NCBI RefSeq assembly: GCF_023195835.1
Contig: NZ_CP096199.1
Coordinates: 1,240,001 to 1,304,000, forward strand
From: Vibrio sinaloensis
GTDB lineage: Bacteria > Pseudomonadota > Gammaproteobacteria > Enterobacterales > Vibrionaceae
Direction of reading: 5' to 3'
Length of the DNA stretch: 64,000 nucleotides
A model generated the notes under the pieces. That model was not told the origin of the DNA and did no database searches. It saw only the letters and a list, made by a program, of their open reading frames with translations. This document shows positions 1 through 64,000 of this stretch, piece after piece; positions within the stretch are counted from its first letter, which is position 1; the number at the start of each line of letters is the position of its first letter. Made by a program: the position numbers and the translations under genes.

Positions 1-2
1 CT

Positions 3-1181
3 GAAGGCATGGATATGTTTGCTTTCATGCCATACCGCATCCAATCAATCATGGAAAACACCGTGTTGATGGCGGTGCCGCTGTTTGTGTTTATGGGGCT
101 GGTACTGCAAAAGACTCGACTTGCAGAGCAGCTGCTAGAATCTATGGGTAAATTGTTTGGTGGTGTTCGCGGCGGGATTGCCATTTCAACGGTACTGGTT
201 GGTGCACTGCTTGCTGCTTCAACCGGGGTTGTTGGTGCATCTGTGGTCGCTATGGGGTTAATCTCACTGCCTGTGATGCTCAAATATAACTACGACAAAG
301 GACTGGCCTGCGGCACCATTTGTGCGTCGGGTACTTTGGGCCAAATTATTCCTCCCTCGATTGTACTTATCCTGCTTGGTGACGTGTTAGGCGTGCCAGT
401 GGGCGACTTGTTCCAAGCCGCGCTGTGGCCTGGCTTAGTATTGGTTGGCGCGTATGTGGTGTACATCCTCATCTACGCCAAGATGAATCCAGAAGCGGCG
501 CAGGCCATTCCGGCGGATGAGAACCTCAATCGCAGGCAAGAAGTTTTCGTGGCTCTTAAAGCGGTTATTCCGCCGTTGGCATTGATTGTGGTGGTACTCG
601 GTTCGATTTTTGCCGGTGTTGCGACTCCAACTGAATCTGCAGCGCTTGGCGGTGCGGGTGCCATTGTTCTCGCATTCCTCTATCGCCAGTTTAGCTTCAA
701 GATGGTGTACGAAGCGGCCAAAGAGACCGTTAAAGTAACCGCGATGGTGTTTGCTATCCTGCTGGGTGCGACGGCATTCTCTATGGCATTTACCTACACC
801 GGAGGTGACTACTTAGTTGAAGAGTGGATGCTGCAAATTCCGGGCGAGAAGTGGGGCTTCTTGATCATCACCATGTTGGTTATCTTGGTACTGGGCTTTT
901 TCATCGACTTCGTTGAAATTTGTTTCATCATAGTGCCAATTCTTGCGCCTGTGGCTGAGTTGCTAGGCATCAACATGACATGGTTTGCTATCTTGGTGGC
1001 GATGAACTTGCAAACATCTTTCTTAACACCGCCATTTGGCTTTAGCCTATTCTATCTTAAAGGGGTCGCGCCGAATGGGGTGACAACGAGAGATATCTAT
1101 CGAGGTGTGATGCCGTTTATCGCGATTCAGGTCTTAGTGCTCGCTTCCCTGCTGGCATTCCCTGGATTCTACGGAATGTGA
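3..1181 (+). CDS. TRAP transporter large permease (DctM family), 5' end missing
   Basis: This is the large membrane subunit of a tripartite ATP-independent periplasmic transporter, which imports organic acids using an ion gradient and a periplasmic binding protein. The frame is already open at base 3, and about 390 residues are visible against roughly 430-470 usual for the family, so the N-terminus lies outside the window. The visible part is a series of hydrophobic segments with DctM-like stretches such as NTVLMAVPLFVFMGLVLQ and FLTPPFGFSLFYLKGV. The substrate cannot be told from this subunit. It is followed by a hairpin terminator and then a Cache-domain sensor kinase and regulator, which suggests that the system senses and imports a carboxylate. 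The family call is firm; the substrate is unknown. Confidence 0.93.
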   Translation, partial: EGMDMFAFMPYRIQSIMENTVLMAVPLFVFMGLVLQKTRLAEQLLESMGKLFGGVRGGIAISTVLVGALLAASTGVVGASVVAMGLISLPVMLKYNYDKGLACGTICASGTLGQIIPPSIVLILLGDVLGVPVGDLFQAALWPGLVLVGAYVVYILIYAKMNPEAAQAIPADENLNRRQEVFVALKAVIPPLALIVVVLGSIFAGVATPTESAALGGAGAIVLAFLYRQFSFKMVYEAAKETVKVTAMVFAILLGATAFSMAFTYTGGDYLVEEWMLQIPGEKWGFLIITMLVILVLGFFIDFVEICFIIVPILAPVAELLGINMTWFAILVAMNLQTSFLTPPFGFSLFYLKGVAPNGVTTRDIYRGVMPFIAIQVLVLASLLAFPGFYGM

Positions 1182-1221
1182 TCGCCGAGTTACGATTTAG
1201 CAACAACTCCTGCTAAAGTGT

Positions 1222-1256
1222 GGCTGCTTACCTTAGAGGTAGGCAGCCTTTGTTTT
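1222..1256 (+). terminator. Intrinsic terminator after the TRAP operon
   Basis: GGCTGCTTACC pairs with GGTAGGCAGCC across a 5-base loop, with one mismatch, and is followed by TTTGTTTTT. It sits between the permease and the sensor kinase. The kinase start codon lies 15 bases after it, so the kinase either reads through or has a promoter overlapping the hairpin. Confidence 0.8.
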
Positions 1257-1270
1257 TATTGGGGAAAGGA

Positions 1271-2635
1271 ATGCCTCTACAAGCAAAACTGATACTACTG
1301 AGTTTGTTACCACTTGTGTTGGTAACCGCCCTAACCAGTTGGATTTCTATCCATCAAGCCAAAACCTTGGGTGAAAAGGAAATTCAAATATTTGAAGATG
1401 GGTTGATCCGCTCCAAAGAGACCGCGCTGAAAGACCACGTCGACCTTGCCTTTGACGCGATTGACCATATTTATAACGACATCAGCTTAGCTGAGCACGA
1501 AGCCAAACAACAAGTGAAAGAGGTGTTGAACAAGCTTCGCTATGGCAAAGATAAAGATGGTTATTTCTTTGCCTACGATGAGTTTGGCGTGAATTTAGTC
1601 CATCCGATACAGCCGGAGCTGGTGGGGCAAAACCTACTCCATATCCAAGATGAAAACGGCGATCATCTGATTGAGGCGCTGCTTCACCAAGCCCAAAGTG
1701 GTGGGGGCTTTCATCGCTATTTATGGCAAAAACCTTCGACAGGTGAGAACGTGCCTAAGCTAAGCTACGCAGCCTGGCTTGATAAGTGGAACTGGATGGT
1801 TGGAACGGGGCTCTATATTGAAGACATCACCAACGAAGTGGCGAACCTAAAATCGGAAGTCAACCGCAACATTGAGACGACGTTCTTCTCGGTGATCGTT
1901 ATCATGAGTGTGACCGTAGGGGTAATAGTGGTTATTACACTGGCCGTGAATCTGCACGAACACCGCCTTGCAGACAAGAGCTTAAAAGAGTTAGCGCACA
2001 AAACCGTCATGTTTCAGGAGGATGAGAAAAAACATCTGGCCAGAGAGCTCCATGATGGAATCAACCAGCTGTTGGTGTCGAGCAAGTGTCATCTCGAGTT
2101 ATTGGCGAACAAAATTGAGGATGCGCCGCTTAAGCAGCATCTTGCCCAGTCGCAACAGTCGTTGATGACGGCCATTAATGAAGTGAGGCATATTTCACAC
2201 AATTTACGCCCTAGTGCTCTGGATGATATTGGACTGGAAGCGGCATTAAACAGTTTACTGCTAGACTTTAAAGCACACTCAGGCATCGATGTGGAAGCGA
2301 CGCTAAAGACTCAGCCTTCACCAAAGTTACAATCTGAAGTTGCGACAACCCTATATCGCGTCGCCCAAGAGTCTTTAACCAACATAGAGAAGCATTCTCA
2401 CGCAGGTAAGGTGAGTATGATTCTGCAGCAGATGGGCAGCATGCTGCAATTGATCATTCGTGATGATGGCGTTGGCTTCGAGGTCAATGCGACGATGAGA
2501 AAGAGCGGTATTGGTCTGCGTAACATGCGTGAGCGAGTAGAATTTATCGGTGGTGAACTTGATATTGAGAGCGAGCCTGGATTGGGCACTGAAATCACTG
2601 TATTGCTAGAGTTGGACGGATTAGTTTATGGATAA
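1271..2635 (+). CDS. Cache-domain sensor histidine kinase (NarX/HisKA_3 class)
   Basis: This is an inner-membrane sensor kinase of 454 residues. The order is a membrane segment at about 8-28, a periplasmic single Cache domain (KDGYFFAYDEFGVNLVHP, WNWMVGTGLYI), a second membrane segment near 200-227, a HisKA_3 dimerisation domain with phospho-acceptor His261 in RELHDGINQLL, and a HATPase domain (N box in ESLTNIEKHSHA, DDGVGFE, GIGLRNMRERVE). The frame is open further upstream, but ATG 1271 follows GGGGAAAGGA and leads straight into the first membrane segment, so it is preferred. The 3' end overlaps the response-regulator start by 8 bases, showing an operon. Lying behind a TRAP permease, it probably senses that transporter's substrate; this is inference. 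Confidence 0.92.
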   Translation: MPLQAKLILLSLLPLVLVTALTSWISIHQAKTLGEKEIQIFEDGLIRSKETALKDHVDLAFDAIDHIYNDISLAEHEAKQQVKEVLNKLRYGKDKDGYFFAYDEFGVNLVHPIQPELVGQNLLHIQDENGDHLIEALLHQAQSGGGFHRYLWQKPSTGENVPKLSYAAWLDKWNWMVGTGLYIEDITNEVANLKSEVNRNIETTFFSVIVIMSVTVGVIVVITLAVNLHEHRLADKSLKELAHKTVMFQEDEKKHLARELHDGINQLLVSSKCHLELLANKIEDAPLKQHLAQSQQSLMTAINEVRHISHNLRPSALDDIGLEAALNSLLLDFKAHSGIDVEATLKTQPSPKLQSEVATTLYRVAQESLTNIEKHSHAGKVSMILQQMGSMLQLIIRDDGVGFEVNATMRKSGIGLRNMRERVEFIGGELDIESEPGLGTEITVLLELDGLVYG

Positions 2636-3266
2636 ACCGATTAAAGTCGTGATCGTTGATGATCATCAAGTGGTATTAGACGGTTTTAAAGCACGTCTTC
2701 AAACTGAGCCCGAAATTGATGTCGTAGGTTGCGCAAGCAACGGCGTCGAAGCCATTGATGTGGTTAAAGCACTTCAGCCCGATGTGGTGCTGATGGACGT
2801 CAGTATGCCTTTGATGAACGGCATTGATGCCACGCAAGTCATCAAAGACTCGATGCCTGATGTTAAAGTGCTGATGTTGACTATGCATGACAATCGCGAG
2901 TACATCATGAAAGTGATGCAGGTCGGCGCTGTGGGTTACATGCTCAAAGAAATCTGTGCCCAACGTATGGTGCAGGCGATTAAAACCGTCTACCAAGGTT
3001 CCACCTATTTTTGTGAATCAGTGACTCAAACTCTGTTTTCTCAAGAGGTGATACCGGCAGCGCAGAAGCCTAATCCATTAAGTCGGCGTGAAGAGGCGAT
3101 TTTAAAGTTGGTCGCAGAGGGCAACAGCAGTAAAAAAATTGCGTCGCTACTTAACATCAGTTATCGCACGGTCGAGACCCATCGTCAAAATATCAAACAC
3201 AAGCTGGATCTTCATAGTACTGCCGAGTTGGCTAAGTATGCAGTAGAGCAAGGGATTGTGGCTTAA
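2628..3266 (+). CDS. NarL/FixJ-family response regulator
   Basis: This 212-residue cytoplasmic regulator is the expected partner of the kinase it overlaps. The receiver domain (about 1-120) has the acidic pair DD at 11-12, phospho-acceptor Asp57 in DVVLMDVSMP and a conserved Lys in GYMLKE. A LuxR-type helix-turn-helix (about 145-205) contains LSRREEAILKLVAEGNSSK and SYRTVETHRQNIKHKL. Start ATG 2628 lies within the last codons of the kinase. A likely role is control of the upstream TRAP operon, inferred from position only. Confidence 0.94.
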   Translation: MDKPIKVVIVDDHQVVLDGFKARLQTEPEIDVVGCASNGVEAIDVVKALQPDVVLMDVSMPLMNGIDATQVIKDSMPDVKVLMLTMHDNREYIMKVMQVGAVGYMLKEICAQRMVQAIKTVYQGSTYFCESVTQTLFSQEVIPAAQKPNPLSRREEAILKLVAEGNSSKKIASLLNISYRTVETHRQNIKHKLDLHSTAELAKYAVEQGIVA

Positions 3267-3327
3267 ATCTTTGATTATTTTGTCGTGACGACAACAAATC
3301 AGAATTGCTCCTTCTGGCGGTTAGTGT

Positions 3328-3355
3328 GTATAAGCGTGTCCCAACTCGCTTATAC
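3328..3355. promoter_or_regulatory. Inverted repeat just upstream of the 2OG-Fe oxygenase gene
   Basis: GTATAAGCG and CGCTTATAC are perfect 9-base inverted arms around a 10-base spacer, ending 14 bases before ATG 3370. There is no following T-run, so it looks more like an operator or a 5'-leader hairpin than a terminator. The binding factor is unknown. Confidence 0.45.
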
Positions 3356-3369
3356 GGACTCAACAGCAG

Positions 3370-3972
3370 ATGAACCCACTTATCGATGCGCTTTTTACCC
3401 ATGGTTACTATGTTTGGGACGACTTTCTCACAGCCGATGAAGTCGGGCAACTGCGTGATTGTATCCCTGAAGAGTGGAAAAAGGCACGCATTGGTCGCAA
3501 CGACGATGTTATGCGTGCAGCATCAATTCGCAGTGATAAGATTCAGTGGTTGAGCCCTAGCATGGGGGAGCCTGTTAGCGCCTATCTGGACAAGATGGAA
3601 CAAATCCGTCTCGCAGCTAATCGACACTTCTTCCTTGGTCTGTTTGAATATGAAGCCCACTTTGCGAAATACGAGCAAGGGGACTTTTACCAAAAGCATC
3701 TCGATAGTTTTAAAGGCAATGAAAACCGCCGTCTGACCACGGTGCTCTATATGAATGATGAATGGCAGTCAGAGGATGCTGGAGAGTTGGTTATCTATGA
3801 CCTTCAAGATAGAAAACTCGCCACAATAGAACCGAAAGCGGGCCGGTTGCTGGTGTTCTTCTCAGAGCAGTTTCCGCATGAAGTATTGCCAACCAATAAA
3901 GAGCGTTACAGTATCGCCGGTTGGTTCCGCGTTAACGGTGTAAGCGGAAACCAACTCGACATCGCGAACTAA
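3370..3972 (+). CDS. 2OG-Fe(II) oxygenase, prolyl-4-hydroxylase/SM-20 type
   Basis: This is a 200-residue cytoplasmic dioxygenase-fold protein that should use 2-oxoglutarate, O2 and Fe(II) to hydroxylate a protein or small molecule. The iron ligands are visible as His110 and Asp112 (YQKHLDSF) and His170 (EQFPHEVLP), and Arg179 (KERYSIAGWFR) fits the 2-oxoglutarate carboxylate site. It covers the whole catalytic domain and little else. The ribosome-binding site is weak, and an inverted repeat lies just upstream. It converges on the patatin gene with a 4-base overlap of stop codons. The substrate is not predictable. Confidence 0.88.
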   Translation: MNPLIDALFTHGYYVWDDFLTADEVGQLRDCIPEEWKKARIGRNDDVMRAASIRSDKIQWLSPSMGEPVSAYLDKMEQIRLAANRHFFLGLFEYEAHFAKYEQGDFYQKHLDSFKGNENRRLTTVLYMNDEWQSEDAGELVIYDLQDRKLATIEPKAGRLLVFFSEQFPHEVLPTNKERYSIAGWFRVNGVSGNQLDIAN

Positions 3973-4835
3973 ATGCAGAAGTGACAGTTCTCTTGGTTAG
4001 GACCGTATAAGCCTTGGCGACTCGCTAGGTGCTTTTTCCCTTCTTCTTGACCCATGTTATAGCCTTGCTCAAGCAAGGCTTTATCCATGGTTAAGCGCTT
4101 AACCGCATAGCTTTCTGGTGGCGCAATCACACGTACGATCGCATCTTTAGGCGGTTGGCGGATGAACTCAAGCGATTGATTGTAGCGTTTAGCACGTTCG
4201 GCCATGGCTTGGCCGATCATTGGATATCTTTTTAACAGTCCCTTAAACAGCAGCGCACTTCTGCGTTCTGGCATTTGGTAACTCAATGGATGAGACAAGA
4301 CAACCGTGATCTCTTTTGCGCCTCGTTGGTAAGCTTCAATCACCGGAATCGAGTCGGCGACGCCCCCATCTGTGTAGCATTGTCCTGAGAAACAGGGTGT
4401 TTCCTTGTAAACGATAGGTAGTGCGCAGGTGGCTTCTAGCACTTGCTCAAGGTTGGTCGGCGTTAGCGCGTAATAGTCCGCCTTTCCTGTCGCTACATTG
4501 GTGGTGGTCGCAAATAGTGGAGTGTTGCTAAACAGTGCCTTCTTGTCGAGTGGGTATGTTTGCTCAGAGTGATGCACCAACCATTTCACATCGACAAGAT
4601 TACCTCCTTTGAGAAAGCGTTTTGGACTGTAAAACTGTGCATCGGTTGCTAGGCGTGTGATGACCTGATAACTGCGGCGAGGTTGTTTGGCAAGAAAGCT
4701 AACCAAGTTTGATGCACCAGCAGATACGCCAATGGCAAGATCATAAGGGTTATAGTCATTGGCTAAAAAAAAATCCAAGACACCTGCCGCAAAGATCCCT
4801 CGCATTGCACCCCCTTCAACAACAATCGCTTTCAT
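3969..4835 (-). CDS. Patatin-like phospholipase (YjjU-like)
   Basis: This is a 288-residue patatin-fold acyl hydrolase. The oxyanion-hole glycines are in VEGGAMRGIF, nucleophile Ser38 is in GVSAGASN, and Asp156 of the Ser-Asp dyad is in DGGVADSIPV. No signal peptide or membrane segment is seen, so it is probably cytoplasmic and acts on phospholipid or lysophospholipid. The frame stays open to a TTG at 4856, but ATG 4835 has an AGGAG site 6 bases upstream and begins the conserved MKAIVVEGG, so it is preferred. The length is close to that of shorter bacterial members. The gene stands alone, and its physiological substrate is not known. Confidence 0.9.
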   Translation of the reverse strand: MKAIVVEGGAMRGIFAAGVLDFFLANDYNPYDLAIGVSAGASNLVSFLAKQPRRSYQVITRLATDAQFYSPKRFLKGGNLVDVKWLVHHSEQTYPLDKKALFSNTPLFATTTNVATGKADYYALTPTNLEQVLEATCALPIVYKETPCFSGQCYTDGGVADSIPVIEAYQRGAKEITVVLSHPLSYQMPERRSALLFKGLLKRYPMIGQAMAERAKRYNQSLEFIRQPPKDAIVRVIAPPESYAVKRLTMDKALLEQGYNMGQEEGKKHLASRQGLYGPNQENCHFCI

Positions 4836-5107
4836 TCTAACTCCTAGCATTAACAATCAGAGTTTATAGTCTATTGATGGGCAAAGGACTTTGAAAATGG
4901 ATGATATATATCACTGTGATAGAGCATTTCTATTGATAGAAAACACTAATCTGATTAATAGACATGCTCATAGTTTGTTCATATCAAGCATGGCATACCA
5001 TTGATAAACAGTAAGTTAAAAAATAATCTGTATTTATATACAGTGCTTATTGCATATATCATTTACTCTACTATACTGTTTATAAATACAGGTAAAAGGA
5101 GGTGTGT

Positions 5108-5329
5108 ATGTTGTTAGAAACCATCGAACGTGTAAACCGCCTACGCCAACAAGCGCTCAATGATCCTAAGTTTCTTAACTCTGCAAAAGAGCACGAGAAG
5201 GCGTTGCAGTCGCAAACTCATTATTACTCTCAGTCGAGAGCGAAACCGCAAACACGTAAAGAGCGACGTTTGGCAGACATTTATCAACAAACGGAGTTTG
5301 GCCAGCCAAGTGATGGCAGCACGCATTAG
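5108..5329 (+). CDS. Small uncharacterised protein, 73 residues
   Basis: The product is a short, very polar protein rich in Arg, Gln and Lys, with no signal peptide or membrane segment and a basic middle (SRAKPQTRKERRLADIYQQ). ATG 5108 follows an excellent AAAGGAGG site with 5-base spacing, and an AT-rich promoter region lies upstream, which argues for a real gene. A GTG two codons earlier overlaps the ribosome-binding site and is less likely. No known family is recognised. A hairpin follows between it and the convergent HD-GYP gene. Confidence 0.62.
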   Translation: MLLETIERVNRLRQQALNDPKFLNSAKEHEKALQSQTHYYSQSRAKPQTRKERRLADIYQQTEFGQPSDGSTH

Positions 5330-5357
5330 GGTAAACGGTGATAGAATTTTGGCAGTT

Positions 5358-5391
5358 GAGCTACAGGTAGGAGATGAACTATCTGTAGCTC
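5358..5391. terminator. Inverted repeat between convergent genes, possible terminator
   Basis: GAGCTACAG and CTGTAGCTC form a perfect 9-base stem around a 16-base loop, between the stop codons of the small gene and the HD-GYP gene. Neither side has a clear T-run, so its role as a terminator is tentative. Confidence 0.4.
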
Positions 5392-5398
5392 TTGCCTA

Positions 5399-6682
5399 CT
5401 AAAGTCCGGGTACTTCTATATTGGTTGAAGTCGCTATTTGGTAGTAGAGGTCCAAGTGTTCATTAAGGTGCTGGAATACTTCGTTATCCAGGAGCTGATC
5501 GTCAACCATCGGTTTAATGATTTCGACTATTTCTTGTGTTGTTAATCGCTTGCGGTAAGGCCTATCTTGTGACAAAGCTTGGAATATATCTGCGACAGCG
5601 ATAATTCGAGAAGGTAAATCTAACTCTTGCGCGGTTTTATTGTAGGGATACCCACTTCCATTTAGTCTCTCGTGGTGATTGGCAGCCCACTCGCCAATCT
5701 TTGAACATGGGAATACCATCTGCAAGGCAATTTCAGTATCAATTGTGTGGCGTTTGATATGGATGTATTCTTCGGTCGTCAATTTGCCCGGCTTGTGGAG
5801 TATGTCATCAGGCGTTCGTAGCTTGCCGATGTCATGAACAAGCCCAGAAACATAGAGCATACGTGCGGTATGCTTGGGTAAGTTAAGCCCTTGAGCTAAA
5901 TAAAAACAGAGCTCTGCAACTTTTAGAGAATGAAGGTAAGTGAACGGACTTTTAGCATCGACGATCCCCGCGATAAAGCGGCCCAATTGAATCAGGTCGT
6001 GCATCGATAAGTCTCTTTGCAGCCATTCCAAGTGAGTAAAGTGCAGAGGTATCGACTCGATATGTTCAGGCTCCATCGCAAACCAAAAGCCGTCTTTTTC
6101 AACGAGCTCATTGAGTATTTTTACGTATGCTGGACGAAACAGTGTGCCGCTGTGTTTGAGCAACTCACTTGAAATAGGGTGCTTACTTAAGGTAACGAGG
6201 TCTGGATTTTCTTCACATGAATACTGCGCACGAAGGAAATCTAGTCTATCTGAGATAAAAACTAGCGCGGCGATATCTTTTTCATAGGGAGGCAGTTCGA
6301 GAGTTTCTAGCTGTTCCCAATGTGTGTGGTGATGAAGAATAATAGGTGCGAACTTGGCCAGCAAACTGCAATTGCTCAGAGCTTGAAAACCAACAGAGCA
6401 GTGAGTTTGTACATTAGATGGTGTGATTTCACTGATTAGATTTTTGTGTTCATTCGTTTGTGAAACACCACAGTCATGAATTAGCCCTGCCAAGAATGTA
6501 AACTCTTGCTTTTTTATTGGCCAATTTAACCTCTTAGCACATTCATACGCGATATATGCGACCCGATGATTGTGGTTGATGTCATCAATCCCGACGTAAT
6601 CCAGAGCGCGCGCCACCCAAATCAACGCGTGCTTGAGATCCACAGAAAATGAATCAGCAATTTTTGATTTTATTTGTTCCAC
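5399..6682 (-). CDS. HD-GYP domain protein, probable c-di-GMP phosphodiesterase
   Basis: The product is 427 residues and cytoplasmic. An N-terminal HD domain (His69-Asp70 in AGLIHDCG, then HHHTHWEQL) is followed by a C-terminal HD-GYP domain with His283-Asp284 (GLVHDIGKLRTP) and the signature HHERLNGSGYP at 336-346, then DIFQALSQDRPYR. The HD-GYP signature is complete, so hydrolysis of c-di-GMP is expected. The start is GTG with AGGA a few bases upstream; no in-frame ATG near it fits better. There is no receiver or PAS domain, so the input may come through the first HD domain. The same window encodes a LapA-like adhesin, whose class is controlled by c-di-GMP; a direct link is speculation. Confidence 0.9.
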   Translation of the reverse strand: MEQIKSKIADSFSVDLKHALIWVARALDYVGIDDINHNHRVAYIAYECAKRLNWPIKKQEFTFLAGLIHDCGVSQTNEHKNLISEITPSNVQTHCSVGFQALSNCSLLAKFAPIILHHHTHWEQLETLELPPYEKDIAALVFISDRLDFLRAQYSCEENPDLVTLSKHPISSELLKHSGTLFRPAYVKILNELVEKDGFWFAMEPEHIESIPLHFTHLEWLQRDLSMHDLIQLGRFIAGIVDAKSPFTYLHSLKVAELCFYLAQGLNLPKHTARMLYVSGLVHDIGKLRTPDDILHKPGKLTTEEYIHIKRHTIDTEIALQMVFPCSKIGEWAANHHERLNGSGYPYNKTAQELDLPSRIIAVADIFQALSQDRPYRKRLTTQEIVEIIKPMVDDQLLDNEVFQHLNEHLDLYYQIATSTNIEVPGL

Positions 6683-6881
6683 TGACGTCCTGCCTTGAAC
6701 TGATAGCTATATAATTTTTCTATCTTTTCAAAGACTAGTTGACCATGGTGCAAATACCAGTGACGTTGCTCAAACTTACAGTATTAAATTTGGTAATTTG
6801 TAAGCAGCATGTTGAAAGGTAGCGCCACGGCGATCACTGGATCACACTGAGGCGCTAACCAGTCAGTAGATTTCTAATTCT

Positions 6882-8765
6882 CTAACGAAAAGACCGCCCC
6901 CTAAGTGGTAGCCTGGTCTGTTTGAGCGCATTTTTGACTCTAGGTTTGACGGTTTGAGTGTTGACGATGGGTTTAAACATTGCCGGGTCAAACGCGTCCT
7001 CTTCCATCAATTCCTTGCACAAAGAATCAATCAGCGATTTCTCGACGTCCCACATAGTAAACAGGTGAACGTAGTTAAAGATTTGCTTTTCATCATCCTG
7101 ATCGCACTCTTTTGGTGCTGAAATTGTCTCCTTTGCCAAAGAGTAGCGGAAAATAATATCTTCATTTGGCTGCAAGAAGATCAGTGACAGCGAAAGCGGT
7201 GTGCGTTGCAGTCGCAAATCTAACCCCTTAGCTCGCCAATGCTCAGCAACGATGCCCAACTGCTCTTGAGCATACTGCGCGACCTCTTGGCCTTTCATGG
7301 CCATTTCTATCTGATCGCTATAGCTATTTCGGGTGAAGTATTCCCAAAGCACCAAGGGAGAAAGCCCGTTTCTTGAGCCAGCAAAAGTTGTGTCGGGTGA
7401 GCCAATATACTCAGGGTTGTCAGGAGGAGAGACCATAAATTTCTGTTTGGTCATATAAACACCGGTTGGCCAAGGTGCTCCCGGCCACTTGTGTCCGCTG
7501 GTTACGATCGAGTGTACCATTGGGTTTCTAAAATCGAATTCTGGTCCGGTATAGCCTCCATTTTCTGCAAAAAATGGCTGATATTCTGGACACTCCTTGG
7601 CCATTTTTATGAAGGGTAGGTAGCTCGCGCCAAGTGCACCATCAATGTGCAGCCAAAAGCCGGTACGTGTCTCATAGCCGCTGTTTGGATCGTCTGGGTC
7701 TACAAGGACCTCTCTTTTCCATAACCCATTGCGCTTTAGAATAGGCTCGAGGCGCTGCGTTATGGTATCCACGTCATCATAAGCGCCTTTAAAGGTCGTT
7801 CCACAGTTGAGCACTAACAGGATGGGATGACCTTCTTTGGCAAAAAACTCAACGTATTTAGTTAGATGCTCTACATCTATGGCACCACTACTGACGTAGA
7901 GACCGTCCGATGGCGGTGTAGAAGCTACTTCACTCGGCCATGGTTGGCCGGGCTCTACTGGGTTTTGGTTCGGATAGAGTCGGTTCCCCAGATCGCCAAA
8001 GGTATCAATTTTTTCGACGGCCATCGCTTTGACAATTGAATAATGAGTATCTTCAGAGTAAAAAGCGACGGGTGTATATGCATTAGGATTGCGTTCAGGA
8101 GGGCAAGGGTGATGAGCGTAAACTTGGCAGTTACTGATCTGTTCGCCATCCTTAGTTACGCTGCGAACCTCCTCTTCGAGAAGCATTACCCCACTTAGAT
8201 AGTCTCGAGCATTGAGCATCGCATAGAGGTTTCCCTCGGTACTTCCCATTGTTAAAACGTAGCCCCAATAGCTCTCAGGATCGCCTTCCTGGAACTGGCC
8301 GTTTTCATCGATGTATGGGCCTTGCGAGGGCCATTTGGCGTTCCAAAGCGAGGCATAATAATCCAAAACCGAGCGCTCGATACATTTGGAGTTGATGGTG
8401 TAATTACCATTAACAAAAGGGTCGCCGACATTGTTCAAACTGACGTCAAGAAAGCGAGATAATTGCTTCTCGTACTCAATATTCTCTTCTGTTTGGTAAC
8501 CCAAAAACCGGGATTTCTGCGCATCTACATAGGAGAGCAACTGCTGATAAACGCTCTCTTGCTCTGTGTTGTTTTGACCAATTGGTGGAATTTCGACGTC
8601 GAAACCGTTGACGGCTTGTTCGGTGTAGTGGAAGTCGTAGTTGCGCTCTGCATATATCTCAATGGGATTGGCGCTGGGTGCTGAGATGTGAGTCACGGCA
8701 AACTCGGGGACTTGGTTCTCCCAGGGAATTCGACTCGGTCCAAAGGGTATTTTGTTGTTACTCAT
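6882..8765 (-). CDS. PLP-dependent group II decarboxylase (histidine/amino-acid decarboxylase-like)
   Basis: This is a 627-residue cytoplasmic enzyme of the pyridoxal-phosphate group II decarboxylase family. The GSTEGN phosphate loop, a stacking-His candidate in YSEDTHYS, Asp375 in HIDGALGASYLP and Schiff-base Lys426 in TSGHKWPG are all present, so it should be active. GSPDTTFAGSRNG resembles the histidine decarboxylase branch, but the protein is far longer than the roughly 380-residue enzymes, with about 110 extra N-terminal residues and a long C-terminal tail. ATG 8765 has GGAG 6 bases upstream and is preferred over a longer frame. There is no adjacent antiporter or regulator, so the substrate is open. 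Confidence 0.85.
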   Translation of the reverse strand: MSNNKIPFGPSRIPWENQVPEFAVTHISAPSANPIEIYAERNYDFHYTEQAVNGFDVEIPPIGQNNTEQESVYQQLLSYVDAQKSRFLGYQTEENIEYEKQLSRFLDVSLNNVGDPFVNGNYTINSKCIERSVLDYYASLWNAKWPSQGPYIDENGQFQEGDPESYWGYVLTMGSTEGNLYAMLNARDYLSGVMLLEEEVRSVTKDGEQISNCQVYAHHPCPPERNPNAYTPVAFYSEDTHYSIVKAMAVEKIDTFGDLGNRLYPNQNPVEPGQPWPSEVASTPPSDGLYVSSGAIDVEHLTKYVEFFAKEGHPILLVLNCGTTFKGAYDDVDTITQRLEPILKRNGLWKREVLVDPDDPNSGYETRTGFWLHIDGALGASYLPFIKMAKECPEYQPFFAENGGYTGPEFDFRNPMVHSIVTSGHKWPGAPWPTGVYMTKQKFMVSPPDNPEYIGSPDTTFAGSRNGLSPLVLWEYFTRNSYSDQIEMAMKGQEVAQYAQEQLGIVAEHWRAKGLDLRLQRTPLSLSLIFLQPNEDIIFRYSLAKETISAPKECDQDDEKQIFNYVHLFTMWDVEKSLIDSLCKELMEEDAFDPAMFKPIVNTQTVKPRVKNALKQTRLPLRGRSFR

Positions 8766-9166
8766 TTTTTGCTCCAGGGTTTTTATCTCTAGTATCAGGA
8801 ACAAGCGGCGAGAGAGTTTTTCGCCACCTAGCCAACGCGAAATAGACGCGTACAGCAGACTATAGACACCCTAAACGAGGCAGCGATGCAGATTTGGCTG
8901 AAATATAAACCAAGTCGCATATATACAACTTTAGATTGAGCGATTGGTAAATAAGCATGTGTTTTGTGGAATTGTCATCAAAAAATGTTGATTAAACGGC
9001 AAATAGCAACTAAATCTTCTTTAGTTAACTCAGTTGCATATCGCTCTGAGTCTCTTGGCTGGGTGACTGCTTGGTTGGCAATGATGAAATCAGTTCAAAT
9101 AACAACGATAACAACCAAACATCATTCTAATTTGACGTTTAGGCTCGCTTACGTGTGAGGTATAGG
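8766..9166. other. Intergenic region between decarboxylase and chemoreceptor
   Basis: These 401 bases must hold the divergent promoters of both neighbours. A small hairpin AACTAAA/TTTAGTT is visible near 9008-9026, along with low-complexity AACAACGATAACAACC-like sequence near 9100. No convincing gene is seen. Confidence 0.5.
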
Positions 9167-11059
9167 ATGACTTTAGGCTTTAAATCGAGGATATATATTG
9201 GCGTTGGTACGCTCGTCGCTGTGTCACTGATTGTGTTGGGAACCCTGAACATCTTGGCTATGAGAGATAAGATGGTGCAAGGTTTGGTTTCAAAAACAGC
9301 CGACAAACTCAGTTTCCACGTAGCGGAACTTGAGCAGATGATGACCTTTAAAATGGATGCAATTGAAAAAGGCGCCGAGAGTTTCAACCTGTCACTGAGC
9401 GACAGTGATAATCAGAGGATGGTCTCACTACTGGCCGACAGTGCCTCAATATCTAATGTCATCATGACCTATGAAGATGGCCGGAGCTATATGTCTTTGG
9501 ACGGGACTAAGTACGATTTTCGTACTCGCGGCTGGTATCAAGAGGCAAAGAACGCGACTTCAGTAACGTTGACCGGTGTCTATCAGGACCAAGTCACCCA
9601 AAAGCAGGTGGTAAGTGTGACCATGCCGGTACGACAAAACGGCGAGTTCATTGGCGTGTTATTGGGTGATATTCAATTGGGCGACGTGATTACCTCGGTC
9701 AGTAATATGCGTTTTGCTGGTGGCGCTGCGACGTTGACCGATAACAATGCCGTTTTTTTCGCTAGCGACGATCCTAACGATATCGGCAAAACGCCTTCAC
9801 AAATTAGTTCAAACTTCGCTGAGATGGAGCGACTGTTTTTTGCAGAGCAATCAGGCCACCTCACATTTCCATACTTGGGTATTCAATTTGATGGTTACTT
9901 TGAAAGAGTCAATCTGACCCCCGATATGTATTGGACTTTGATGGTGTTCGTCGATCAAGCATCGGCTCTAACCGATGTCTACTCTGCTATGTATGAGTCT
10001 GTTGCGACGGGAGGCATCTTGCTCTTAGTTAGCTGCGCAGCAATTTTTGCGATATTGCACTATGCGTACCGACCTCTTCTGAGATTGAAGTCTGCGGTAC
10101 TTGACCTGTCTCAGGGCAATGGTGATCTCACTCAACGTTTACAGGTTGAAGGACAAGATGATCTCGCTGAGATAAGTAGCGGGTTCAACCAATTTGTCTC
10201 CAATCTTCAACAGATGATGTTACAGATCTCGCAAGCTAGCCAAAACATTTCAGTCAGCGTCAAGCAGCTTGGTGCTAACGCTCGCGAGAACGAAAATATG
10301 TTGATGACACACTCTAGCGAGACAGAGCAGGTGGTAACCGCTATTACTGAGATGAGTGAGAGCGCACGAACCGTCGCTGAGAACGTCAATCAATCCAATC
10401 GAATTACCGACGCTGCGAGCAAAGAAGCTGAGTCTTCTTTGGCGATTGTGAACAATGCAGTGAGTACGGTCAGCGCGCTGGTCACCGAAGTTGAAGATAT
10501 GTCGAATAGTATTTTGCGCATGAATCAAGACGCGAACAAAATTAGCAATGTGCTTAATGTCATTGGTGAGATTTCAGAGCAAACCAATCTACTCGCCCTC
10601 AATGCGGCGATAGAGGCAGCGCGCGCTGGTGAGCAAGGGCGTGGTTTTGCGGTTGTTGCTGACGAAGTGCGTGCTTTGGCTGGACGTACGCAAAATAGTA
10701 CGATGGAAATATCCGATATGCTCAGCCAGTTGCTTGGCGGAACCGAGGGTGTAGTTAAAGCGATGGACTCAACGAAGAGGCAGTGCCAAGAAACCGCAGA
10801 AAAAACCGCTGAAGTGTCGGAGAGCCTGACATTGATGAGTGGTTCGGTTAAAGAAATCGATGACGTTAGTACCCAAATCGCGGCCGCCACGGAGGAGCAA
10901 AGCACCGTCGCAGAAGAACTAAGCCGCAATATGCTGTCGATTAGAGATATCGTCGAATCACTTGTGACTAGTGGTCAGCAAACTGTTCAGGCAACGGAGC
11001 TGCTGAGTGAAACTAATGACGACCTTAAACGCCAAGTGGCGAACTTCAAACTGAGTTAA
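9167..11059 (+). CDS. Methyl-accepting chemotaxis protein with double-Cache sensor
   Basis: This is a 630-residue inner-membrane chemoreceptor. It has an N-terminal membrane segment (about 8-30), a periplasmic dCache domain with typical [11 protein letters not shown] and [20 protein letters not shown], a second membrane segment around 282-302, a HAMP domain with [12 protein letters not shown], and a long signalling coiled coil whose hairpin tip [20 protein letters not shown] is intact. It should bind a small ligand in the periplasm and control CheA. No C-terminal CheR-docking pentapeptide is seen. ATG 9167 has GAGG 6 bases upstream, whereas the longer frame starts at a GTG overlapping that site. 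A terminator follows, so it is monocistronic. The ligand is unknown. Confidence 0.94.
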
Positions 11060-11077
11060 CGAAACACAGTAATGATC

Positions 11078-11120
11078 AGGGCCGGCTCAGCAAAAACAAT
11101 CGCTAAGTCGGCCCTTAATT
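11078..11120 (+). terminator. Intrinsic terminator of the chemoreceptor gene
   Basis: AGGGCCGGCTCAGC pairs with GCTAAGTCGGCCCT (one mismatch, one G-U pair) around a 10-base loop, followed by TAATTGTTTT. Confidence 0.8.
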
Positions 11121-11176
11121 GTTTTCGATAGCTTCATCTGTAAGCTTAGGGCAAGCTTCGACTTTGATTGCCTTTA

Positions 11177-12115
11177 CTAAAGCTGCTTGTTCAGCCAGGT
11201 GATGATGGCTTGGTTGGTTTGTTTGGGGCACTCCTGCTGCAGCCAATGGCCACCTTTGATGCTGGTCACCTCCACATTGGGGACATATTGCTTCAGAGTG
11301 GGGGATTGAGGAATGACATCTAACTCACCATAAATCATCAACGCAGGTTGGCGCACTATTGGGTCAATATCGGCAAGTAAATGCCAATTTCTGTCGAGGT
11401 TACGATACCAATTAATGCTTGCTGTGAAGCCAGACGCTTCAAAAGCGCGAGTAAATACTGACAGCTCCTGCTCTGACATTAAGGGTTGCCCCTGTGGGTT
11501 TTCAGCCAAAGCGAGATTGATCATCTCCATCCCATCTCCTGGAGCGACTGGTGGCAAATTCGTGCGATACAAATTATGCAAAAAACGCTGTGTGTTCGCT
11601 TCTAATACGCTATCTGCTACGCCAGGTTGTCGATTAAAGTGAACGAAGTAGTAGTCTTTGCCAAGCACCATTTCCATCCATTCAATCCATGGTGTGTCTC
11701 CGCGCTCCTGATAGGGCAAATTGAGATTGACGATGTGACTCACTCTTTGGGGATGGATTAAAGCCAACCACCATATCAACATCGCGCCCCAGTCATGGCC
11801 AATGAAAGTTGCCTTATCATATCCGTAGTAGTCCAGCAGACCGACAAGATCGCCACACAAGTGTTCGACATCATAGTCTTCGATGCTATCTGGGCAAGAA
11901 GAGTTACCATAGCCTCGTTGGTTGGGAACGATTACGTGGTAACCCTCTTCAACGAGAGCGGGAATCTGATAGCGCCAGCAATATGCGTGCTCCGGCCAGC
12001 CATGACATAGAACAATCGGCTGCCCTTTGTTTTGTTCTCCTGCTTCAAAGACTTCGAGTGTCACCTTGTTTACCACAATCTGTTTAGATTGAGGAAAATG
12101 ATTGGATTGATGCAT
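11177..12115 (-). CDS. Alpha/beta hydrolase, epoxide-hydrolase/haloalkane-dehalogenase type
   Basis: This is a 312-residue soluble alpha/beta hydrolase. Visible marks are the oxyanion motif HGWPE, nucleophile Asp108 in FIGHDWGAM (Asp rather than Ser, as in epoxide hydrolases and dehalogenases), an acid candidate in YGELDVIPQ and catalytic His290 in KGGHWLQQE. HGWPE together with a GHDWGA nucleophile elbow favours soluble epoxide hydrolase. The open frame runs 45 codons further upstream, but ATG 12115 has AGGAG 7 bases before it. The divergent WYL-domain regulator next door is a natural candidate for its control. The substrate is unknown. Confidence 0.87.
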   Translation of the reverse strand: MHQSNHFPQSKQIVVNKVTLEVFEAGEQNKGQPIVLCHGWPEHAYCWRYQIPALVEEGYHVIVPNQRGYGNSSCPDSIEDYDVEHLCGDLVGLLDYYGYDKATFIGHDWGAMLIWWLALIHPQRVSHIVNLNLPYQERGDTPWIEWMEMVLGKDYYFVHFNRQPGVADSVLEANTQRFLHNLYRTNLPPVAPGDGMEMINLALAENPQGQPLMSEQELSVFTRAFEASGFTASINWYRNLDRNWHLLADIDPIVRQPALMIYGELDVIPQSPTLKQYVPNVEVTSIKGGHWLQQECPKQTNQAIITWLNKQL

Positions 12116-12272
12116 TGCCCAACTCCTGAGTTTAAAAGTACCAATATTTCGACGCTGCACAGTGCTCATCCCTGGTATTGAAAAAGAGCATAGAAGGAAG
12201 CTGACAACGTTTGGGCATTTATATAGTCTAATGGTGACAAAACATGACACCTTTAATGGCTAACCTGACACA

Positions 12273-12992
12273 ATGAATATTCGACAAAGGCAAGAAGCCC
12301 TGATGCGTAGCTTACGTCGTGGCGGCACGACAACCGCTACGGCTTTAGCGGAAGAGCTTGGAGTATCAAAGCGCACGATACTAAGAGACTTAAGTTCACT
12401 ACGCGACCAAGGCGTTGTGATTGAGTCAGAGCCGGGGCGTGGAGGTGGTTTGCAGCTCGACCTTCGTTCACTACAAACGACCATCACGCTCTCGGTGGCA
12501 GAAGTGTTTGCTCTGCTTATCAGCGTGACCTCGATGTATGCAACAGGGGGACTTCCGTTTAGTGGTGTAGCAGACCGAGCATTAGAAAAAATAGAACAGG
12601 CACTGCCTCAAGAAAAGTTACATGATTTGCGAAGGTTACTCGAATGTCTTTATGTCGGGGAGTTAGCGAAACAGGTAGATGTTTCAAATATTGGTCAGAT
12701 GCATCCTGACTTGCTGCCTGTCTTTGAGCACGCTTTTCTCAAGCAAAACTGTATACGTTTTGAGTATTGTGATGTGAAAGGAAATATCACTCAGCGTCAG
12801 GTCGAGCCGCAAGCGATGCTGATTCTACCACCGCTATGGTATTTGGTTGCTTGGGACCCCGCGCGCAGAGACTTCCGTCATTTCAGAATGGATAGAATCA
12901 AGGTTCCCGAAGTCGTAGAAAGTGAGACGTTTCTGCGTAAACCTATCCCATTCGACTCCCACGTTTCCCCAGCAAGGAATATGGTACGTTGA
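12273..12992 (+). CDS. HTH/WYL-domain transcriptional regulator (YafY-like)
   Basis: This 239-residue DNA-binding regulator has an N-terminal DeoR/HTH_11-type winged helix (about 5-60; TATALAEELGVSKRTILRDL, GRGGGLQL) and a C-terminal WYL domain with the literal motif PLWYLVAWDPARRDFRHFRMDR. WYL domains bind small or nucleic-acid ligands and switch the regulator. The gene diverges from the epoxide-hydrolase-like gene, so regulation of that promoter is likely. There is no good Shine-Dalgarno site before ATG 12273, so the mRNA may be leaderless or have a short leader. Confidence 0.88.
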   Translation: MNIRQRQEALMRSLRRGGTTTATALAEELGVSKRTILRDLSSLRDQGVVIESEPGRGGGLQLDLRSLQTTITLSVAEVFALLISVTSMYATGGLPFSGVADRALEKIEQALPQEKLHDLRRLLECLYVGELAKQVDVSNIGQMHPDLLPVFEHAFLKQNCIRFEYCDVKGNITQRQVEPQAMLILPPLWYLVAWDPARRDFRHFRMDRIKVPEVVESETFLRKPIPFDSHVSPARNMVR

Positions 12993-13129
12993 CCTTGATC
13001 TTGTACTTGTAAACTGAGTAACTTTCTATTTCTCGGCGCTGGTTAGCTTTCGCAAAAAGTAAGATAGGGTAAGCGAGAGTGTTACCCCGATCTTGCTTAC
13101 AGGTAGCGTAAGTTACGAATGAAACAGTG

Positions 13130-14023
13130 CTAACTTTGAGTGATAGGCAAAGCGCTTACTGAGTGTTGTGGTTTCGCAGGCTTTACGATCAGCCCAATAC
13201 CAATCAGGAACAGTGCACAGGCTACGACTTGAGCAACGCTGAGAACTTCGTCATACATAAGGTAGCCCGAGATCAGCGCAAACACAGGAACAAGCAACGT
13301 CAGTGGTGCGGTTGTGCTTAGCGGGTAGCGGATCAACAGTCGGTTCCACACCCAGTAGCCAAATAGTGTGGTTGGGTAAGCTTGAAAGAGAACGGCGACG
13401 GTTGTACTGCTATCCCAAACGTCAAATGCATGGGTGACGATGCCCGGGCCATGCAGACTGACCGCAAACAGTACCAGTGGAACTGGCGCAAACAGCATTC
13501 CCCAAACATTAAAGGCAAACGCTTGTGTGGTTTTGGACGCTTTCACTATCATGCCCATGATCGTCCAACACGATGCCGCTATCATAATAAAGGCTAGGCC
13601 TTTAGCGGTAATGTTGCCATTGGTAGCGAAAACCAAAATCAGTAGCGCCGTCATAGCGATCATAGCCCCGGTAATCTTACGTTTGGATGCTATCTCTTTG
13701 TGGATGAAAACACCGACCGCCATGCTGATTAGGGCATTGGATGAAAGCAAAACCGATGACATACCCGAAGAGAGACCAGCGGTAATTGACCAGGACGCCA
13801 TGCCCCAGATGCCTACGCCAAACACGATGCCGTAGCTAATGAGGTAGCGCCAAGCCACTAGCGGTCTGCGAATAAAGAAGATCGCTGGTAAAACAGCGAG
13901 TGAGAACCTTGCTGCCGTTGCCAAGAGTGGGTGAACTTCGGTGATGCCCATTTTGATCATCGAGAAGTTGAACCCCCAAATAGCCATCACAAACACCGCT
14001 AAAAATAAATCGTTTCGTATCAT
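13130..14023 (-). CDS. EamA/DMT-family exporter
   Basis: This is a 297-residue inner-membrane protein with about ten hydrophobic segments in two EamA repeats, typical of drug/metabolite exporters for amino acids or related metabolites. Characteristic stretches are FVMAIWGFNFSMIKMG at the N-terminus and PLTLLVPVFALISGYLMYDE in the second repeat. ATG 14023 is preceded by GGGAG at 8 bases. It diverges from a MocR-type regulator, and repeated GTACAG motifs lie between them, so it is very probably the regulator's target. The exported substrate is not known. Confidence 0.9.
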   Translation of the reverse strand: MIRNDLFLAVFVMAIWGFNFSMIKMGITEVHPLLATAARFSLAVLPAIFFIRRPLVAWRYLISYGIVFGVGIWGMASWSITAGLSSGMSSVLLSSNALISMAVGVFIHKEIASKRKITGAMIAMTALLILVFATNGNITAKGLAFIMIAASCWTIMGMIVKASKTTQAFAFNVWGMLFAPVPLVLFAVSLHGPGIVTHAFDVWDSSTTVAVLFQAYPTTLFGYWVWNRLLIRYPLSTTAPLTLLVPVFALISGYLMYDEVLSVAQVVACALFLIGIGLIVKPAKPQHSVSALPITQS

Positions 14024-14062
14024 AATTGTACTCCCTTACTGTTGAAAAGTAGTATTGACCGA

Positions 14063-14112
14063 GTACAGTTGTCGGTACAGATACAATTTTTCAATTAAAA
14101 AGAAGTACAGTT
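14063..14112. promoter_or_regulatory. GTACAG direct repeats between EamA and MocR genes
   Basis: GTACAGTT at 14063, GTACAGAT at 14075 and GTACAGTT at 14105 are direct repeats, 12 and 30 bases apart. MocR regulators typically bind direct repeats in the divergent region beside their target. The third copy ends 7 bases before the mocR ATG, which suggests autoregulation. Confidence 0.6.
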
Positions 14113-14119
14113 TCTTGTT

Positions 14120-15505
14120 ATGAGCATTTACAGAGCGATGGCAAGTCAGTTTATTCGTGAAATCGAGTCGGGCAAACTGCCACAAGGTAGCCGTATGCCC
14201 TCACTCAGGCAGCTTTCAAAACAGCAGTCTGTGAGTATGTCGACGGCCGTCAGTTGCTATCAAGAGTTGGAATCACAAGGGTGGATTCATGCTCGTCCTC
14301 AAGCTGGGTATTACGTGTCGGCTCGTCAAAGCCAGCATCGAAAACCGCAAATCGTGCAGTTTGTTAGCAAGGTTTCGAGCGTTGACCAGAACTATGCCGT
14401 TCTCTCTGATTACCATGGGCCGCTTGGCGTCTCTAGCACCGATATTGATCAACAAGCGTTAACAGAGCTCGAGCGCAGCTTTCGCCGAGCAAGTAAGCGC
14501 TTAGGCAATAGCCGACTCAACCAATATCCCAATACTCAAGGTGAGCCTTCATTACGAGACGCGCTGAGTGTCCATTTTGCCAAGCTTGGTCTGCACATTA
14601 ACCCAGCAGAGTTGGTCATCACTTCTGGTTGTATGCCGGCAATTAAGTCTGCGCTGGAGTCGTGCACTCAAGTGGGGGATGCGATAGCGATCAGCTCACC
14701 ATGTTTCAGCGGTATTTTGGATTTACTGGGAAAAATGGGCCGGAAGATTATTGAGATCCCTTCATTGGAAGATGGCATCGACTTGGCTCAGCTCGAAATG
14801 CACCTCAGACAAGGTAGTGTCAAAGCAGGGATCTTTTGTACCTCTCACATGAATCCTCAAGGTATCACCATGTCAGCCCAGCAAAAACAGACGTTGGCTG
14901 AGCTCGCTAATCACTACCAAGTGCCGATTATCGAAGATGACGTTTATTTAGAGCTTTCTTACTCCGAGCACACCCCCTTGCCGGCTAAGTATTATGACCA
15001 AGGCGGCTACATCTTGTGGTGTGGGTCAGTGTCAAAAAGCCTATCGCCCAGCTACCGTTTAGGCTGGTGTTTGCCTGGTTGCTATATCGAGCGTTATCGA
15101 CAGCAACATACCGCGTCAAACTTTGGTGTGTCGCTGCCTACACAGCTCGGCATTGCAGACTTTATTGAGTCAGGGCATTACGCTAAACAGTTAAAACGTC
15201 GTCGCGCCAAACTGCTTAATTTGAGGCAGGCTTATCTTGGTTTTCTTACTGAGCGTTTGCCTGAGAAGGTCAACATCAGTAATCCTCAAGGAGGAATGGT
15301 ACTTTGGTTACAAGTCCCTAATCTAGACACAGAAAAGTTCGAATCTTTGGTGACAGAGAATCAGATTGATATTCGCTTGGGAAGGTTGTTCAGCACGCTA
15401 TCGCTATACAATGATTGCCTAAGAATCAATATGGGCTTTGAGCTAACCCCAGAGGTCAACGCAGAGCTCGTAAAGTTGGTCGAGGCGATCAAGCAAGCGA
15501 GTTGA
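14120..15505 (+). CDS. MocR-type regulator (GntR HTH fused to aminotransferase fold)
   Basis: This 461-residue regulator has a GntR winged helix (about 1-75; LPQGSRMPSLRQLSKQQSVS, followed by a helix ending near ARPQAGYYV) joined to a fold-type I aminotransferase domain. The PLP region is visible: VITSGCMPAIKSALE, IEDDVYLELSY and the SVSKSLSPSYRLGW lysine motif. Such proteins bind PLP or an amino-acid adduct and control nearby transport or vitamin genes. The divergent EamA exporter is the likely target. The gene ends 11 bases before the first 63-bp repeat bounding the accessory island. Confidence 0.92.
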   Translation: MSIYRAMASQFIREIESGKLPQGSRMPSLRQLSKQQSVSMSTAVSCYQELESQGWIHARPQAGYYVSARQSQHRKPQIVQFVSKVSSVDQNYAVLSDYHGPLGVSSTDIDQQALTELERSFRRASKRLGNSRLNQYPNTQGEPSLRDALSVHFAKLGLHINPAELVITSGCMPAIKSALESCTQVGDAIAISSPCFSGILDLLGKMGRKIIEIPSLEDGIDLAQLEMHLRQGSVKAGIFCTSHMNPQGITMSAQQKQTLAELANHYQVPIIEDDVYLELSYSEHTPLPAKYYDQGGYILWCGSVSKSLSPSYRLGWCLPGCYIERYRQQHTASNFGVSLPTQLGIADFIESGHYAKQLKRRRAKLLNLRQAYLGFLTERLPEKVNISNPQGGMVLWLQVPNLDTEKFESLVTENQIDIRLGRLFSTLSLYNDCLRINMGFELTPEVNAELVKLVEAIKQAS

Positions 15506-15516
15506 CCGAATGAAGA

Positions 15517-15579
15517 ACTAAGTTTCAGTAAGTTGAAGAGAATTGAGAGTGTTTTTGAGGGCTCAAAAACGGTGAAACC
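15517..15579. repeat. 63-bp direct repeat, left copy
   Basis: This block matches 20356-20418 at 62 of 63 positions (one T/C difference). It contains a 9-base inverted repeat GTTTTTGAG/CTCAAAAAC around GG, and shorter outer complementary arms GTTTCA and TGAAAC. Together the two copies frame a 4.8-kb region. It could be an attachment-site duplication or two members of an intergenic repeat family. Confidence 0.85.
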
Positions 15580-15682
15580 TAAGGTTAGTAATGAGCATTA
15601 GTTCGAACTGCTCAAGTGGTATCAATGCGTTCAAGGATACATTTGAACATAAACGTGTTACGTCAAGAGCTTGTAAGACAAA

Positions 15683-16153
15683 TCAGTCACACAAGCTTGG
15701 GTCTAATACATATGTTCGGCTTAAGGATTTTAGTGTGAGTTCTCGCTGAGATATACATTCGATGTAGTTATATTGGTCTATTTTTTTTCTGATGCTGTTA
15801 TCCAACCATATAGCAGAAACAACACTGCTCATCACCACTATCGCTACAGTATATAGCCCTGCTTTCGTTGAAAATGGTATTTTTATTAATAGCTCCGTTG
15901 ATGGGTGGAGCATAGCTAAGGGAATGATCGTTATAACCCCAAATATTAGAAAGCCGACAAAAGAAGCGATATTGTTCAATAACCCTGCAATTCTTACTTT
16001 GGGAACTGTACCAATTAAATTGTTAATACCGACTAACTCATTAATTGAGCTGTAACTCAACCAAACCATAAAAACCATTACAGGCCAACTAAGCATTACT
16101 TTTAGCCAATGTTTTCTCTTTAACTTTCGATTAAATTCGATACTAGAAACCAT
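15683..16153 (-). CDS. Uncharacterised membrane protein, 156 residues
   Basis: This small inner-membrane protein has three clear hydrophobic segments (about 18-36, 60-83, 98-117) after a basic N-terminus (RKLKRKHW), and a cytoplasmic or periplasmic tail of about 40 residues ending in RTYVLDPSLCD. The family is not firmly recognised; the tail is reminiscent of DUF1240-like proteins. ATG 16153 lies inside the end of the upstream truncated gene (overlap ATGGTTTCTAG), so the two were translated as a coupled pair before the IS arrived. Base composition is AT-richer than the flanking chromosome. Its expression now may depend on the IS. Confidence 0.6.
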   Translation of the reverse strand: MVSSIEFNRKLKRKHWLKVMLSWPVMVFMVWLSYSSINELVGINNLIGTVPKVRIAGLLNNIASFVGFLIFGVITIIPLAMLHPSTELLIKIPFSTKAGLYTVAIVVMSSVVSAIWLDNSIRKKIDQYNYIECISQRELTLKSLSRTYVLDPSLCD

Positions 16154-16290
16154 CAATCGTTTTCTCGATTTGCTTTTTCATGGGGTCAGTGAACTTAAAT
16201 TCATCATCTAGTCTGGATATTTCCTGTCCAACTATAAACGCACTAACAGCGAAGACTCCGAGTGTTAAGGCTGTTGGCGACCCAGTAAAT
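16143..16290 (-). pseudogene. 3' fragment of a gene cut by the IS256-family element
   Basis: Reading leftward out of the IS, the frame ELFTGSPTALTLGVFAVSAF continues with IVGQEISRLDDEFKF and ends at TAG 16143, about 49 residues. It has a hydrophobic stretch and a charged C-terminus, and its last codons overlap the start of the downstream membrane-protein gene. No matching 5' part is evident beyond the other end of the IS. The family is not recognised. It is best read as the tail of a gene lost by insertion and deletion. Confidence 0.6.
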
Positions 16291-17580
16291 AATTCTGTGT
16301 AACTGTCGGGGTTACATGTATTCAGTGAGTCGGTCTTCGAACATAATCATAAAGCGGTTTAGAGCTTGTCGCCAGTTTCTAATCGGCATCGTCCACTTTT
16401 TGGAAGCATCTCGGATAGCTAGATAGATAACCTTTCGAGCTGACTCATCCGTTGGGAAGAGCTTGCGCTTCTTAATCGCTTTTCTAATAACGCTGTTGAG
16501 AGATTCAATGGCGTTAGTCGTGTAAATGGCTCGGCGAATATCCTCTGGGTAGTTAAATAGGGTGTTGAGGTTGTCCCAATGCGCCGTCCAAGAGCGGCTG
16601 ATTTGAGGATACTTACTATCCCATCGGTCAGAGAGCTGCTCTAGAGCCAACAGAGCCTCATCTTCTGTGGCTGATTGGTAGATTTTCTTCAGGTCAGTCG
16701 TCACCGCTTTGTAGTCTTTCCAAGGGACGTATTTGACCGAGTTTCGCACCATGTGGACGATACAGAGCTGTATTTGCGTCTCTGGGAACGCAGTGTTAAT
16801 GGCGTCAGGAAAGCCTTTTAGCCCGTCAACGCAAGCGATAAGGATATCTTTTACCCCTCGGTTTTGAAGCTCCGTCAGCACGTTAAGCCAGAATTTGGCA
16901 CCTTCCGTTTCAGAGAGCCACATACCGAGCAGTTCTTTTTGGCCTTCCATGTTGACGCCTAACGCAAGATAGACCGCCTTGTTGATGACGTGCTTGTCTT
17001 GACGCACCTTAACCACAATGCAGTCTAGATAGACGATAGGATAAACCTCGTCGAAGGTCGCGATTGCCATTCAATCACTTGCTCCAGCACCGAATCGGTG
17101 ACTTTTGATATCAGCGTTGGTGAGACGTCTGCGTCATACATTTCCTTGAACGTTGCGACGATTTCACGTGTGGTCATGCCTTTCGCGTACAAGCTCAATA
17201 TCTTGTCGTCCATGGATTGGAATCGAGTTTGGTGCTTGCGGACGAGTTGAGGTTCAAAGATCGCTTCACGGTCGCGAGGGACGTCGATATCGACTTCTCC
17301 ATCATCGGTGATGATTGATTTACCCGAGTAGCCATTGCGGGAGTTGGTGCTGGTTCTGGATTGAGGTTTTTGATATCCAAGGTGCTCATCGAGTTCAGCG
17401 TTTAACGCCGTTTCAACGGTCACCTTGATTTTCATTTTTCGGAAGTCATCAAGATCAGATTCTGTCTTAATTGACTTTGCTGCTTCACGAGCAAAAGCTT
17501 CGAGTGCTTTCTTATCCATATTGTCCATCCTTAGCCTTTAAGGCTTAAGTCTAGACAGTTACACAGAATTCGGGACACTC
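16291..17580 (-). mobile_element. IS256-family insertion sequence (about 1.28 kb)
   Basis: The perfect inverted ends AATTCTGTGTAACTGTC (16291-16307) and its complement (17554-17570) enclose an IS256/Mutator-type transposase. On the right, the sequence GAGTGTCCCG (reverse strand) extends the end outward, as expected of family termini, but the left end lacks it. No 8-9-bp target duplication is visible. The left outer terminus is therefore probably lost, with adjacent host DNA deleted. Confidence 0.85.
16312..17519 (-). pseudogene. IS256-family transposase, frameshifted
   Basis: Two overlapping frames make one transposase. The N-terminal part (from ATG 17519 or 17528) includes LDEHLGYQKPQ, SRNGYSGKS and FQSMDDKILSLYAKGMTTRE, ending in EWQSRP. 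The C-terminal part carries DDE-type landmarks: VYLDCIVVKVRQD, LIACVDGLKGFPDAI, IQLCIVHMVRNSVKYV and IYTTNAIESLNS. The break is at about 17048-17056, where restoring one base after CCT would give EWQSRP-LDEVYP. IS256 elements are not known to need frameshifting, so this copy is probably inactive unless the base is a sequencing error. ATG 17519 has AAGGA 8 bases upstream. Confidence 0.88.
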
Positions 17581-17676
17581 TCAAGCAAAGCAAAAACCTA
17601 TTTTAGTGAAACGACACAAACAGCCAAAGTTGTGACTTGCCATGCTTTCTAATTAATCACCTTTGCTATTGATATT

Positions 17677-17700
17677 AGCCCCTTGATTGGGGCTTTTGTT
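17677..17700 (+). terminator. Orphan intrinsic terminator
   Basis: AGCCCC/GGGGCT with a 6-base loop is followed by TTTTGTTG. It faces rightward, but no intact + strand gene precedes it, so it may belong to a gene lost next to the IS. Confidence 0.55.
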
Positions 17701-17734
17701 GTTTGTAAAGCTCTTGTTTTCAGTTAACGATTAT

Positions 17735-18142
17735 TTACTTGTTATTTAAGTGCTTTTGTATGACTTGGTCAATTTCCGCTAATAAAGTTAGCTCTTTTTC
17801 ATTGCGAGCTAATAGACTGTCCCACATTTTAAGCATGGATGCTTTCGCTACAGGCTTTCCACCTAATTTTCTATCGTAATCAGAAAGTGGAAATAATTGC
17901 AGGATGCTAATATCAAAGGCTTTGGCAACAGCACAAAGATCAGAAAAAGTAAATTGACTGTCTGCTTCTCTGTCTAGTTTTGCGTAAACTGAGCTGCGTG
18001 GTAAATGCGCGTGGCTTGCCAATTGCCCTCTTGACCACTTTTTATTCGCCATTAAAAACTCTATTCGCTCAATAAGCATGGCACGCAGCTCTCTGTCTGA
18101 AAAGCCGAAAAATTCGTATCCTTCACTCTGCAATTCTGGCAT
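17735..18142 (-). CDS. XRE-like helix-turn-helix regulator
   Basis: The product is 135 residues and cytoplasmic. A Cro/C1-type helix-turn-helix spans about 25-75 (KKWSRGQLASHAHLPRSSVY, then FTFSDLCAVAKAFDISILQLFP), with a polar C-terminal tail. AAGG lies 7 bases before ATG 18142. The gene diverges from the secreted serine hydrolase across 116 bases, and a small palindrome overlaps its own ribosome-binding site, so control of both genes is plausible. It is AT-rich like the rest of the island. Confidence 0.82.
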   Translation of the reverse strand: MPELQSEGYEFFGFSDRELRAMLIERIEFLMANKKWSRGQLASHAHLPRSSVYAKLDREADSQFTFSDLCAVAKAFDISILQLFPLSDYDRKLGGKPVAKASMLKMWDSLLARNEKELTLLAEIDQVIQKHLNNK

Positions 18143-18143
18143 G

Positions 18144-18156
18144 TCTAAACCTTAGA
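18144..18156. promoter_or_regulatory. Palindrome TCTAA-ACC-TTAGA at the XRE gene start
   Basis: This perfect 5-base inverted repeat lies one base upstream of the XRE start codon and covers its Shine-Dalgarno site. A related half-site, TTTAGATTC, occurs near 18182. It is a candidate operator for autoregulation. Confidence 0.4.
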
Positions 18157-18258
18157 TTTTTACGGTTATTGCTGTACAAAATTTAGATTCTTTGCTTCGT
18201 ATACTAACAATCACTGACACAGAGTCCAATTAATTTAACCAGAATAGAGGAATTGATT

Positions 18259-19530
18259 ATGAACACGTTAACTAAATTATCACTGGCATGCGCTTTATCA
18301 TTCTCAAGTGTAGCTGCAATTTCTGCACAAGCTCCTGATGAATTACGTCATTTACCTGCTCATGCGCATGAGCTTCGCGGTAATCCTTATGGCGATTTTG
18401 CTAGCAGTTGGCAAAATGCTCCCTATAACACTTCTGTTTACCAGCAAGTGAATCGTCTTATTCCTACGGCAACGGTTTGGCGTGGAGATGCTGAAGAGAG
18501 TCAATTTGAATATCAAAAACAGGATCTAAGTGAAATTCAATACACTAACGTGAAAGGGGAAAGTGAAACCTTTGCTGAATTATTAGAGCGTACGTTTAGT
18601 GACGGGGTGTTGATTCTTAAAGATGGCAAAATAATCACTGAGCATTATTTTAATGGTATGAAGCCACATAATCGCCATCATTTAATGAGTAGCTCTAAGT
18701 CATTAACTTCAACCTTGTTTAGCACCTTTATTGATGACGGCAGCGTTAAGTTGGATGAAATGGTCACAACTTATGTTCCTGATGCCAAGAATACGGCTTG
18801 GGAAGGAGTAAAGGTTATTGATTTACTCAATATGACTTCAGATGTTCAGTATCGCGAGGAGTTTGATAATCCTGATGCTGAAGTATGGGCACATGAGTCT
18901 GCGGTTGGCTGGCGAAATGTAGGCGAAGGTCGCCCTTCGACAAATCGTGAGTTTTTATACTCTATGAATAAAATGGACAGCCCTGATGGGTTATTCCATT
19001 ACCGCTCGTCTGAGACTGACATGCTTGGACAAATTATGGAAAACGTATCAGGTATTGGTACTGCTGAATTATTTAGCCGTCGCATTTGGTCAAAGTTAGG
19101 TGCGGAAGAAGACGCGCAATGTTTAGTTGACCGCGAGGGGGCTTGTGTTGTGATGGGAGGTTTTGGCACTACCTTACGTGATTTAGGTCGCTGGGGACAA
19201 ATGATTGCCAATAATGGTTACTTTAATGGTCAGCAAATTATTAGCAAGGCTTGGGTGGATCGTATTACTCATGGTGACGCGGATAAATTCAAGCACTATA
19301 AAGGTATGTTGCCAAAAGGGGCGTATTCAGCACAGTTTTGGGTAACGGATAATGAACGCAACATTACCTCAACATTAGGTTATGGTGGTCAGCAGGTGTA
19401 TATTGATCGTGATATTAACTTAGTGATTGTTCGTTTATCTTCATGGGATAAGCCTGATTACAGTTATGCAACAGATAGTTACAAGGCTATGGAAGCAATC
19501 TCTAACCATTTCAGAGATGCTAGCAAGTAA
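18259..19530 (+). CDS. Secreted serine hydrolase, beta-lactamase/6-aminohexanoate-dimer hydrolase-like
   Basis: This 423-residue precursor has a signal peptide (MNTLTKLSLACALSFSSVAA, cleavage near AISAQA). The class C beta-lactamase/DD-peptidase fold is marked by the SxxK motif in HHLMSSSKSLTSTLF, a Tyr-containing second motif FHYRSSETDMLGQ and a late GYGGQQ in place of KTG. Related proteins hydrolyse esters, amides or nylon-type oligomers; true beta-lactamase activity cannot be assumed. ATG 18259 follows AGAGG at 8 bases; the frame also has a TTG two codons upstream. Codons are AT-rich (many TTA leucines), unlike core genes here, which suggests transfer. It is followed by its own terminator. 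Confidence 0.86.
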   Translation: MNTLTKLSLACALSFSSVAAISAQAPDELRHLPAHAHELRGNPYGDFASSWQNAPYNTSVYQQVNRLIPTATVWRGDAEESQFEYQKQDLSEIQYTNVKGESETFAELLERTFSDGVLILKDGKIITEHYFNGMKPHNRHHLMSSSKSLTSTLFSTFIDDGSVKLDEMVTTYVPDAKNTAWEGVKVIDLLNMTSDVQYREEFDNPDAEVWAHESAVGWRNVGEGRPSTNREFLYSMNKMDSPDGLFHYRSSETDMLGQIMENVSGIGTAELFSRRIWSKLGAEEDAQCLVDREGACVVMGGFGTTLRDLGRWGQMIANNGYFNGQQIISKAWVDRITHGDADKFKHYKGMLPKGAYSAQFWVTDNERNITSTLGYGGQQVYIDRDINLVIVRLSSWDKPDYSYATDSYKAMEAISNHFRDASK

Positions 19531-19544
19531 CCCATTGTACTGTT

Positions 19545-19566
19545 AGGCATCCTTAGGATGCCTTTT
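19545..19566 (+). terminator. Terminator of the serine hydrolase gene
   Basis: AGGCATCC, loop TTA and GGATGCCT are followed by TTT. The stem abuts the stop codon of the convergent LysR remnant. Confidence 0.8.
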
Positions 19567-19782
19567 ATAACTCTACAAACTGCTCTACAAACTGCTCTAC
19601 AAACCATAATCCCGCAGGGCCTAAAGAGGGTGACCAAGCGAGCTCTATCGGCCAGCTGGTTTGTTCATCTTCAAAATCAACTTGCAGTTGTTTTACTTCT
19701 TTATTCGCGATTGGTAGTGCCAATAACTGTTCCGGGAAATAAGCAAAACCGATACCTGATAATAATGTAAACCAATAGGGTC
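19565..19782 (-). pseudogene. C-terminal remnant of a LysR-family regulator
   Basis: On the minus strand an open stretch of about 72 codons reads PYWFTLLSGIGFAYFPEQLL and continues with PIELAWSPSLGPAGLWFVEQ before TAA at 19565. This is the typical last part of a LysR effector-binding domain (GIGFAYFPE). There is no start, helix-turn-helix or upstream half, and a stop lies directly before the fragment. The extreme end carries a 12-base tandem repeat (CTCTACAAACTG) that encodes VEQF repeats. It may once have controlled the serine hydrolase. Confidence 0.72.
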
Positions 19783-19954
19783 AGGTCTTGTCTTTTGCTT
19801 TTTGGTGGCAGTTTTTCTATCAGGTTTAGCTAATTGTCATACCTGAAATTATTAGTCATTTGCTAATGTTTGATTTTCCAAAACTCATTTCTGTCCAGAA
19901 ATGATTTAGAGTCTCAACTTCAACTTAAAAAGTAAGCAGCTACGAATAAGTTCT
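19783..19954. other. Non-coding junction next to the LysR remnant
   Basis: The sequence TCAGGTCTTGTCTTTTGC begins exactly where LysR homology stops. It resembles the sequence bordering REP/RAYT or other small transposon-derived elements, from memory only. A hairpin CATTTCT/AGAAATG lies near 19886-19903. No gene is seen. Confidence 0.35.
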
Positions 19955-20092
19955 CTAGTCGTGGCTGAAATCTTCCATTGCTTCGTCAAAGTCTATCTCT
20001 GTATCAACCAGTTCCGCCAACTCATCTGCATGTGCTGTATGAGCATTTAATCCTTCGAGTAGCTCTTGCTCGGAAAAAGTCTTTTTATCCAT
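19955..20092 (-). CDS. Tiny acidic protein, 45 residues
   Basis: ATG 20092 is preceded by GAGGG and encodes a strongly acidic peptide (SEQELLEGLNAHTAHADELA, ending FDEAMEDFSHD). The LLEGL..TAHADE pattern faintly recalls the acidic tail of MazE/AbrB-type antitoxins, but there is no DNA-binding domain and no toxin gene beside it. It could be a stand-alone small protein or an antitoxin remnant. Confidence in the reading frame is moderate; function is unknown. Confidence 0.45.
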   Translation of the reverse strand: MDKKTFSEQELLEGLNAHTAHADELAELVDTEIDFDEAMEDFSHD

Positions 20093-20355
20093 TTCTGTAG
20101 CCCTCACTAGTAAGCGATTTGATAGAAAGTATATCACTGATGTGGGAATTACTCGGAAACCGTTTAGAGGCTCTTTGAGGTATTTTCAGATATGTTCTAG
20201 AGTAAAGAATAAAGTAGGGGAAGCAGGGCAGTGATTTGAGTCGTGGTGAAAATGGGTCTAAGATAGTTGAGAGAGAAACTATTGTATAAGTCCACTATTC
20301 GTCCACACTTAATCCACCCAAAAATGATGTGGTTATAGAGGGGTTGAGTAAAGTG

Positions 20356-20418
20356 ACTAAGTTTCAGTAAGTTGAAGAGAATTGAGAGCGTTTTTGAGGG
20401 CTCAAAAACGGTGAAACC
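20356..20418. repeat. 63-bp direct repeat, right copy
   Basis: This is the second copy of the block at 15517-15579, in the same orientation. Its last bases GAAACC run into the stem of a terminator below rplY, whereas the left copy is followed by unrelated sequence. The identity therefore stops at a functional chromosomal element, as expected for an integration target. Confidence 0.85.
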
Positions 20419-20450
20419 CCGATGTTGGTAGCATCGGGGTTTCGAATTTT
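20414..20450. terminator. Strong hairpin terminator between the island and rplY
   Basis: AAACCCCGATG and CATCGGGGTTT form an 11-base perfect stem with a 7-base loop, followed by CGAATTTTT on the plus strand. On the minus strand it lies about 80 bases beyond the rplY stop and could also end that transcript. Confidence 0.75.
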
Positions 20451-20528
20451 TAGATGTCTCGGTTGGTAAGGCCGATTATCTTATATGCAAAAGGCTGGAT
20501 TTAATCCAACTAATTCCTTGGTAGGGAA

Positions 20529-20807
20529 TTAGATGCGGATGAAGTCCATGTGCTCAACTTTTGGCTTGAACGCGTGACGTTGAACGTCTTGTGGCTTAAC
20601 CTTAACTTCAGCGCCGTCAATCACTAGAGTGATTGCTTCGTAGAATTCTGGCTTGTCCATTTGGTTCATAACTTCATCGTGGTTAAGAACGATTGCAACT
20701 GCTGCTTCTTCACCGCCGTATACAACTGCAGGGAATTTACCAGCGTGACGTAGGCGGCGGCTCGCACCTTTACCTAGTTCAGTACGTACTACTGCTTCAA
20801 ATTTCAT
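20529..20807 (-). CDS. rplY: 50S ribosomal protein L25
   Basis: At 92 residues this is close to the 94 of the short E. coli-type L25, which binds 5S rRNA in the large subunit. [20 protein letters not shown] and the C-terminal [13 protein letters not shown] are characteristic. ATG 20807 begins the conserved sequence and follows AGAGAG; upstream in-frame codons lack family similarity. It is a stand-alone gene of the core chromosome and marks the right boundary of the accessory island. Confidence 0.96.
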
Positions 20808-21204
20808 AGTATGACTCTCTAAAAAGAAATTGAGTTTATACATCCGCAATGCGACCTTGCGGATATCAAGCGCTTAGAAGAAATTGGTAGTAACTCCATA
20901 AGCGAGCGCGGATACTATCATTGTATCCCTTTTGTCGCAACTCAAAATCCAGCAATAGCGTGTTTTGACGTCAAATATAATCAACGGTTTGAGCCTAATT
21001 TGCCTGCTAGCAGCCTATTGTTCAATCCAAAAAACTTGCCTGCGAGTAAAATGCTGCCTACGGATAGGCAAAAGCTTGCTTGATAAGTGGCTGAGAAACG
21101 CTGTAAGTCGCGGTTATCGGCCGTTTTCTGATTGGCGCTATCTTTGCAGTGTCGCGTAGATTGATTGAACAGTCTCTCCTTCGTGAGTAAGTAAAGGACG
21201 CATT
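20808..21204. other. Divergent control region of rplY and vgrG
   Basis: These 397 bases carry the promoters of both genes. A palindrome-like TTTGACGTCAAA sits at about 20963-20974, and AAAGGA lies before the vgrG ATG. No supported gene is seen; a 64-codon frame here has no ribosome-binding site. Confidence 0.5.
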
Positions 21205-23259
21205 ATGGCAACGCTGCATTACCAGATAAAAATTGATGGACTAGATGACAACTCACTCGTGGTTCGGCAATTTACTGGTACTGAGTCTATTTCCTCATCT
21301 CAGTTAGTGTCAGACGCTGAATGCATTGGCTATCGATACAAGATTGATCTCGCGAGTAGAAGAAGCAATCTGCACCAAGACGAGATTGTTGATAAAAAAG
21401 TACAGTTAGAACTCTATAAAGACAATGCGCTGCAACGCGTGATTCATGGCATTGTTCGTCAGTTTACTAAAGGGGACACTGGCCATCATCACACCTTTTA
21501 TTCTGTGGTGTTAGTGCCGGAGTTAGAACGACTTTCACTGCGTCACAACAGTCGAATCTTCCAATTTCAGACCGTTCCCGACATCGTGTCAATTCTGCTT
21601 CAGGAGATGGGTATCTCTGATTACGCTTTCGCACTGAAGCATGACTATGTCGAGAGAGAGTACTGTGTCCAGTATCGAGAAAGTGACCTCGAGTTTATTC
21701 ATCGTTTACTCGCTGAAGAGGGAATGAGTTACTACTTCTTGCACGAAAGTGGCAAACACACTGCTGTGTTTTGTGATTCCTCCGAAGCCTTGCTCGAATT
21801 TGAATCCCCGATTCTGTACAACTCGACTTCTGGTGGTAGCGAGGTGTATCAGCATGTTTCTAGTCTGGTTGAAACCAAAAAGACTCAAGTTAGCCGAGTG
21901 ACAATGGGTGACTACAGCTTTAAGAAACCAGACTATCGTTTTTTGCAGCAAAGCCAGGCCAGTGGTATTGATTATCAAGATACCGAACTTTATGAGCATT
22001 TCGAGTTTCCCGGGCGCTACAAACAAGATTCAATCGGATTGGCGTTTAGTCGCGCACGGTTGGAGCATCTGCGCAATATGTCACACACGGGCTGGGCAAA
22101 AAGTAACCATCTGCAAATGCAGGCGGGAAGCAAGTTTCAATTAGAAGACGATATAGAGAACTTTTCTACGCGGTATTGGCAGGTGGTCAACATGTCTGTG
22201 TTTGGTACTCAACCTCAGGCTTTGCAAGAAGAAGGGGGAGAGGGTTCCACAACTTACAGTAACGCTTTGGTGCTTATTCCTGCCAATCTCACTTGGCAGG
22301 CGGAGCCTAAGTCCAAACCCAAGGTAGATGGGGCGTCAGTGGCTATGGTAGTCGGGCCAGAAGCTGAAGAGATCTACTGTGATGAACATGGTCGAGTGAA
22401 AGTCCATTTTCCATGGGATCGCTACTCAAACGGAGATGAACAAAGTTCTTGTTGGGTTAGGGTGTCTCAAGGCTGGGCCGGCTCCCAGTATGGGATGTTA
22501 GCACTGCCTAGAGTGGGGCAAGAAGTGATTGTGTCGTTTCTAGAGGGTGACCCTGATCAGCCGATCATTACTGGTCGTACTTACAACGCCGCTAATGTGC
22601 CGCCTTACGAGCTGCCAGAACACAAGAGCAAAACGGTATTTAGAACCGAGTCACATCAAGGTAGCGGATTTAACGAACTCAGTTTTGAAGATCAAGCAGG
22701 CAATGAGCAGGTTTATATTCACGCGCAAAAAGACCTAGAGACTAAAGTTCTCAATGATGCGATCACACACGTTAAGCAAGATGATCATATTCAGATTAAT
22801 AATGACCAGTTTCAGTCAATCACCAATAACCAACACAGTGTGACTCAATCCGAATCTAGAATATCGGTTAAGGGTACCTATTCTGACATTACGCAGCGAA
22901 GCTTAGAGCAGAAAATCGCCACCGTATTGGTCGCCCAAGCCGGAAGAGAAATATCACTGAGTAGCGGCGCCAAAGTAGTGGTGGAAGCTGGCGCAGAAAT
23001 TACCCTTAAAGCTGGAGGAAGTTTCGTTAAAGTGGATGGCGGAGGCGTACACATCGTTGGTCCTGCCATCAACTTAAATGCGGGCGGTAGTGCCGGTTCG
23101 GGCAGTGCTTACGCTGGAGTTGCCCCGACGTTACCGAATCAAGTCGAAGCACCTCAAGCCCCCAATGTGTCGAAAGCAGTCAGCTATCAAGCGCTTCTAA
23201 AAGCAGAGCAGTCGAGTGTGCCCGCCGTTAAGCCTTGTCCGTTATCAGGAGAGGCGTAA
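21205..23259 (+). CDS. vgrG: Type VI secretion tip protein VgrG (TssI)
   Basis: This 684-residue trimeric spike protein caps the Hcp tube and carries effectors. The gp27-like part spans about 1-380 (YCVQYRESDLEFIHRLLAEE, GMSYYFLHESGKHT). It is followed by the OB/gp5 region (DEHGRVKVHFPWDRYSNGDE, SCWVRVSQGWAGSQYGMLAL, PRVGQEVIVSFLEGDPDQP) and the beta-helix repeats near 560-630. There is no C-terminal enzymatic extension, only about 55 residues rich in Pro/Ala, so this is a cargo-carrying VgrG. AAAGGA precedes ATG 21205. Its stop overlaps the adaptor start (TAATG), so it heads the effector operon. No structural T6SS genes are present nearby, making it an auxiliary cluster. Confidence 0.96.
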   Translation: MATLHYQIKIDGLDDNSLVVRQFTGTESISSSQLVSDAECIGYRYKIDLASRRSNLHQDEIVDKKVQLELYKDNALQRVIHGIVRQFTKGDTGHHHTFYSVVLVPELERLSLRHNSRIFQFQTVPDIVSILLQEMGISDYAFALKHDYVEREYCVQYRESDLEFIHRLLAEEGMSYYFLHESGKHTAVFCDSSEALLEFESPILYNSTSGGSEVYQHVSSLVETKKTQVSRVTMGDYSFKKPDYRFLQQSQASGIDYQDTELYEHFEFPGRYKQDSIGLAFSRARLEHLRNMSHTGWAKSNHLQMQAGSKFQLEDDIENFSTRYWQVVNMSVFGTQPQALQEEGGEGSTTYSNALVLIPANLTWQAEPKSKPKVDGASVAMVVGPEAEEIYCDEHGRVKVHFPWDRYSNGDEQSSCWVRVSQGWAGSQYGMLALPRVGQEVIVSFLEGDPDQPIITGRTYNAANVPPYELPEHKSKTVFRTESHQGSGFNELSFEDQAGNEQVYIHAQKDLETKVLNDAITHVKQDDHIQINNDQFQSITNNQHSVTQSESRISVKGTYSDITQRSLEQKIATVLVAQAGREISLSSGAKVVVEAGAEITLKAGGSFVKVDGGGVHIVGPAINLNAGGSAGSGSAYAGVAPTLPNQVEAPQAPNVSKAVSYQALLKAEQSSVPAVKPCPLSGEA

Positions 23260-24035
23260 TGCTAAAAAATTGGTTAATGACCAGCGAAAACAGCTACTGG
23301 CTAGTCAGTAGCAACACGCATTTAGACGCAGTCAAAGAACATGGTTTTGGTTTTGAGGATTCAGTACCTCTCTTTGCTGGTGCATTGTTCTCCGAAGTGA
23401 AAGATCTATCACCCTGGGTTATCCCGGTTTCTGAAGCAGTGTTATCGCTCCAAGAAGAGATAATAAACCGAGGGATCGGTCTTTGTAGCTGCGAGAGTAT
23501 TGAAGCGGTATTGGCGCATCTGCGCAGTTTACTGACCGCCTCTTTAGAAGGCGAAGAAGTCATGTTCCGCTTCTATGACCCTAACGTTGTGCTGCCTATG
23601 CTAAAAACGATGGATGAGGGAGAAAGATCTAGCTTTCTAGGTAACATAACAGCAATGGCCTTTGCCAACGATGAGTTGGCCGTCTTTTCCAATACACCAA
23701 AACCAGAATTCCAACCCAACGCCGACGTGTGGTGGAAAATTCAACCGCATCACCTCGCTGAGCTTTATAGCCTCGGTGCTCACGCATATGCGATTGAGCG
23801 TCGGTGGTGGGAGCTGTTTCCCGAGTTAATGGAAAAATTGGACAATCCAACGGCGTCCATTTCTGAGGCGTTACAAAAAGCCATAGATGCAGGGTACCAA
23901 CAACAAGATGAGTATTACGTTATGGTTGCTGTCGCCCAACAAACAGGGATACACATTTCAGAATTCTCGATCCCGTTTCGTCTGACTTTTGAAGAGTTAA
24001 AAATGTTACAAGCTATCAAGGAGAGTGGTGTATGA
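23259..24035 (+). CDS. DUF4123 T6SS effector adaptor/chaperone
   Basis: The product is 258 residues and cytoplasmic. The N-terminal DUF4123 domain shows SYWLVSSNTHLDAVKEHGFG and the hallmark EEVMFRFYDPNVVLPML. Such proteins (Tec/TEC type) bind the effector's N-terminus and help load it on the cognate VgrG without being secreted. Its position exactly between vgrG and the lipase supports that role. ATG 23259 overlaps the vgrG stop, with AGGAG upstream, and its own stop overlaps the effector ATG by 4 bases, indicating translational coupling. The longer in-frame upstream start lies within vgrG and is unlikely. Confidence 0.9.
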   Translation: MLKNWLMTSENSYWLVSSNTHLDAVKEHGFGFEDSVPLFAGALFSEVKDLSPWVIPVSEAVLSLQEEIINRGIGLCSCESIEAVLAHLRSLLTASLEGEEVMFRFYDPNVVLPMLKTMDEGERSSFLGNITAMAFANDELAVFSNTPKPEFQPNADVWWKIQPHHLAELYSLGAHAYAIERRWWELFPELMEKLDNPTASISEALQKAIDAGYQQQDEYYVMVAVAQQTGIHISEFSIPFRLTFEELKMLQAIKESGV

Positions 24036-26173
24036 GCAGCGCCACCGGAGCGAGCCCATATTGTATACCGTGTGAGAAAAAGTCACATTGGATTGAGATA
24101 GTCGTGAGGGATGAATTCAATCAACCTTTTCAAAACGTAAGTGGTGTTCTCATCGATGGGGCGAGCAATGAGTACCCAATCACCCTGGGTGAAGCCCCAA
24201 TTTTACTCGAACAAATCTGTCCTGGCGAAGTGACCCTTAAACTCGATAGTGAGCCTTGGCTGAGAGAATCACAAGGTCAGGATCGCAAGCCGAACACTGA
24301 AGGTAACCCCACAAAAGACTATGCAGACAATTATCAAGGCAATAAAAATTCAACTCCTAATTTCTATGAGGTAACAGCAGGTGACTTAACGGAGTTAACT
24401 GAAGACCAAACGTTGCCGACGCGTCATCAAAAAGGGAAAGCTGACGCGTTAAAGCTCGTTGCAGATAAGAGCTATGTACTAAAAGTAAGAGGTTTCAACT
24501 TTATTACGCTGCGTGTGGGGATGTTTTTTGATGGCACAGGAAACAATACCTACAGTGCTCAGTGGGGCAAACAGCAGCTAGATAAGTATTATACCAAGTG
24601 GCGTCAAATATTTGATGCGAATTGTGAAGTAATATCGCGGCGAACTGGTTATAAAAGGGATGAAATACCGATCACTGAGCTATCGATAGATTGCTTTGCT
24701 TATCCGGAAGAAGAGAGTTTTTTTAGTAAAGTTTTCTCTAGCCAAAAAGATGACTTGGAAACGCTAGAAGGAAGTGCGGCAAATGAGTTTACCAACATTC
24801 AGAAGCTTTTCGACCGTTACGCCCAGGATGTGTATTTTGAAAATCAAAATACTTATGCCATTTCTGAATATATTACGGGAATTGGAACAGGAAACGAAGT
24901 TGATATCAAACCGGCAGATGAATCTGTTTTTGGCATGGGTACAGGAATCGGTGACTACGGTGTTGTGCAAAAGGTCAACAATGGTGTTGAGAAAATAATT
25001 AAGAACATCGCCCACTTGAAGAGGGTGTTTGATACTGAACTGCCAGCTAGAGTCGACGGGATTGGAAAACTGAAATTTGATGTGTTCGGGTTCAGCCGAG
25101 GTGCAGCGGCAGCGAGGCATTTCATAAATGTTGCAACTGAGGGTAGCAGCGGCAGTTTTGCAAAGCTCTTTTCTGAAGAGTGCCAAAAGAAGAAGCTGGG
25201 ACTACCAGCAAGTTTTGATTGGGATGTTGAAGATGAGGAAGAATCAAGCTGTGAAATTGCGTTTGCTGGCTTGTTTGACACAGTGGCGTCTATCGTGCAT
25301 TTGATTTCGTTTGATAAAAAAACATTGCTTGATATAGATTTTGACACACACCAAGACCACGGAAACGTCAAACTTTGGTTGGATCCAAATAGAGTTAGGA
25401 GAGTTGTGCACCTAACAGCAGATCCGACAGTGGAATGCAGAGATAACTTCAGCCTCAATAGAATTAATGAAGGAAAGAATTTTGTTGAAATAACCTTGCC
25501 AGGAGCGCACTCTGACATTGGAGGAGGATATTTCTCTCAAGCGACTTTTCCTCAAGATCGATATATTCTGCCTATATTGGAGAATAAATTAGTGAAAAGC
25601 GTGTCTAGGTCTTTTTCTGATCGCTGGGAAAAGAAACGAGCGGTTCAGTATGTATATGATAAGTTGAGAGACTACCAGCTACTAGACCAACGTAGCGGCT
25701 GGAGAGAGAGTGACTATGCGCTACCAGAAATCAGCATTAGAAAGCATGGTAGAGACAGTTACAGGGTGGTCGGAAAACTCTATATTAAGAGGAGAGTGGA
25801 GGGAGATCTATCACGACTTTACTTACGTTTGATGTACGGATTGGCGGAGTTTCATGGTGTACCTCTAAGTGATGATGACGGCTTTGCGTGGAATGATGAT
25901 CCTTATCTAATGGTCAGGAAGTTGTGGTCGGAAAAAGGTAGCCCTGAGAGCAATTTCTCTAAACTGAATGAGAAGATACTAAAACTGGCAAAACAAGGAA
26001 ACTATGATGAAATTGTTAGCTCTCTTTGCACTCTTGAGCGGCGGGATGAGTTCATGAATGCAAATTTATGTCATCATTCATCCAGTGATAATACGGGTAT
26101 GAATCCTCTTTTTAACGAGACTGAAGGCAAATTTAAAAGAGCAAGTTATGAGTGTACTAAAGATGTGGAATAA
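24032..26173 (+). CDS. T6SS phospholipase effector, Tle1-like (DUF2235)
   Basis: This 713-residue effector is expected to hydrolyse phospholipids in the periplasm or membrane of rival cells. The DUF2235/Tle1 fold starts near 160 with MFFDGTGNN (Asp167). The nucleophile is Ser355 in FGFSRGAAA, followed by GLFDTVAS (Asp416) and PGAHSDIGGGY (His493). Ser and His are convincing; the acidic partner is not certain. The first 150 residues hold a beta-rich segment (IVVRDEFNQPFQNVSGVLID) that may engage the VgrG/adaptor. There is no signal peptide, as expected. It overlaps the adaptor upstream and the putative immunity gene downstream. Confidence 0.9.
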   Translation: MSSATGASPYCIPCEKKSHWIEIVVRDEFNQPFQNVSGVLIDGASNEYPITLGEAPILLEQICPGEVTLKLDSEPWLRESQGQDRKPNTEGNPTKDYADNYQGNKNSTPNFYEVTAGDLTELTEDQTLPTRHQKGKADALKLVADKSYVLKVRGFNFITLRVGMFFDGTGNNTYSAQWGKQQLDKYYTKWRQIFDANCEVISRRTGYKRDEIPITELSIDCFAYPEEESFFSKVFSSQKDDLETLEGSAANEFTNIQKLFDRYAQDVYFENQNTYAISEYITGIGTGNEVDIKPADESVFGMGTGIGDYGVVQKVNNGVEKIIKNIAHLKRVFDTELPARVDGIGKLKFDVFGFSRGAAAARHFINVATEGSSGSFAKLFSEECQKKKLGLPASFDWDVEDEEESSCEIAFAGLFDTVASIVHLISFDKKTLLDIDFDTHQDHGNVKLWLDPNRVRRVVHLTADPTVECRDNFSLNRINEGKNFVEITLPGAHSDIGGGYFSQATFPQDRYILPILENKLVKSVSRSFSDRWEKKRAVQYVYDKLRDYQLLDQRSGWRESDYALPEISIRKHGRDSYRVVGKLYIKRRVEGDLSRLYLRLMYGLAEFHGVPLSDDDGFAWNDDPYLMVRKLWSEKGSPESNFSKLNEKILKLAKQGNYDEIVSSLCTLERRDEFMNANLCHHSSSDNTGMNPLFNETEGKFKRASYECTKDVE

Positions 26174-26900
26174 TTTCTTATTCGGTTTAATGGTTATTTT
26201 TTTTGGTATTCATAACGTTGCGTGTGCGTCAATCGAACATAATGAACAGCCGGAATGGAAAGTGAGTGTAACCTTTCCCTCCTTATATCCTGTCAGCGTC
26301 ACTCAAGCATATGGTGTTAATTACGAAAATGGTTGGACGTCTACTATCCATGGTTTCAGCCAATTTATGAGCAAAAGTCGCCTGGATAATATCAGTAAGA
26401 GGTTTAGTGATTATGATGGTTATGGGCTACCCATCCATACACTTACTATGATAAATGGCTCTCAGGTATCGGGCTCAAACGTGTTACCAGACGACCTTTT
26501 TCTCTCTTGGACATCTATAACTAACACGCAGTTTTATACAACTAAGTTTTCGGTAGGTGATAAAGTAAAAAAAGCGATGTTACGCAAAAGCAGCTACGTG
26601 GGACGTTCTGGAGATACAATCACTTGTTATAAGACGGAGTTTATATTTGGCTTGCTTCCAAATGGACATGCAAAGGTGTGGATTAAAGGCTGCAACAATT
26701 TAGTGTTTTTGAAAGAAGTTCCTCCGACTAAAGTCAGTAGTGAGGATGCTTTAGGTTTTGATGCTAACGATTACAAACAACGTTCATACATTTCAAGAAT
26801 CGAGCAACGAGCTGAACAAGCGGGCGCTACGTTAGACCCCATCCCATGGGACAAGTTAAACAAAGTCTACACTAATTATGTAATTACCGAATTACACTGA
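26148..26900 (+). CDS. DUF2931 protein, putative immunity to the Tle1-like lipase
   Basis: This 250-residue exported protein has an N-terminal signal sequence (FLFGLMVIFFGIHNVACAS) cleaved at ACA or lipidated at the Cys, although the lipobox is not canonical. The body, beginning WKVSVTFPSLYPVSVTQAYG, matches the DUF2931 pattern, a family common behind T6SS lipases. A periplasmic location fits neutralising a membrane-attacking effector. It overlaps the effector by 26 bases; ATG 26163 is an alternative start. The immunity role is inferred from position, localisation and family habit. Confidence 0.8.
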   Translation: MSVLKMWNNFLFGLMVIFFGIHNVACASIEHNEQPEWKVSVTFPSLYPVSVTQAYGVNYENGWTSTIHGFSQFMSKSRLDNISKRFSDYDGYGLPIHTLTMINGSQVSGSNVLPDDLFLSWTSITNTQFYTTKFSVGDKVKKAMLRKSSYVGRSGDTITCYKTEFIFGLLPNGHAKVWIKGCNNLVFLKEVPPTKVSSEDALGFDANDYKQRSYISRIEQRAEQAGATLDPIPWDKLNKVYTNYVITELH

Positions 26901-26960
26901 TTCGCGACAATCTATAACGTTTGGTGCAGACAGTGACACAGAACTTAGGAAATGCTATTT

Positions 26961-26983
26961 GAGCCCCGCATATTGCGGGGCTC
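26961..26983. terminator. Strong hairpin between convergent genes
   Basis: GAGCCCCGCA, loop TAT and TGCGGGGCTC form a 10-base perfect stem between the putative immunity gene and the kinase gene. Neither side has a good T-run, so termination is probable but may be inefficient. Confidence 0.6.
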
Positions 26984-27027
26984 ATTGGGTATTGCCTTTG
27001 TATGGAATGAATAGCCGCTGGTTGAGG

Positions 27028-28368
27028 TTATGAGGAAAGCTTAAGGGTTAGAATCGCCTTTAACCCTCCGAGTTTACTTGGCTCTAATGCAAGCTTACCT
27101 CGGTAGCTGTGCGCCATTTCACTGACGATATTCAGCCCTAATCCAGAACCTGGTGTGGTTTCATCTAGCCTAACACCACGTTCGATAACGTGAGCGACGC
27201 TTTGTTGAGGGATGCCTGGGCCATCATCCTCAATGATGATTTCTATTCCCCCGTCATCGATAGGGATAGAGTGCACACGGATAATGGTAGACGACCATTT
27301 GTAGGCATTTTCTAGCAAGTTGCCGACCATTTCATCAAAATCAGTTTGATCGACGGCGACCTCAATCTCCGAGTCGAGTTCGTTGACTAAAGTAATCTGA
27401 CGCGGAGCGTATACTTTATCGAATGCCATAGAAATTGCGTCAACTCGCTGCGCCACATTGCATCGCACCGAAAGAATGTATTCTGAGCCTGCAATCCGAG
27501 CTCGCCCTAAATGATAGTCAATTTGGGTCTGAATTTGTTCGATAGATGGAAGAAGTTGTTGCTGAGTTTTGTTGTCTAGGGTTTTGATTTCGTTGTTCAA
27601 AACAGAAAGCGGTGTTTTCAGTGCATGGGATAAGTTCCCCGCGTGGTGGCGAGCACGCTGAAGTAGCTCTTGGTAGTGAAACACCAACGCATTAAGGTCG
27701 GACACCACAGGCGCTACTTCTTTGGGATACTCTTGGTCAAGGCGCGTCTTTTCTCCAGCACGCAGCTGAGCTAGCTCTTTGTGCATTTTGCTCAAAGGAA
27801 TCAAAGACCATTGCACTTGCAGTATGATGACAGCCAATACACCAAAGTAGAGTAGGGCGAGAATCACCCACAACTGGCCCATGATATTATGCACCGTCTC
27901 TTTGATAGGTTGATCATCAATACCAATGAGCACCTTTATAGGGCCGTTATAGTCAGGGTAATAGAGATTGGTTTGGACATAAATCAGCCGCTCTTCGCGA
28001 GCTCCCACTAAGTGTTTGCCATCTTGCTCAAAGCGGAGGTTTTTATCCCATAATGAGCGCGAACGAAGTAAATCTGATTCGGTTTGTGCTGACCAATATA
28101 GACCACTGTATGGGCGACTAAAGCGTGGGTCGGAGAGGCTGCTCGTTAGCGTGACATTACCCGTGTCATCGGCTTCGATTGAAGCGGATATTTCGTCGAT
28201 ATAAAGATTGAGCTGCTTCTTAGTTTCATCGACCATATACTTTTGCACTTGGCTTGGAACGCTAACCCCGACAGCAAAGATCATCGCAGTGAGCCAAACG
28301 ATGGCCGCCAGCACTAAGCGGCTTTTAATGCTCAGGCGTTTAAGCTTAGGACGCGGCTTATTCGGCAT
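27028..28368 (-). CDS. Sensor histidine kinase, PhoQ/CarS-like
   Basis: This 446-residue inner-membrane kinase has membrane segments at about 17-38 and 165-187 flanking a sensor domain rich in charged residues. It continues into a HisKA domain with the acceptor His in GNLSHALKTPLSVLNNE, and a HATPase with GNLLENAYKWSS, EDDGPGIPQ and GSGLGLNIV. It overlaps the response regulator by 11 bases. The PepSY-regulator-kinase arrangement and the regulator's sequence recall the Vibrio CarRS/VprAB system that controls lipid A modification; this is from memory and not proven. Confidence 0.9.
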   Translation of the reverse strand: MPNKPRPKLKRLSIKSRLVLAAIVWLTAMIFAVGVSVPSQVQKYMVDETKKQLNLYIDEISASIEADDTGNVTLTSSLSDPRFSRPYSGLYWSAQTESDLLRSRSLWDKNLRFEQDGKHLVGAREERLIYVQTNLYYPDYNGPIKVLIGIDDQPIKETVHNIMGQLWVILALLYFGVLAVIILQVQWSLIPLSKMHKELAQLRAGEKTRLDQEYPKEVAPVVSDLNALVFHYQELLQRARHHAGNLSHALKTPLSVLNNEIKTLDNKTQQQLLPSIEQIQTQIDYHLGRARIAGSEYILSVRCNVAQRVDAISMAFDKVYAPRQITLVNELDSEIEVAVDQTDFDEMVGNLLENAYKWSSTIIRVHSIPIDDGGIEIIIEDDGPGIPQQSVAHVIERGVRLDETTPGSGLGLNIVSEMAHSYRGKLALEPSKLGGLKAILTLKLSS

Positions 28369-29017
28369 TCAATTGATACCCCAAGCCGCGTACCGTTTTG
28401 ATCACCTTAGGTGCAATCTTTTTGCGGATTCGACCGATGAACACTTCAATCGTATTAGAATCGCGGTCGAAATCTTGTTTATAAATATGCTCAACTAGTT
28501 CGGTTCGAGAGATCACTTTCTCAGGGTTATGCATAAAGTAGGCAACAACTTTATATTCGAGCGCAGTTAGGCTTACGGCTTGACCTTGCCACATCACTTT
28601 TGATGTCCGTGTGTCTAGGCTTAAGTTGCCAACCTTAAGCACAGGCGAGGCATTACCTGAAGCGCGGCGAAGCTGAGCGCGAATTCGTGCGCTTAGTTCG
28701 ACCATTTCGAAAGGTTTGGTTAGGTAATCGTCGGCACCGGCGTTGAGTCCTTCTACGCGTTGCGTTAGGGTATCGCGTGCACTGAGGATAATCACGGGTG
28801 TGTTGATGTTTTCATCTCGGATGCCTTTTAGCACTGTCAAACCATCTAATTTCGGCAGGCCTAAATCAAGCACTATGGCGTCCCACTGTTCTGAGGTCGC
28901 GCGGTAAAGCGCATCAATACCATCTTGGGACAGTTCAGGCACCCAGCCGGTTTGTTCAAGCGACGCAACGATCTGTTCGCCTAAACGAGGTTCATCTTCA
29001 ACCACAAGAATTTTCAT
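28358..29017 (-). CDS. OmpR/PhoP-family response regulator, CarR/VprA-like
   Basis: This 219-residue regulator has a receiver domain (1-115; acidic VEDEPRLG, phospho-acceptor Asp51 in IVLDLGLP, TKPFEMVE) and a winged-helix trans_reg_C domain (125-219; VSLTALEYKVVAYFMHNP, RDSNTIEVFIGRIRKKI). It sits between a PepSY protein gene (5 bases away) and its kinase (overlapping). It resembles PhoP-like regulators of envelope stress and polymyxin resistance in Vibrio. Confidence 0.93.
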   Translation of the reverse strand: MKILVVEDEPRLGEQIVASLEQTGWVPELSQDGIDALYRATSEQWDAIVLDLGLPKLDGLTVLKGIRDENINTPVIILSARDTLTQRVEGLNAGADDYLTKPFEMVELSARIRAQLRRASGNASPVLKVGNLSLDTRTSKVMWQGQAVSLTALEYKVVAYFMHNPEKVISRTELVEHIYKQDFDRDSNTIEVFIGRIRKKIAPKVIKTVRGLGYQLNAE

Positions 29018-29022
29018 AAGCC

Positions 29023-29430
29023 TTAATCTTCTGTATTTTTTAGTGCTTGTCTGATATTTCTGCCTTTGATTTGCAGCATTTCTAGAGTTTGGGCGTTGTA
29101 CTCAACTTTAATGATATTGTTCTCGTAGTTAAGTTTGATTTCGTACACCCATTCATCATCGTCTTCTTCGAGCTCTACTTGTATGATTCGGCCGTGCAAA
29201 TCACGCTCGACCACGGCATACATTTCAGAAAAAGGTCTGACGTAACCTCTTTTAACTGCTGCATACACCTCATCTTGGTCTTCATCAAACTCAATTTTAG
29301 TACCGGGCTTGTGGACATCTTGAACCAGGGCGTGACCATCATACTCACTGTGTTTTTTAGCAAGCGTAGGCCAAGCCAGCACAGTACACATCACTAAGAT
29401 AGTGCAATGAACAATCGGACGCATAGACAT
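29023..29430 (-). CDS. Periplasmic PepSY-domain protein
   Basis: The 135-residue precursor has a signal peptide (MRPIVHCTILVMCTVLAWPT, cleavage near TLAKK) and a mature part made of a very acidic PepSY-like fold (LVQDVHKPG-like lead, YAVVERDLHGRIIQVELEED, then EWVYEIKLNYENNIIKVEYN). AAGGG precedes ATG 29430; longer frames start upstream without a site. As first gene of the regulator-kinase operon, it probably modulates the sensor in the periplasm or reports envelope state. That role is inference. Confidence 0.82.
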   Translation of the reverse strand: MSMRPIVHCTILVMCTVLAWPTLAKKHSEYDGHALVQDVHKPGTKIEFDEDQDEVYAAVKRGYVRPFSEMYAVVERDLHGRIIQVELEEDDDEWVYEIKLNYENNIIKVEYNAQTLEMLQIKGRNIRQALKNTED

Positions 29431-29503
29431 AATATTACCCTTTTGCCATATCTGAGTTTGAGTATATCGGCTCAAATATGAACACTAAGTGAATTGAGGA
29501 CAG

Positions 29504-31243
29504 TTAACCCTTAAGTTCGTCGGCGAAGATTTTGTCGCGCATTTTCCAAAACCTGCCAGACTTTCTGGCGATAACAAATTGAGGAGGACGAAATCGATGT
29601 TGATTGTTCACCACCTTGCTCGGCGAAGCGTCATTAAATGGGCGATGTTTGTCAGCTAAGTGAGGGCGAACAAACTGATCTTTGAAGCGTTGCTTTTGAT
29701 TTTTAGTATTGAGGGACCAAAACTCGCTGACTTGAGCTTGATTTTCACCGATATAAGAAACTTTAAGACTGCTTTTGCCTTTGTCGTCTTTATGGACCGA
29801 GAGGTCCATCTCGATACACTCGAAAACCAACGCATCTTTCAGGTTTAACGCCTCCTTAAGCTTTTTGTCAGGGTCTACTAATGTCGCATCGCATTCATGA
29901 CATATTCGCGCTGCAATGTCATTGTCTGCGCCGCATTCCGAGCAGTATTTGGCGCGGAAACGATAGTCACAGTGTTCTCGCTCGCCGGTTTCTTGGTCTT
30001 CGAAAAAGCCCTGACATTTTCGTCCGTAATGCTCAATCAGAAAGCCGTTTGCGTCTAGTTTACCCCAAAAATTGTTGTTGAATCCGCAAGCAGGACAGGG
30101 GATGGTAATGATCTCACTGTCTGAATCCGGCTTGGGTTCGCCGACCTCAGGTTGATAAAGATCGTAGCTGTTACCGGCATAATCGAGCACCAAACACTCT
30201 TGTTTTCCGGGAGATAAACGTAGACCACGACCAATGATCTGCTGGTAGAGGCTAATCGACTCAGTTGGGCGTAAGATGGCTATTAAGTCTACATGAGGGG
30301 CATCAAACCCTGTGGTTAATACTGACACATTAACCAAATACTTTATCTTCTTGTGCTTGAAGTCTTCGATGATGCGATCGCGATCTGGCGTCGGTGTGTC
30401 GCCAATCACGATAGCGGCCTCACCTTGTGGAAGCAAACCGTGGATTTCTTGCGCATGCCTGACTGTTGCAGCAAACACCATAACGCCGTGTCTATCCTTA
30501 CTAAACTCTATAATTTGCTCAACGATTTGCGGCGTGGCTCGCTTGGCTTTGTCGATCACCATGTCCAGTTCCGCCTCTTTATATCGTCCGGTGCTGGCAG
30601 GCTTCAGTTGCGAGAAGTCATAACTTAGCACGGGGGCGTCCATCATTCGTGCTGGGGTGAGAAACGCTTCATCGAGTAAATAACGAATCGGCAGTTCAAA
30701 AATACAGTCGCGGAAAAATCGGGGTTCCTCACTGCGCACCAAACCACGGGTGTGATATTGATATATCCAGCCCATCCCCAATCGATAAGGGGTGGCGGTT
30801 AAGCCAAGAACTTTGATGCCCGGGTTTTGCTCGGTGAGGTGCCGGATTACTTTTTGATAGCTGGTGTCTTTGTTATCGGGGACGCGGTGACACTCATCTA
30901 TCACCAATAATGAGAACTGATTCTTGAACTGGTCGAGATTGCGCACGACCGATTGGACCGACGCAAAGACCACTTGTTGGTCGGTTTCTTTTCTCCCTAG
31001 ACCTGCGGAAAAAATCGCGCCTTTCAAACCATAGCCTTCATATTTGGCATGGTTTTGCTCAACCAGCTCTTTAACATGTGCGAGCACAAGGACACGACCT
31101 TTGGCGAGCCGCGCAAGCTCTGCAATCACTAGACTTTTTCCCGCGCCGGTAGGCAGTACGATCACTGCAGGTGAGGTATGCTGGCGAAAATAGTGGATCA
31201 CGGCTTTGACGGAATCGGCTTGATAGGGGCGAAGTGTATACAT
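29504..31243 (-). CDS. radD: RadD-like DEAD/DEAH helicase (YejH)
   Basis: At 579 residues it nearly equals E. coli RadD, a repair ATPase linked to resolution of recombination intermediates. Helicase motifs run in order: LRPYQADSV (Q-like), LPTGAGKS (Walker A), DECHR (Walker B), LGLTATPYRLG, VLTTGFDAPHVDLI and QIIGRGLRLS. A cysteine-rich zinc region follows (CPACGF, CSECGADN, CHECDA). MYTLRPYQ is the expected N-terminus, so ATG 31243 is preferred over an upstream TTG, although the ribosome-binding site is weak. It is divergent from rsuA, the same order as in E. coli. Confidence 0.95.
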   Translation of the reverse strand: MYTLRPYQADSVKAVIHYFRQHTSPAVIVLPTGAGKSLVIAELARLAKGRVLVLAHVKELVEQNHAKYEGYGLKGAIFSAGLGRKETDQQVVFASVQSVVRNLDQFKNQFSLLVIDECHRVPDNKDTSYQKVIRHLTEQNPGIKVLGLTATPYRLGMGWIYQYHTRGLVRSEEPRFFRDCIFELPIRYLLDEAFLTPARMMDAPVLSYDFSQLKPASTGRYKEAELDMVIDKAKRATPQIVEQIIEFSKDRHGVMVFAATVRHAQEIHGLLPQGEAAIVIGDTPTPDRDRIIEDFKHKKIKYLVNVSVLTTGFDAPHVDLIAILRPTESISLYQQIIGRGLRLSPGKQECLVLDYAGNSYDLYQPEVGEPKPDSDSEIITIPCPACGFNNNFWGKLDANGFLIEHYGRKCQGFFEDQETGEREHCDYRFRAKYCSECGADNDIAARICHECDATLVDPDKKLKEALNLKDALVFECIEMDLSVHKDDKGKSSLKVSYIGENQAQVSEFWSLNTKNQKQRFKDQFVRPHLADKHRPFNDASPSKVVNNQHRFRPPQFVIARKSGRFWKMRDKIFADELKG

Positions 31244-31316
31244 AAATTCTGTGAAATAGCTCAACTATTTGGTTCAGTCACACTATAATACCCCAGCAAA
31301 CAAAGATGAGGTATTC

Positions 31317-32018
31317 ATGCGTTTAGATAAATATCTGTGTGACGCACTTGGTGCGACGCGCAAAGAAGCAACAAAAATCATTAAAAGTGGTGATGTGACG
31401 GTGAATGATGTCGTGCAAAAAAGCGGCTCGTTCAAAGTAACAGATGATTGCAGTGTGGAATGGCAAGGTCGAGAGATCATCAAGCCAGGCCCTCGATACA
31501 TTATGCTGTTCAAACCGGATGGTTTTGTTTGCTCGCATGAAGATGGTTTCAATCAAACAGCATTTATGTTGCTTGATGAAGTAAAAATGGAAGACCTTCA
31601 TTTTGCAGGCCGACTCGATGTTGATACCACAGGATTGGTGTTGATTACTGATGATGGTCAATGGTCACATCGAATTACGTCCCCTAAACATAAATGTGAA
31701 AAGACGTACCGAGTTTGGTTGGCCGATCCGATCAAAGATGAATACATAGCGCAGTTTGAGCAAGGTATTCAACTGCGCAACGAAAAAGATCTGACCTTAC
31801 CTGCGAAGCTGGAAATCGTAGACCGAGATGAAAATGAGGTCTTGTTGACGATAACCGAAGGCAAATATCATCAAGTCAAACGCATGTTTGCCGCGCTTGG
31901 CAATAAGGTGGAGCATCTTCATCGCGAACGTATTGGTGCAATTGAACTGTGTGATTCACTAGAGCCTGGCGAATACCGCTACTTAACTCAGCAAGAAATT
32001 GACTCCATTTGGAAATAA
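31317..32018 (+). CDS. rsuA: 16S rRNA pseudouridine-516 synthase
   Basis: The product is 233 residues. An N-terminal S4 RNA-binding domain (MRLDKYLCDALGATRKEATK) is followed by the catalytic domain with Asp101 in GRLDVDTTGLVLITDDG, TSPKHKCEKTYRV and GKYHQVKRMF. It converts U516 of 16S rRNA to pseudouridine. ATG 31317 follows GAGG at 6 bases; the frame upstream is open but lacks family sequence. Its neighbours radD and bcr match the enterobacterial order. Confidence 0.95.
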   Translation: MRLDKYLCDALGATRKEATKIIKSGDVTVNDVVQKSGSFKVTDDCSVEWQGREIIKPGPRYIMLFKPDGFVCSHEDGFNQTAFMLLDEVKMEDLHFAGRLDVDTTGLVLITDDGQWSHRITSPKHKCEKTYRVWLADPIKDEYIAQFEQGIQLRNEKDLTLPAKLEIVDRDENEVLLTITEGKYHQVKRMFAALGNKVEHLHRERIGAIELCDSLEPGEYRYLTQQEIDSIWK

Positions 32019-32027
32019 TTGGCTTAC

Positions 32028-32048
32028 TTGGAAATAGTTTATTTCCAA
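32028..32048. repeat. Hairpin after rsuA
   Basis: TTGGAAATA and TATTTCCAA form a 9-base perfect stem with loop GTT, 9 bases after the rsuA stop. There is no T-run next to it; it may stabilise the 3' end of the message. Confidence 0.45.
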
Positions 32049-32211
32049 ATGGGAACTAGTCTTTTACTTATAAATGGTTGAGGATAGATCGGTTAACACA
32101 TGAGCCTTGATTCTTATCGGTCTTTTCATGAAGAGAAGGTCCGGGGCTTAATATTTTCTGTTTGGTTGCAGCACGGACGCTGCATCTAATCCGCAACCGA
32201 GTAGGAGCTTT

Positions 32212-33411
32212 ATGTCCGAGCAAACGCAGCCGAACACACCGCAAATCAGTTTATTACTCTTCATCGTCCTTGGTGCTATAGGCGCACTGACACCGCTTGC
32301 GATTGACATGTATCTACCGGCAATGCCAACCATTGCCCGTGACTTAGGTGTTACCCAGGGCGCAGTGCAGATTACACTTACAGCCTACACGGCTGGATTT
32401 GCTGTTGGTCAGCTCATTCACGGCCCTTTGGCAGACAGTTATGGCCGCCGCCCGGTATTAATACTCGGTATACTTGCCTTTGCGTTTGCCTCAATGGTCA
32501 GTGCCACAACACACGGTATTGAAGCCTTGACTTGGGTTCGCACCGCGCAAGGCTTTGCTGGTGCAGCGGCGGCTGTGGTGATTCAAGCTGTGGTTCGAGA
32601 CATGTTTGATCGTGAAGATTTTGCACGGGCAATGTCGTTCGTGACTCTGGTCATTACCATCGCACCTTTGGTCGCCCCGATGATTGGCGGCTATGTGGCG
32701 GTTTGGTTTGGCTGGCGAGCCATATTTTGGATTCTCGCAGGCTTTTCGCTGGTGGTGATTGCACTTGTGTTGTGGAAAATACCAGAGACGCTAACCGCTG
32801 AGAACAAGCAGCCTCTGCGGCTTAGAAATACATTAAGAAACTATCTGCGTCTGTTTAAAAATCCACAGGCGTTGGGTTTGATATTTTCTGGGGCATTTTC
32901 TTTTGCGGGCATGTTTGCATTTTTAACTGCAGGCTCGTTTGTCTATATCGACATTTACGGTGTTCGCCCGGACCAGTTTGGCTATTTGTTTGGGATGAAC
33001 ATCGTCGCCATGATTATCATGACCAGTGTTAACGGGCGTTTGGTGAAAAAGGTCGGCTCACACGCTATGCTTCGTTTTGGCTTAGCCGTGCAACTGTTGG
33101 CGGGGCTAGGGTTATTTGCCACTTGGGTGTGGGATCTTGGGCTGTGGAGTACCGTGATATTTGTCGTGATGTTTATCGGTACACTCTCCACCATAGGCAG
33201 TAACACTATGGGGCTGTTACTCAGCGGGTATCCGACTATGGCTGGTACGGCCTCATCGCTTGCGGGCACATTGAGATTTGGTACAGGTTCGATTGTTGGC
33301 GCTGTCGTGGCTTGGTTGCCTGGTGGTGTCACTTGGCCGATGATATTAGTTATGAGCGCGTGTTCGGTTGTGTCGGCCGCGTGTTATTGGATGTTTGGAA
33401 GAAAAGCGTAA
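32212..33411 (+). CDS. bcr: Bcr/CflA-family multidrug efflux transporter
   Basis: This 399-residue major-facilitator protein has 12 predicted membrane helices. Family marks are the N-terminal PLAIDMYLPAMPTIA, the loop motif GPLADSYGRRPVLILG and VRTAQGFAGAAAAVVIQAVV. Bcr exports bicyclomycin, sulfonamides and some peptides by proton antiport in E. coli; the range here is unknown. TAGGAG lies 5 bases before ATG 32212. The next gene starts within its stop codon, so the two form an operon. Confidence 0.93.
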   Translation: MSEQTQPNTPQISLLLFIVLGAIGALTPLAIDMYLPAMPTIARDLGVTQGAVQITLTAYTAGFAVGQLIHGPLADSYGRRPVLILGILAFAFASMVSATTHGIEALTWVRTAQGFAGAAAAVVIQAVVRDMFDREDFARAMSFVTLVITIAPLVAPMIGGYVAVWFGWRAIFWILAGFSLVVIALVLWKIPETLTAENKQPLRLRNTLRNYLRLFKNPQALGLIFSGAFSFAGMFAFLTAGSFVYIDIYGVRPDQFGYLFGMNIVAMIIMTSVNGRLVKKVGSHAMLRFGLAVQLLAGLGLFATWVWDLGLWSTVIFVVMFIGTLSTIGSNTMGLLLSGYPTMAGTASSLAGTLRFGTGSIVGAVVAWLPGGVTWPMILVMSACSVVSAACYWMFGRKA

Positions 33412-34070
33412 TGTCGCAATATACGGTAGAAATACAAAAAGTGGTGAATCAAGCTCTCGCCGAAATGGCGAAAGAGCATGAGTCGGGTCGGCTTAGCAAC
33501 GGATCGGTCGCAAATAACCTTTACTTAGTTCGCTGGGTGACCAAAGCGATAAAGTCGCAGCAGTTCTCACGTCTGGTGGCTGACGACCTGACCCGTTGGC
33601 AAAAAATGGGCCGCTCTAAAGGTGACAAAGCAGGGCTGATGCCAACGTTTGAGCGCATTTCCAAGTACTACCAGCAATGCTTTCCTCAAGGCGAGCCGGA
33701 GCGTGTGATCAGAGATAAAGAGATTGATGCCTTTCTCGATATGATGGAGCAGAATGGTTGGGAAGTGTCGACGTCAGAGCCACTTGTTGGTTGTGGAAAA
33801 GTGCAGATCTTTACCGAGGGGCCAAACTCACTTGCCTTGTGTTCTGAACAGTGTGATAGCTGCTTTGACGGAGAGGAAATGGTTAAGCCAATGAGTTGGT
33901 TTGTTCGTGGTCATCATGCGGATTTTGTTGAAAAAGCGTCAGCGGCTGGCTTTATGGTGCATAAAGTGACCGACTACAAATCTAACGTTAAGTATCATGG
34001 CGAGTATCTGATTTTCCCAGCCAATAGAGGCAGTCAGTTAGCCGAGATCCCACTCAGCTTCACTGCATAA
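33411..34070 (+). CDS. DUF2913 family protein
   Basis: This 219-residue cytoplasmic protein has no membrane segment. It fits the Vibrio-associated DUF2913 family (SNGSVANNLYLVRWVTKAIK near the start). A Cys-containing middle, CSEQCDSCFDG, could bind metal. ATG 33411 overlaps the bcr stop (TAATG), so expression is coupled to the exporter. Function is unknown; a link to drug efflux is only positional. Confidence 0.75.
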   Translation: MSQYTVEIQKVVNQALAEMAKEHESGRLSNGSVANNLYLVRWVTKAIKSQQFSRLVADDLTRWQKMGRSKGDKAGLMPTFERISKYYQQCFPQGEPERVIRDKEIDAFLDMMEQNGWEVSTSEPLVGCGKVQIFTEGPNSLALCSEQCDSCFDGEEMVKPMSWFVRGHHADFVEKASAAGFMVHKVTDYKSNVKYHGEYLIFPANRGSQLAEIPLSFTA

Positions 34071-34079
34071 TACGCACAT

Positions 34080-34106
34080 AAAGAGCTCCGATTACTGGAG
34101 CTCTTT
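34080..34106. terminator. Bidirectional terminator between DUF2913 and SDR genes
   Basis: AAAGAGCTCC, a 7-base loop and GGAGCTCTTT form a 10-base stem with a T-run on the plus side. The right arm overlaps the last codons and stop of the convergent SDR gene. Confidence 0.8.
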
Positions 34107-35525
34107 TGCTTTTCGCACTATGGCTTTGACCATACCTTTAAAGATAAACAAATGCGCTGGCATCATGGCAAACCAATACAGTAGTCCTTTGAATCCTTGA
34201 GGGTGCCACCAAGCGATCACGGTAAGTGTTCTTTGCGAACCCAGATCGTCGATTGTAAATTCGAGCCGTCCCAAGCCGGGCCCTTTCATGCCAAATAGTA
34301 GCGAAATGAAGGAATTTTCTTCACAGCGAATCACTTTCCATGAGTCAATAAAGTCACCCACTTGTAATTCAGGGCCGGGAGGTGAACGCCGCACCGGTTT
34401 TCCGCCTCCGACAAAAAAATCTAGCCATTCACGTATCCGCCATAATATTGTGGCGAAAAAGTATCCCTCTTTGCGACTGCCAATTTTGCTAATCACTTTC
34501 CATAACTGTTCAGCACTCAAGTCAGTATTGATTGTTGCGCCTGTCTGTTTGGGGTAGTAACCAAAACCGGGCTGCCAGCGTGAGAAGGCGGCAGGATCGA
34601 ACCCCCAAACGTTACTGCGGACAAAAGTGCCTTCATGTTTGATGCTGTGATTCACCATCTCCTCGAAGCTAATCAGGGGCTGCGGATACTTTTGATGGAT
34701 TTGATAGCAATTAGCGACGAAATCATGTTCGAGCCCTGACAATAGTGCAGCGCCTATACTCGAGGGAACAGAGGTGACCACGCCAAGCCAGCGTGACGCC
34801 ATTTCCGGTGTGAGCAGCGCTGTGGACCAGATTTTGATCGGTTTATTGATGGCTTGGGCAATGACTTGAAACTGTTCGCGATAGCTCAGAGTATCTGGAC
34901 CGCCAACTTCGTACAGTTGATGAGTGGTCGGTGATTCAGCCGCTAGTGCTAATAAGTAGTGATTGAGGTTTTGCAATGCAATTGGGTTGGCTTTGGAATC
35001 GACCCATTTTGGGGTTACCAGCAATGGCATGTTATAGACAAAGTCACGCATTATCTCAAACGCCGCTGAGCCAGGTCCGATAATCACGCCTGCCCTGAGT
35101 TCGGTAATAGGAACGCCAGCTTGACGAATAATATCCCCAGTCATTCTTCTGGCTTTGAGGTGGTTGGAATCGCCGGTTTGTGGCTGAATCGCGCTCAAAT
35201 AAATGACATGCTTTACCGAGCTTTGTTGCAAGGCTTGCTTAAAGTTATCGGCAAGCGCAATCTCATAGTCGACGAAGTCGTGTCCGTGAGCCATGCCGTG
35301 CACTAGGAAATAGACTAGGTCAAACTCGTTTATGAGCGCCAACGTTGCCTTAAGATCAGCAAGGTCTAAATAGGTAATCTGCAGGTTTGCATGTGGCGTG
35401 ATGCGGGCTCGCAGGTAGTCAATCTGTCGCGCTGCGGCAGTGACGCTGTAACCTTGGTCGCACAATTGCGTGAGAAGTTGCGAACCGACGTAACCAGAAG
35501 CGCCTAATACCAGCACTTTCTTCAT
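34092..35525 (-). CDS. NAD(P)-binding SDR-family protein with C-terminal DUF2867 domain
   Basis: This 477-residue protein has two parts. Residues 1-290 form an atypical short-chain dehydrogenase/NmrA-like Rossmann domain (VLVLGASGYVGSQLL, HVIYLSAIQP, RAGVIIGPGSAAFE). Residues 320-470 match DUF2867/SRPBCC-like sequence (FFATILWRIREWLDFFVGGG, then FKGLLYWFAMMPAHLFIFKG), which contains hydrophobic stretches and may touch the membrane. GAGG precedes ATG 35525. It is likely an oxidoreductase or a regulatory NADP sensor; the substrate is unknown. Confidence 0.82.
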   Translation of the reverse strand: MKKVLVLGASGYVGSQLLTQLCDQGYSVTAAARQIDYLRARITPHANLQITYLDLADLKATLALINEFDLVYFLVHGMAHGHDFVDYEIALADNFKQALQQSSVKHVIYLSAIQPQTGDSNHLKARRMTGDIIRQAGVPITELRAGVIIGPGSAAFEIMRDFVYNMPLLVTPKWVDSKANPIALQNLNHYLLALAAESPTTHQLYEVGGPDTLSYREQFQVIAQAINKPIKIWSTALLTPEMASRWLGVVTSVPSSIGAALLSGLEHDFVANCYQIHQKYPQPLISFEEMVNHSIKHEGTFVRSNVWGFDPAAFSRWQPGFGYYPKQTGATINTDLSAEQLWKVISKIGSRKEGYFFATILWRIREWLDFFVGGGKPVRRSPPGPELQVGDFIDSWKVIRCEENSFISLLFGMKGPGLGRLEFTIDDLGSQRTLTVIAWWHPQGFKGLLYWFAMMPAHLFIFKGMVKAIVRKAKELQ

Positions 35526-35633
35526 AGCGAACCTCGCTTAATTTGATGGTTTCATATCAGCAGTGATCATATAATAGGCGACTAATTTTTTCTCGTTTTT
35601 CATGCTGTTGCATTCTAAGGTTCGGGTTTAACC

Positions 35634-37004
35634 ATGCTGTCACTAGTTCTTCACCATACACGCGGCGACTTTATTCGGCGTTTGATGGCTATTGCAATGC
35701 CAATCACGTTGCAAAGTATTATGTTTTCGAGTCGCAGCTTGGTCGACGTGCTGATGTTGGGGCAACTGGGTGAAGCGGAAATTGCAGCGGTAGGCGTGGC
35801 GGCTAGAGCCACTTTTGTGACCACAATTATGCTCGTCGGTGTCACAACAGGTGGAGCGATGCTAACCGCACAATACTGGGGGGCAGGGGATAGGCAGGGT
35901 GTGCGTGAGAGTACCGCGCTGACTTGGTTGGTTTGCACCGTATTTGCGGCGTTGACAGCAATCCTATTTATTCTATTTCCTAGCCAGATAATGGGCTTAG
36001 CCACTAATGATCCAGAGGTTAACCGTCTCGGCAGTGACTATTTGGTGATTACCTCGGTTACCATGTTTGCGGTTGCTTGTGTGGCGAGTATGTCGGTTGG
36101 CCTTAGAGCGATCCACCGTCCTGGGATCAGCACGTTTTTCAGCGGCATTGGAATCGGTTCAAATATCATTCTTAACTGGGTGTTGATTTTTGGTAAGTTC
36201 GGCTTTCCTGCCATGGGCATCAAAGGTGCAGCCATTGCGACTGTGTTGAGTGGAGCCATTGAAGTTATCACGCTGTTTGGCTACTTATACGCGAAAAAGC
36301 ACTTGCTCGCCTTTTGTATTAGCGATATTCGTCAAGTGGTCGAAGTGGAACGTGTGGTGAAGTTTTTACGACTTTCCTTACCAACGACGTTTAACTTTCT
36401 CGCTTGGGCTGGTGGGTTATTTGCTTACCATGCGATCATGGGACAATCGGGAGTCCAGGGCTTGGCCGCTTTGTCGGTGATGACCCCCGTTGAGTCTATA
36501 TCTCTGGCGCTTTTGATTGGTATGTCCAATGCTGCTGCAGTATTAATCGGTAATCAGATCGGCGCGAAAAACTACCAAGCGGTTTACTATCAAGCGATCG
36601 GCGTCACCTTGCTGAGTTTGTCAGTCGGGATTGTAGTCGCCGGAGCTCTCTATTTTGTACAAGGCCAGGTTTTAGATGCATTTAGCGCACTAACCGCCGA
36701 AACCCGCCAGTTAGCCGAAAAGTTTATGTTTGTGCTGTGTCTGAGCATCGTATTACGCTCGGTTCCCATGATGACAATCGTTGGCGTATTGCGTGCAGGA
36801 GGCGATGTAAAGTTTTGTCTCTACCAAGATATTGTCGCTCAGTGGCTGATTGGTATTCCGCTTGCCGCCTTCGCAGCGATCGGCCTTGGTTGGTCTCCTG
36901 AGTGGATTTATCTGTTGTTTTTGACCGAAGAGTTGATCAAGTGGTTTGGTTCACTTCATCGCACGCATTCAAAAAAATGGATTCGAAATTTGATCGAAAA
37001 TTAG
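35634..37004 (+). CDS. MATE-family multidrug efflux protein
   Basis: This 456-residue inner-membrane protein has 12 hydrophobic segments in two MATE repeats, with FSSRSLVDVLMLGQLGEAEI, AAVGVAARATF and MSNAAAVLIGNQIGAKNYQ. It should export cationic drugs or metabolites in exchange for Na+ or H+. No partner gene adjoins it; the downstream ABC operon begins after a 122-base gap with its own start region. Confidence 0.9.
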   Translation: MLSLVLHHTRGDFIRRLMAIAMPITLQSIMFSSRSLVDVLMLGQLGEAEIAAVGVAARATFVTTIMLVGVTTGGAMLTAQYWGAGDRQGVRESTALTWLVCTVFAALTAILFILFPSQIMGLATNDPEVNRLGSDYLVITSVTMFAVACVASMSVGLRAIHRPGISTFFSGIGIGSNIILNWVLIFGKFGFPAMGIKGAAIATVLSGAIEVITLFGYLYAKKHLLAFCISDIRQVVEVERVVKFLRLSLPTTFNFLAWAGGLFAYHAIMGQSGVQGLAALSVMTPVESISLALLIGMSNAAAVLIGNQIGAKNYQAVYYQAIGVTLLSLSVGIVVAGALYFVQGQVLDAFSALTAETRQLAEKFMFVLCLSIVLRSVPMMTIVGVLRAGGDVKFCLYQDIVAQWLIGIPLAAFAAIGLGWSPEWIYLLFLTEELIKWFGSLHRTHSKKWIRNLIEN

Positions 37005-37126
37005 ACGTTGAGCGTCATTTTATAGCGCTTTAGTGCATATGTTGTGATCCAGTATCCAAAATGCTTTCTTGAGAGTGAGATTTAGTGTAGATTCACACAC
37101 CTAAATTTACGTTTTCGAGAGTTTCA

Positions 37127-37798
37127 ATGTTACAGCTGACAGACCTATGTAAAGGCTATCTAGACGGGGGGGAGTTTCACCCGGTTTTACAAGGTGCTGA
37201 GTTGTCTTTGAAACAAGGCGAGCAAATTGCCTTGATGGGCGAAAGCGGCTCGGGGAAAAGTACTTTACTCAACCTGATAGCTGGATTGGATACGGTCGAT
37301 TCTGGACAAGTATTGTTCCCCAATTTTTCGATGCATGAAGTGGCAGAGACGAAGCGCACTGCCTTTCGCCGAAATAATATTGGCCTTATTTTCCAGCAGT
37401 TTAACTTACTGCCTACACTTAACGTCGCCGATAACATTCGCTTCTGTCGTCAATTGAAAGGTCTACCTGAAGATCAAGGATTGTGGCGTCAGATACTCTC
37501 TTCGCTGGATCTCATGCCTTTACTTGGGCGCTACCCAGAAGAAGTGTCAGGCGGGCAACAGCAACGAGCAGCAATTGCACGAGCCTTATATATGGAGCCC
37601 AAATTGTTGTTGGCTGATGAACCAACAGGCAGTTTGGACGAACGTAATGCGGAAGCGGTAATGCGTTTGCTAACCACCTTGACTAAGCAACTCGATTGCA
37701 CATTGTTGTTGGTTACCCACAGTGAGCGTGTTGCCCAGCATATGGAGGGAAGAGTCAGGCTTCAAGGAGGGCAATTGCATGTTATGGCCCGTAATTAA
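37127..37798 (+). CDS. ABC transporter ATP-binding protein (LolD/MacB type)
   Basis: This 223-residue cytoplasmic ATPase carries Walker A GESGSGKST, Q-loop FQQFNLLPTL, signature VSGGQQQRAAIARAL, Walker B LLLADEPTGSLDE and the H-loop in LLVTHSE. The class pairs with FtsX-like permeases for lipoprotein or envelope functions. The next gene, a large FtsX-type permease, overlaps it by 20 bases. Together with the lipocalin-like gene it makes a three-gene operon. Confidence 0.94.
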   Translation: MLQLTDLCKGYLDGGEFHPVLQGAELSLKQGEQIALMGESGSGKSTLLNLIAGLDTVDSGQVLFPNFSMHEVAETKRTAFRRNNIGLIFQQFNLLPTLNVADNIRFCRQLKGLPEDQGLWRQILSSLDLMPLLGRYPEEVSGGQQQRAAIARALYMEPKLLLADEPTGSLDERNAEAVMRLLTTLTKQLDCTLLLVTHSERVAQHMEGRVRLQGGQLHVMARN

Positions 37799-40232
37799 GG
37801 CATTACTGGGTCACTACCGACGTTATCCTCTGCAAATTGTTCTTGTTTGGCTTGGTCTAACGTTGGGCGGTTCACTGTTAGTGGGCGTTACGCTGATTAA
37901 CGATCATGCTCGAATGAGCTACGAGCATGGCGAAAAACTTTTTGATAATCCTCTGCCTTATCGTATTCGTTCAAAACATGCGCCGAATAAAATTCCTCAA
38001 GGTTTTTATGTGCAGTTGCGCCGCGATGGCTTTCATCAGTGTGTGCCCTTTGAAAGCATTCGCCTCAACACCGTAGATGGTACCGACATCAATTTAATGG
38101 GCATAGACCCAGCGGCGATGATGCGCTTTAAACAGGGCGCGCAGCTCAACCAGTTCTCTTCTCTTGCCCTAATGCGTCCGCCATATCCCTTGATGGTCAG
38201 CAGTGAACTCGCTGCCCACATGAACTGGAAGGAAAACGACAGAATTCAGCTACAAGATGGCAGGACTCTAGGTCCAATTCTGATAGATGACGACGGATTG
38301 GTTACCGGCACCCGTGTAGTCGCTGATATTGCGTTGCTGCGAATGATTGAGCGCAGTGCAGGAATCTCTATCATCGCCTGTAGCGACATGTCTGCCCAAC
38401 ATTTGGCGGCTTTGCGCTCCAAATTGCCCAATGGGATGGAGTTGAGTCATAGTTCTAAAATCGAACTAGAATCACTGACTCAGGCATTTCATATCAACCT
38501 AAGCGCTATGGGAATGCTAGCCTTTGTCGTTGGGCTTTTTATCTTCTATCAAGCGATGTCACTCTCGTTGATCCAGCGCCAACGCTTGGTCGGGTTATTG
38601 CGTCAAACCGGCGTTTCTGGATGGCAATTGACCCAAGCCTTACTGCTAGAGCTATTAGTTCTGGTAGCCATCAGTTGGCTGTGCAGCAACTTGTTTGGCA
38701 TGTTACTGGCGAAGCAGCTAATACCGTCAGTATCGGCTAGCTTGGCTGATCTATACGATGCCAATGTGGGCTTGTCTGTCAACTGGAGCTGGCACGCGAG
38801 TCTGTATAGCTTGGCCATGTCGATATTGGGTGCGGTGACGGCTTGCGCTTGGCCTTTGGTACGACTGTTGCGTTCTCAACCCTCACGTTTAACCACACGC
38901 TTATCTTTAACTCGATTCACGGGTAAAGAGTTTACTTTTCAAGCCTTGCTGAGTGGTGCGTTTTGTGTGGCGGCGATTGCCATCTATCAAGCGCCTAAAA
39001 GCCAAGAATCCGGCTTTGCCATCATTGCATTAATGATGCTCAGTGTCGCTCTATTCACACCGTACATTGTTTGGCGCGTATTCGAAGGCCTGTCCTATTC
39101 GCTGCGTTGGGTTAAAGCACGTTGGTTCTTTGCCGATGCGGCAGCCAGCATGAGTTATCGTGGTGTTGCCACTATGGCGCTAATGCTGGCGATGGCGGCG
39201 AACATAGGCATTGAAACTATGGTAGGCAGTTTTCGTGATACCACCGACAAGTGGCTAAATCAACGATTGGCCGCTGATATGTATGTCTATCCGAATAGCA
39301 ATTCAGCCGCTCGAATTAGCTCATGGCTAGGTGAACAACCTGGTGTGAAAGCGGTTTGGTGGCGCTGGGAAAAAGAGATTCAAACCGATAAAGGTTTGCT
39401 CCAAGTCGCCAGTACAGGCCCATCGGAAGGTGAGCTAAACTCATTGACGGTCAAGCTAGGCATACCCAACTACTGGTACTATTTGCACCAGTCTAAAGCA
39501 GTAATGGTGAGTGAATCGATGGCGCTCAAGTTCGGTATTCGCCCGGGCGATATCATCGAATTGGCCGGAGAGCTCGGTGATGGTTGGCTCGTAAGTGGGG
39601 TTTATTATGACTACGGTAACCGCTACAACCAAGTTCTTCTCTCGCATCGCAACTGGCTTTATGCTTTTGCAGGCAGCGGCAACGTTGCCTTGGGCGTAGT
39701 GTTAGATCCACAGACCAAACCTGACGTGTTGCAGCGCAGACTCGAAAACATGTTCCGCATTGATTCTCAGCGCATATTCGATACCAGCTATTTACACCAA
39801 CAAGCAATGCGTGTGTTTGACCGGACGTTCTCGATTGCAGATTCGCTAGGCAATATAACCTTAGTTATTGCGGTGTTTGGGATATTTTTCTCCACCGTCG
39901 CAGGTGAGATGTCGAGACAACGCCATATCTCGTTGCTGCGTTGTGTGGGTATGTCGGGGAGAGAGTTGATCATGATGGGGGGGTTGCAGCTGTTTGTGTT
40001 TGGCGCGATCTCTATATTGATCGCTATGCCTCTAGGGCTCGCATTGGCCAGCTTAGTCGTCGAGATCATCATTAAGCACTCTTTTGGCTGGACAATAGAA
40101 CTGCAATTTATTCCGTATGAGTACCTCTATACGGTGGCATTGGCGATGTGCTCTTTGATGCTTGCTGGTGCCTTACCTGTTCTGCGTATGGTCAGAAATA
40201 CGCCAATGAAGTCACTACGTGACTCGTTATAG
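37779..40232 (+). CDS. Large FtsX-domain ABC permease
   Basis: This 817-residue inner-membrane permease has an N-terminal membrane anchor (about 17-38), a periplasmic domain, a first FtsX cluster (about 250-420), a second large periplasmic domain and a final FtsX cluster (about 690-817; RQRHISLLRCVGMSGRELIM). The two-FtsX layout resembles permeases of AttFGH/DevC-like or lipoprotein-type exporters. ATG 37779 has AAGGAGG 8 bases upstream within the ATPase gene; the frame extends further but without a site. The substrate is not identified. Confidence 0.88.
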   Translation: MLWPVIKALLGHYRRYPLQIVLVWLGLTLGGSLLVGVTLINDHARMSYEHGEKLFDNPLPYRIRSKHAPNKIPQGFYVQLRRDGFHQCVPFESIRLNTVDGTDINLMGIDPAAMMRFKQGAQLNQFSSLALMRPPYPLMVSSELAAHMNWKENDRIQLQDGRTLGPILIDDDGLVTGTRVVADIALLRMIERSAGISIIACSDMSAQHLAALRSKLPNGMELSHSSKIELESLTQAFHINLSAMGMLAFVVGLFIFYQAMSLSLIQRQRLVGLLRQTGVSGWQLTQALLLELLVLVAISWLCSNLFGMLLAKQLIPSVSASLADLYDANVGLSVNWSWHASLYSLAMSILGAVTACAWPLVRLLRSQPSRLTTRLSLTRFTGKEFTFQALLSGAFCVAAIAIYQAPKSQESGFAIIALMMLSVALFTPYIVWRVFEGLSYSLRWVKARWFFADAAASMSYRGVATMALMLAMAANIGIETMVGSFRDTTDKWLNQRLAADMYVYPNSNSAARISSWLGEQPGVKAVWWRWEKEIQTDKGLLQVASTGPSEGELNSLTVKLGIPNYWYYLHQSKAVMVSESMALKFGIRPGDIIELAGELGDGWLVSGVYYDYGNRYNQVLLSHRNWLYAFAGSGNVALGVVLDPQTKPDVLQRRLENMFRIDSQRIFDTSYLHQQAMRVFDRTFSIADSLGNITLVIAVFGIFFSTVAGEMSRQRHISLLRCVGMSGRELIMMGGLQLFVFGAISILIAMPLGLALASLVVEIIIKHSFGWTIELQFIPYEYLYTVALAMCSLMLAGALPVLRMVRNTPMKSLRDSL

Positions 40233-40244
40233 CGGGAGGTTAAT

Positions 40245-41357
40245 GTGAGTAAGCGAAACGCCATTGTTAGTATACTCGTTGCCACCATTGTTCTGCCTTT
40301 AGGCCTCTATTTTTCTGGAGTGTTAACTCAGACGGAGAGCGATAAACCGTCCGATGGTCTGAGTGACGTTATGCTCTCGGCTTCTGACCGGATATTTGAG
40401 CCCGTTTTACCAGACAATCCCGTTGTCGTGCCGCGAGATTTTGCGTTTCACTATGAATTCCAACACGGGTGGTGGCACTTTTTCGCCAATGTAGTTGACC
40501 AGCAAGGTGAGCGCTATGCGATTCAATGGAGCTACTTCCGCATTGCTCACCATGATGTCAACTTACAGGGGTGGCTAAATCCACAGTTGTATATCGCTAA
40601 TGTTGTGATTTCAAATGGAGATAGGGTGTGGCGAGATCAGCGAATTGCTAGAGGTGGCATCGGCCAAGCAGGGATGACCGAAAAACCGTTCAAGCTATGG
40701 ATAGACAACTGGTCTTGGCGCTCTTTGGGTACTACGCCGTTTCCCGGTGCACTTAAAGTAGCGACTGAGCAATTGCAGCTCGACTTACAAATTGTGACTC
40801 GTGGGCCTTTAGTGGTTCCTGGTGACTATGGCTACGTTAAAAAGCACGATTTGCTTCCGGTCGCTTCGCACGCCATCACTGCACCATTTTTGGCTGTACG
40901 CGGTGAGATTCAGCTCGATGGTCAAACGCCGATTCGCGTTGAGGGGCAAGCATGGATGAGCAAAGAGTGGGGCAGCGGTTTGTTGGCCGAAGGTCAGCAA
41001 GGTTGGGACTGGTTAGTTCTGCACTTAGATAATGAAACCACCTTGTCGTTGAATCGTTATCGACATGATAAGCAGATGCCGTACTTATTTGGGACTCTTG
41101 CGACGAGTGATGGAAAGGTCGTTAAACTAAGTGACGAACAACTGACTGTTGAGCCACTCAGGACCCAAGTACTAAAAAATGGTAAAGATATTCCAGTCGA
41201 GTGGCAGGTTCTGATACCAGAGCAAGATATCAACGTTACCGTACGCGCAGTCAATCATGAGTTGTGGCTACCGTTTGTTATTCCTTATTGGGAAGGGCCA
41301 GTCAATGCTTTGGGTAGCCATAAAGCGCAAGGCTTTATGCAGATGACAGGCTACTAG
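40245..41357 (+). CDS. Lipocalin-like AttH/CrtC-domain protein
   Basis: The product is 370 residues with an N-terminal membrane anchor or signal (IVSILVATIVLPLGLYFSGV). It is followed by the AttH/CrtC-type lipocalin fold, with landmarks HYEFQHGWWHFFANVVDQQG, VEGQAWMSKEWGSGLL and GQQGWDWLVLHLDN. Such proteins sit with FtsX ABC transporters and may bind a hydrophobic ligand in the periplasm. The start is GTG with GGAGG 6 bases upstream; the apparent ATG two bases earlier is out of frame. It is the third gene of the ABC operon and is followed by a terminator. Confidence 0.85.
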   Translation: MSKRNAIVSILVATIVLPLGLYFSGVLTQTESDKPSDGLSDVMLSASDRIFEPVLPDNPVVVPRDFAFHYEFQHGWWHFFANVVDQQGERYAIQWSYFRIAHHDVNLQGWLNPQLYIANVVISNGDRVWRDQRIARGGIGQAGMTEKPFKLWIDNWSWRSLGTTPFPGALKVATEQLQLDLQIVTRGPLVVPGDYGYVKKHDLLPVASHAITAPFLAVRGEIQLDGQTPIRVEGQAWMSKEWGSGLLAEGQQGWDWLVLHLDNETTLSLNRYRHDKQMPYLFGTLATSDGKVVKLSDEQLTVEPLRTQVLKNGKDIPVEWQVLIPEQDINVTVRAVNHELWLPFVIPYWEGPVNALGSHKAQGFMQMTGY

Positions 41358-41369
41358 TCCTATCATACC

Positions 41370-41405
41370 AAGGCCACTTCTCGGCAAATGGGAAGTGGCC
41401 TTTTT
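41370..41405 (+). terminator. Terminator of the ABC-lipocalin operon
   Basis: AAGGCCACTTC and GAAGTGGCCTT form an 11-base stem around an 11-base loop and run into TTTTT. Confidence 0.88.
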
Positions 41406-41596
41406 ATTTGTCTATTGCAATTGTCCATCATTGCCTATAATTAATGAAAGAAAATAAGCGGTTTGAAGTTGTTTCTATCGGGATTTCCGAGGTTAATGCT
41501 CTAAACAAGCGATTATTCTTAGGTTATCTTACTCTATACACTCTTATTTATTCTTTGCTATTCGCTTATTTACATAATAAATATAAGGGCATTACC

Positions 41597-42781
41597 ATGA
41601 CTGACGCTATTCGCGATTTCTTTAAAATGGAGTCTGCCGGAGGCATTCTTCTTGTAATAGCAGCGGCTATTGCAATGACTATCGCAAATACGGATCTCAA
41701 TGCAGCATACCAAGGTTTTTTACACACTTATGTGTTTGGCATGTCGGTCTCGCACTGGATTAACGACGGCTTAATGGCTGTTTTCTTCCTGATCATCGGT
41801 TTGGAAGTCAAACGTGAACTACTTGAAGGCGCACTTAAATCAAAAGAAACCGCTATTTTCCCTGCCATTGCAGCAGTGGGGGGGATGTTAGCGCCCGCAT
41901 TAGTATACGTATTGTTCAACTACAATGACTCGCAAGCCCTGCAAGGTTGGGCGATTCCTGCTGCTACAGACATTGCGTTTGCATTGGGGATCATGGCACT
42001 GCTAGGAAACCGTGTCCCTGTTAGCTTAAAGGTATTCTTGCTTGCGTTAGCAATCATTGATGACCTAGGCGTGGTTGTCATTATTGCTCTGTTCTACACC
42101 GGAGAGTTGTCTACACTTGCGCTGGCGGTAGGCTTTGCTATGACTGCTGCCCTGTTTGCTTTGAACGCCAAGCAAGTCACCAAATTAACGCCGTACATGA
42201 TCGTTGGTGCCATCTTGTGGTTTGCGGTGCTTAAGTCAGGTGTCCACGCTACTTTGGCGGGTGTTGTGATCGGTTTCGCTATTCCGTTGAAAGGCAAAGA
42301 GGGAGAGCACTCACCGCTAAAACACATGGAACATGCGCTGCACCCGTATGTTGCGTTTGGTATCTTACCTCTATTCGCATTCGCTAACGCTGGAATCTCA
42401 TTAGAGGGTGTCTCAATCAGCGGATTGACCTCGATGCTGCCATTAGGCATTGCTCTTGGCCTTCTAATTGGTAAGCCTCTTGGCATCTTCTCATTCAGTT
42501 GGCTAGCGGTGAAAGCGGGTATCGCTAGATTGCCAGAGGGCATTAACTTTAAGCACATCTTCGCCGTGTCTGTGTTATGTGGTATCGGCTTTACCATGTC
42601 GATCTTCATCTCTTCACTTGCGTTCGGTTCAGTAGCTGCTGAGTTCGATACCTACGCGAGACTTGGAATCCTAATGGGTTCTACCACCGCAGCAGTGCTG
42701 GGCTATGGTTTATTGAGAGCATCGCTACCGAAAAAAGTCGCCAACGCAGAAACCAGTGAAACACAGGTAAACCATCACTAA
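41597..42781 (+). CDS. nhaA: Na+/H+ antiporter NhaA
   Basis: This 394-residue inner-membrane antiporter expels Na+ or Li+ for H+ and supports alkaline and salt tolerance. Hallmarks are [17 protein letters not shown] at the N-terminus, [16 protein letters not shown], the ion-binding Asp pair in [17 protein letters not shown] and [17 protein letters not shown]. The frame is open 51 codons further up, but ATG 41597 has AAGGG 7 bases upstream and matches the family start. The long leader (about 190 bases after the previous terminator) probably holds its promoter. A strong terminator follows. Confidence 0.96.
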
Positions 42782-42798
42782 TACAGTTTGATGGCAAC

Positions 42799-42831
42799 AA
42801 AAAAGCGCTCCACATTTGGCAGCGCTTTTTT
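42799..42831. terminator. Bidirectional terminator between nhaA and the ompA-like gene
   Basis: AAAAAAGCGCT and AGCGCTTTTTT form an 11-base stem with an 11-base loop. A- and T-runs on both sides suit termination from either direction. Confidence 0.88.
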
Positions 42832-42845
42832 ATTCCTGATTAGTA

Positions 42846-43460
42846 TTATTTTTCAATGACGCTAAAGATTGTCCATTCTTCTACGACTTCCTCTTTTAGG
42901 CCAACTACCTTGGCGGTTACGCGTCGGTTTAGAGCGTGAGAGGTTTCATCATCACCTTCTGCTTCTAGCCTGTCCTCGCCGTAGCCCACAATCGCGACAC
43001 GGTCGGGATCGATCTCGTAAGAGAGGAGCTGATCTTGTACTGCATTCGCTCGTTTCTTCGACAGCTCAAGGTTGTACTCAGGGTCACCGACTTTACTTGC
43101 ATAGCCTTGGATCTGAATCGAAGCGGATTGATATCGCTTGAGAAACTCAGCCATAGTTTGGATTTGATTGGCAAAGATCGGGTTGATTTCATAAGAATTA
43201 TTAGCAAAGAGAATGCGCAGTTCGCGTTCTTCTTGCTCAGTGATGGCAACACCACAGCCATCATTATCCACCTGTGCACCTACTGGCGTTCCTGGGCATA
43301 GATCTCGAGCGTTGACCACACCATCTCTATCATCATCAGTCAGATCTGAAATTTGTTCTGCAGTTGGTGTTGCTATGTAATCATACTCATCTTCGGCATA
43401 GACTGCTGCGCATGGAATCACAGTCACCAAAGCGTATGGGATCAGTTGTTTCATCTTCAT
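42846..43460 (-). CDS. OmpA-family peptidoglycan-associated outer-membrane protein
   Basis: The 204-residue precursor has a signal peptide (MKMKQLIPYALVTVIPCAAV, cleavage near VYAED), a short TSP3-like Asp-rich segment (DLTDDDRDGVVNARDLCPGT) and a C-terminal OmpA domain (LFANNSYEINP, IQIQGYASKVGDPEYNLELS, VGYGEDRLEAEG, HALNRRVTAKV). It should bind peptidoglycan from the outer membrane. ATG 43460 lies one base after the tolC-like stop, with GGAG upstream, so the two are one operon. The pair is typical of loci for large type I-secreted adhesins. Confidence 0.9.
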   Translation of the reverse strand: MKMKQLIPYALVTVIPCAAVYAEDEYDYIATPTAEQISDLTDDDRDGVVNARDLCPGTPVGAQVDNDGCGVAITEQEERELRILFANNSYEINPIFANQIQTMAEFLKRYQSASIQIQGYASKVGDPEYNLELSKKRANAVQDQLLSYEIDPDRVAIVGYGEDRLEAEGDDETSHALNRRVTAKVVGLKEEVVEEWTIFSVIEK

Positions 43461-43461
43461 A

Positions 43462-44778
43462 TCAATACTCCACTGGCTGTGCCCACTCTTTTGGTGTATC
43501 AACTAACAGCGCATCAAGTAAATTACCTGTCGCATTCATGACTCGATATTTAGCGTATTGCTCTGCGTAGTGCGCGTCGAGATAGTCTTTACGTGCTTCA
43601 AACAGCTCGTTCTCGGTGTTGAGTAGGTCCAACAGGGTACGTTGGCCGATTCGATATTGCTTTTGGTACGCGATAACGGTTTCCGATGCTGAGTCAACAT
43701 GGTCGGCGAGAAAGTTTTTCTGTTGTAAGGTAAGGTCTAAAGCGCTCCAAGATAAGCGTAAGCTTTCTTCGACTTGTCGGTAGGCGTTATCTCTAAGATC
43801 CTTGGCCTGATTGAGTTGGTATGCCGCACGTTCAGAAAGATCGCCGTCCGAGCCACCGTTGTATAAGTTGTAGCGCATGCGCAGCATCGCTAATGTTTCA
43901 TCGCGTTGACCGCGGTCACCGCCCGCATCGTCGCGCCAACCATGGCTTGCCTCGATTGAGAAAGTCGGATAGAAGTTGCCTTTCGACTGTTCGTATTGAA
44001 AGCGTGCAGAGTCAACGTCAACCAGAGATACGCGGATGACCGGGTGCTTATCAAACGCGTCAACTAATGCATCAGAAAGCGAAAGTGGCAACTTTGATTC
44101 ATCGGCTCTTGGGTAGATAAGTCCAAGCGGCGCTTGACCGACCAAGCGAGTGAACTGAGTATGGGTATCGATCAAATTGTTTTGCGCGGCAAGTAAATTA
44201 CCGTGCGCTTTGGCGATACGTGCCTCTACTTGAGTGACGTCTGCTGTTGAGCCGATTCCTGAGTTGGCTCGTCGCTTAATATCGCGGTAGATTTCTTTGT
44301 GAACGGCGAGGTTACTTTCAGAAAGTGCCAAAACCTCGGTTGCTTTTACTGCCTCTAAATAGACATCGGTCACTTTGAGTGCTAAATCTGACGCATCAGA
44401 GAGCAGTTGGTAGCGAACAGATTCTGCTTCAGCCGCCGTTCGATCCATATCGTTGAGCGTTGCATTTCCGTCCCACAATAGTTGGGTCAGACTTATTGTG
44501 GCTTCTTTACGTGTTAAGTCCGTATCTCTCCGTCCTGTTGAACTGGCCGGATTGATACCTTCATACCCGATACCCGCATCTAAATCCAAACTCGGCAGAT
44601 AAGCGCCACCTGACGCATCCGCTTCTTTTACTGCACTTCTAAATTGGTTGTAAGCGCTTTTTATTTCTGGATTGGTCGCGAGAGCCGTGGCGACGGCTTG
44701 TTCGAGAGTTTGTGCATAGGATGGCATTGATATTGCCATGGCAATGCAGCTTGCTATGAGTGGCGTGTTTCTGTTCAA
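43462..44778 (-). CDS. TolC-family outer-membrane channel of type I secretion
   Basis: This 438-residue precursor has a signal peptide (NRNTPLIASCIAMAISMPSY, cleavage after SYAQ) and two outer-membrane efflux repeats: TLEQAVATALATNPEIKSAY, LTQLLWDGNATLNDM and RIGQRTLLDLLNTENELFEA are typical of the LapE/AggA-type TolC proteins that export large adhesins. The start is probably TTG 44778, since AAGGAGG lies 5 bases before it; ATG 44802 has no such site. It is divergent from the LapA-like adhesin, its likely substrate. The ABC and membrane-fusion subunits are not in this window. Confidence 0.9.
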   Translation of the reverse strand: MNRNTPLIASCIAMAISMPSYAQTLEQAVATALATNPEIKSAYNQFRSAVKEADASGGAYLPSLDLDAGIGYEGINPASSTGRRDTDLTRKEATISLTQLLWDGNATLNDMDRTAAEAESVRYQLLSDASDLALKVTDVYLEAVKATEVLALSESNLAVHKEIYRDIKRRANSGIGSTADVTQVEARIAKAHGNLLAAQNNLIDTHTQFTRLVGQAPLGLIYPRADESKLPLSLSDALVDAFDKHPVIRVSLVDVDSARFQYEQSKGNFYPTFSIEASHGWRDDAGGDRGQRDETLAMLRMRYNLYNGGSDGDLSERAAYQLNQAKDLRDNAYRQVEESLRLSWSALDLTLQQKNFLADHVDSASETVIAYQKQYRIGQRTLLDLLNTENELFEARKDYLDAHYAEQYAKYRVMNATGNLLDALLVDTPKEWAQPVEY

Positions 44779-45070
44779 GGTGACCTCCTTGTGATGTGCC
44801 ATGACGTGGGTAGCTTAGATCGTAGGCAGCACATAGCCCCTAAGCTAGGTATCAAAAGCTTAGTCGACACCTAGCGTTTTTGTGAGTTTCTCATCAATAA
44901 AATCACCCAAAAGTTTTAATCGTATTGCATATTTCGTTAGGACTTTTTTGCTATTTACTAGATTGTCAGTAGTGGTGGGTCTAGTTTTTAGGTTGTAGGG
45001 GTATGCGAATTTTTTACTCTTGGCTGGGTGGGCAGAGTTATTCGCATAGACGCAGCAGGGGAACTGGGTT

Positions 45071-48000
45071 ATGAATGCGAACAGTCTTGCAACATTGATG
45101 CTCGCGAAAACAAGTGTGGTCATCGATGTCAACGGGGAAATCCGTGCATTGCTTCCTGGAGAGGTGCCAGCACCAGGAGAGGTTGTGGTGACAGTCGGTC
45201 AAGATACAACGGCTGAGGCTGATGCCGGTATTATTGAAGCACAACTATTTGGAGAGGATAATCAGGGGCTTGGACTTGATCTTGACAACGAAATCGCAGC
45301 GATTGTTGAGCAGATTGAGCAAGGGGTCGATCCGACGCTGAATGATGATTTCGCCACTGCGGCGGGGGGGCAAAATGGGTCCAGTCTCACGACTACTGGA
45401 GCGATTGAGCGAACCGGTGCTGAGTCGCTTGCTGAAACACAATTTGATACCACTGGTCTGGAGTCGCAAGGGCTGTCTGAGACGCAAAGCTTGGCTCTGC
45501 TTGATCTCGTCGCGCAAGCCGTGTTTGTCGGACAAGACTCGGTGTCTGTGTTTGAAACCGATGTAGCGTGGACAATTAATGGCTCGATTGAGGCGACCGA
45601 AACTGATCTGCCAGCATTTATTGTTCAAGAGAACGTCGCGGGTGACAATGGTGTGTTCTCGATTGACGTCGATGGTAATTGGACCTACGTCGCCAATAGT
45701 GCTTTCGATGAACTCAACGTTGGCGATTCTGTTTCGGATGTTTTTCCAATCCAGTCTGCAGATGGCACTGTGGGTAGTGTGACGGTGACGATCAATGGTA
45801 CTAACGACTTACCACAATTCGTCTCAACGGACAGTTTTGGTGGTGAAGGTGCGGAAGTCGCTGTGCCATCAAGTTTTGAAAATGGCGCCTACACCTTCGA
45901 TATTCCAGAGAATACTGCCGCGGGAGCGCCAATCGGTCAGGTTGCTGCCATTGACCCAGATAACCAAGTATTGATTTTCAGCATTTCGACCAATATTCAA
46001 AATGAACAGGGCGAAGATTTATTTCAAATCGATGCTGAAAGCGGGGAAATTAGTTTAACTGAAGCGGGCGCTGCTTCCTACGTGAACGATTTTGAGCTGC
46101 TGTCTAACGCGCACCAACTGGTGGTAACGGTAACCGAAGGTGATGGTATTGGCGAGCCGCAATCTGTTGATGTCGATGTGTTCTTAAACGAAGTCAACCT
46201 TGATGACAATACGCCAATCTTCACCGGTACCGATGATAATGGCGAGTACAGCTTCACTTATGATGAAAACTCACTCGAGTCGTATGTGATTGGTAGCGTG
46301 TCTGCCGCAGACGCGGACGGCGAAGCGGTCACCTACAGCATCAAAACTAACGTGCTCAATGATGATAACCAGCCCCTGTTTGAAATCGACGCCCAAAGCG
46401 GCGAAATCAGTTTAACTGCGGCTGGTGTTGAGGCGTTTACCAACGACTATGAAGTGCTGGGCAATATGCACGACATCGTGGTCACCGCCACCGAAGTCGA
46501 TGGCTTGGGCGGGGTGAAAACCACCAACGTCACCGTCAATCTTGATGAGGTCAACCTGGATGACAATGCGCCCATCTTCACCGGCACCGATGATAATGGG
46601 GAATACAGCTTCACTTATGATGAAAACTCACTCGAATCGTATGTGATTGGTACCGTGTCTGCCGCTGACGCTGACGGCGAAGCGATCACCTATAGCATCA
46701 AAACTAACGTGCTTAATGATGCTAACCAGCCCCTGTTTGAAATCGACGCCCAAAGTGGCGAAATCAGTTTAACCGCGGCTGGTGTTGAGGCGTTTACCAA
46801 CGATTATGAAGTGTTGGGCAATATGCACGACATCGTGGTCACCGCCACCGAAGTCGATGGCTTGGGCGGGGTGAAAACCACCGACGTCACCGTCAATCTC
46901 GATGAGGTCAACCTGGATGACAACGCGCCCATCTTCACCGGTACCGATGATAATGGGGAATACAGCTTCACTTATGATGAAAACTCGCTCGAATCGTATG
47001 TGATTGGTACTGTGTCTGCGGCTGACGCCGACGGCGAAGCGGTCACCTATAGCATCAAAACTAACGTGCTTAATGATGCTAACCAGCCCCTGTTTGAAAT
47101 CGACGCCCAAAGCGGGGAGATCAGTTTAACTGCGGCCGGTGTGACCGCGTTTACCAACGACTATGAAGTGCTGGGCAATATGCACGACATCGTGGTCACC
47201 GCCACCGAAGTCGATGGCTTGGGCGGGGTGAAAACCACCGACGTCACCGTCAATCTCGATGAGGTCAACCTGGATGACAACGCGCCCATCTTCACCGGTA
47301 CCGATGATAATGGGGAATACAGCTTTACTTATGATGAAAACTCGCTCGAATCGTATGTGATTGGTACTGTGTCTGCCGCTGACGCTGACGGCGAAGCGGT
47401 CACCTACAGCATCAAAACTAACGTGCTTAATGATGCTAACCAGCCCCTGTTTGAAATCGACGCCCAAAGCGGGCAGATCAGTTTGACCGCGGCTGGTGTT
47501 GAGGCGTTTACCAACGATTATGAAGTGCTGGGCAATATGCACGACATTGTGGTCACCGCCACCGAAGTGGATGGTTTGGGCGGAGTGAAAACCACTGACG
47601 TGACCGTCAATCTCGATGAGGTCAACCTCGATGACAACGCGCCCATCTTCACCGGCACCGATGATAATGGGGAATACAGCTTCACTTATGATGAAAACTC
47701 GCTCGAATCGTATGTGATTGGTTCTGTGTCTGCGGCTGACGCCGATGGCGAAGCGGTCACCTACAGCATTACAACCAACGTGCTCAATGATGCCAACGAG
47801 CCGTTATTTGAAATCGACGCCCAAAGCGGGGAGATAAGTTTAACCGCGGCCGGTGTGACCGCGTTTACCAACGACTATGAAGTGCTGGGCAATATGCACG
47901 ACATCGTGGTCACTGCCACTGAAGTGGATGGTTTGGGCGGAGTGAAAACCACCGACGTTACCGTCAATCTTGATGAGGTCAACCTCGATGATAACGCGCC

Positions 48001-50386
48001 CATCTTCACAGGCACCGATGATAATGGTGAATACAGCTTCACTTATGATGAAAACTCGCTCGAATCGTATGTGATTGGTACTGTGTCTGCGGCTGACGCT
48101 GACGGCGAAGCGGTCACCTATAGCATCAAAACTAACGTGCTCAATGATGCTAACCAGCCCCTGTTTGAAATCGACGCGCAAAGCGGGCAGATCAGTTTGA
48201 CCGCGGCTGGTGTTGAGGCGTTTACCAATGACTATGAAGTGCTGGGCAATATGCACGACATCGTGGTCACTGCCACTGAAGTGGATGGTTTGGGCGGAGT
48301 GAAAACCACTGACGTCACCGTCAACCTTGACGAGGTCAACCTGGATGACAACGCGCCCATCTTCACCGGCACCGATGATAATGGGGAATACAGCTTCACT
48401 TATGATGAAAACTCGCTTGAGTCGTATGTGATTGGCAGCGTGTCTGCGGCTGACGCCGATGGCGAAGCGGTCACCTATAGCATCAAAACTAACGTGCTCA
48501 ATGATGCTAACCAGCCCCTGTTTGAAATCGACGCCCAAAGCGGCGAAATCAGTTTAACTGCGGCCGGTGTGACCGCGTTTACCAACGACTATGAAGTACT
48601 GGGCAATATGCACGACATCGTGGTCACCGCCACCGAAGTCGATGGTTTGGGCGGAGTGAAAACCACTGACGTCACCGTCAATCTCGATGAGGTCAATCTG
48701 GATGACAATGCGCCAGAGTTTGATCCGAATGATGGTGATAAGTACGCATTTTCTTACTTTGAAAACAACAATGCCGACTATGTGATTGGTAGCGTCTCCG
48801 CGACCGATGCTGATGGCGAAGCCGTCACCTACAGCATCAAAACTAACGTGTTTAATGATGCCAATCAGCCACTGTTTGCCATAGACTCAAGTAACGGTAA
48901 CATCAGCTTGACGGCTGCAGGGGTCTTGGCGTTCACCAACAATTACGAGGCGCTGGCAAACACCCACACCTTAGTTGTCACAGCGACTGAAGTTGATGGG
49001 TTTGGCGATCAACAATCTACCGACATTACGGTTGAGTTGTCGGAGCTTAATGTCAATGAGTTGCCGGTGACGGAAGACTTTAATGTTGATGCGGGCAGTG
49101 CGATATATGTCCCATTGGTGTTCGATTCGAGTGATCCAACCCTCGACCATATTTCAGATGAGGACGATGACTTTAACAATGTCGAGTTGAACATCATGCT
49201 GACCTCGTTGCCGAAATACGGCACTTTGCTTTACACCGATGATTTTGGTGACACTCGTGTGATCACACAAGCTGACCTTCATACCCTAGGCGAAGCCATT
49301 GACCCTGCGAAACTCTTTGACCCTAATAACTTTAGTTATGTCCCAGGGCAAGGTGACCCGTTTGAAATGGGCTTTAGCGGCGATCCAAGTGAGATCGTTC
49401 TGGGTGATGATGGATTCTACAACTGGGGTGTTGCGGTGAGCGACACTGAACGCCTGATCACCCTAGAAAACGGCAACACAATTACCATTTCACTCGATGA
49501 CAATAACGACAAAGCATTCAAACAGTACACAGGTAAACAGCCTCATGTAGGGTGGGGTATTGGGGATAGCGACGGTAATGGTCTCAACAAACAAGAGACA
49601 TTAATTGTCGATCTCAGTGATAACCCCTTGGATGTGGTCACGTTCGGCCTTGATGGTATGGGTGGCTCGTTCAATACCAACAGTAATGTTTATGTTGAAG
49701 TGACTTATACTTTGGCGGATGGCACCAAGCACGTCGAGCAGTATCAGAAAGACGAGGGCGATGTGGGCAATGACCAGATCTTGTACGAGTTTAGCTACTC
49801 ATCACCTGACAATCCTATCGTCAATATGGAGATGTCATCAACGGGAGGAAACTGGGAGTTGCGCTATCTATCAGGTACACAAGAAATTACGGAAGATGTG
49901 ACCTTTGATTATGTAGCGGTTGACTCAGATTTAGCGGTCAGTAATGAATCGACGGTCACTATCGATGTTTCGGAGTCACCTGAGTATCAAGTTCTGTCTG
50001 CGGAACAAGGCGATAGTCTTGATGCCGATTTGGGCAATCAAGTGATGTTGGGCGATGAAAACGCCAATGTGTTTACTTGGCTGGACGACACACTCGATAA
50101 CGGCACTGACGTCGTGGATAACTTCACTTTGGGTAGCGATTTCCTTGACCTAACCGGTATCTTAGAGCAGGACGATAACGTAGTGGTCGGTGATCTGATT
50201 GATTCGATATCCGCACAAGTCTCTGGTGATGATGTGGTGATGAGTGTCTCGGATGAAGGCCGCACACAAACCATCATCTTAGAAGGGGTCACTGGTGCGT
50301 TTGAAGACGCGGGACTGATTGAAAACAACAGTATTACGAATGAGTTGGAGATGTTAACTCAAATACTCAAAACCGATACTGTTTAA
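45071..50386 (+). CDS. Giant LapA-like, type I-secreted cadherin-repeat adhesin
   Basis: This is a 1771-residue surface adhesin. The N-terminal retention module (about 1-120) contains T96-A-A-G99, the site class cut by the periplasmic protease LapG. A VCBS-like domain (about 175-260, ending TVTINGTNDLPQF) follows, then nine cadherin-like repeats (about 260-1330): one divergent, seven nearly identical of 119 residues, one divergent. After a non-repetitive region (about 1330-1640) comes a type I C-terminal secretion domain (GDENANVFTWLDDTLDNGTD, VVDNFTLGSDFLDLTGI). The DAD/DxD acidic residues of the repeats suggest Ca2+ binding. There is no N-terminal signal peptide, as expected. The ribosome-binding site is weak. 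TolC and OmpA-like partners diverge upstream. Confidence 0.92.
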   Translation: MNANSLATLMLAKTSVVIDVNGEIRALLPGEVPAPGEVVVTVGQDTTAEADAGIIEAQLFGEDNQGLGLDLDNEIAAIVEQIEQGVDPTLNDDFATAAGGQNGSSLTTTGAIERTGAESLAETQFDTTGLESQGLSETQSLALLDLVAQAVFVGQDSVSVFETDVAWTINGSIEATETDLPAFIVQENVAGDNGVFSIDVDGNWTYVANSAFDELNVGDSVSDVFPIQSADGTVGSVTVTINGTNDLPQFVSTDSFGGEGAEVAVPSSFENGAYTFDIPENTAAGAPIGQVAAIDPDNQVLIFSISTNIQNEQGEDLFQIDAESGEISLTEAGAASYVNDFELLSNAHQLVVTVTEGDGIGEPQSVDVDVFLNEVNLDDNTPIFTGTDDNGEYSFTYDENSLESYVIGSVSAADADGEAVTYSIKTNVLNDDNQPLFEIDAQSGEISLTAAGVEAFTNDYEVLGNMHDIVVTATEVDGLGGVKTTNVTVNLDEVNLDDNAPIFTGTDDNGEYSFTYDENSLESYVIGTVSAADADGEAITYSIKTNVLNDANQPLFEIDAQSGEISLTAAGVEAFTNDYEVLGNMHDIVVTATEVDGLGGVKTTDVTVNLDEVNLDDNAPIFTGTDDNGEYSFTYDENSLESYVIGTVSAADADGEAVTYSIKTNVLNDANQPLFEIDAQSGEISLTAAGVTAFTNDYEVLGNMHDIVVTATEVDGLGGVKTTDVTVNLDEVNLDDNAPIFTGTDDNGEYSFTYDENSLESYVIGTVSAADADGEAVTYSIKTNVLNDANQPLFEIDAQSGQISLTAAGVEAFTNDYEVLGNMHDIVVTATEVDGLGGVKTTDVTVNLDEVNLDDNAPIFTGTDDNGEYSFTYDENSLESYVIGSVSAADADGEAVTYSITTNVLNDANEPLFEIDAQSGEISLTAAGVTAFTNDYEVLGNMHDIVVTATEVDGLGGVKTTDVTVNLDEVNLDDNAPIFTGTDDNGEYSFTYDENSLESYVIGTVSAADADGEAVTYSIKTNVLNDANQPLFEIDAQSGQISLTAAGVEAFTNDYEVLGNMHDIVVTATEVDGLGGVKTTDVTVNLDEVNLDDNAPIFTGTDDNGEYSFTYDENSLESYVIGSVSAADADGEAVTYSIKTNVLNDANQPLFEIDAQSGEISLTAAGVTAFTNDYEVLGNMHDIVVTATEVDGLGGVKTTDVTVNLDEVNLDDNAPEFDPNDGDKYAFSYFENNNADYVIGSVSATDADGEAVTYSIKTNVFNDANQPLFAIDSSNGNISLTAAGVLAFTNNYEALANTHTLVVTATEVDGFGDQQSTDITVELSELNVNELPVTEDFNVDAGSAIYVPLVFDSSDPTLDHISDEDDDFNNVELNIMLTSLPKYGTLLYTDDFGDTRVITQADLHTLGEAIDPAKLFDPNNFSYVPGQGDPFEMGFSGDPSEIVLGDDGFYNWGVAVSDTERLITLENGNTITISLDDNNDKAFKQYTGKQPHVGWGIGDSDGNGLNKQETLIVDLSDNPLDVVTFGLDGMGGSFNTNSNVYVEVTYTLADGTKHVEQYQKDEGDVGNDQILYEFSYSSPDNPIVNMEMSSTGGNWELRYLSGTQEITEDVTFDYVAVDSDLAVSNESTVTIDVSESPEYQVLSAEQGDSLDADLGNQVMLGDENANVFTWLDDTLDNGTDVVDNFTLGSDFLDLTGILEQDDNVVVGDLIDSISAQVSGDDVVMSVSDEGRTQTIILEGVTGAFEDAGLIENNSITNELEMLTQILKTDTV
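46193..48691 (+). repeat. Seven tandem 357-bp cadherin-domain repeats
   Basis: Each unit of 119 codons begins VNLDDNAPIF and ends TVNLDE; unit starts are 46193, 46550, 46907, 47264, 47621, 47978 and 48335. Protein differences are few (G[ST]VSAAD, KT/TT, SGE/SGQ, GVE/GVT), and DNA differences are mostly silent. Divergent units flank the array on both sides. Confidence 0.97.
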
Positions 50387-50404
50387 GTAGCAAAAGCCGA
50401 GAGT

Positions 50405-50437
50405 AAAAGCTGGCCATTCATTGGCCAGCTTTTGTTT
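50405..50437 (+). terminator. Terminator of the adhesin gene
   Basis: AAAAGCTGGCCA, loop TTCAT and TGGCCAGCTTTT form a 12-base perfect stem followed by GTTTT. Confidence 0.9.
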
Positions 50438-50900
50438 TGATAGATAGATAAATAATTTGCTTTGAGACGACAAATTATTATTGCCACTGCGCCGCTTTCT
50501 ATGATAATTTTCGCCGCAATCTCGGAGAGGAGTCACGAAGACATTCTGGGGGATACGCGAGATGACATTCGGGCTGAGTGTTGTCACGTAGGGTAGGTAT
50601 CGGCAAGTCCTTTTGTCGATAGACGGGATACTGTTGTCGCTTTGCGGCATATGAATGGGAAACCCAACATTGAACTCACTTAACAAACAACCATTAATCA
50701 GCTTAGTTCTTCCTCAATGCCCTGTTTTACAAGACAGTTGCATTACTGAACCTTGATTCTATTACTCGTTATATAGTCCATCTTTTTGATGGAGCGATCT
50801 GTCGTACTCGCTAGTTTCGATTAGCGTGACCTTTTGCTTTACCCTCTTTCCAGATTTGGTTTCTGATTAGGGGAGTGATTTATATTTCAAGGGATTAATC
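50438..50900. other. Leader and promoter region of the norspermidine operon
   Basis: These 463 bases between the adhesin terminator and the aminotransferase gene hold no convincing gene. The stretch is AT-rich on both edges; AAGGG lies 7 bases before ATG 50901. The length leaves room for a long 5' leader or distal operators, but no known riboswitch was recognised. Confidence 0.5.
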
Positions 50901-53786
50901 ATGAGCACAGCCTTTGAAGTCGATAACACTGTTGTCGCAACCCCTTTTTCTACTCAGGTTCCAGTTCTGGAAGGCACTTACGACCTTACTCCAGATGAAG
51001 TTCTTATCGACCAAGAGCAACATGAATCTGCGGTGCGTTCTTATCCGCGTCGCTTACCGATTGCCATTAAGCAAGCTTATGGCGCCTTGGTCGAAGACAC
51101 ACGCGGACAACTCTTTCTCGACTGTCTTGCTGGCGCGGGGACACTGGCTTTGGGCTACAACCACCCAGAGATCAGCCAAGCCTTAAAAGATCAGCTAGAC
51201 AGCGGACTGCCGTATCAAACGTTAGACATCGCGACCAAAGCGAAAACTGACTTTATTCAAGCAGTTAAAGCCTTCTTACCCGATCAGCTTGGTAACAATT
51301 GCGTTATTCAATTTTGTGGCCCATCGGGCGCAGATGCAGTAGAAGCCGCGATTAAACTTGCTAAGCAGACAACGGGTCGCAACACCATGTTTGCGTTTCG
51401 CGGGGCTTACCATGGTATGACCAACGGTACCATGGGAATGATGGGCAACTTAGGCACCAAAGCGCGTCGCACAGGCTTGATGTCAGATGTACACTTTATG
51501 CCATTCCCATACAACCTTCGCTGTCCATTTGGTTTAGGTGGAGACGAAGGCGCCAAAGCCAGCATTCGTTACATCGAGCGTTTACTGCATGACGATGAAG
51601 CGGGCATTATGAAGCCAGCTGCGATTGTCGTTGAGCCAGTACAAGGTGAGGGCGGTGTGATTCCGGCCCCTGCATTCTGGTTGCGTGAGTTGCGCCGTAT
51701 CTGTGATGAGCATGGCATCCTACTTATCTTTGACGAGATCCAATGTGGTGTAGGCAAAACGGGTTACAACTTCGCTTTTGAAGAAGCGGAAATCGTGCCT
51801 GATATCCTTTGTTTGTCGAAAGCGATTGGCGGCGGAATGCCAATGTCACTGCTAGTGATCAACAAGCAGCACGACACCTGGAAACCAGGTGAACATACTG
51901 GCACCTTCCGTGGTAACCAACTGGCCATGGTATCGGGCGCGAAAGCGCTGGAGATCATTCAACGTGACAACTTGGTTGAGCATGCGAATATCGCTGGCCA
52001 GTATCTTCGTCATGGTTTAGAGGCGATGCAAAGGCGCCTTGACTGTATTGCTGAAGTGCGTGGCAAAGGCTTGATGCTGGGTGTCGAAATTCGTAAACCG
52101 GGTAGTGAACTCAACCAGTTTGGTGAGCCAGTTTCAGATGGTGAGCTCACGCTGAAAATTCAACGTGCTGCGCTTGAGCGCGGCTTGATGGTAGAGAAGG
52201 GCGGCCGCGATGGTTCGGTGATCCGTTTTCTGCCACCACTGATCATCTCTTTTGAGCAGATTGACTTTGCTTTGCGTGTGCTAGAAGAAGCCATGTTAGT
52301 CGCTGGTGCCAATAAACTAAGCGCAGAGCAGGTAAATCAGAGTTGGAAGCAGCACTTTATCCATACCGGTGAGATGGGCAGTGATGAGTTTGCTAAGGTG
52401 ATGAACCACACCACCGCGGCGATGAAATCCGTTTTTGAACAAGTTGACGCGCCATACTCCGGTCTTGAGCCGAAGCAACTTGAACAGGCGATCAAAGCCG
52501 TTGACCTCGATAACAATCAAGCATCTCTGGTTGATGTGATTGGGAGTACCGCCGACTTAGTGGCCAAGAATGCGATATTTACCCAGCATCCGGATTGTAT
52601 TGCTCACTTGCATACTCCGCCGCTGATGCCTGCTGTTGCTGCAGAAGCCATGATTGCTGCATTGAATCAATCGATGGATTCATGGGATCAAGCGTCTTCT
52701 GCCACTTACGTAGAGCAAAAGGTGGTGGATTGGCTGTGTGATAAGTACGAATTGGGTGAAAAATCAGATGGTATTTTCACCAGTGGCGGCACCCAGAGCA
52801 ACCAAATGGGGCTGATGTTAGCCCGGGATTGGATTGCCGATAGGCTAAGCGGCCACTCGATTCAAAAGCTCGGCCTGCCGGATTACGCCGATAAGCTGCG
52901 CATAGTCTGTTCGAAGAAGTCGCACTTTACCGTGCAAAAGTCGGCGTCATGGATGGGATTGGGCGAAAAGGCGATTTTAGCGGTTGATGCTAACGCTGAT
53001 GGCACTATGGATGTGAGCCAGCTCGATGCTGTGATTGAGCAAGCAAAAGCTGAAGGTTTAATCCCGTTTGCGATTGTTGGTACCGCAGGCACCACCGATC
53101 ATGGCGCGATTGATGATCTCGACTTTATTGCGGATATGGCCAACAAGCACCAGATGTGGATGCATGTTGATGGCGCTTACGGCGGTGCTTTAATTCTTAG
53201 CAGCCATAAGCCGCGCCTTAAAGGTGTCGAACGCGCATCATCGGTGAGCGTTGATTTCCACAAGTTGTTCTACCAAACAATAAGCTGTGGTGCGCTGTTG
53301 GTGAATGATAAAGCGAACTTTAAGTTTTTGCTGCACCATGCCGACTACCTAAACCGCGAACACGATGAGTTGCCGAACTTGGTCGACAAGTCTATCGCGA
53401 CCACCAAACGTTTTGATGCTCTGAAAGTGTTTATGACAATGCAAAGCGTTGGGCCTGCGGTGTTAGGGGAAATGTACGATCACTTGCTGGCACAAACCCA
53501 ACAAGTGGCTAATCTGGTTCGCAACAACGACAGTTTTGAATTGTTGGCTGAACCAGCATTGTCGACGGTGCTATTCCGCGCAGTGCAAAAGGACTGTGAC
53601 CTCGACCAACTAAACAAAACTCTAAGGCTCGAAGCACTCACGCGAGGCGTGGCTGTGCTTGGAGAGACCGTTGTGGATGGTCAGGCAGCACTGAAATTCA
53701 CAATTTTAAACCCTTGCTTGAAGATTTCGGACTTCGAATCTTTGCTAAATAAAATCAATGCTCTAGCGGTTGAGCTAGCGAAATAA
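50901..53786 (+). CDS. Fused diaminobutyrate aminotransferase / diaminobutyrate decarboxylase
   Basis: This 961-residue bifunctional PLP enzyme begins norspermidine synthesis: aspartate semialdehyde plus an amino donor gives L-2,4-diaminobutyrate, then 1,3-diaminopropane. The N-terminal class III aminotransferase (about 30-465) has FRGAYHGMTNGTMGMMGN, FDEIQCGVGKTG and PLP Lys307 in LSKAIGGGMP. The C-terminal group II decarboxylase (about 500-960) has TSGGTQSNQMGLMLARDW, HVDGAYGGAL and PLP Lys788 in SVDFHKLFYQT. The same fusion is known from V. cholerae (VC1625 type). It is followed 14 bases later by carboxynorspermidine synthase, forming the pathway operon. Confidence 0.95.
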   Translation: MSTAFEVDNTVVATPFSTQVPVLEGTYDLTPDEVLIDQEQHESAVRSYPRRLPIAIKQAYGALVEDTRGQLFLDCLAGAGTLALGYNHPEISQALKDQLDSGLPYQTLDIATKAKTDFIQAVKAFLPDQLGNNCVIQFCGPSGADAVEAAIKLAKQTTGRNTMFAFRGAYHGMTNGTMGMMGNLGTKARRTGLMSDVHFMPFPYNLRCPFGLGGDEGAKASIRYIERLLHDDEAGIMKPAAIVVEPVQGEGGVIPAPAFWLRELRRICDEHGILLIFDEIQCGVGKTGYNFAFEEAEIVPDILCLSKAIGGGMPMSLLVINKQHDTWKPGEHTGTFRGNQLAMVSGAKALEIIQRDNLVEHANIAGQYLRHGLEAMQRRLDCIAEVRGKGLMLGVEIRKPGSELNQFGEPVSDGELTLKIQRAALERGLMVEKGGRDGSVIRFLPPLIISFEQIDFALRVLEEAMLVAGANKLSAEQVNQSWKQHFIHTGEMGSDEFAKVMNHTTAAMKSVFEQVDAPYSGLEPKQLEQAIKAVDLDNNQASLVDVIGSTADLVAKNAIFTQHPDCIAHLHTPPLMPAVAAEAMIAALNQSMDSWDQASSATYVEQKVVDWLCDKYELGEKSDGIFTSGGTQSNQMGLMLARDWIADRLSGHSIQKLGLPDYADKLRIVCSKKSHFTVQKSASWMGLGEKAILAVDANADGTMDVSQLDAVIEQAKAEGLIPFAIVGTAGTTDHGAIDDLDFIADMANKHQMWMHVDGAYGGALILSSHKPRLKGVERASSVSVDFHKLFYQTISCGALLVNDKANFKFLLHHADYLNREHDELPNLVDKSIATTKRFDALKVFMTMQSVGPAVLGEMYDHLLAQTQQVANLVRNNDSFELLAEPALSTVLFRAVQKDCDLDQLNKTLRLEALTRGVAVLGETVVDGQAALKFTILNPCLKISDFESLLNKINALAVELAK

Positions 53787-53800
53787 AGGTAACGAATACT

Positions 53801-55054
53801 ATGGCAATTCTACAAATTGGTGCAGGCGGCGTTGGCTGGGTAGTGGCACATAAAGCAGCGCAAAACAACGACGTTCTGGGTGATATCACCATCGCTTCAC
53901 GTACCGTGGGCAAGTGTGAAAAAATCATTGAATCTATTCAGAAAAAAAATAATCTGAAAGATACCTCTAACAAGCTAGAAGCTCGTGCGGTCAATGCTGA
54001 CGACGTAGAGTCACTCGTTGCTCTTATTAAAGAAGTTCAGCCTGATTTAGTGATCAATGCGGGTCCTCCATGGGTCAACATGTCGATTATGGAAGCGTGT
54101 TACCAAACCAAGGTGTCGTACCTAGACACGTCCGTTGCCGTTGATTTGTGTAGTGAAGGTCAGCAGGTTCCGCAAGCTTACGATTGGCAATGGGGTTACC
54201 GTGAAAAGTTTGCTGAAGCAGGCATTACAGGTATTCTTGGCGCGGGTTTTGATCCGGGTGTTGTTTCGGTGTTTGCTGCGTATGCGGTTAAGCATCTATT
54301 TGATGAGATCGACAGCATCGATGTCATGGATGTGAACGCTGGCGATCATGGCAAGAAGTTTGCGACTAACTTTGACCCTGAAACCAACATGTTAGAGATC
54401 CAAGGTGACTCTTTCTATTGGGAGAATGGCGAGTGGAAGCAAGTACCTTGTCATTCACGCATGCTTGAGTTTGATTTCCCGAACTGTGGTACGCACAAGG
54501 TGTACTCGATGGCACACGATGAAGTGCGTTCAATGCAGGAGTTTATTCCAGCCAAGCGTATTGAATTTTGGATGGGCTTTGGCGACCGCTACCTAAACTA
54601 CTTCAATGTGATGCGTGATATCGGCTTACTAAGCCCAGATCCATTAACCTTGCATGACGGTACTGTGGTACAGCCTCTGCACGTTCTTAAAGCGCTATTG
54701 CCAGATCCAACATCTTTGGCTCCGGGTTACACAGGGTTAACCTGTATCGGTACTTGGGTGCAAGGTAAGAAAGATGGTAAAGAGCGTAGTGTGTTTATCT
54801 ACAACAACGCTGACCATGAAGTGGCGTATCAAGACGTTGAGCACCAAGCGATCTCTTACACCACAGGTGTTCCGGCTATTACGGCGGCACTTCAGTTCTT
54901 CCGTGGTAAGTGGGCAGATAAAGGCGTATTCAACATGGAGCAACTGGACCCAGATCCGTTCCTAGAAACGATGCCAAGCATTGGTCTCGATTGGCATGTT
55001 CAAGAGCTTGAAGCGGGTCAAGGTCTACCAGTAATTCATGAGCTTAAGAAATAA
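53801..55054 (+). CDS. Carboxynorspermidine synthase (dehydrogenase)
   Basis: The 417-residue cytoplasmic enzyme of the saccharopine-dehydrogenase fold reductively condenses 1,3-diaminopropane with aspartate semialdehyde, using NADPH, to carboxynorspermidine. The Rossmann motif is IGAGGVGWVVAHKAA; NAGPPWVNMSIMEACYQTK and GILGAGFDPGVVSVFAAYA are typical of the family. It sits between the aminotransferase/decarboxylase and nspC genes in pathway order. A terminator-like hairpin and two overlapping hairpins follow before nspC. Confidence 0.95.
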   Translation: MAILQIGAGGVGWVVAHKAAQNNDVLGDITIASRTVGKCEKIIESIQKKNNLKDTSNKLEARAVNADDVESLVALIKEVQPDLVINAGPPWVNMSIMEACYQTKVSYLDTSVAVDLCSEGQQVPQAYDWQWGYREKFAEAGITGILGAGFDPGVVSVFAAYAVKHLFDEIDSIDVMDVNAGDHGKKFATNFDPETNMLEIQGDSFYWENGEWKQVPCHSRMLEFDFPNCGTHKVYSMAHDEVRSMQEFIPAKRIEFWMGFGDRYLNYFNVMRDIGLLSPDPLTLHDGTVVQPLHVLKALLPDPTSLAPGYTGLTCIGTWVQGKKDGKERSVFIYNNADHEVAYQDVEHQAISYTTGVPAITAALQFFRGKWADKGVFNMEQLDPDPFLETMPSIGLDWHVQELEAGQGLPVIHELKK

Positions 55055-55080
55055 GCATTGAACTGTTCAACAGTGGATTG

Positions 55081-55103
55081 AAGGGGACAATGACTGTTCC
55101 CTT
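55081..55103 (+). terminator. Terminator-like hairpin after carboxynorspermidine synthase
   Basis: AAGGGGACA and TGTTCCCTT form a 9-base stem (one G-U pair) with a 5-base loop, followed by CTTACTTATT. The weak T-run suggests partial termination before nspC. Confidence 0.55.
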
Positions 55104-55114
55104 CTTACTTATTA

Positions 55115-55196
55115 ATACCTTTATGGAAAGGTATCATTTACTTTGTTTTTGTAACTCACTTCGTTCAGACAGGACAAAATCAAAGTAAATGACACC
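55115..55196 (+). promoter_or_regulatory. Two overlapping hairpins upstream of nspC
   Basis: Hairpin 1 (55115-55134): ATACCTTT, loop ATGG, AAAGGTAT. Hairpin 2 (55130-55196): GGT-A-TCATTTACTTTG-T-TTTTGT pairs with ACAAAA-T-CAAAGTAAATGA-C-ACC, about 21 pairs with two mismatches and a 21-base loop. They share GGTAT at 55130-55134, so only one can form at a time. The second ends 50 bases before the nspC ATG. Confidence 0.6.
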
Positions 55197-55246
55197 AACC
55201 TTCTATTTATCCTTTTTCATCTCTAGAGACTGTTTGAGTACATAAA

Positions 55247-56386
55247 ATGACATTTCACAAAGAAGAACTTAAAACCCCGTACTTCATGATCAGCGAAGAT
55301 AAGTTGATTGAGAACCTTGAGAAAGCGAAACAGTTGAAAGAGATTTCGGGCGTGAAGCTCGTATTGGCGCTGAAGTGCTTTTCCACATGGGGTGTCTTTG
55401 ACATCATCAAGCCCTACTTAGATGGTACAACCAGCTCTGGTCCATTTGAGGTGAAGCTTGGCCATGAAACGTTTGGTGGTGAAACGCACGCTTACAGCGT
55501 TGGTTACAGTGAAGATGACGTGCGTGAAGTTGCCGATATCTGTGACAAGATGATCTTTAATTCACAATCACAACTCGCTGCTTACCGCCATATTGTGGAA
55601 GGCAAGGCGTCTCTTGGTTTACGCTTAAACCCAGGTGTGAGCTATGCTGGTCAAGATTTGGCTAACCCAGCGCGTCAATTTTCACGTCTTGGCGTTCAAG
55701 CCGACCACATCAAACCAGAAATTTTCGATGGCATTGATGGCGTGATGTTCCACATGAACTGTGAGAACAAAGATGTCGATGCATTTATTGGTCTGTTGGA
55801 CTCCATCTCAGAGCAGTTTGGACAGTACTTGGACAAACTGGATTGGGTCAGCATGGGTGGCGGTGTGTTCTTTACATGGCCGGGTTATGACATCGACAAA
55901 CTGGGTATAGCACTGAAAGCCTTTGCTGAAAAGCATGGTGTGCAAATGTACCTAGAACCTGGTGAAGCGATCATCACCAAAACGACGGATTTGGTGGTAA
56001 CTGTTGTCGATATTGTCGAAAACGTTAAGAAGACGGCGATTGTCGACTCTGCCACGGAAGCGCACCGACTAGATACTTTGATCTACAACGAGCCAGCGTC
56101 GATTGCAGAAGCGAACGAGAGTGGTGAACATGAGTATGTGATCGGTTCATGTTCTTGTTTGGCAGGGGACCAATTCTGTGTGGCGAATTTCGATAAGCCG
56201 TTAGAAATCGGTCAACGCCTCCATATCATGGACAGCGCAGGATACACTATGGTCAAGTTAAATTGGTTTAACGGTTTACGTATGCCGTCAGTTTACTGTG
56301 AGCGAACCAGTGGAGAAATTCAAAAACTCAACGAGTTTGACTATACAGATTTCAAACGCTCACTGTCGCAGTGGAGTGTTAAGTAA
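55247..56386 (+). CDS. nspC: Carboxynorspermidine decarboxylase
   Basis: This 379-residue PLP enzyme of the alanine-racemase fold decarboxylates carboxynorspermidine to norspermidine, and carboxyspermidine to spermidine. PLP Lys43 is in [50 protein letters not shown] and the catalytic Cys region [11 protein letters not shown] are visible. It is the last step of the pathway. A 192-base gap with strong hairpins separates it from the preceding gene, and its own ribosome-binding site is weak. A terminator follows. Confidence 0.96.
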
Positions 56387-56393
56387 TTAAAAG

Positions 56394-56420
56394 AAAAGAG
56401 AGCGATGTTCGCTCTCTTTT
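56394..56420. terminator. Bidirectional terminator between nspC and the ACT protein gene
   Basis: AAAAGAGAGCGA, loop TGT and TTCGCTCTCTTTT-type complement form a 12-base stem with A-rich and T-rich flanks suitable in both directions. Confidence 0.88.
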
Positions 56421-56424
56421 GCTA

Positions 56425-56937
56425 TCAACTTTCAACCAGAACTCGGGTGTCTTCACTCAGTGATTCGAGTTCGTTGGCGACATCATTGATATCGACTTGC
56501 TCTGGAATTCGAATAGCCAGGTTTGCGGTAAACAGGCTAGAGCTGACCCCACCGCCGCCGGCGATGAACACGCGTTGGCAGTCCATATCAAGGATATTGA
56601 TCCCTTGCCCGTCGAGTACATGGGTGATTTCGTTGACAATACCGGCGCGATCGTTAGCGTCGAGTCTGAGTTGATAGATGGTCTCGGCATTGTGCGCACC
56701 TGTGTCTGAATCGGTAAACTGGACCGTGAGATCTGGATGAGAGCTGAACGCCTCTTTAACTATGTCCGTGTTGGATGCAGGCAGTTCAATCTTAATGACA
56801 GCTGCGACTTGATCTTCAATGAAGTTAACTTTACTGATAAGCCATTTACCGCCATTTTCATGGGTGATGGCAGCCAATTGTTTTATGGTTGCGGGTGTCG
56901 CACGTCCGACAAAGGTTGCGATGAATGTACTGTTCAT
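56425..56937 (-). CDS. GcvR-like double-ACT-domain protein
   Basis: This 170-residue cytoplasmic protein has two ACT-type domains: residues 1-80 (FIATFVGRATPATIKQLAAI, ENGGKWLISKVNFIE) and 85-165 (YQLRLDANDRAGIVNEITHV, LDGQGINILDMDCQRVF). It resembles the glycine-cleavage regulator GcvR, which acts by binding GcvA and sensing glycine. There is no glycine-cleavage gene nearby, so the target is unknown. GGAGG lies 7 bases before ATG 56937. Confidence 0.85.
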   Translation of the reverse strand: MNSTFIATFVGRATPATIKQLAAITHENGGKWLISKVNFIEDQVAAVIKIELPASNTDIVKEAFSSHPDLTVQFTDSDTGAHNAETIYQLRLDANDRAGIVNEITHVLDGQGINILDMDCQRVFIAGGGGVSSSLFTANLAIRIPEQVDINDVANELESLSEDTRVLVES

Positions 56938-57378
56938 AGTGGGGCCTCCTAGCGCTGAAGTAGAGACTGCATACCAATCTTTTCAGCGGCGCAAACTGGA
57001 AAACTGATTGGTGCCTAAGTTCAGTGTAGAAGAGCGGGTACTTCTAGGTTTGATGTAAATCAACTTTTGAACCTAATGCCTTGGTAGCATTATCAATATT
57101 ATACTGTGAGCACAAAAAAGAACGTATCTAAGAGTCGTGTTTCAACTTGAAATGCGCACTTATCCGTTCGATAAAGATCTGGGCAAGGGTATAGCTACTT
57201 GTCTGGAATACTAAGGGCTGGCTATCGCACATTTTTGATGATCAGCTTCACACTTATCCAAACACATTAGTAGGAAAAGTGGTTTAAAGCTGTCCTAATG
57301 ACCAAATGCACTTAAGTTTTGCATCCACCACCCAATAAACTCATATAACGGTGACATTTTCCCACAAAGGATACAACG
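56938..57378. other. Divergent intergenic region before the CinA-like gene
   Basis: These 441 bases carry the promoters of the ACT protein gene and the CinA-like gene. AAAGGA lies 8 bases before ATG 57379. TGCCTTGGTAGCA and ATCAATATTATA near 57076-57101 are weak inverted or AT-rich motifs. No gene or known RNA is recognised. Confidence 0.5.
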
Positions 57379-58620
57379 ATGTTAAAAATAGCAATGCTCA
57401 GCACTGGGGAAGAAGTACTGCATGGCGATATTGTGGATACCAACGCGGCTTGGTTATCACAACGTTTTTTTGAAAATGGCTACAGCGTGACTAAGCGCTC
57501 GACGGTTGGCGATGAAATGGCAGCGTTGACTGAGGAGCTACTCATGTTGAGCTTTAACAGCGATATCGTGGTCGTGAACGGCGGGCTAGGGCCGACGACC
57601 GATGACTTGAGTGCGCAAGCAGCCGCAAGTGCAGCGGAGCAAGAGTTAACCTTGTTTCCACAGTGGCTAGAGCGACTTGAACAATTCTTTGCCGCTCGAG
57701 GTGTTGCGATGCCAGAGAGCAATCGTAAACAGGCGATGCTGCCTAAAGGCGCCAAATTACTCGACAATCCTATCGGTACCGCTTGTGGCTTTAAGATCGT
57801 GTTCAATGATTGTCACTTTTACTTTACTCCTGGGGTGCCAAGTGAGTTCAAACTAATGGTTGAACAGCAAGTTCTCCCCGATCTGAAAACGTGTTTTCCA
57901 CAGGTGAGCGGTTTAGATTGCAGCAAACTGTATACCTTTGGAACATCGGAGTCGGCGTTGTCTGATAAGCTCGACAAGGTTCAACTCCCCGCTGGTTACA
58001 CCTTGGGTTATCGTTCCTACCTGCCTTACATCGAAGTGAAGCTATTTGGACCTAAAGAGGATTTGGATAACCGCGTTAAGCTGTTGAAGATCATCTTTAA
58101 CTTGATTGAAGAACATGTGGTGAGTGTCGATGAGTCGATGAAAGATCACGTCGCCTACCTAATTCAAGATAAGAAGATGTCGATCTCTACCGCTGAACAG
58201 TCAACATTCGGTGGATTTTCACAGTGGCTTCAATCACATTCACGTGCAGCGGAGTATTGTGGTCATGGGTGGGTATTAGGAGAGCGGGTCGCATTGGGCG
58301 AACAGTCAGACGACCAACTTGCTTCGGCCTTTGCATTAGCTGGGGCCACTCGAGATAAATGCGCTACCGATGTTGCGATGGTCACAGGTAAGATCATCGA
58401 CAATAGTTTTGCGGTGTCACTGGCGACACCTGAAGGAGAGTGGGGGCAAATACTCACGTTTAATCGCCAGTACAGTCGAGAAGATCAAGCATTGGTTATC
58501 ACTACCGTTGCGGCTGACATGCTGCGTCGGTACTTGAGCGGTAAAACGATGTTTGTTAAATACAGCTCGCTGACCAGAGAGAAAGAGATGTTTGTCCCAA
58601 GAGCTGCAATAAGTGCATAA
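57379..58620 (+). CDS. CinA-like protein (MoCF domain plus degenerate CinA C-terminus)
   Basis: The 413-residue cytoplasmic protein begins with a MoCF/CinA N-terminal domain (about 1-170; MLSTGEEVLHGDIVDTNAAW, VVVNGGLGPTTDDLSAQAA, FTPGVPSEFKLM). The C-terminal half (about 250-400) is placed like the nicotinamide-nucleotide amidohydrolase domain of CinA/PncC, but the usual AESCTGG-type motif appears as STAEQSTFGGF, lacking the Ser-Cys. It may therefore lack deamidase activity, like E. coli YfaY. Full-length CinA hydrolyses ADP-ribose and NMN. Neighbouring nrd genes are convergent. Confidence 0.87.
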   Translation: MLKIAMLSTGEEVLHGDIVDTNAAWLSQRFFENGYSVTKRSTVGDEMAALTEELLMLSFNSDIVVVNGGLGPTTDDLSAQAAASAAEQELTLFPQWLERLEQFFAARGVAMPESNRKQAMLPKGAKLLDNPIGTACGFKIVFNDCHFYFTPGVPSEFKLMVEQQVLPDLKTCFPQVSGLDCSKLYTFGTSESALSDKLDKVQLPAGYTLGYRSYLPYIEVKLFGPKEDLDNRVKLLKIIFNLIEEHVVSVDESMKDHVAYLIQDKKMSISTAEQSTFGGFSQWLQSHSRAAEYCGHGWVLGERVALGEQSDDQLASAFALAGATRDKCATDVAMVTGKIIDNSFAVSLATPEGEWGQILTFNRQYSREDQALVITTVAADMLRRYLSGKTMFVKYSSLTREKEMFVPRAAISA

Positions 58621-58862
58621 CTATTCAACTAGAAGAGGCGGTGAGCTTTGTCAAACCAACACAGTTTGCCGTTCTGTAATAAGTAAATGAAACCACATCT
58701 TATTACATATCTTTAAGCTTATTTAATTTTTATTCGAATTTCATATAAAGCTTAACTGAATGATTTTTCATAGAAGACAGATTTGTCTTAAATTTGCTAC
58801 GTGCATTCCGAGTAATAAGCGATAGAATAATGATTCGTCTGTCACTGAACAAGGAGGTTAGC

Positions 58863-59114
58863 ATGTTAAATCAGTCCAAAATTTTGGTTTGGTATCAAGT
58901 AGCTAGCCAAAAAGTTATTTTAGGTGAAGCACTTAATCATCAACACCAAGATCTCATATCGATGTGGCTGAACGCGCCTGAAGAGCGGCTGACAACGGAT
59001 TGTTTGGGCTATCGCTTATCACTGTTCGATGATGGTGGAAGAGAGATCGCAGATAAATCTGTCTCAATGTTAACCGCCGATGAGTTTCTATCCGGACCCA
59101 ATGTCCAAGCGTAA
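58863..59114 (+). CDS. Small uncharacterised protein, 83 residues
   Basis: ATG 58863 follows a perfect AAGGAGG with 5-base spacing and encodes a soluble protein (VWYQVASQKVILGEALNHQH at the start; DCLGYRLSLFDDGG in the middle) ending at a strong terminator. No signal peptide or membrane segment is seen. The sharp ribosome-binding site and terminator support a real gene. No family is recognised; mixed beta/alpha periodicity suggests a compact single domain. Confidence 0.68.
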   Translation: MLNQSKILVWYQVASQKVILGEALNHQHQDLISMWLNAPEERLTTDCLGYRLSLFDDGGREIADKSVSMLTADEFLSGPNVQA

Positions 59115-59142
59115 AAAAGGCCAGCGTGTTGCTGGCCTTTTT
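59114..59142. terminator. Terminator between the small gene and yfaE
   Basis: AAAAAGGCCAGC, loop GTGTT and GCTGGCCTTTTT form a 12-base stem starting just past the stop codon. It can serve both convergent transcripts. Confidence 0.9.
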
Positions 59143-59155
59143 GGTGTTTGCATTT

Positions 59156-59434
59156 CTATGCACGTTTTTCTTTGAGCGTATAGGTGACATCTTCGACTTC
59201 AATGTCTGATTTAGCCCGGCAGATGCACGGCAAAATCTCTTGCTCTTGAGTGTAAGCCATAGCAAAACCAACGTATTCAACTTCACCTGAAGTTAACTTG
59301 CAACGACAGGCTCCACAGTGCCCATCGCGACAGTTGTACTCTGGCTCCAACCCCGCCTTTTCTAGCGTTTCTAGAATGGTATTGGAAGGGTGAGATTGGA
59401 TCGTTGTGATGCCGTTAATTTTGATGCTGGGCAT
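59156..59434 (-). CDS. yfaE: 2Fe-2S ferredoxin YfaE, ribonucleotide reductase maintenance
   Basis: This 92-residue plant-type ferredoxin has the cluster motif Cys35-x4-Cys40-x2-Cys43 (YNCRDGHCGACRC) and a distal Cys at 70 or 72 (LPCICRA). YfaE helps to assemble and maintain the diferric-tyrosyl cofactor of NrdB. Its ATG overlaps the nrdB stop (TAATG), and the order nrdA-nrdB-yfaE is that of E. coli. Confidence 0.95.
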   Translation of the reverse strand: MPSIKINGITTIQSHPSNTILETLEKAGLEPEYNCRDGHCGACRCKLTSGEVEYVGFAMAYTQEQEILPCICRAKSDIEVEDVTYTLKEKRA

Positions 59435-60567
59435 TACAGTTCAAAATCCTTAAAGTCATCCGCACGTACGTCACTATCGATCTGACCTACTAGGTAAGAT
59501 GAAATCTCAGCTTCCTGAGGAGCGACTTGCACGTTATCAGACGACAACCAGGCGTTAATCCATGGGATTGGGTTAGACGTCGCACCAGGATATGCCGCGT
59601 CTAGACCAACGGCTTGCATACGGATGTTAGTGATGTACTCAACATACTGGCTGAGAATATCCTTGTTCAGACCAATCATTGAGCCATCTTTAAACAGGTA
59701 TTCTGCCCACTCTTTCTCTTGCTCAGCGGCGGCTTTAAACAGCTCAAAACACTCTTGTTTACACTCTTCTGCGATCTGCATAAACGAGAAATCATCTTGA
59801 CCATTGCGTAGCAAGTTGATCATGTGTTGGGTGCCTGTTAGATGCAGCGCTTCATCGCGAGCAATCAGCTTGATGATTTTGGCGTTACCTTCCATCAACT
59901 CACGCTCAGCAAAGGCGAATGAACAAGCGAAACTTACATAGAAACGAATCGCTTCAAGCGCGTTGACTGACATTAAACACAGGTACAGTTTTTTCTTCAG
60001 ATCATGAAGTGAAACGGTGATCTGCTCGCCATTGACTTGATGAGTTCCCTCGCCATAGCGGTGGTAATCGTTGGTGAGCTGAATCAACTCATCATAGTAA
60101 CGAGAAATGTCATCAGCACGTTTGAGAATGTGCTCATTCTCTACGATGTCGTCAAATACCACACCCGGATCATTGACGATGTTACGAATAATATGGGTGT
60201 ATGAGCGCGAGTGAATGGTTTCGGAGAAAGACCAAGTTTCAATCCAAGTCTCCACTTCTGGTAGTGACACTAACGGCAGTAGTGCAACGTTTGGACTGCG
60301 GCCTTGGATAGAGTCAAGCAGAGTTTGGTACTTCAAGTTTGAGATGAAGATGTGCTTCTCATGATCTGGCAATTTGTTGTAGTCGATACGGTCACTAGAT
60401 ACGTCGACTTCTTCTGGTCGCCAGAAGAAAGAAAGCTGCTTTTCGATCAGCTTTTCAAAAATTTCAAACTTTTGTTGGTCGTAACGAGCAACGTTCACTG
60501 ATTGACCTAAGAACATTGGTTCTTTCAACTGGTCGTTTTTGTTTCGGTTAAAAGTACTGTAAGCCAT
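59434..60567 (-). CDS. nrdB: Class Ia ribonucleotide reductase beta subunit
   Basis: The 377-residue subunit carries the diiron centre and tyrosyl radical that power deoxynucleotide synthesis. Tyr123 in [12 protein letters not shown] matches the radical tyrosine; iron ligands lie in [27 protein letters not shown] and [13 protein letters not shown]. The length matches E. coli (376). GAGG lies 5 bases before ATG 60567. An 82-base gap with a hairpin separates it from nrdA, allowing adjustment of the subunit ratio. Confidence 0.97.
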
Positions 60568-60587
60568 GTTGCCTCAATTCCTTTTAA

Positions 60588-60608
60588 GCCCCTCAATTAA
60601 TGAGGGGC
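60588..60608 (-). promoter_or_regulatory. Intercistronic hairpin between nrdA and nrdB
   Basis: GCCCCTCA, a 5-base loop and TGAGGGGC form an 8-base GC-rich stem without a T-run on the minus strand. It probably tunes mRNA processing or read-through rather than ending transcription. Confidence 0.6.
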
Positions 60609-60649
60609 GAGTAATTTGTTTAGTCTAGATAAGCCCAAATACAGTGGGA

Positions 60650-62932
60650 TTAAATCTTACAACCGCCGCCTGCACAATCATCGTCTTGAGGTTGTACTGC
60701 GTCTTTTTGATCATCGCTCGCGCCGTCACGAGTGTTGTGGTAGTAAAGAGTCTTCACACCAAACTTGTACGCCGTTAGAAGGTCTTGGAGCAGTTTCTTC
60801 ATCGGCACTTTACCACTTTCAAAACGCGATGGGTCGTAGTTGGTGTTAGCCGAAATGGCTTGGTCGACGAACTTCTGCATGATACCCACAAGGTGCAAGT
60901 AACCGTCATTCGAACCAATGTTCCACAATAGCTCGTAGTTATCTTTGTACTCAGTAAACTCAGGCACAACTTGCTTCAAGATACCGTCTTTTGATGCCTT
61001 AACTGACACATAACCACGTGGTGGCTCGATACCGTTGGTTGCGTTCGAGATTTGCGAAGACGTCTCTGATGGCATAAGCGCGGTCAGGGTAGAGTTACGC
61101 AAACCATGAGTCATGATTTCGTCACGCAGACCGTCCCAATCGTAGTGCAGAGGCTCATCACAAACGAGGTCGATATCTTTTTTGTAAGTATCGATAGGCA
61201 GTAGGCCTTTCGCATAGTTGGTTTCATCGAATGACGGACACTTACCTTGCTCTTTTGCCAAGGCAACAGACGCTTTCAATAGGTAGTATTGCATCGCTTC
61301 GAACGTACGGTGAGTCAGACCATTAGCGCTGCCATCTGAGTACTTCACGCCATTCTTCGCTAGGTAGTAGGCGAAGTTGATGACACCAACACCTAGGGTA
61401 CGACGGTTCATCGTCGACTTGTATGCAGCTGGAAGCGGGTAATCTTGGTAATCGAGTAGCGCGTCTAGTGCACGAACAACCAGATCAGACAGTTCTTCGA
61501 AGTCATCTAGGGACTTGATCGCACCTAAGTTGAACGCTGATAGCGTACAGAGCGCGATTTCGCCTGAGTCGTCTTCAACATTAGTCAGAGGCTTAGTTGG
61601 TAGTGCGATTTCCAAACACAGGTTTGATTGACGAACCGGTGCCACTTTTGAATCGAATGGACTGTGAGTATTACAGTGGTCGACGTTTTGAATGTAGATT
61701 CGACCCGTAGAAGCACGTTCTTGCATCAAGATAGAGAACATCTCGATGGCTTTCACCGTCTCTTTCTTGATCGAAGGATCATTTTCGTACTTAACGTATA
61801 GGCGTTCAAACTCATCTTGATCTTCAAAGAATGCGTCGTACAAGCCAGGGACGTCTGAAGGTGAGAATAGGGTGATATTGCCACCTTCAACCAAGCGTTG
61901 GTACATCAAGCGGTTTAATTGCACGCCGTAGTCCATGTGACGCACACGGTTCTCTTCTACACCACGGTTGTTCTTAAGCACCATCAGTGCCTGAGATTCT
62001 CCGTGCCATAGAGGGTAAAATACAGTCGCAGCACCACCACGCACACCGCCTTGAGAACAACATTTTACTGCCGTTTGGAAGTATTTGTAGAACGGAATAC
62101 AGCCAGTATGGAAAGCTTCACCGCCACGGATCTCAGAGCCTAGTGCACGAATACGCCCCGCGTTGATACCAATACCTGCTCGTTGCGAAACATAACGAAC
62201 AATAGAGCTCGCCGTTGCGTTGATGGAATCTAAGCTATCGCCACACTCAATCAGAACACACGAGCTGAACTGACGGGTAGGTGTACGTACGCCCGACATA
62301 ATAGGCGTTGGTAGAGAAATCTTAAATGTAGACGTCGCATCGTAGAAACGCTTGATGTAATCAAGGCGCGTTTCTTTCGGATATTTTGCGAACAAACAGG
62401 CTGCAACAAGAATGTATAGGAACTGAGCACTTTCATAAATTTCGCCGCTAACGCGGTTTTGAACAAAGTACTTACCTTCAAGCTGTTTCACGGCTGCATA
62501 AGAGAAGTTGAGGTCACGACGGTGATCAATGTACGCGTCCAATTCATCGAGCTCAGCTTTGCTGTAGTCTTCCAGAATGTGTTTGTCGTACTTGCCTTTA
62601 TCTACTAAGCGTGAAACATGCTCGTACAACGCTGGTGGCTCGTATTGGCCATACGCTTTTTTACGTAGATGGAACACGGCGAGACGAGCCGCAAGATATT
62701 GGTAATCTGGCGTCTCTTCTGAGATTAAGTCGGCTGCTGACTTGATGATGGTCTCGTGAATATCGGTCGTCGTGATGCCGTCGTAAAACTGAATGTGAGC
62801 GCGCAGTTCTACTTGAGAGACAGAGACGTTTTCTAGGCCTTCGGCAGCCCATGTAATCACGCGATGGATCTTGTCGAGATCAATACTTTCTTTGCGTCCG
62901 TTACGCTTAGTAACGGTAAGTTGTTGGTTCAT
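60650..62932 (-). CDS. nrdA: Class Ia ribonucleotide reductase alpha subunit
   Basis: This 760-residue catalytic subunit reduces ribonucleoside diphosphates. An N-terminal ATP-cone (about 4-95; LTVTKRNGRKESIDLDKIHR) gives allosteric control. Active-site cysteines lie in RQFSSCVLIECGDS and SNLCLEIALPT, the radical pathway near LMPSETSSQISNATNGIEPP, and the redox tail is DDDCAGGGCKI. The length matches E. coli (761). Upstream DNA holds NrdR-like boxes and a DnaA box. Confidence 0.97.
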   Translation of the reverse strand: MNQQLTVTKRNGRKESIDLDKIHRVITWAAEGLENVSVSQVELRAHIQFYDGITTTDIHETIIKSAADLISEETPDYQYLAARLAVFHLRKKAYGQYEPPALYEHVSRLVDKGKYDKHILEDYSKAELDELDAYIDHRRDLNFSYAAVKQLEGKYFVQNRVSGEIYESAQFLYILVAACLFAKYPKETRLDYIKRFYDATSTFKISLPTPIMSGVRTPTRQFSSCVLIECGDSLDSINATASSIVRYVSQRAGIGINAGRIRALGSEIRGGEAFHTGCIPFYKYFQTAVKCCSQGGVRGGAATVFYPLWHGESQALMVLKNNRGVEENRVRHMDYGVQLNRLMYQRLVEGGNITLFSPSDVPGLYDAFFEDQDEFERLYVKYENDPSIKKETVKAIEMFSILMQERASTGRIYIQNVDHCNTHSPFDSKVAPVRQSNLCLEIALPTKPLTNVEDDSGEIALCTLSAFNLGAIKSLDDFEELSDLVVRALDALLDYQDYPLPAAYKSTMNRRTLGVGVINFAYYLAKNGVKYSDGSANGLTHRTFEAMQYYLLKASVALAKEQGKCPSFDETNYAKGLLPIDTYKKDIDLVCDEPLHYDWDGLRDEIMTHGLRNSTLTALMPSETSSQISNATNGIEPPRGYVSVKASKDGILKQVVPEFTEYKDNYELLWNIGSNDGYLHLVGIMQKFVDQAISANTNYDPSRFESGKVPMKKLLQDLLTAYKFGVKTLYYHNTRDGASDDQKDAVQPQDDDCAGGGCKI

Positions 62933-63021
62933 TCTGCTTCATTTCCCTAACAAAACTGATTAAAGCCGTTTTTTTGTGTAATTCTTGTAAAATTCGTTCC
63001 GGCTTTGTGATCAAAGTCTAT

Positions 63022-63055
63022 CTATATATTGTAGTACAAACACAATATATAGGGG
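63022..63055. promoter_or_regulatory. Pair of NrdR-like boxes upstream of nrdA
   Basis: CTATATATTGTAGT (63022-63035) and ACACAATATATAGGGG (63040-63055) resemble the NrdR consensus ACACAATATATAGTG in opposite reading senses, with centres about 20 bases (two helical turns) apart. NrdR represses nrd operons when dATP/ATP is high. They lie about 100 bases before the start codon. Confidence 0.65.
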
Positions 63056-63124
63056 TGCACTGAGGTGCGGATTACAAGATAGTGCTATCGAGGGTGGTTT
63101 TCAAGTTACAGATCTTGGAAGACT

Positions 63125-63133
63125 TGTGGATAA
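63125..63133 (-). promoter_or_regulatory. DnaA box upstream of nrdA
   Basis: TGTGGATAA is the exact complement of the DnaA consensus TTATCCACA. In E. coli, DnaA boxes upstream of nrdAB couple its expression to replication. A related AGTGGATAC occurs near 63160. Confidence 0.65.
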
Positions 63134-63338
63134 CTAACAAAATTGAAAAAATCAGTAAGTGGATACTAACCGATGAGATTAGAGCTGGTAAGATTGCGTA
63201 AAATTACCGTTTTGGGATCGGTTTAGAACTAACCACAAACAAAAAAAAATACCTTGATCTTTACACAAAATTGGGTGCGATTTTTGTGTTGACTATTTTG
63301 GAATCAAACCGACAAAATTCGAGCAAATTTGCACTAAA

Positions 63339-63366
63339 AAAGGCGGTGAGCTTGTGCTACCGCCTT
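63339..63366 (-). terminator. Terminator of ubiG
   Basis: Read on the minus strand, AAGGCGGT and ACCGCCTT with a short inner stem are followed by TTTTT. It lies 36 bases beyond the ubiG stop. Confidence 0.85.
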
Positions 63367-63401
63367 CTGCAAAACCCTTATGGTTTTTGAGAGAATAGAC
63401 T

Positions 63402-63998
63402 CTAAAATTTCACTGTATGGACAATGTAATTGACGTCGACATTTTGGCCCAATTTATAGGTGTCAGTAAGCGGGTTGTAGTGTAGACCCGTAATTCCGGT
63501 TTCAGTGAGATCGGTTTGATCGATCATCTTTATAAGTTCTGCGGGTCTGATGAACTTGTCGTGATCATGGGTGCCCTCTGGCACGATTTTTAGCAGTTTC
63601 TCGGCACCAACAATGGCAAACAGATAAGACTTGAAATTACGATTGAGGGTCGAGAAAAACACATGTCCGCCAGGTTTGACTAATGCAGCGCAAGAGCGAA
63701 TCACCGAGAGTGGGTCAGGAACATGCTCGAGCATTTCCATACATGTCACCACGTCGTATTTGCCCGCATTGTGCTGTGCGTGGTCTTCAATGGTGCTTTG
63801 GATATAAGTCAGCTCTGTTCCGGTTTCTAATGCATGCAGGCGAGCGACTTCAAGCGGCTCTTTACCCATATCTAAACCCGTTACTACTGCACCTTGTTTT
63901 GCCATGCTCTCAGCGAGGATGCCGCCGCCACAACCCACGTCGAGGACTTCCTTGCCAAACAGACCATCACAGTTGTCCAACACATAGTTTAAACGCAG
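63402..63998 (-). CDS. ubiG: Ubiquinone biosynthesis O-methyltransferase UbiG, 5' end beyond the window
   Basis: This SAM-dependent methyltransferase performs both O-methylations in ubiquinone synthesis. The visible 198 codons begin LRLNYVLDN and include the SAM motif [41 protein letters not shown] and the C-terminal [18 protein letters not shown] ending. E. coli UbiG has about 240 residues, so around 40 N-terminal residues lie past base 64000. Its position next to nrdA matches the enteric and Vibrio gyrA-ubiG-nrdAB order. Confidence 0.96.
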
Positions 63999-64000
63999 CG

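Follow-up and report, generated by a model that had tools for sequence, protein, structure and literature searches.

Lambda-type recombination modules share with the islands considered here a two-arm attP, a dyad in the core, and genes for Int and an Xis-like protein beside one att site. The rplY islands differ from them in their target, the terminator of the Vibrio rplY gene, and in their integrase, which has no arginine aligned to lambda R212. The intY/tmRNA islands of Pseudomonas and VPI-1 (PMC12595487) are also similar in having a tyrosine integrase, one conserved site, direct repeats, and putative defence cargo, but they use the tmRNA 3′ end, have a 14-bp core, and carry AlpA at the far end. 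Likewise, the dusA/yicC integrative elements of Vibrio (PMC8409611) have a dedicated integrase and a directionality factor and preserve the function of their target, whereas their targets are different and they are mobilised by IncC plasmids. Both comparisons are by description, from the accessible part of each paper. The insertion hotspots reported for V. europaeus (PMC12824646, accessible part) resemble the rplY islands as chromosomal spots with exchanged defence islands; they are numbered, and one of them may be the rplY site.

The terms “rplY” and “L25” are absent from the main text of PMC12824646, PMC12595487, PMC11630473, and PMC6360697. In the accessible parts of two further papers, L25 is named solely as a secreted protein (PMC7982893) and rplY is treated as a virulence determinant (in Pectobacterium). 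Within the open-access literature (supplements, subscription journals, and most preprints lie outside this scope), no description of rplY as an integration site for a tyrosine recombinase was found, and an earlier description of the site may exist.

The locus analysed here lies in a stretch of 64,000 nucleotides of the Vibrio sinaloensis chromosome (the window). Judged by sequence comparison, it is with a probability of roughly 90% a remnant, now sedentary, from a family of Vibrio integrative islands whose insertion point is the rplY terminator's 3′ end. What looked like an odd pair of repeats would thereby mark a location, the end of the rplY terminator, at which Vibrio gains and loses islands with retron, Mokosh, and further defence candidates.

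Attachment cores at the rplY terminator

The window carries two direct repeats of 63 bp (15517-15579 and 20356-20418) in the same orientation, which are identical at 62 of 63 bases (the single mismatch is 15550 T / 20389 C). The earlier sequence-only reading of this DNA had placed them 4.8 kb apart, and the start-to-start distance is indeed 4839 bp. These repeats are attachment sites. The att core, GGTTTCACCGTTTTTGAGCCCTCAAAAAC, shares bases with the rplY terminator, in the 3′ half of the latter, as well as with a dyad beyond it. The predicted functional core is shorter than the repeat, being 29 bp in the strict sense and some 42 bp when the terminator half is counted; the repeat reaches 63 bp because of a right-arm-like sequence on its outer side and a deletion on its inner side. 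The sequence of the outer 34 bp also adjoins the rplY-side core, and longer truncated arms are found at this position in four of the genomes compared (G061, G195, G025, and G077). An older tandem element probably left this outer part behind as a stump, the alternative being native flank.

In a single-strand fold of 20370-20531 (minus strand; z -6.76), the att dyad forms a hairpin after that of the terminator, in agreement with the internal dyad symmetry previously noticed in the repeat. An Rfam search over 15000-21300 yielded nothing at the gathering score; the two matches listed at E<=1 fall short of it, with 28.3 of 55 bits for rnk_pseudo (E 0.11) and 22.1 of 117 bits for IS009 (E 0.048). 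The features of the locus are collected in Table 1.

Table 1. Features of the rplY island locus, in window coordinates
Feature	Position	Strand	Basis or remark
DMT transporter and MocR-type regulator pair, relocated flank	13119..15507		comparison with G061
Outer part of left 63-bp copy	15517..15550	-	identical to the right arm of the element over its first 34 bp
Distal att core	15551..15579	-	GGTTTCACCGTTTTTGAGCCCTCAAAAAC on the minus strand; 0 mismatches to the rplY core of relatives
Deletion junction	15571..15579	+	GGTGAAACC (core) joined to sequence after GGTGGAACC (integrase 3′ end)
orf157	15683..16156	-	backbone gene beside the (lost) integrase
IS256-family element	16291..17570	-	transposase frameshifted; 17-bp inverted repeats
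Probable HTH repressor, cargo	17735..18142	-	PHROGs repressor matches, best E 3.5e-6, others weaker
Serine hydrolase, cargo	18253..19530	+	PF00144
Backbone right end of island	19769..20389		window 19769-20900 against rplY side of G061, 92.8%
acid60 ORF, small acidic end gene	19955..20137	-	probable start 20092, 45 aa
Right-arm sites	20283..20317	-	three GTGGA repeats, 11-bp spacing, +101/+112/+123 from core; exact in window
rplY-proximal att core	20390..20418	-	core comparison with relatives
rplY intrinsic terminator hairpin	20413..20443	-	fold; 3′ half overlaps att core
rplY (L25)	20529..20807	-	PF01386

Islands with the same core in other Vibrio

In other Vibrio, the same core bounds islands of 12-38 kb, which carry a lambda-type integrase gene and a small gene resembling xis beside the distal core. 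Two outcomes that the sequence-only reading had named as speaking against its proposal did not occur: the content between the repeats varies among relatives instead of being conserved, and dispersal of the block is ruled out by its two copies, with no others, in the 4.17-Mb genome (search at E<=0.001). With the window's own genome included, the block is matched in 28 of 148 genomes, and the core pattern in 39 of 196. In the rplY loci compared, cores with at most two mismatches begin 112-116 bp past the final sense codon of the gene; diverged rplY-side cores are found in G025 (8 of 29 bases) and G018 (6).

The triple right-arm site occurs once each in 21 of 196 Vibrio genomes, the window's included, with none for a reversed-pattern control. 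Its offset from the core is +101 in 19 of the 21 (+104 in G033, +79 in G023), and it lies 192-220 bp from rplY in all except G018, where it is found at the inner core of two islands stacked in tandem. The integrases of these two islands are 44% identical; a further tandem array, in G020, has two cores 2.8 kb apart, while G061 (Vibrio sp. JPW-9-11-11) bears fragments of a second recombinase outside its distal core. In the 10 xis-bearing loci compared (a set without G077, where xis is broken, and G012, with no distal core in the stretch taken), xis starts 290-362 bp from the distal core and a left-arm site is located at -166, exact in nine and as a shifted variant in G025. The GTGGA repeats would serve as arm sites, and Int and Xis would act on these att sites.

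The family integrase (at least 74% identity, more than 120 aa) is encoded in 11 of 196 genomes, with a stop in one and a split over contigs in another, and shorter fragments occur in G029 and G077. All 11 integrase-bearing genomes have the right-arm site; conversely, 10 of the 21 right-arm genomes, including that of the window, have no family integrase at >=74% over 120 aa. Lambda Int is the first match of the integrase profile in PDB (E 2.9e-20), part of the family has a precomputed PF09003 annotation, and lambda Int ranks first by Foldseek for a structural model (pLDDT 78.6). The TM-scores of this model are 0.75 by target against 1ae9, the catalytic core, and a low 0.30-0.32 by query against whole lambda Int chains. 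Int of the intact relatives is thus judged to be homologous to lambda Int, arm-binding domain included. Residues K278, H365, R368, H388, and Y397 are invariant in 15 integrase sequences. We take these and lambda R212 to be catalytic residues; since no arginine in the family alignment is aligned to R212, the integrase activity is only putative. In a phage collection, the integrase matches eight records, each below 60% identity, and among viral contigs there is one exact core match, on a contig that also has an integrase C-terminus and the right arm.

The islands of G061, G195, G018, and G188 all contain matches to defence models (retron, Mokosh, TIR, and others); of ten single-ORF PADLOC scans on these four, two gave no match and one only weak ones. 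Of 140 island ORFs listed, a pooled set of 84, drawn from seven islands, went into the family scans. This set omits most transposases, several integrase copies, and the islands of G046 and G148, and the results cover the commonest 25 of 163 PADLOC families and the commonest 25 of 64 Pfam families.

Empty sites with matching flanks, which the sequence-only reading had proposed to look for, are present in relatives. Across the 3000 bases compared, the outer flank of G018 is 94.6% identical to that of V. crassostreae 9ZC13 (G210), whose site is empty, with the match beginning at the first core base. G188 minus its island matches an empty site over 493 bp (98.2%, one gap), of which about 101 bp lie beyond the join. 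For G198 and G046, agreement of the outer flank with the empty sites extends from the core over only 32-182 bp before it breaks up, so that a clean comparison is not possible for every island. The earlier suggestion that the right repeat copy merges into the rplY terminator as an integration target is thus supported by the existence of both empty sites and integrase-bearing relatives with the same core. Core, arms, and integrase can be used for the pattern-based finding of such islands.

Loss of the recombination module and rival explanations

In intact members, a lambda-type tyrosine recombinase (about 420 aa, with an arm-binding N-terminus) and a 76-aa Xis-like protein are encoded beside the distal att core. 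Recombination of attP with the rplY attB would place a core at both island ends, and rplY would keep its whole terminator after insertion because the element brings its own copy of the terminator 3′ half. In the window, the integrase, the Xis gene, and the left-arm site were deleted. The two short imperfect repeats that border the deletion lie in the core and at the integrase gene's end. An IS256 copy and foreign cargo now occupy the interior.

Window positions 15571-16278 correspond to V. pacinii (G148) C1 4882-4175 with 97.7% identity. About 1.76 kb is missing from the window relative to V. pacinii, where the two short repeats are 1760 bp apart. A deletion between GGTGAAACC and GGTGGAACC, with its junction placed to within a few bases, took the integrase, Xis, and the left arm and set the inner end of the repeat. 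Both the left-arm site and the xis-like gene are missing in the window, and the family integrase has no match in the window's genome at E<=0.001. The window has an att core at both ends of the island, one of them beside rplY, and the right arm at the family positions. By sequence, the island is a member of the family, as a remnant rather than an intact copy; it would no longer be able to excise by itself. A decayed remnant without an integrase was among the options of the sequence-only reading and is the best supported one, with the deletion that removed the integrase module now located.

The window retains both cores and the full set of three right-arm sites intact, and the integrase is found in 11 of the 196 Vibrio genomes sampled, so an incoming family member might supply Int and Xis and mobilise the island in trans. 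Excision of lambda requires both arms, and mobilisation of this kind is unlikely because the left arm, present at -166 in the 10 loci compared, has been deleted. Also unlikely, though less so, is a composite origin, in which each repeat would stem from a different tandem element with its own insertion event, and the intervening DNA would be a composite instead of one element without its module. The tandem arrays in G018 and G020, the second-recombinase fragments in G061, and the resemblance of the outer 34 bp to an arm stump are in line with such an origin, but the left end, with orf157 and the integrase-end flank, and the right end, with the acidic gene and the arm, are each placed and oriented as at the two ends of the single intact island of G061, and the left junction fits a simple deletion relative to V. 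pacinii. An ordinary duplication of the rplY terminator region, by homologous or IS-driven rearrangement and with no site-specific element, is highly improbable: the IS256 copy and the relocated mocR-DMT block do indicate that the locus has rearranged, yet integrase-bearing islands with the same core, fixed arm spacing, and empty sites would be left unexplained, and for the family this origin is contradicted by the empty sites.

The preferred reading, a remnant of an rplY island, would make the window a base-level example of a mobile island turning resident. There is about an even chance that the rplY terminator is a genus-wide Vibrio landing site for unnamed lambda-integrase defence islands, which form tandem stacks and become fixed once their recombination module is lost. 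If so, the short-repeat deletion between att core and integrase end keeps both cores, leaving the cargo resident and the site usable by the next island.

Island content and the mocR-side flank

The genes outside the repeats had been regarded as normal chromosomal genes, which holds for rplY, whereas the mocR side is a relocated block. The DMT-mocR pair is 85% identical to G061:C36:431241-433629, while window positions 3-13004 are collinear with G061:C5:428246-441272, beyond the G061 island. Both genes have coordinates in 28 other genomes, where the best mocR match either lies on another contig than rplY or is separated from rplY by over 150 kb. The block is thus ruled out as the ancestral neighbour, and the original attB of the window cannot be rebuilt because this flank is rearranged. 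The farther mocR matches may be paralogues.

The GC content of the island is 41.4% versus 46.4% for the window. No relaxase or conjugation genes, as expected of an ICE or IME, were found among the window proteins scanned. The unit does not correspond to an IS or composite transposon, being bounded by the 63-bp direct repeats with an internal IS256 copy that has no detected target duplication (no 6-10-mer is common to both edges). Recognition of the IS256 element was correct; its frameshifted transposase is split into ORFs 17025-17528 and 16312-17070. The serine hydrolase also stands as proposed. Its closest relatives are from Photobacterium swingsii (76%) and Shewanella kaireitica (73%), and it is found in 2 of 196 Vibrio genomes, self included (E<=1e-60). 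A role as a beta-lactamase resistance gene was rejected, the protein being far under the cut-off of every NCBIfam beta-lactamase family listed. The supposed XRE regulator has no Pfam match and retains weak repressor matches in PHROGs, along with one odd NCBIfam match, below cut-off, to a urease subunit. The supposed LysR remnant (ORF 19565-19723) was not confirmed, having no Pfam match.

Among the backbone genes, orf157 is 96% identical in V. pacinii and 82% in G061, adjoining the integrase in both. The tiny acidic gene is real: the search for acid60 gave 31 proteins, the window's own among them, and all those with a source name are from Vibrio. It is usually found at the rplY-side end of the island, as in G061, G148, and G020, with remnants in G012, G033, and G077; in G025, a 45% match to acid60 lies near the other island end.

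The repeat pair and the att core at rplY

The two 63-bp blocks framing the 4.8-kb island agree at 62 of 63 bases in one orientation, as the sequence-only reading had claimed, and a match of this length cannot have arisen by chance. A search of the whole Vibrio sinaloensis genome (4.17 Mb, two contigs; the window is G000:C1:1240001-1304000) found the block at these two places only. The block was matched in 28 of 148 genomes, and a looser 28-base pattern of the att core (29 bp strictly, within the block) in 39 of 196 Vibrio genomes, the window's own being included in both counts. At the compared rplY loci with cores of two mismatches or fewer, the core starts 112–116 bp past the last rplY sense codon. 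The folded transcript of the repeat region has two hairpins in succession, the rplY terminator and then one formed by the att dyad. The terminator 3′ half, CTACCAACATCGG, precedes the distal core (the island end away from rplY) in the islands of other species; thus, the element brings this half along, and the rplY terminator stays complete.

Positions of features in the window
Feature	Position	Strand	Remark
Segment collinear with G061 contig C5	3-13004		beyond the G061 island
DMT transporter–mocR block	13119-15507		on a different contig in G061
63-bp block, left copy	15517-15579
Match to V. pacinii C1 4882-4175	15571-16278		97.7% identity
orf157 (backbone gene)	15683-16156	-
IS256 copy	16291-17570		transposase frameshifted
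Segment with serine hydrolase	17571-19768		40.4% GC
Match to G061 rplY side	19769-20900		92.8% identity
GGGTCAGGTCTTG motif	19778		near island right end
Small acidic gene (acid60)	19955-20137	-
63-bp block, right copy	20356-20418
vgrG (TIGR03361)	21205-23259		just upstream of rplY

Three GTGGA repeats lie downstream of the rplY-side core at +101, +112, and +123 (right arm), and one lies upstream of the distal core at -166 (left arm), exact in nine of ten loci. With their 11-bp spacing, and given the homology of the integrase to lambda Int, these repeats are putative arm-type binding sites. The triple-site pattern, which misses the altered arms of G020 and G077, occurs in 21 of 196 genomes (own included), at a single place in each; the reversed pattern occurs in none. 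Checked singly, its distance from a core is +101 in 19 genomes, +104 in G033, and +79 in G023. It lies 192–220 bp from the rplY end in 20 of the 21, the exception being G018, which has two islands in a stack: here the site belongs to the inner core, and rplY is about 21 kb away.

Integrase-bearing relatives and empty sites

Read inwards from its distal core, the island of Vibrio sp. JPW-9-11-11 (G061) begins with a 76-aa Xis-like gene and an integrase of 419 aa, continues with an orf157 homologue (82%), a second recombinase (PF12834/PF12835) and then cargo, and ends with a homologue of the small acidic gene (79%) at the rplY-side core. The integrase is present at 74–100% identity over >120 aa in 11 of 196 genomes; in G012 the copy is partial and contains a stop, and in G222 it is divided between contigs. 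G029 and G077 hold short fragments, and further genomes give more distant matches. The xis start and the core are 290–362 bp apart in the ten xis-bearing loci. The element is of an already known kind; no description of an attachment site at rplY or of this island family was found in the open-access literature searched.

Islands measured core-to-core on one contig, with defence candidates where named by PADLOC
Genome	Length (kb)	Integrase	Cargo (PADLOC E)
G061	15.3		retron I-B pair (9e-110, 1.7e-212)
G018	27.6		PDC-S46 + HEC-07 (1.5e-220, 8e-32)
G198	25.4
G188	37.7		TIR effector (1.8e-43)
G195	19.7		MkoA/MkoB (2.9e-278, 1.1e-66)
G164	17.0
G025	about 12.6
G077	16.8	broken
G020	2.8	none seen

In V. 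crassostreae 9ZC13 (G210), rplY is followed by the core and then by chromosomal flank. Compared over 3000 bases with this empty site, the G018 array's outer flank is 94.6% identical, starting at the first base of the core. With its island removed, G188 matches G210 at 98.2% over 493 bp (one gap), G011 at 97.5% over 488 bp, and G005 at 92.9% over 493 bp. In G198 and G046, agreement of the outer flank with empty sites is confined to short stretches at the core, beyond which it breaks up.

The integrases of the two stacked G018 islands (L064-L066) are just 44% identical, and the second island adjoins a diverged core; one target appears to serve two lineages of integrase. Lambda R212, the first catalytic arginine, has no arginine aligned to it in the island integrases (alignment of 15 sequences, columns 229-237); G061 has A231, and the neighbouring R232 is present only in P0044 and P0053.

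The window copy as a remnant

The island copy in the window is a remnant. The V. pacinii integrase ends in GGTGGAACC followed by TAAGGTTAG, and the core contains GGTGAAACC; in the window, the core's GGTGAAACC is joined straight to TAAGGTTAG, so about 1.76 kb (left arm, xis, integrase) has been lost between 8-of-9 repeats. This deletion point sets where the 63-bp repeat ends on its inner side. No integrase of the rplY-island family was found in the V. sinaloensis genome, which has 12 other PF00589 matches. The proposal of a decayed remnant lacking an integrase is borne out, and the loss can be placed at this junction; the island itself was correctly recognised, and the reading then preferred holds.

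Outwards, the left copy extends by 34 bp that equal the first part of the right arm, and the mocR end comes next. Since longer truncated arms stand at the equivalent place in G061, G195, G025, and G077, these 34 bp read as a probable stump of an older tandem element; they may alternatively be native flank of the window's lineage. The mocR side had been taken for a normal chromosomal flank. Of the 28 other genomes with both places listed (including G061), every one has its best mocR match on a different contig from rplY or >150 kb away from it; given also the separate contig of the DMT-mocR block in G061, this side is most likely a later rearrangement. A vgrG homologue occupies the equivalent place in G061 (82.5% over 372 aa), so a T6SS vgrG borders the other side of the hotspot.

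No target duplication was found at the IS256 copy, consistent with a deletion next to it. The serine hydrolase has its nearest relatives in Photobacterium (76%) and Shewanella (73%), with V. rotiferianus at 71% and V. mediterranei at 69%, and is nearly absent among the sampled Vibrio (2 of 196, self included, at E<=1e-60). The GGGTCAGGTCTTG motif recurs after mocR in G061 (L082) and is possibly a small dispersed repeat.

Cargo and spread

The defence names rest on PADLOC models applied in single-protein scans to G061, G195, G018, and G188; the other islands, like the four window proteins, were covered by a pooled scan, the results of which comprise the 25 commonest families, and the remnant may therefore hold a defence gene outside that list.

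The integrase's first 291 aa recur at 95.6–96.6% identity in seven records of plasmids from Proteus, Morganella, and Providencia, and two of these (L198 and L199, from Proteus and Morganella) also carry the xis gene (95–96%), the left arm, and part of att; hence, the Vibrio element, or its source, reached Morganellaceae plasmids. The IMG/VR contig IMGVR_UViG_2654587510_000002 (L197) has the core with the right arm beside an integrase C-terminus and is perhaps a tandem or excised form.
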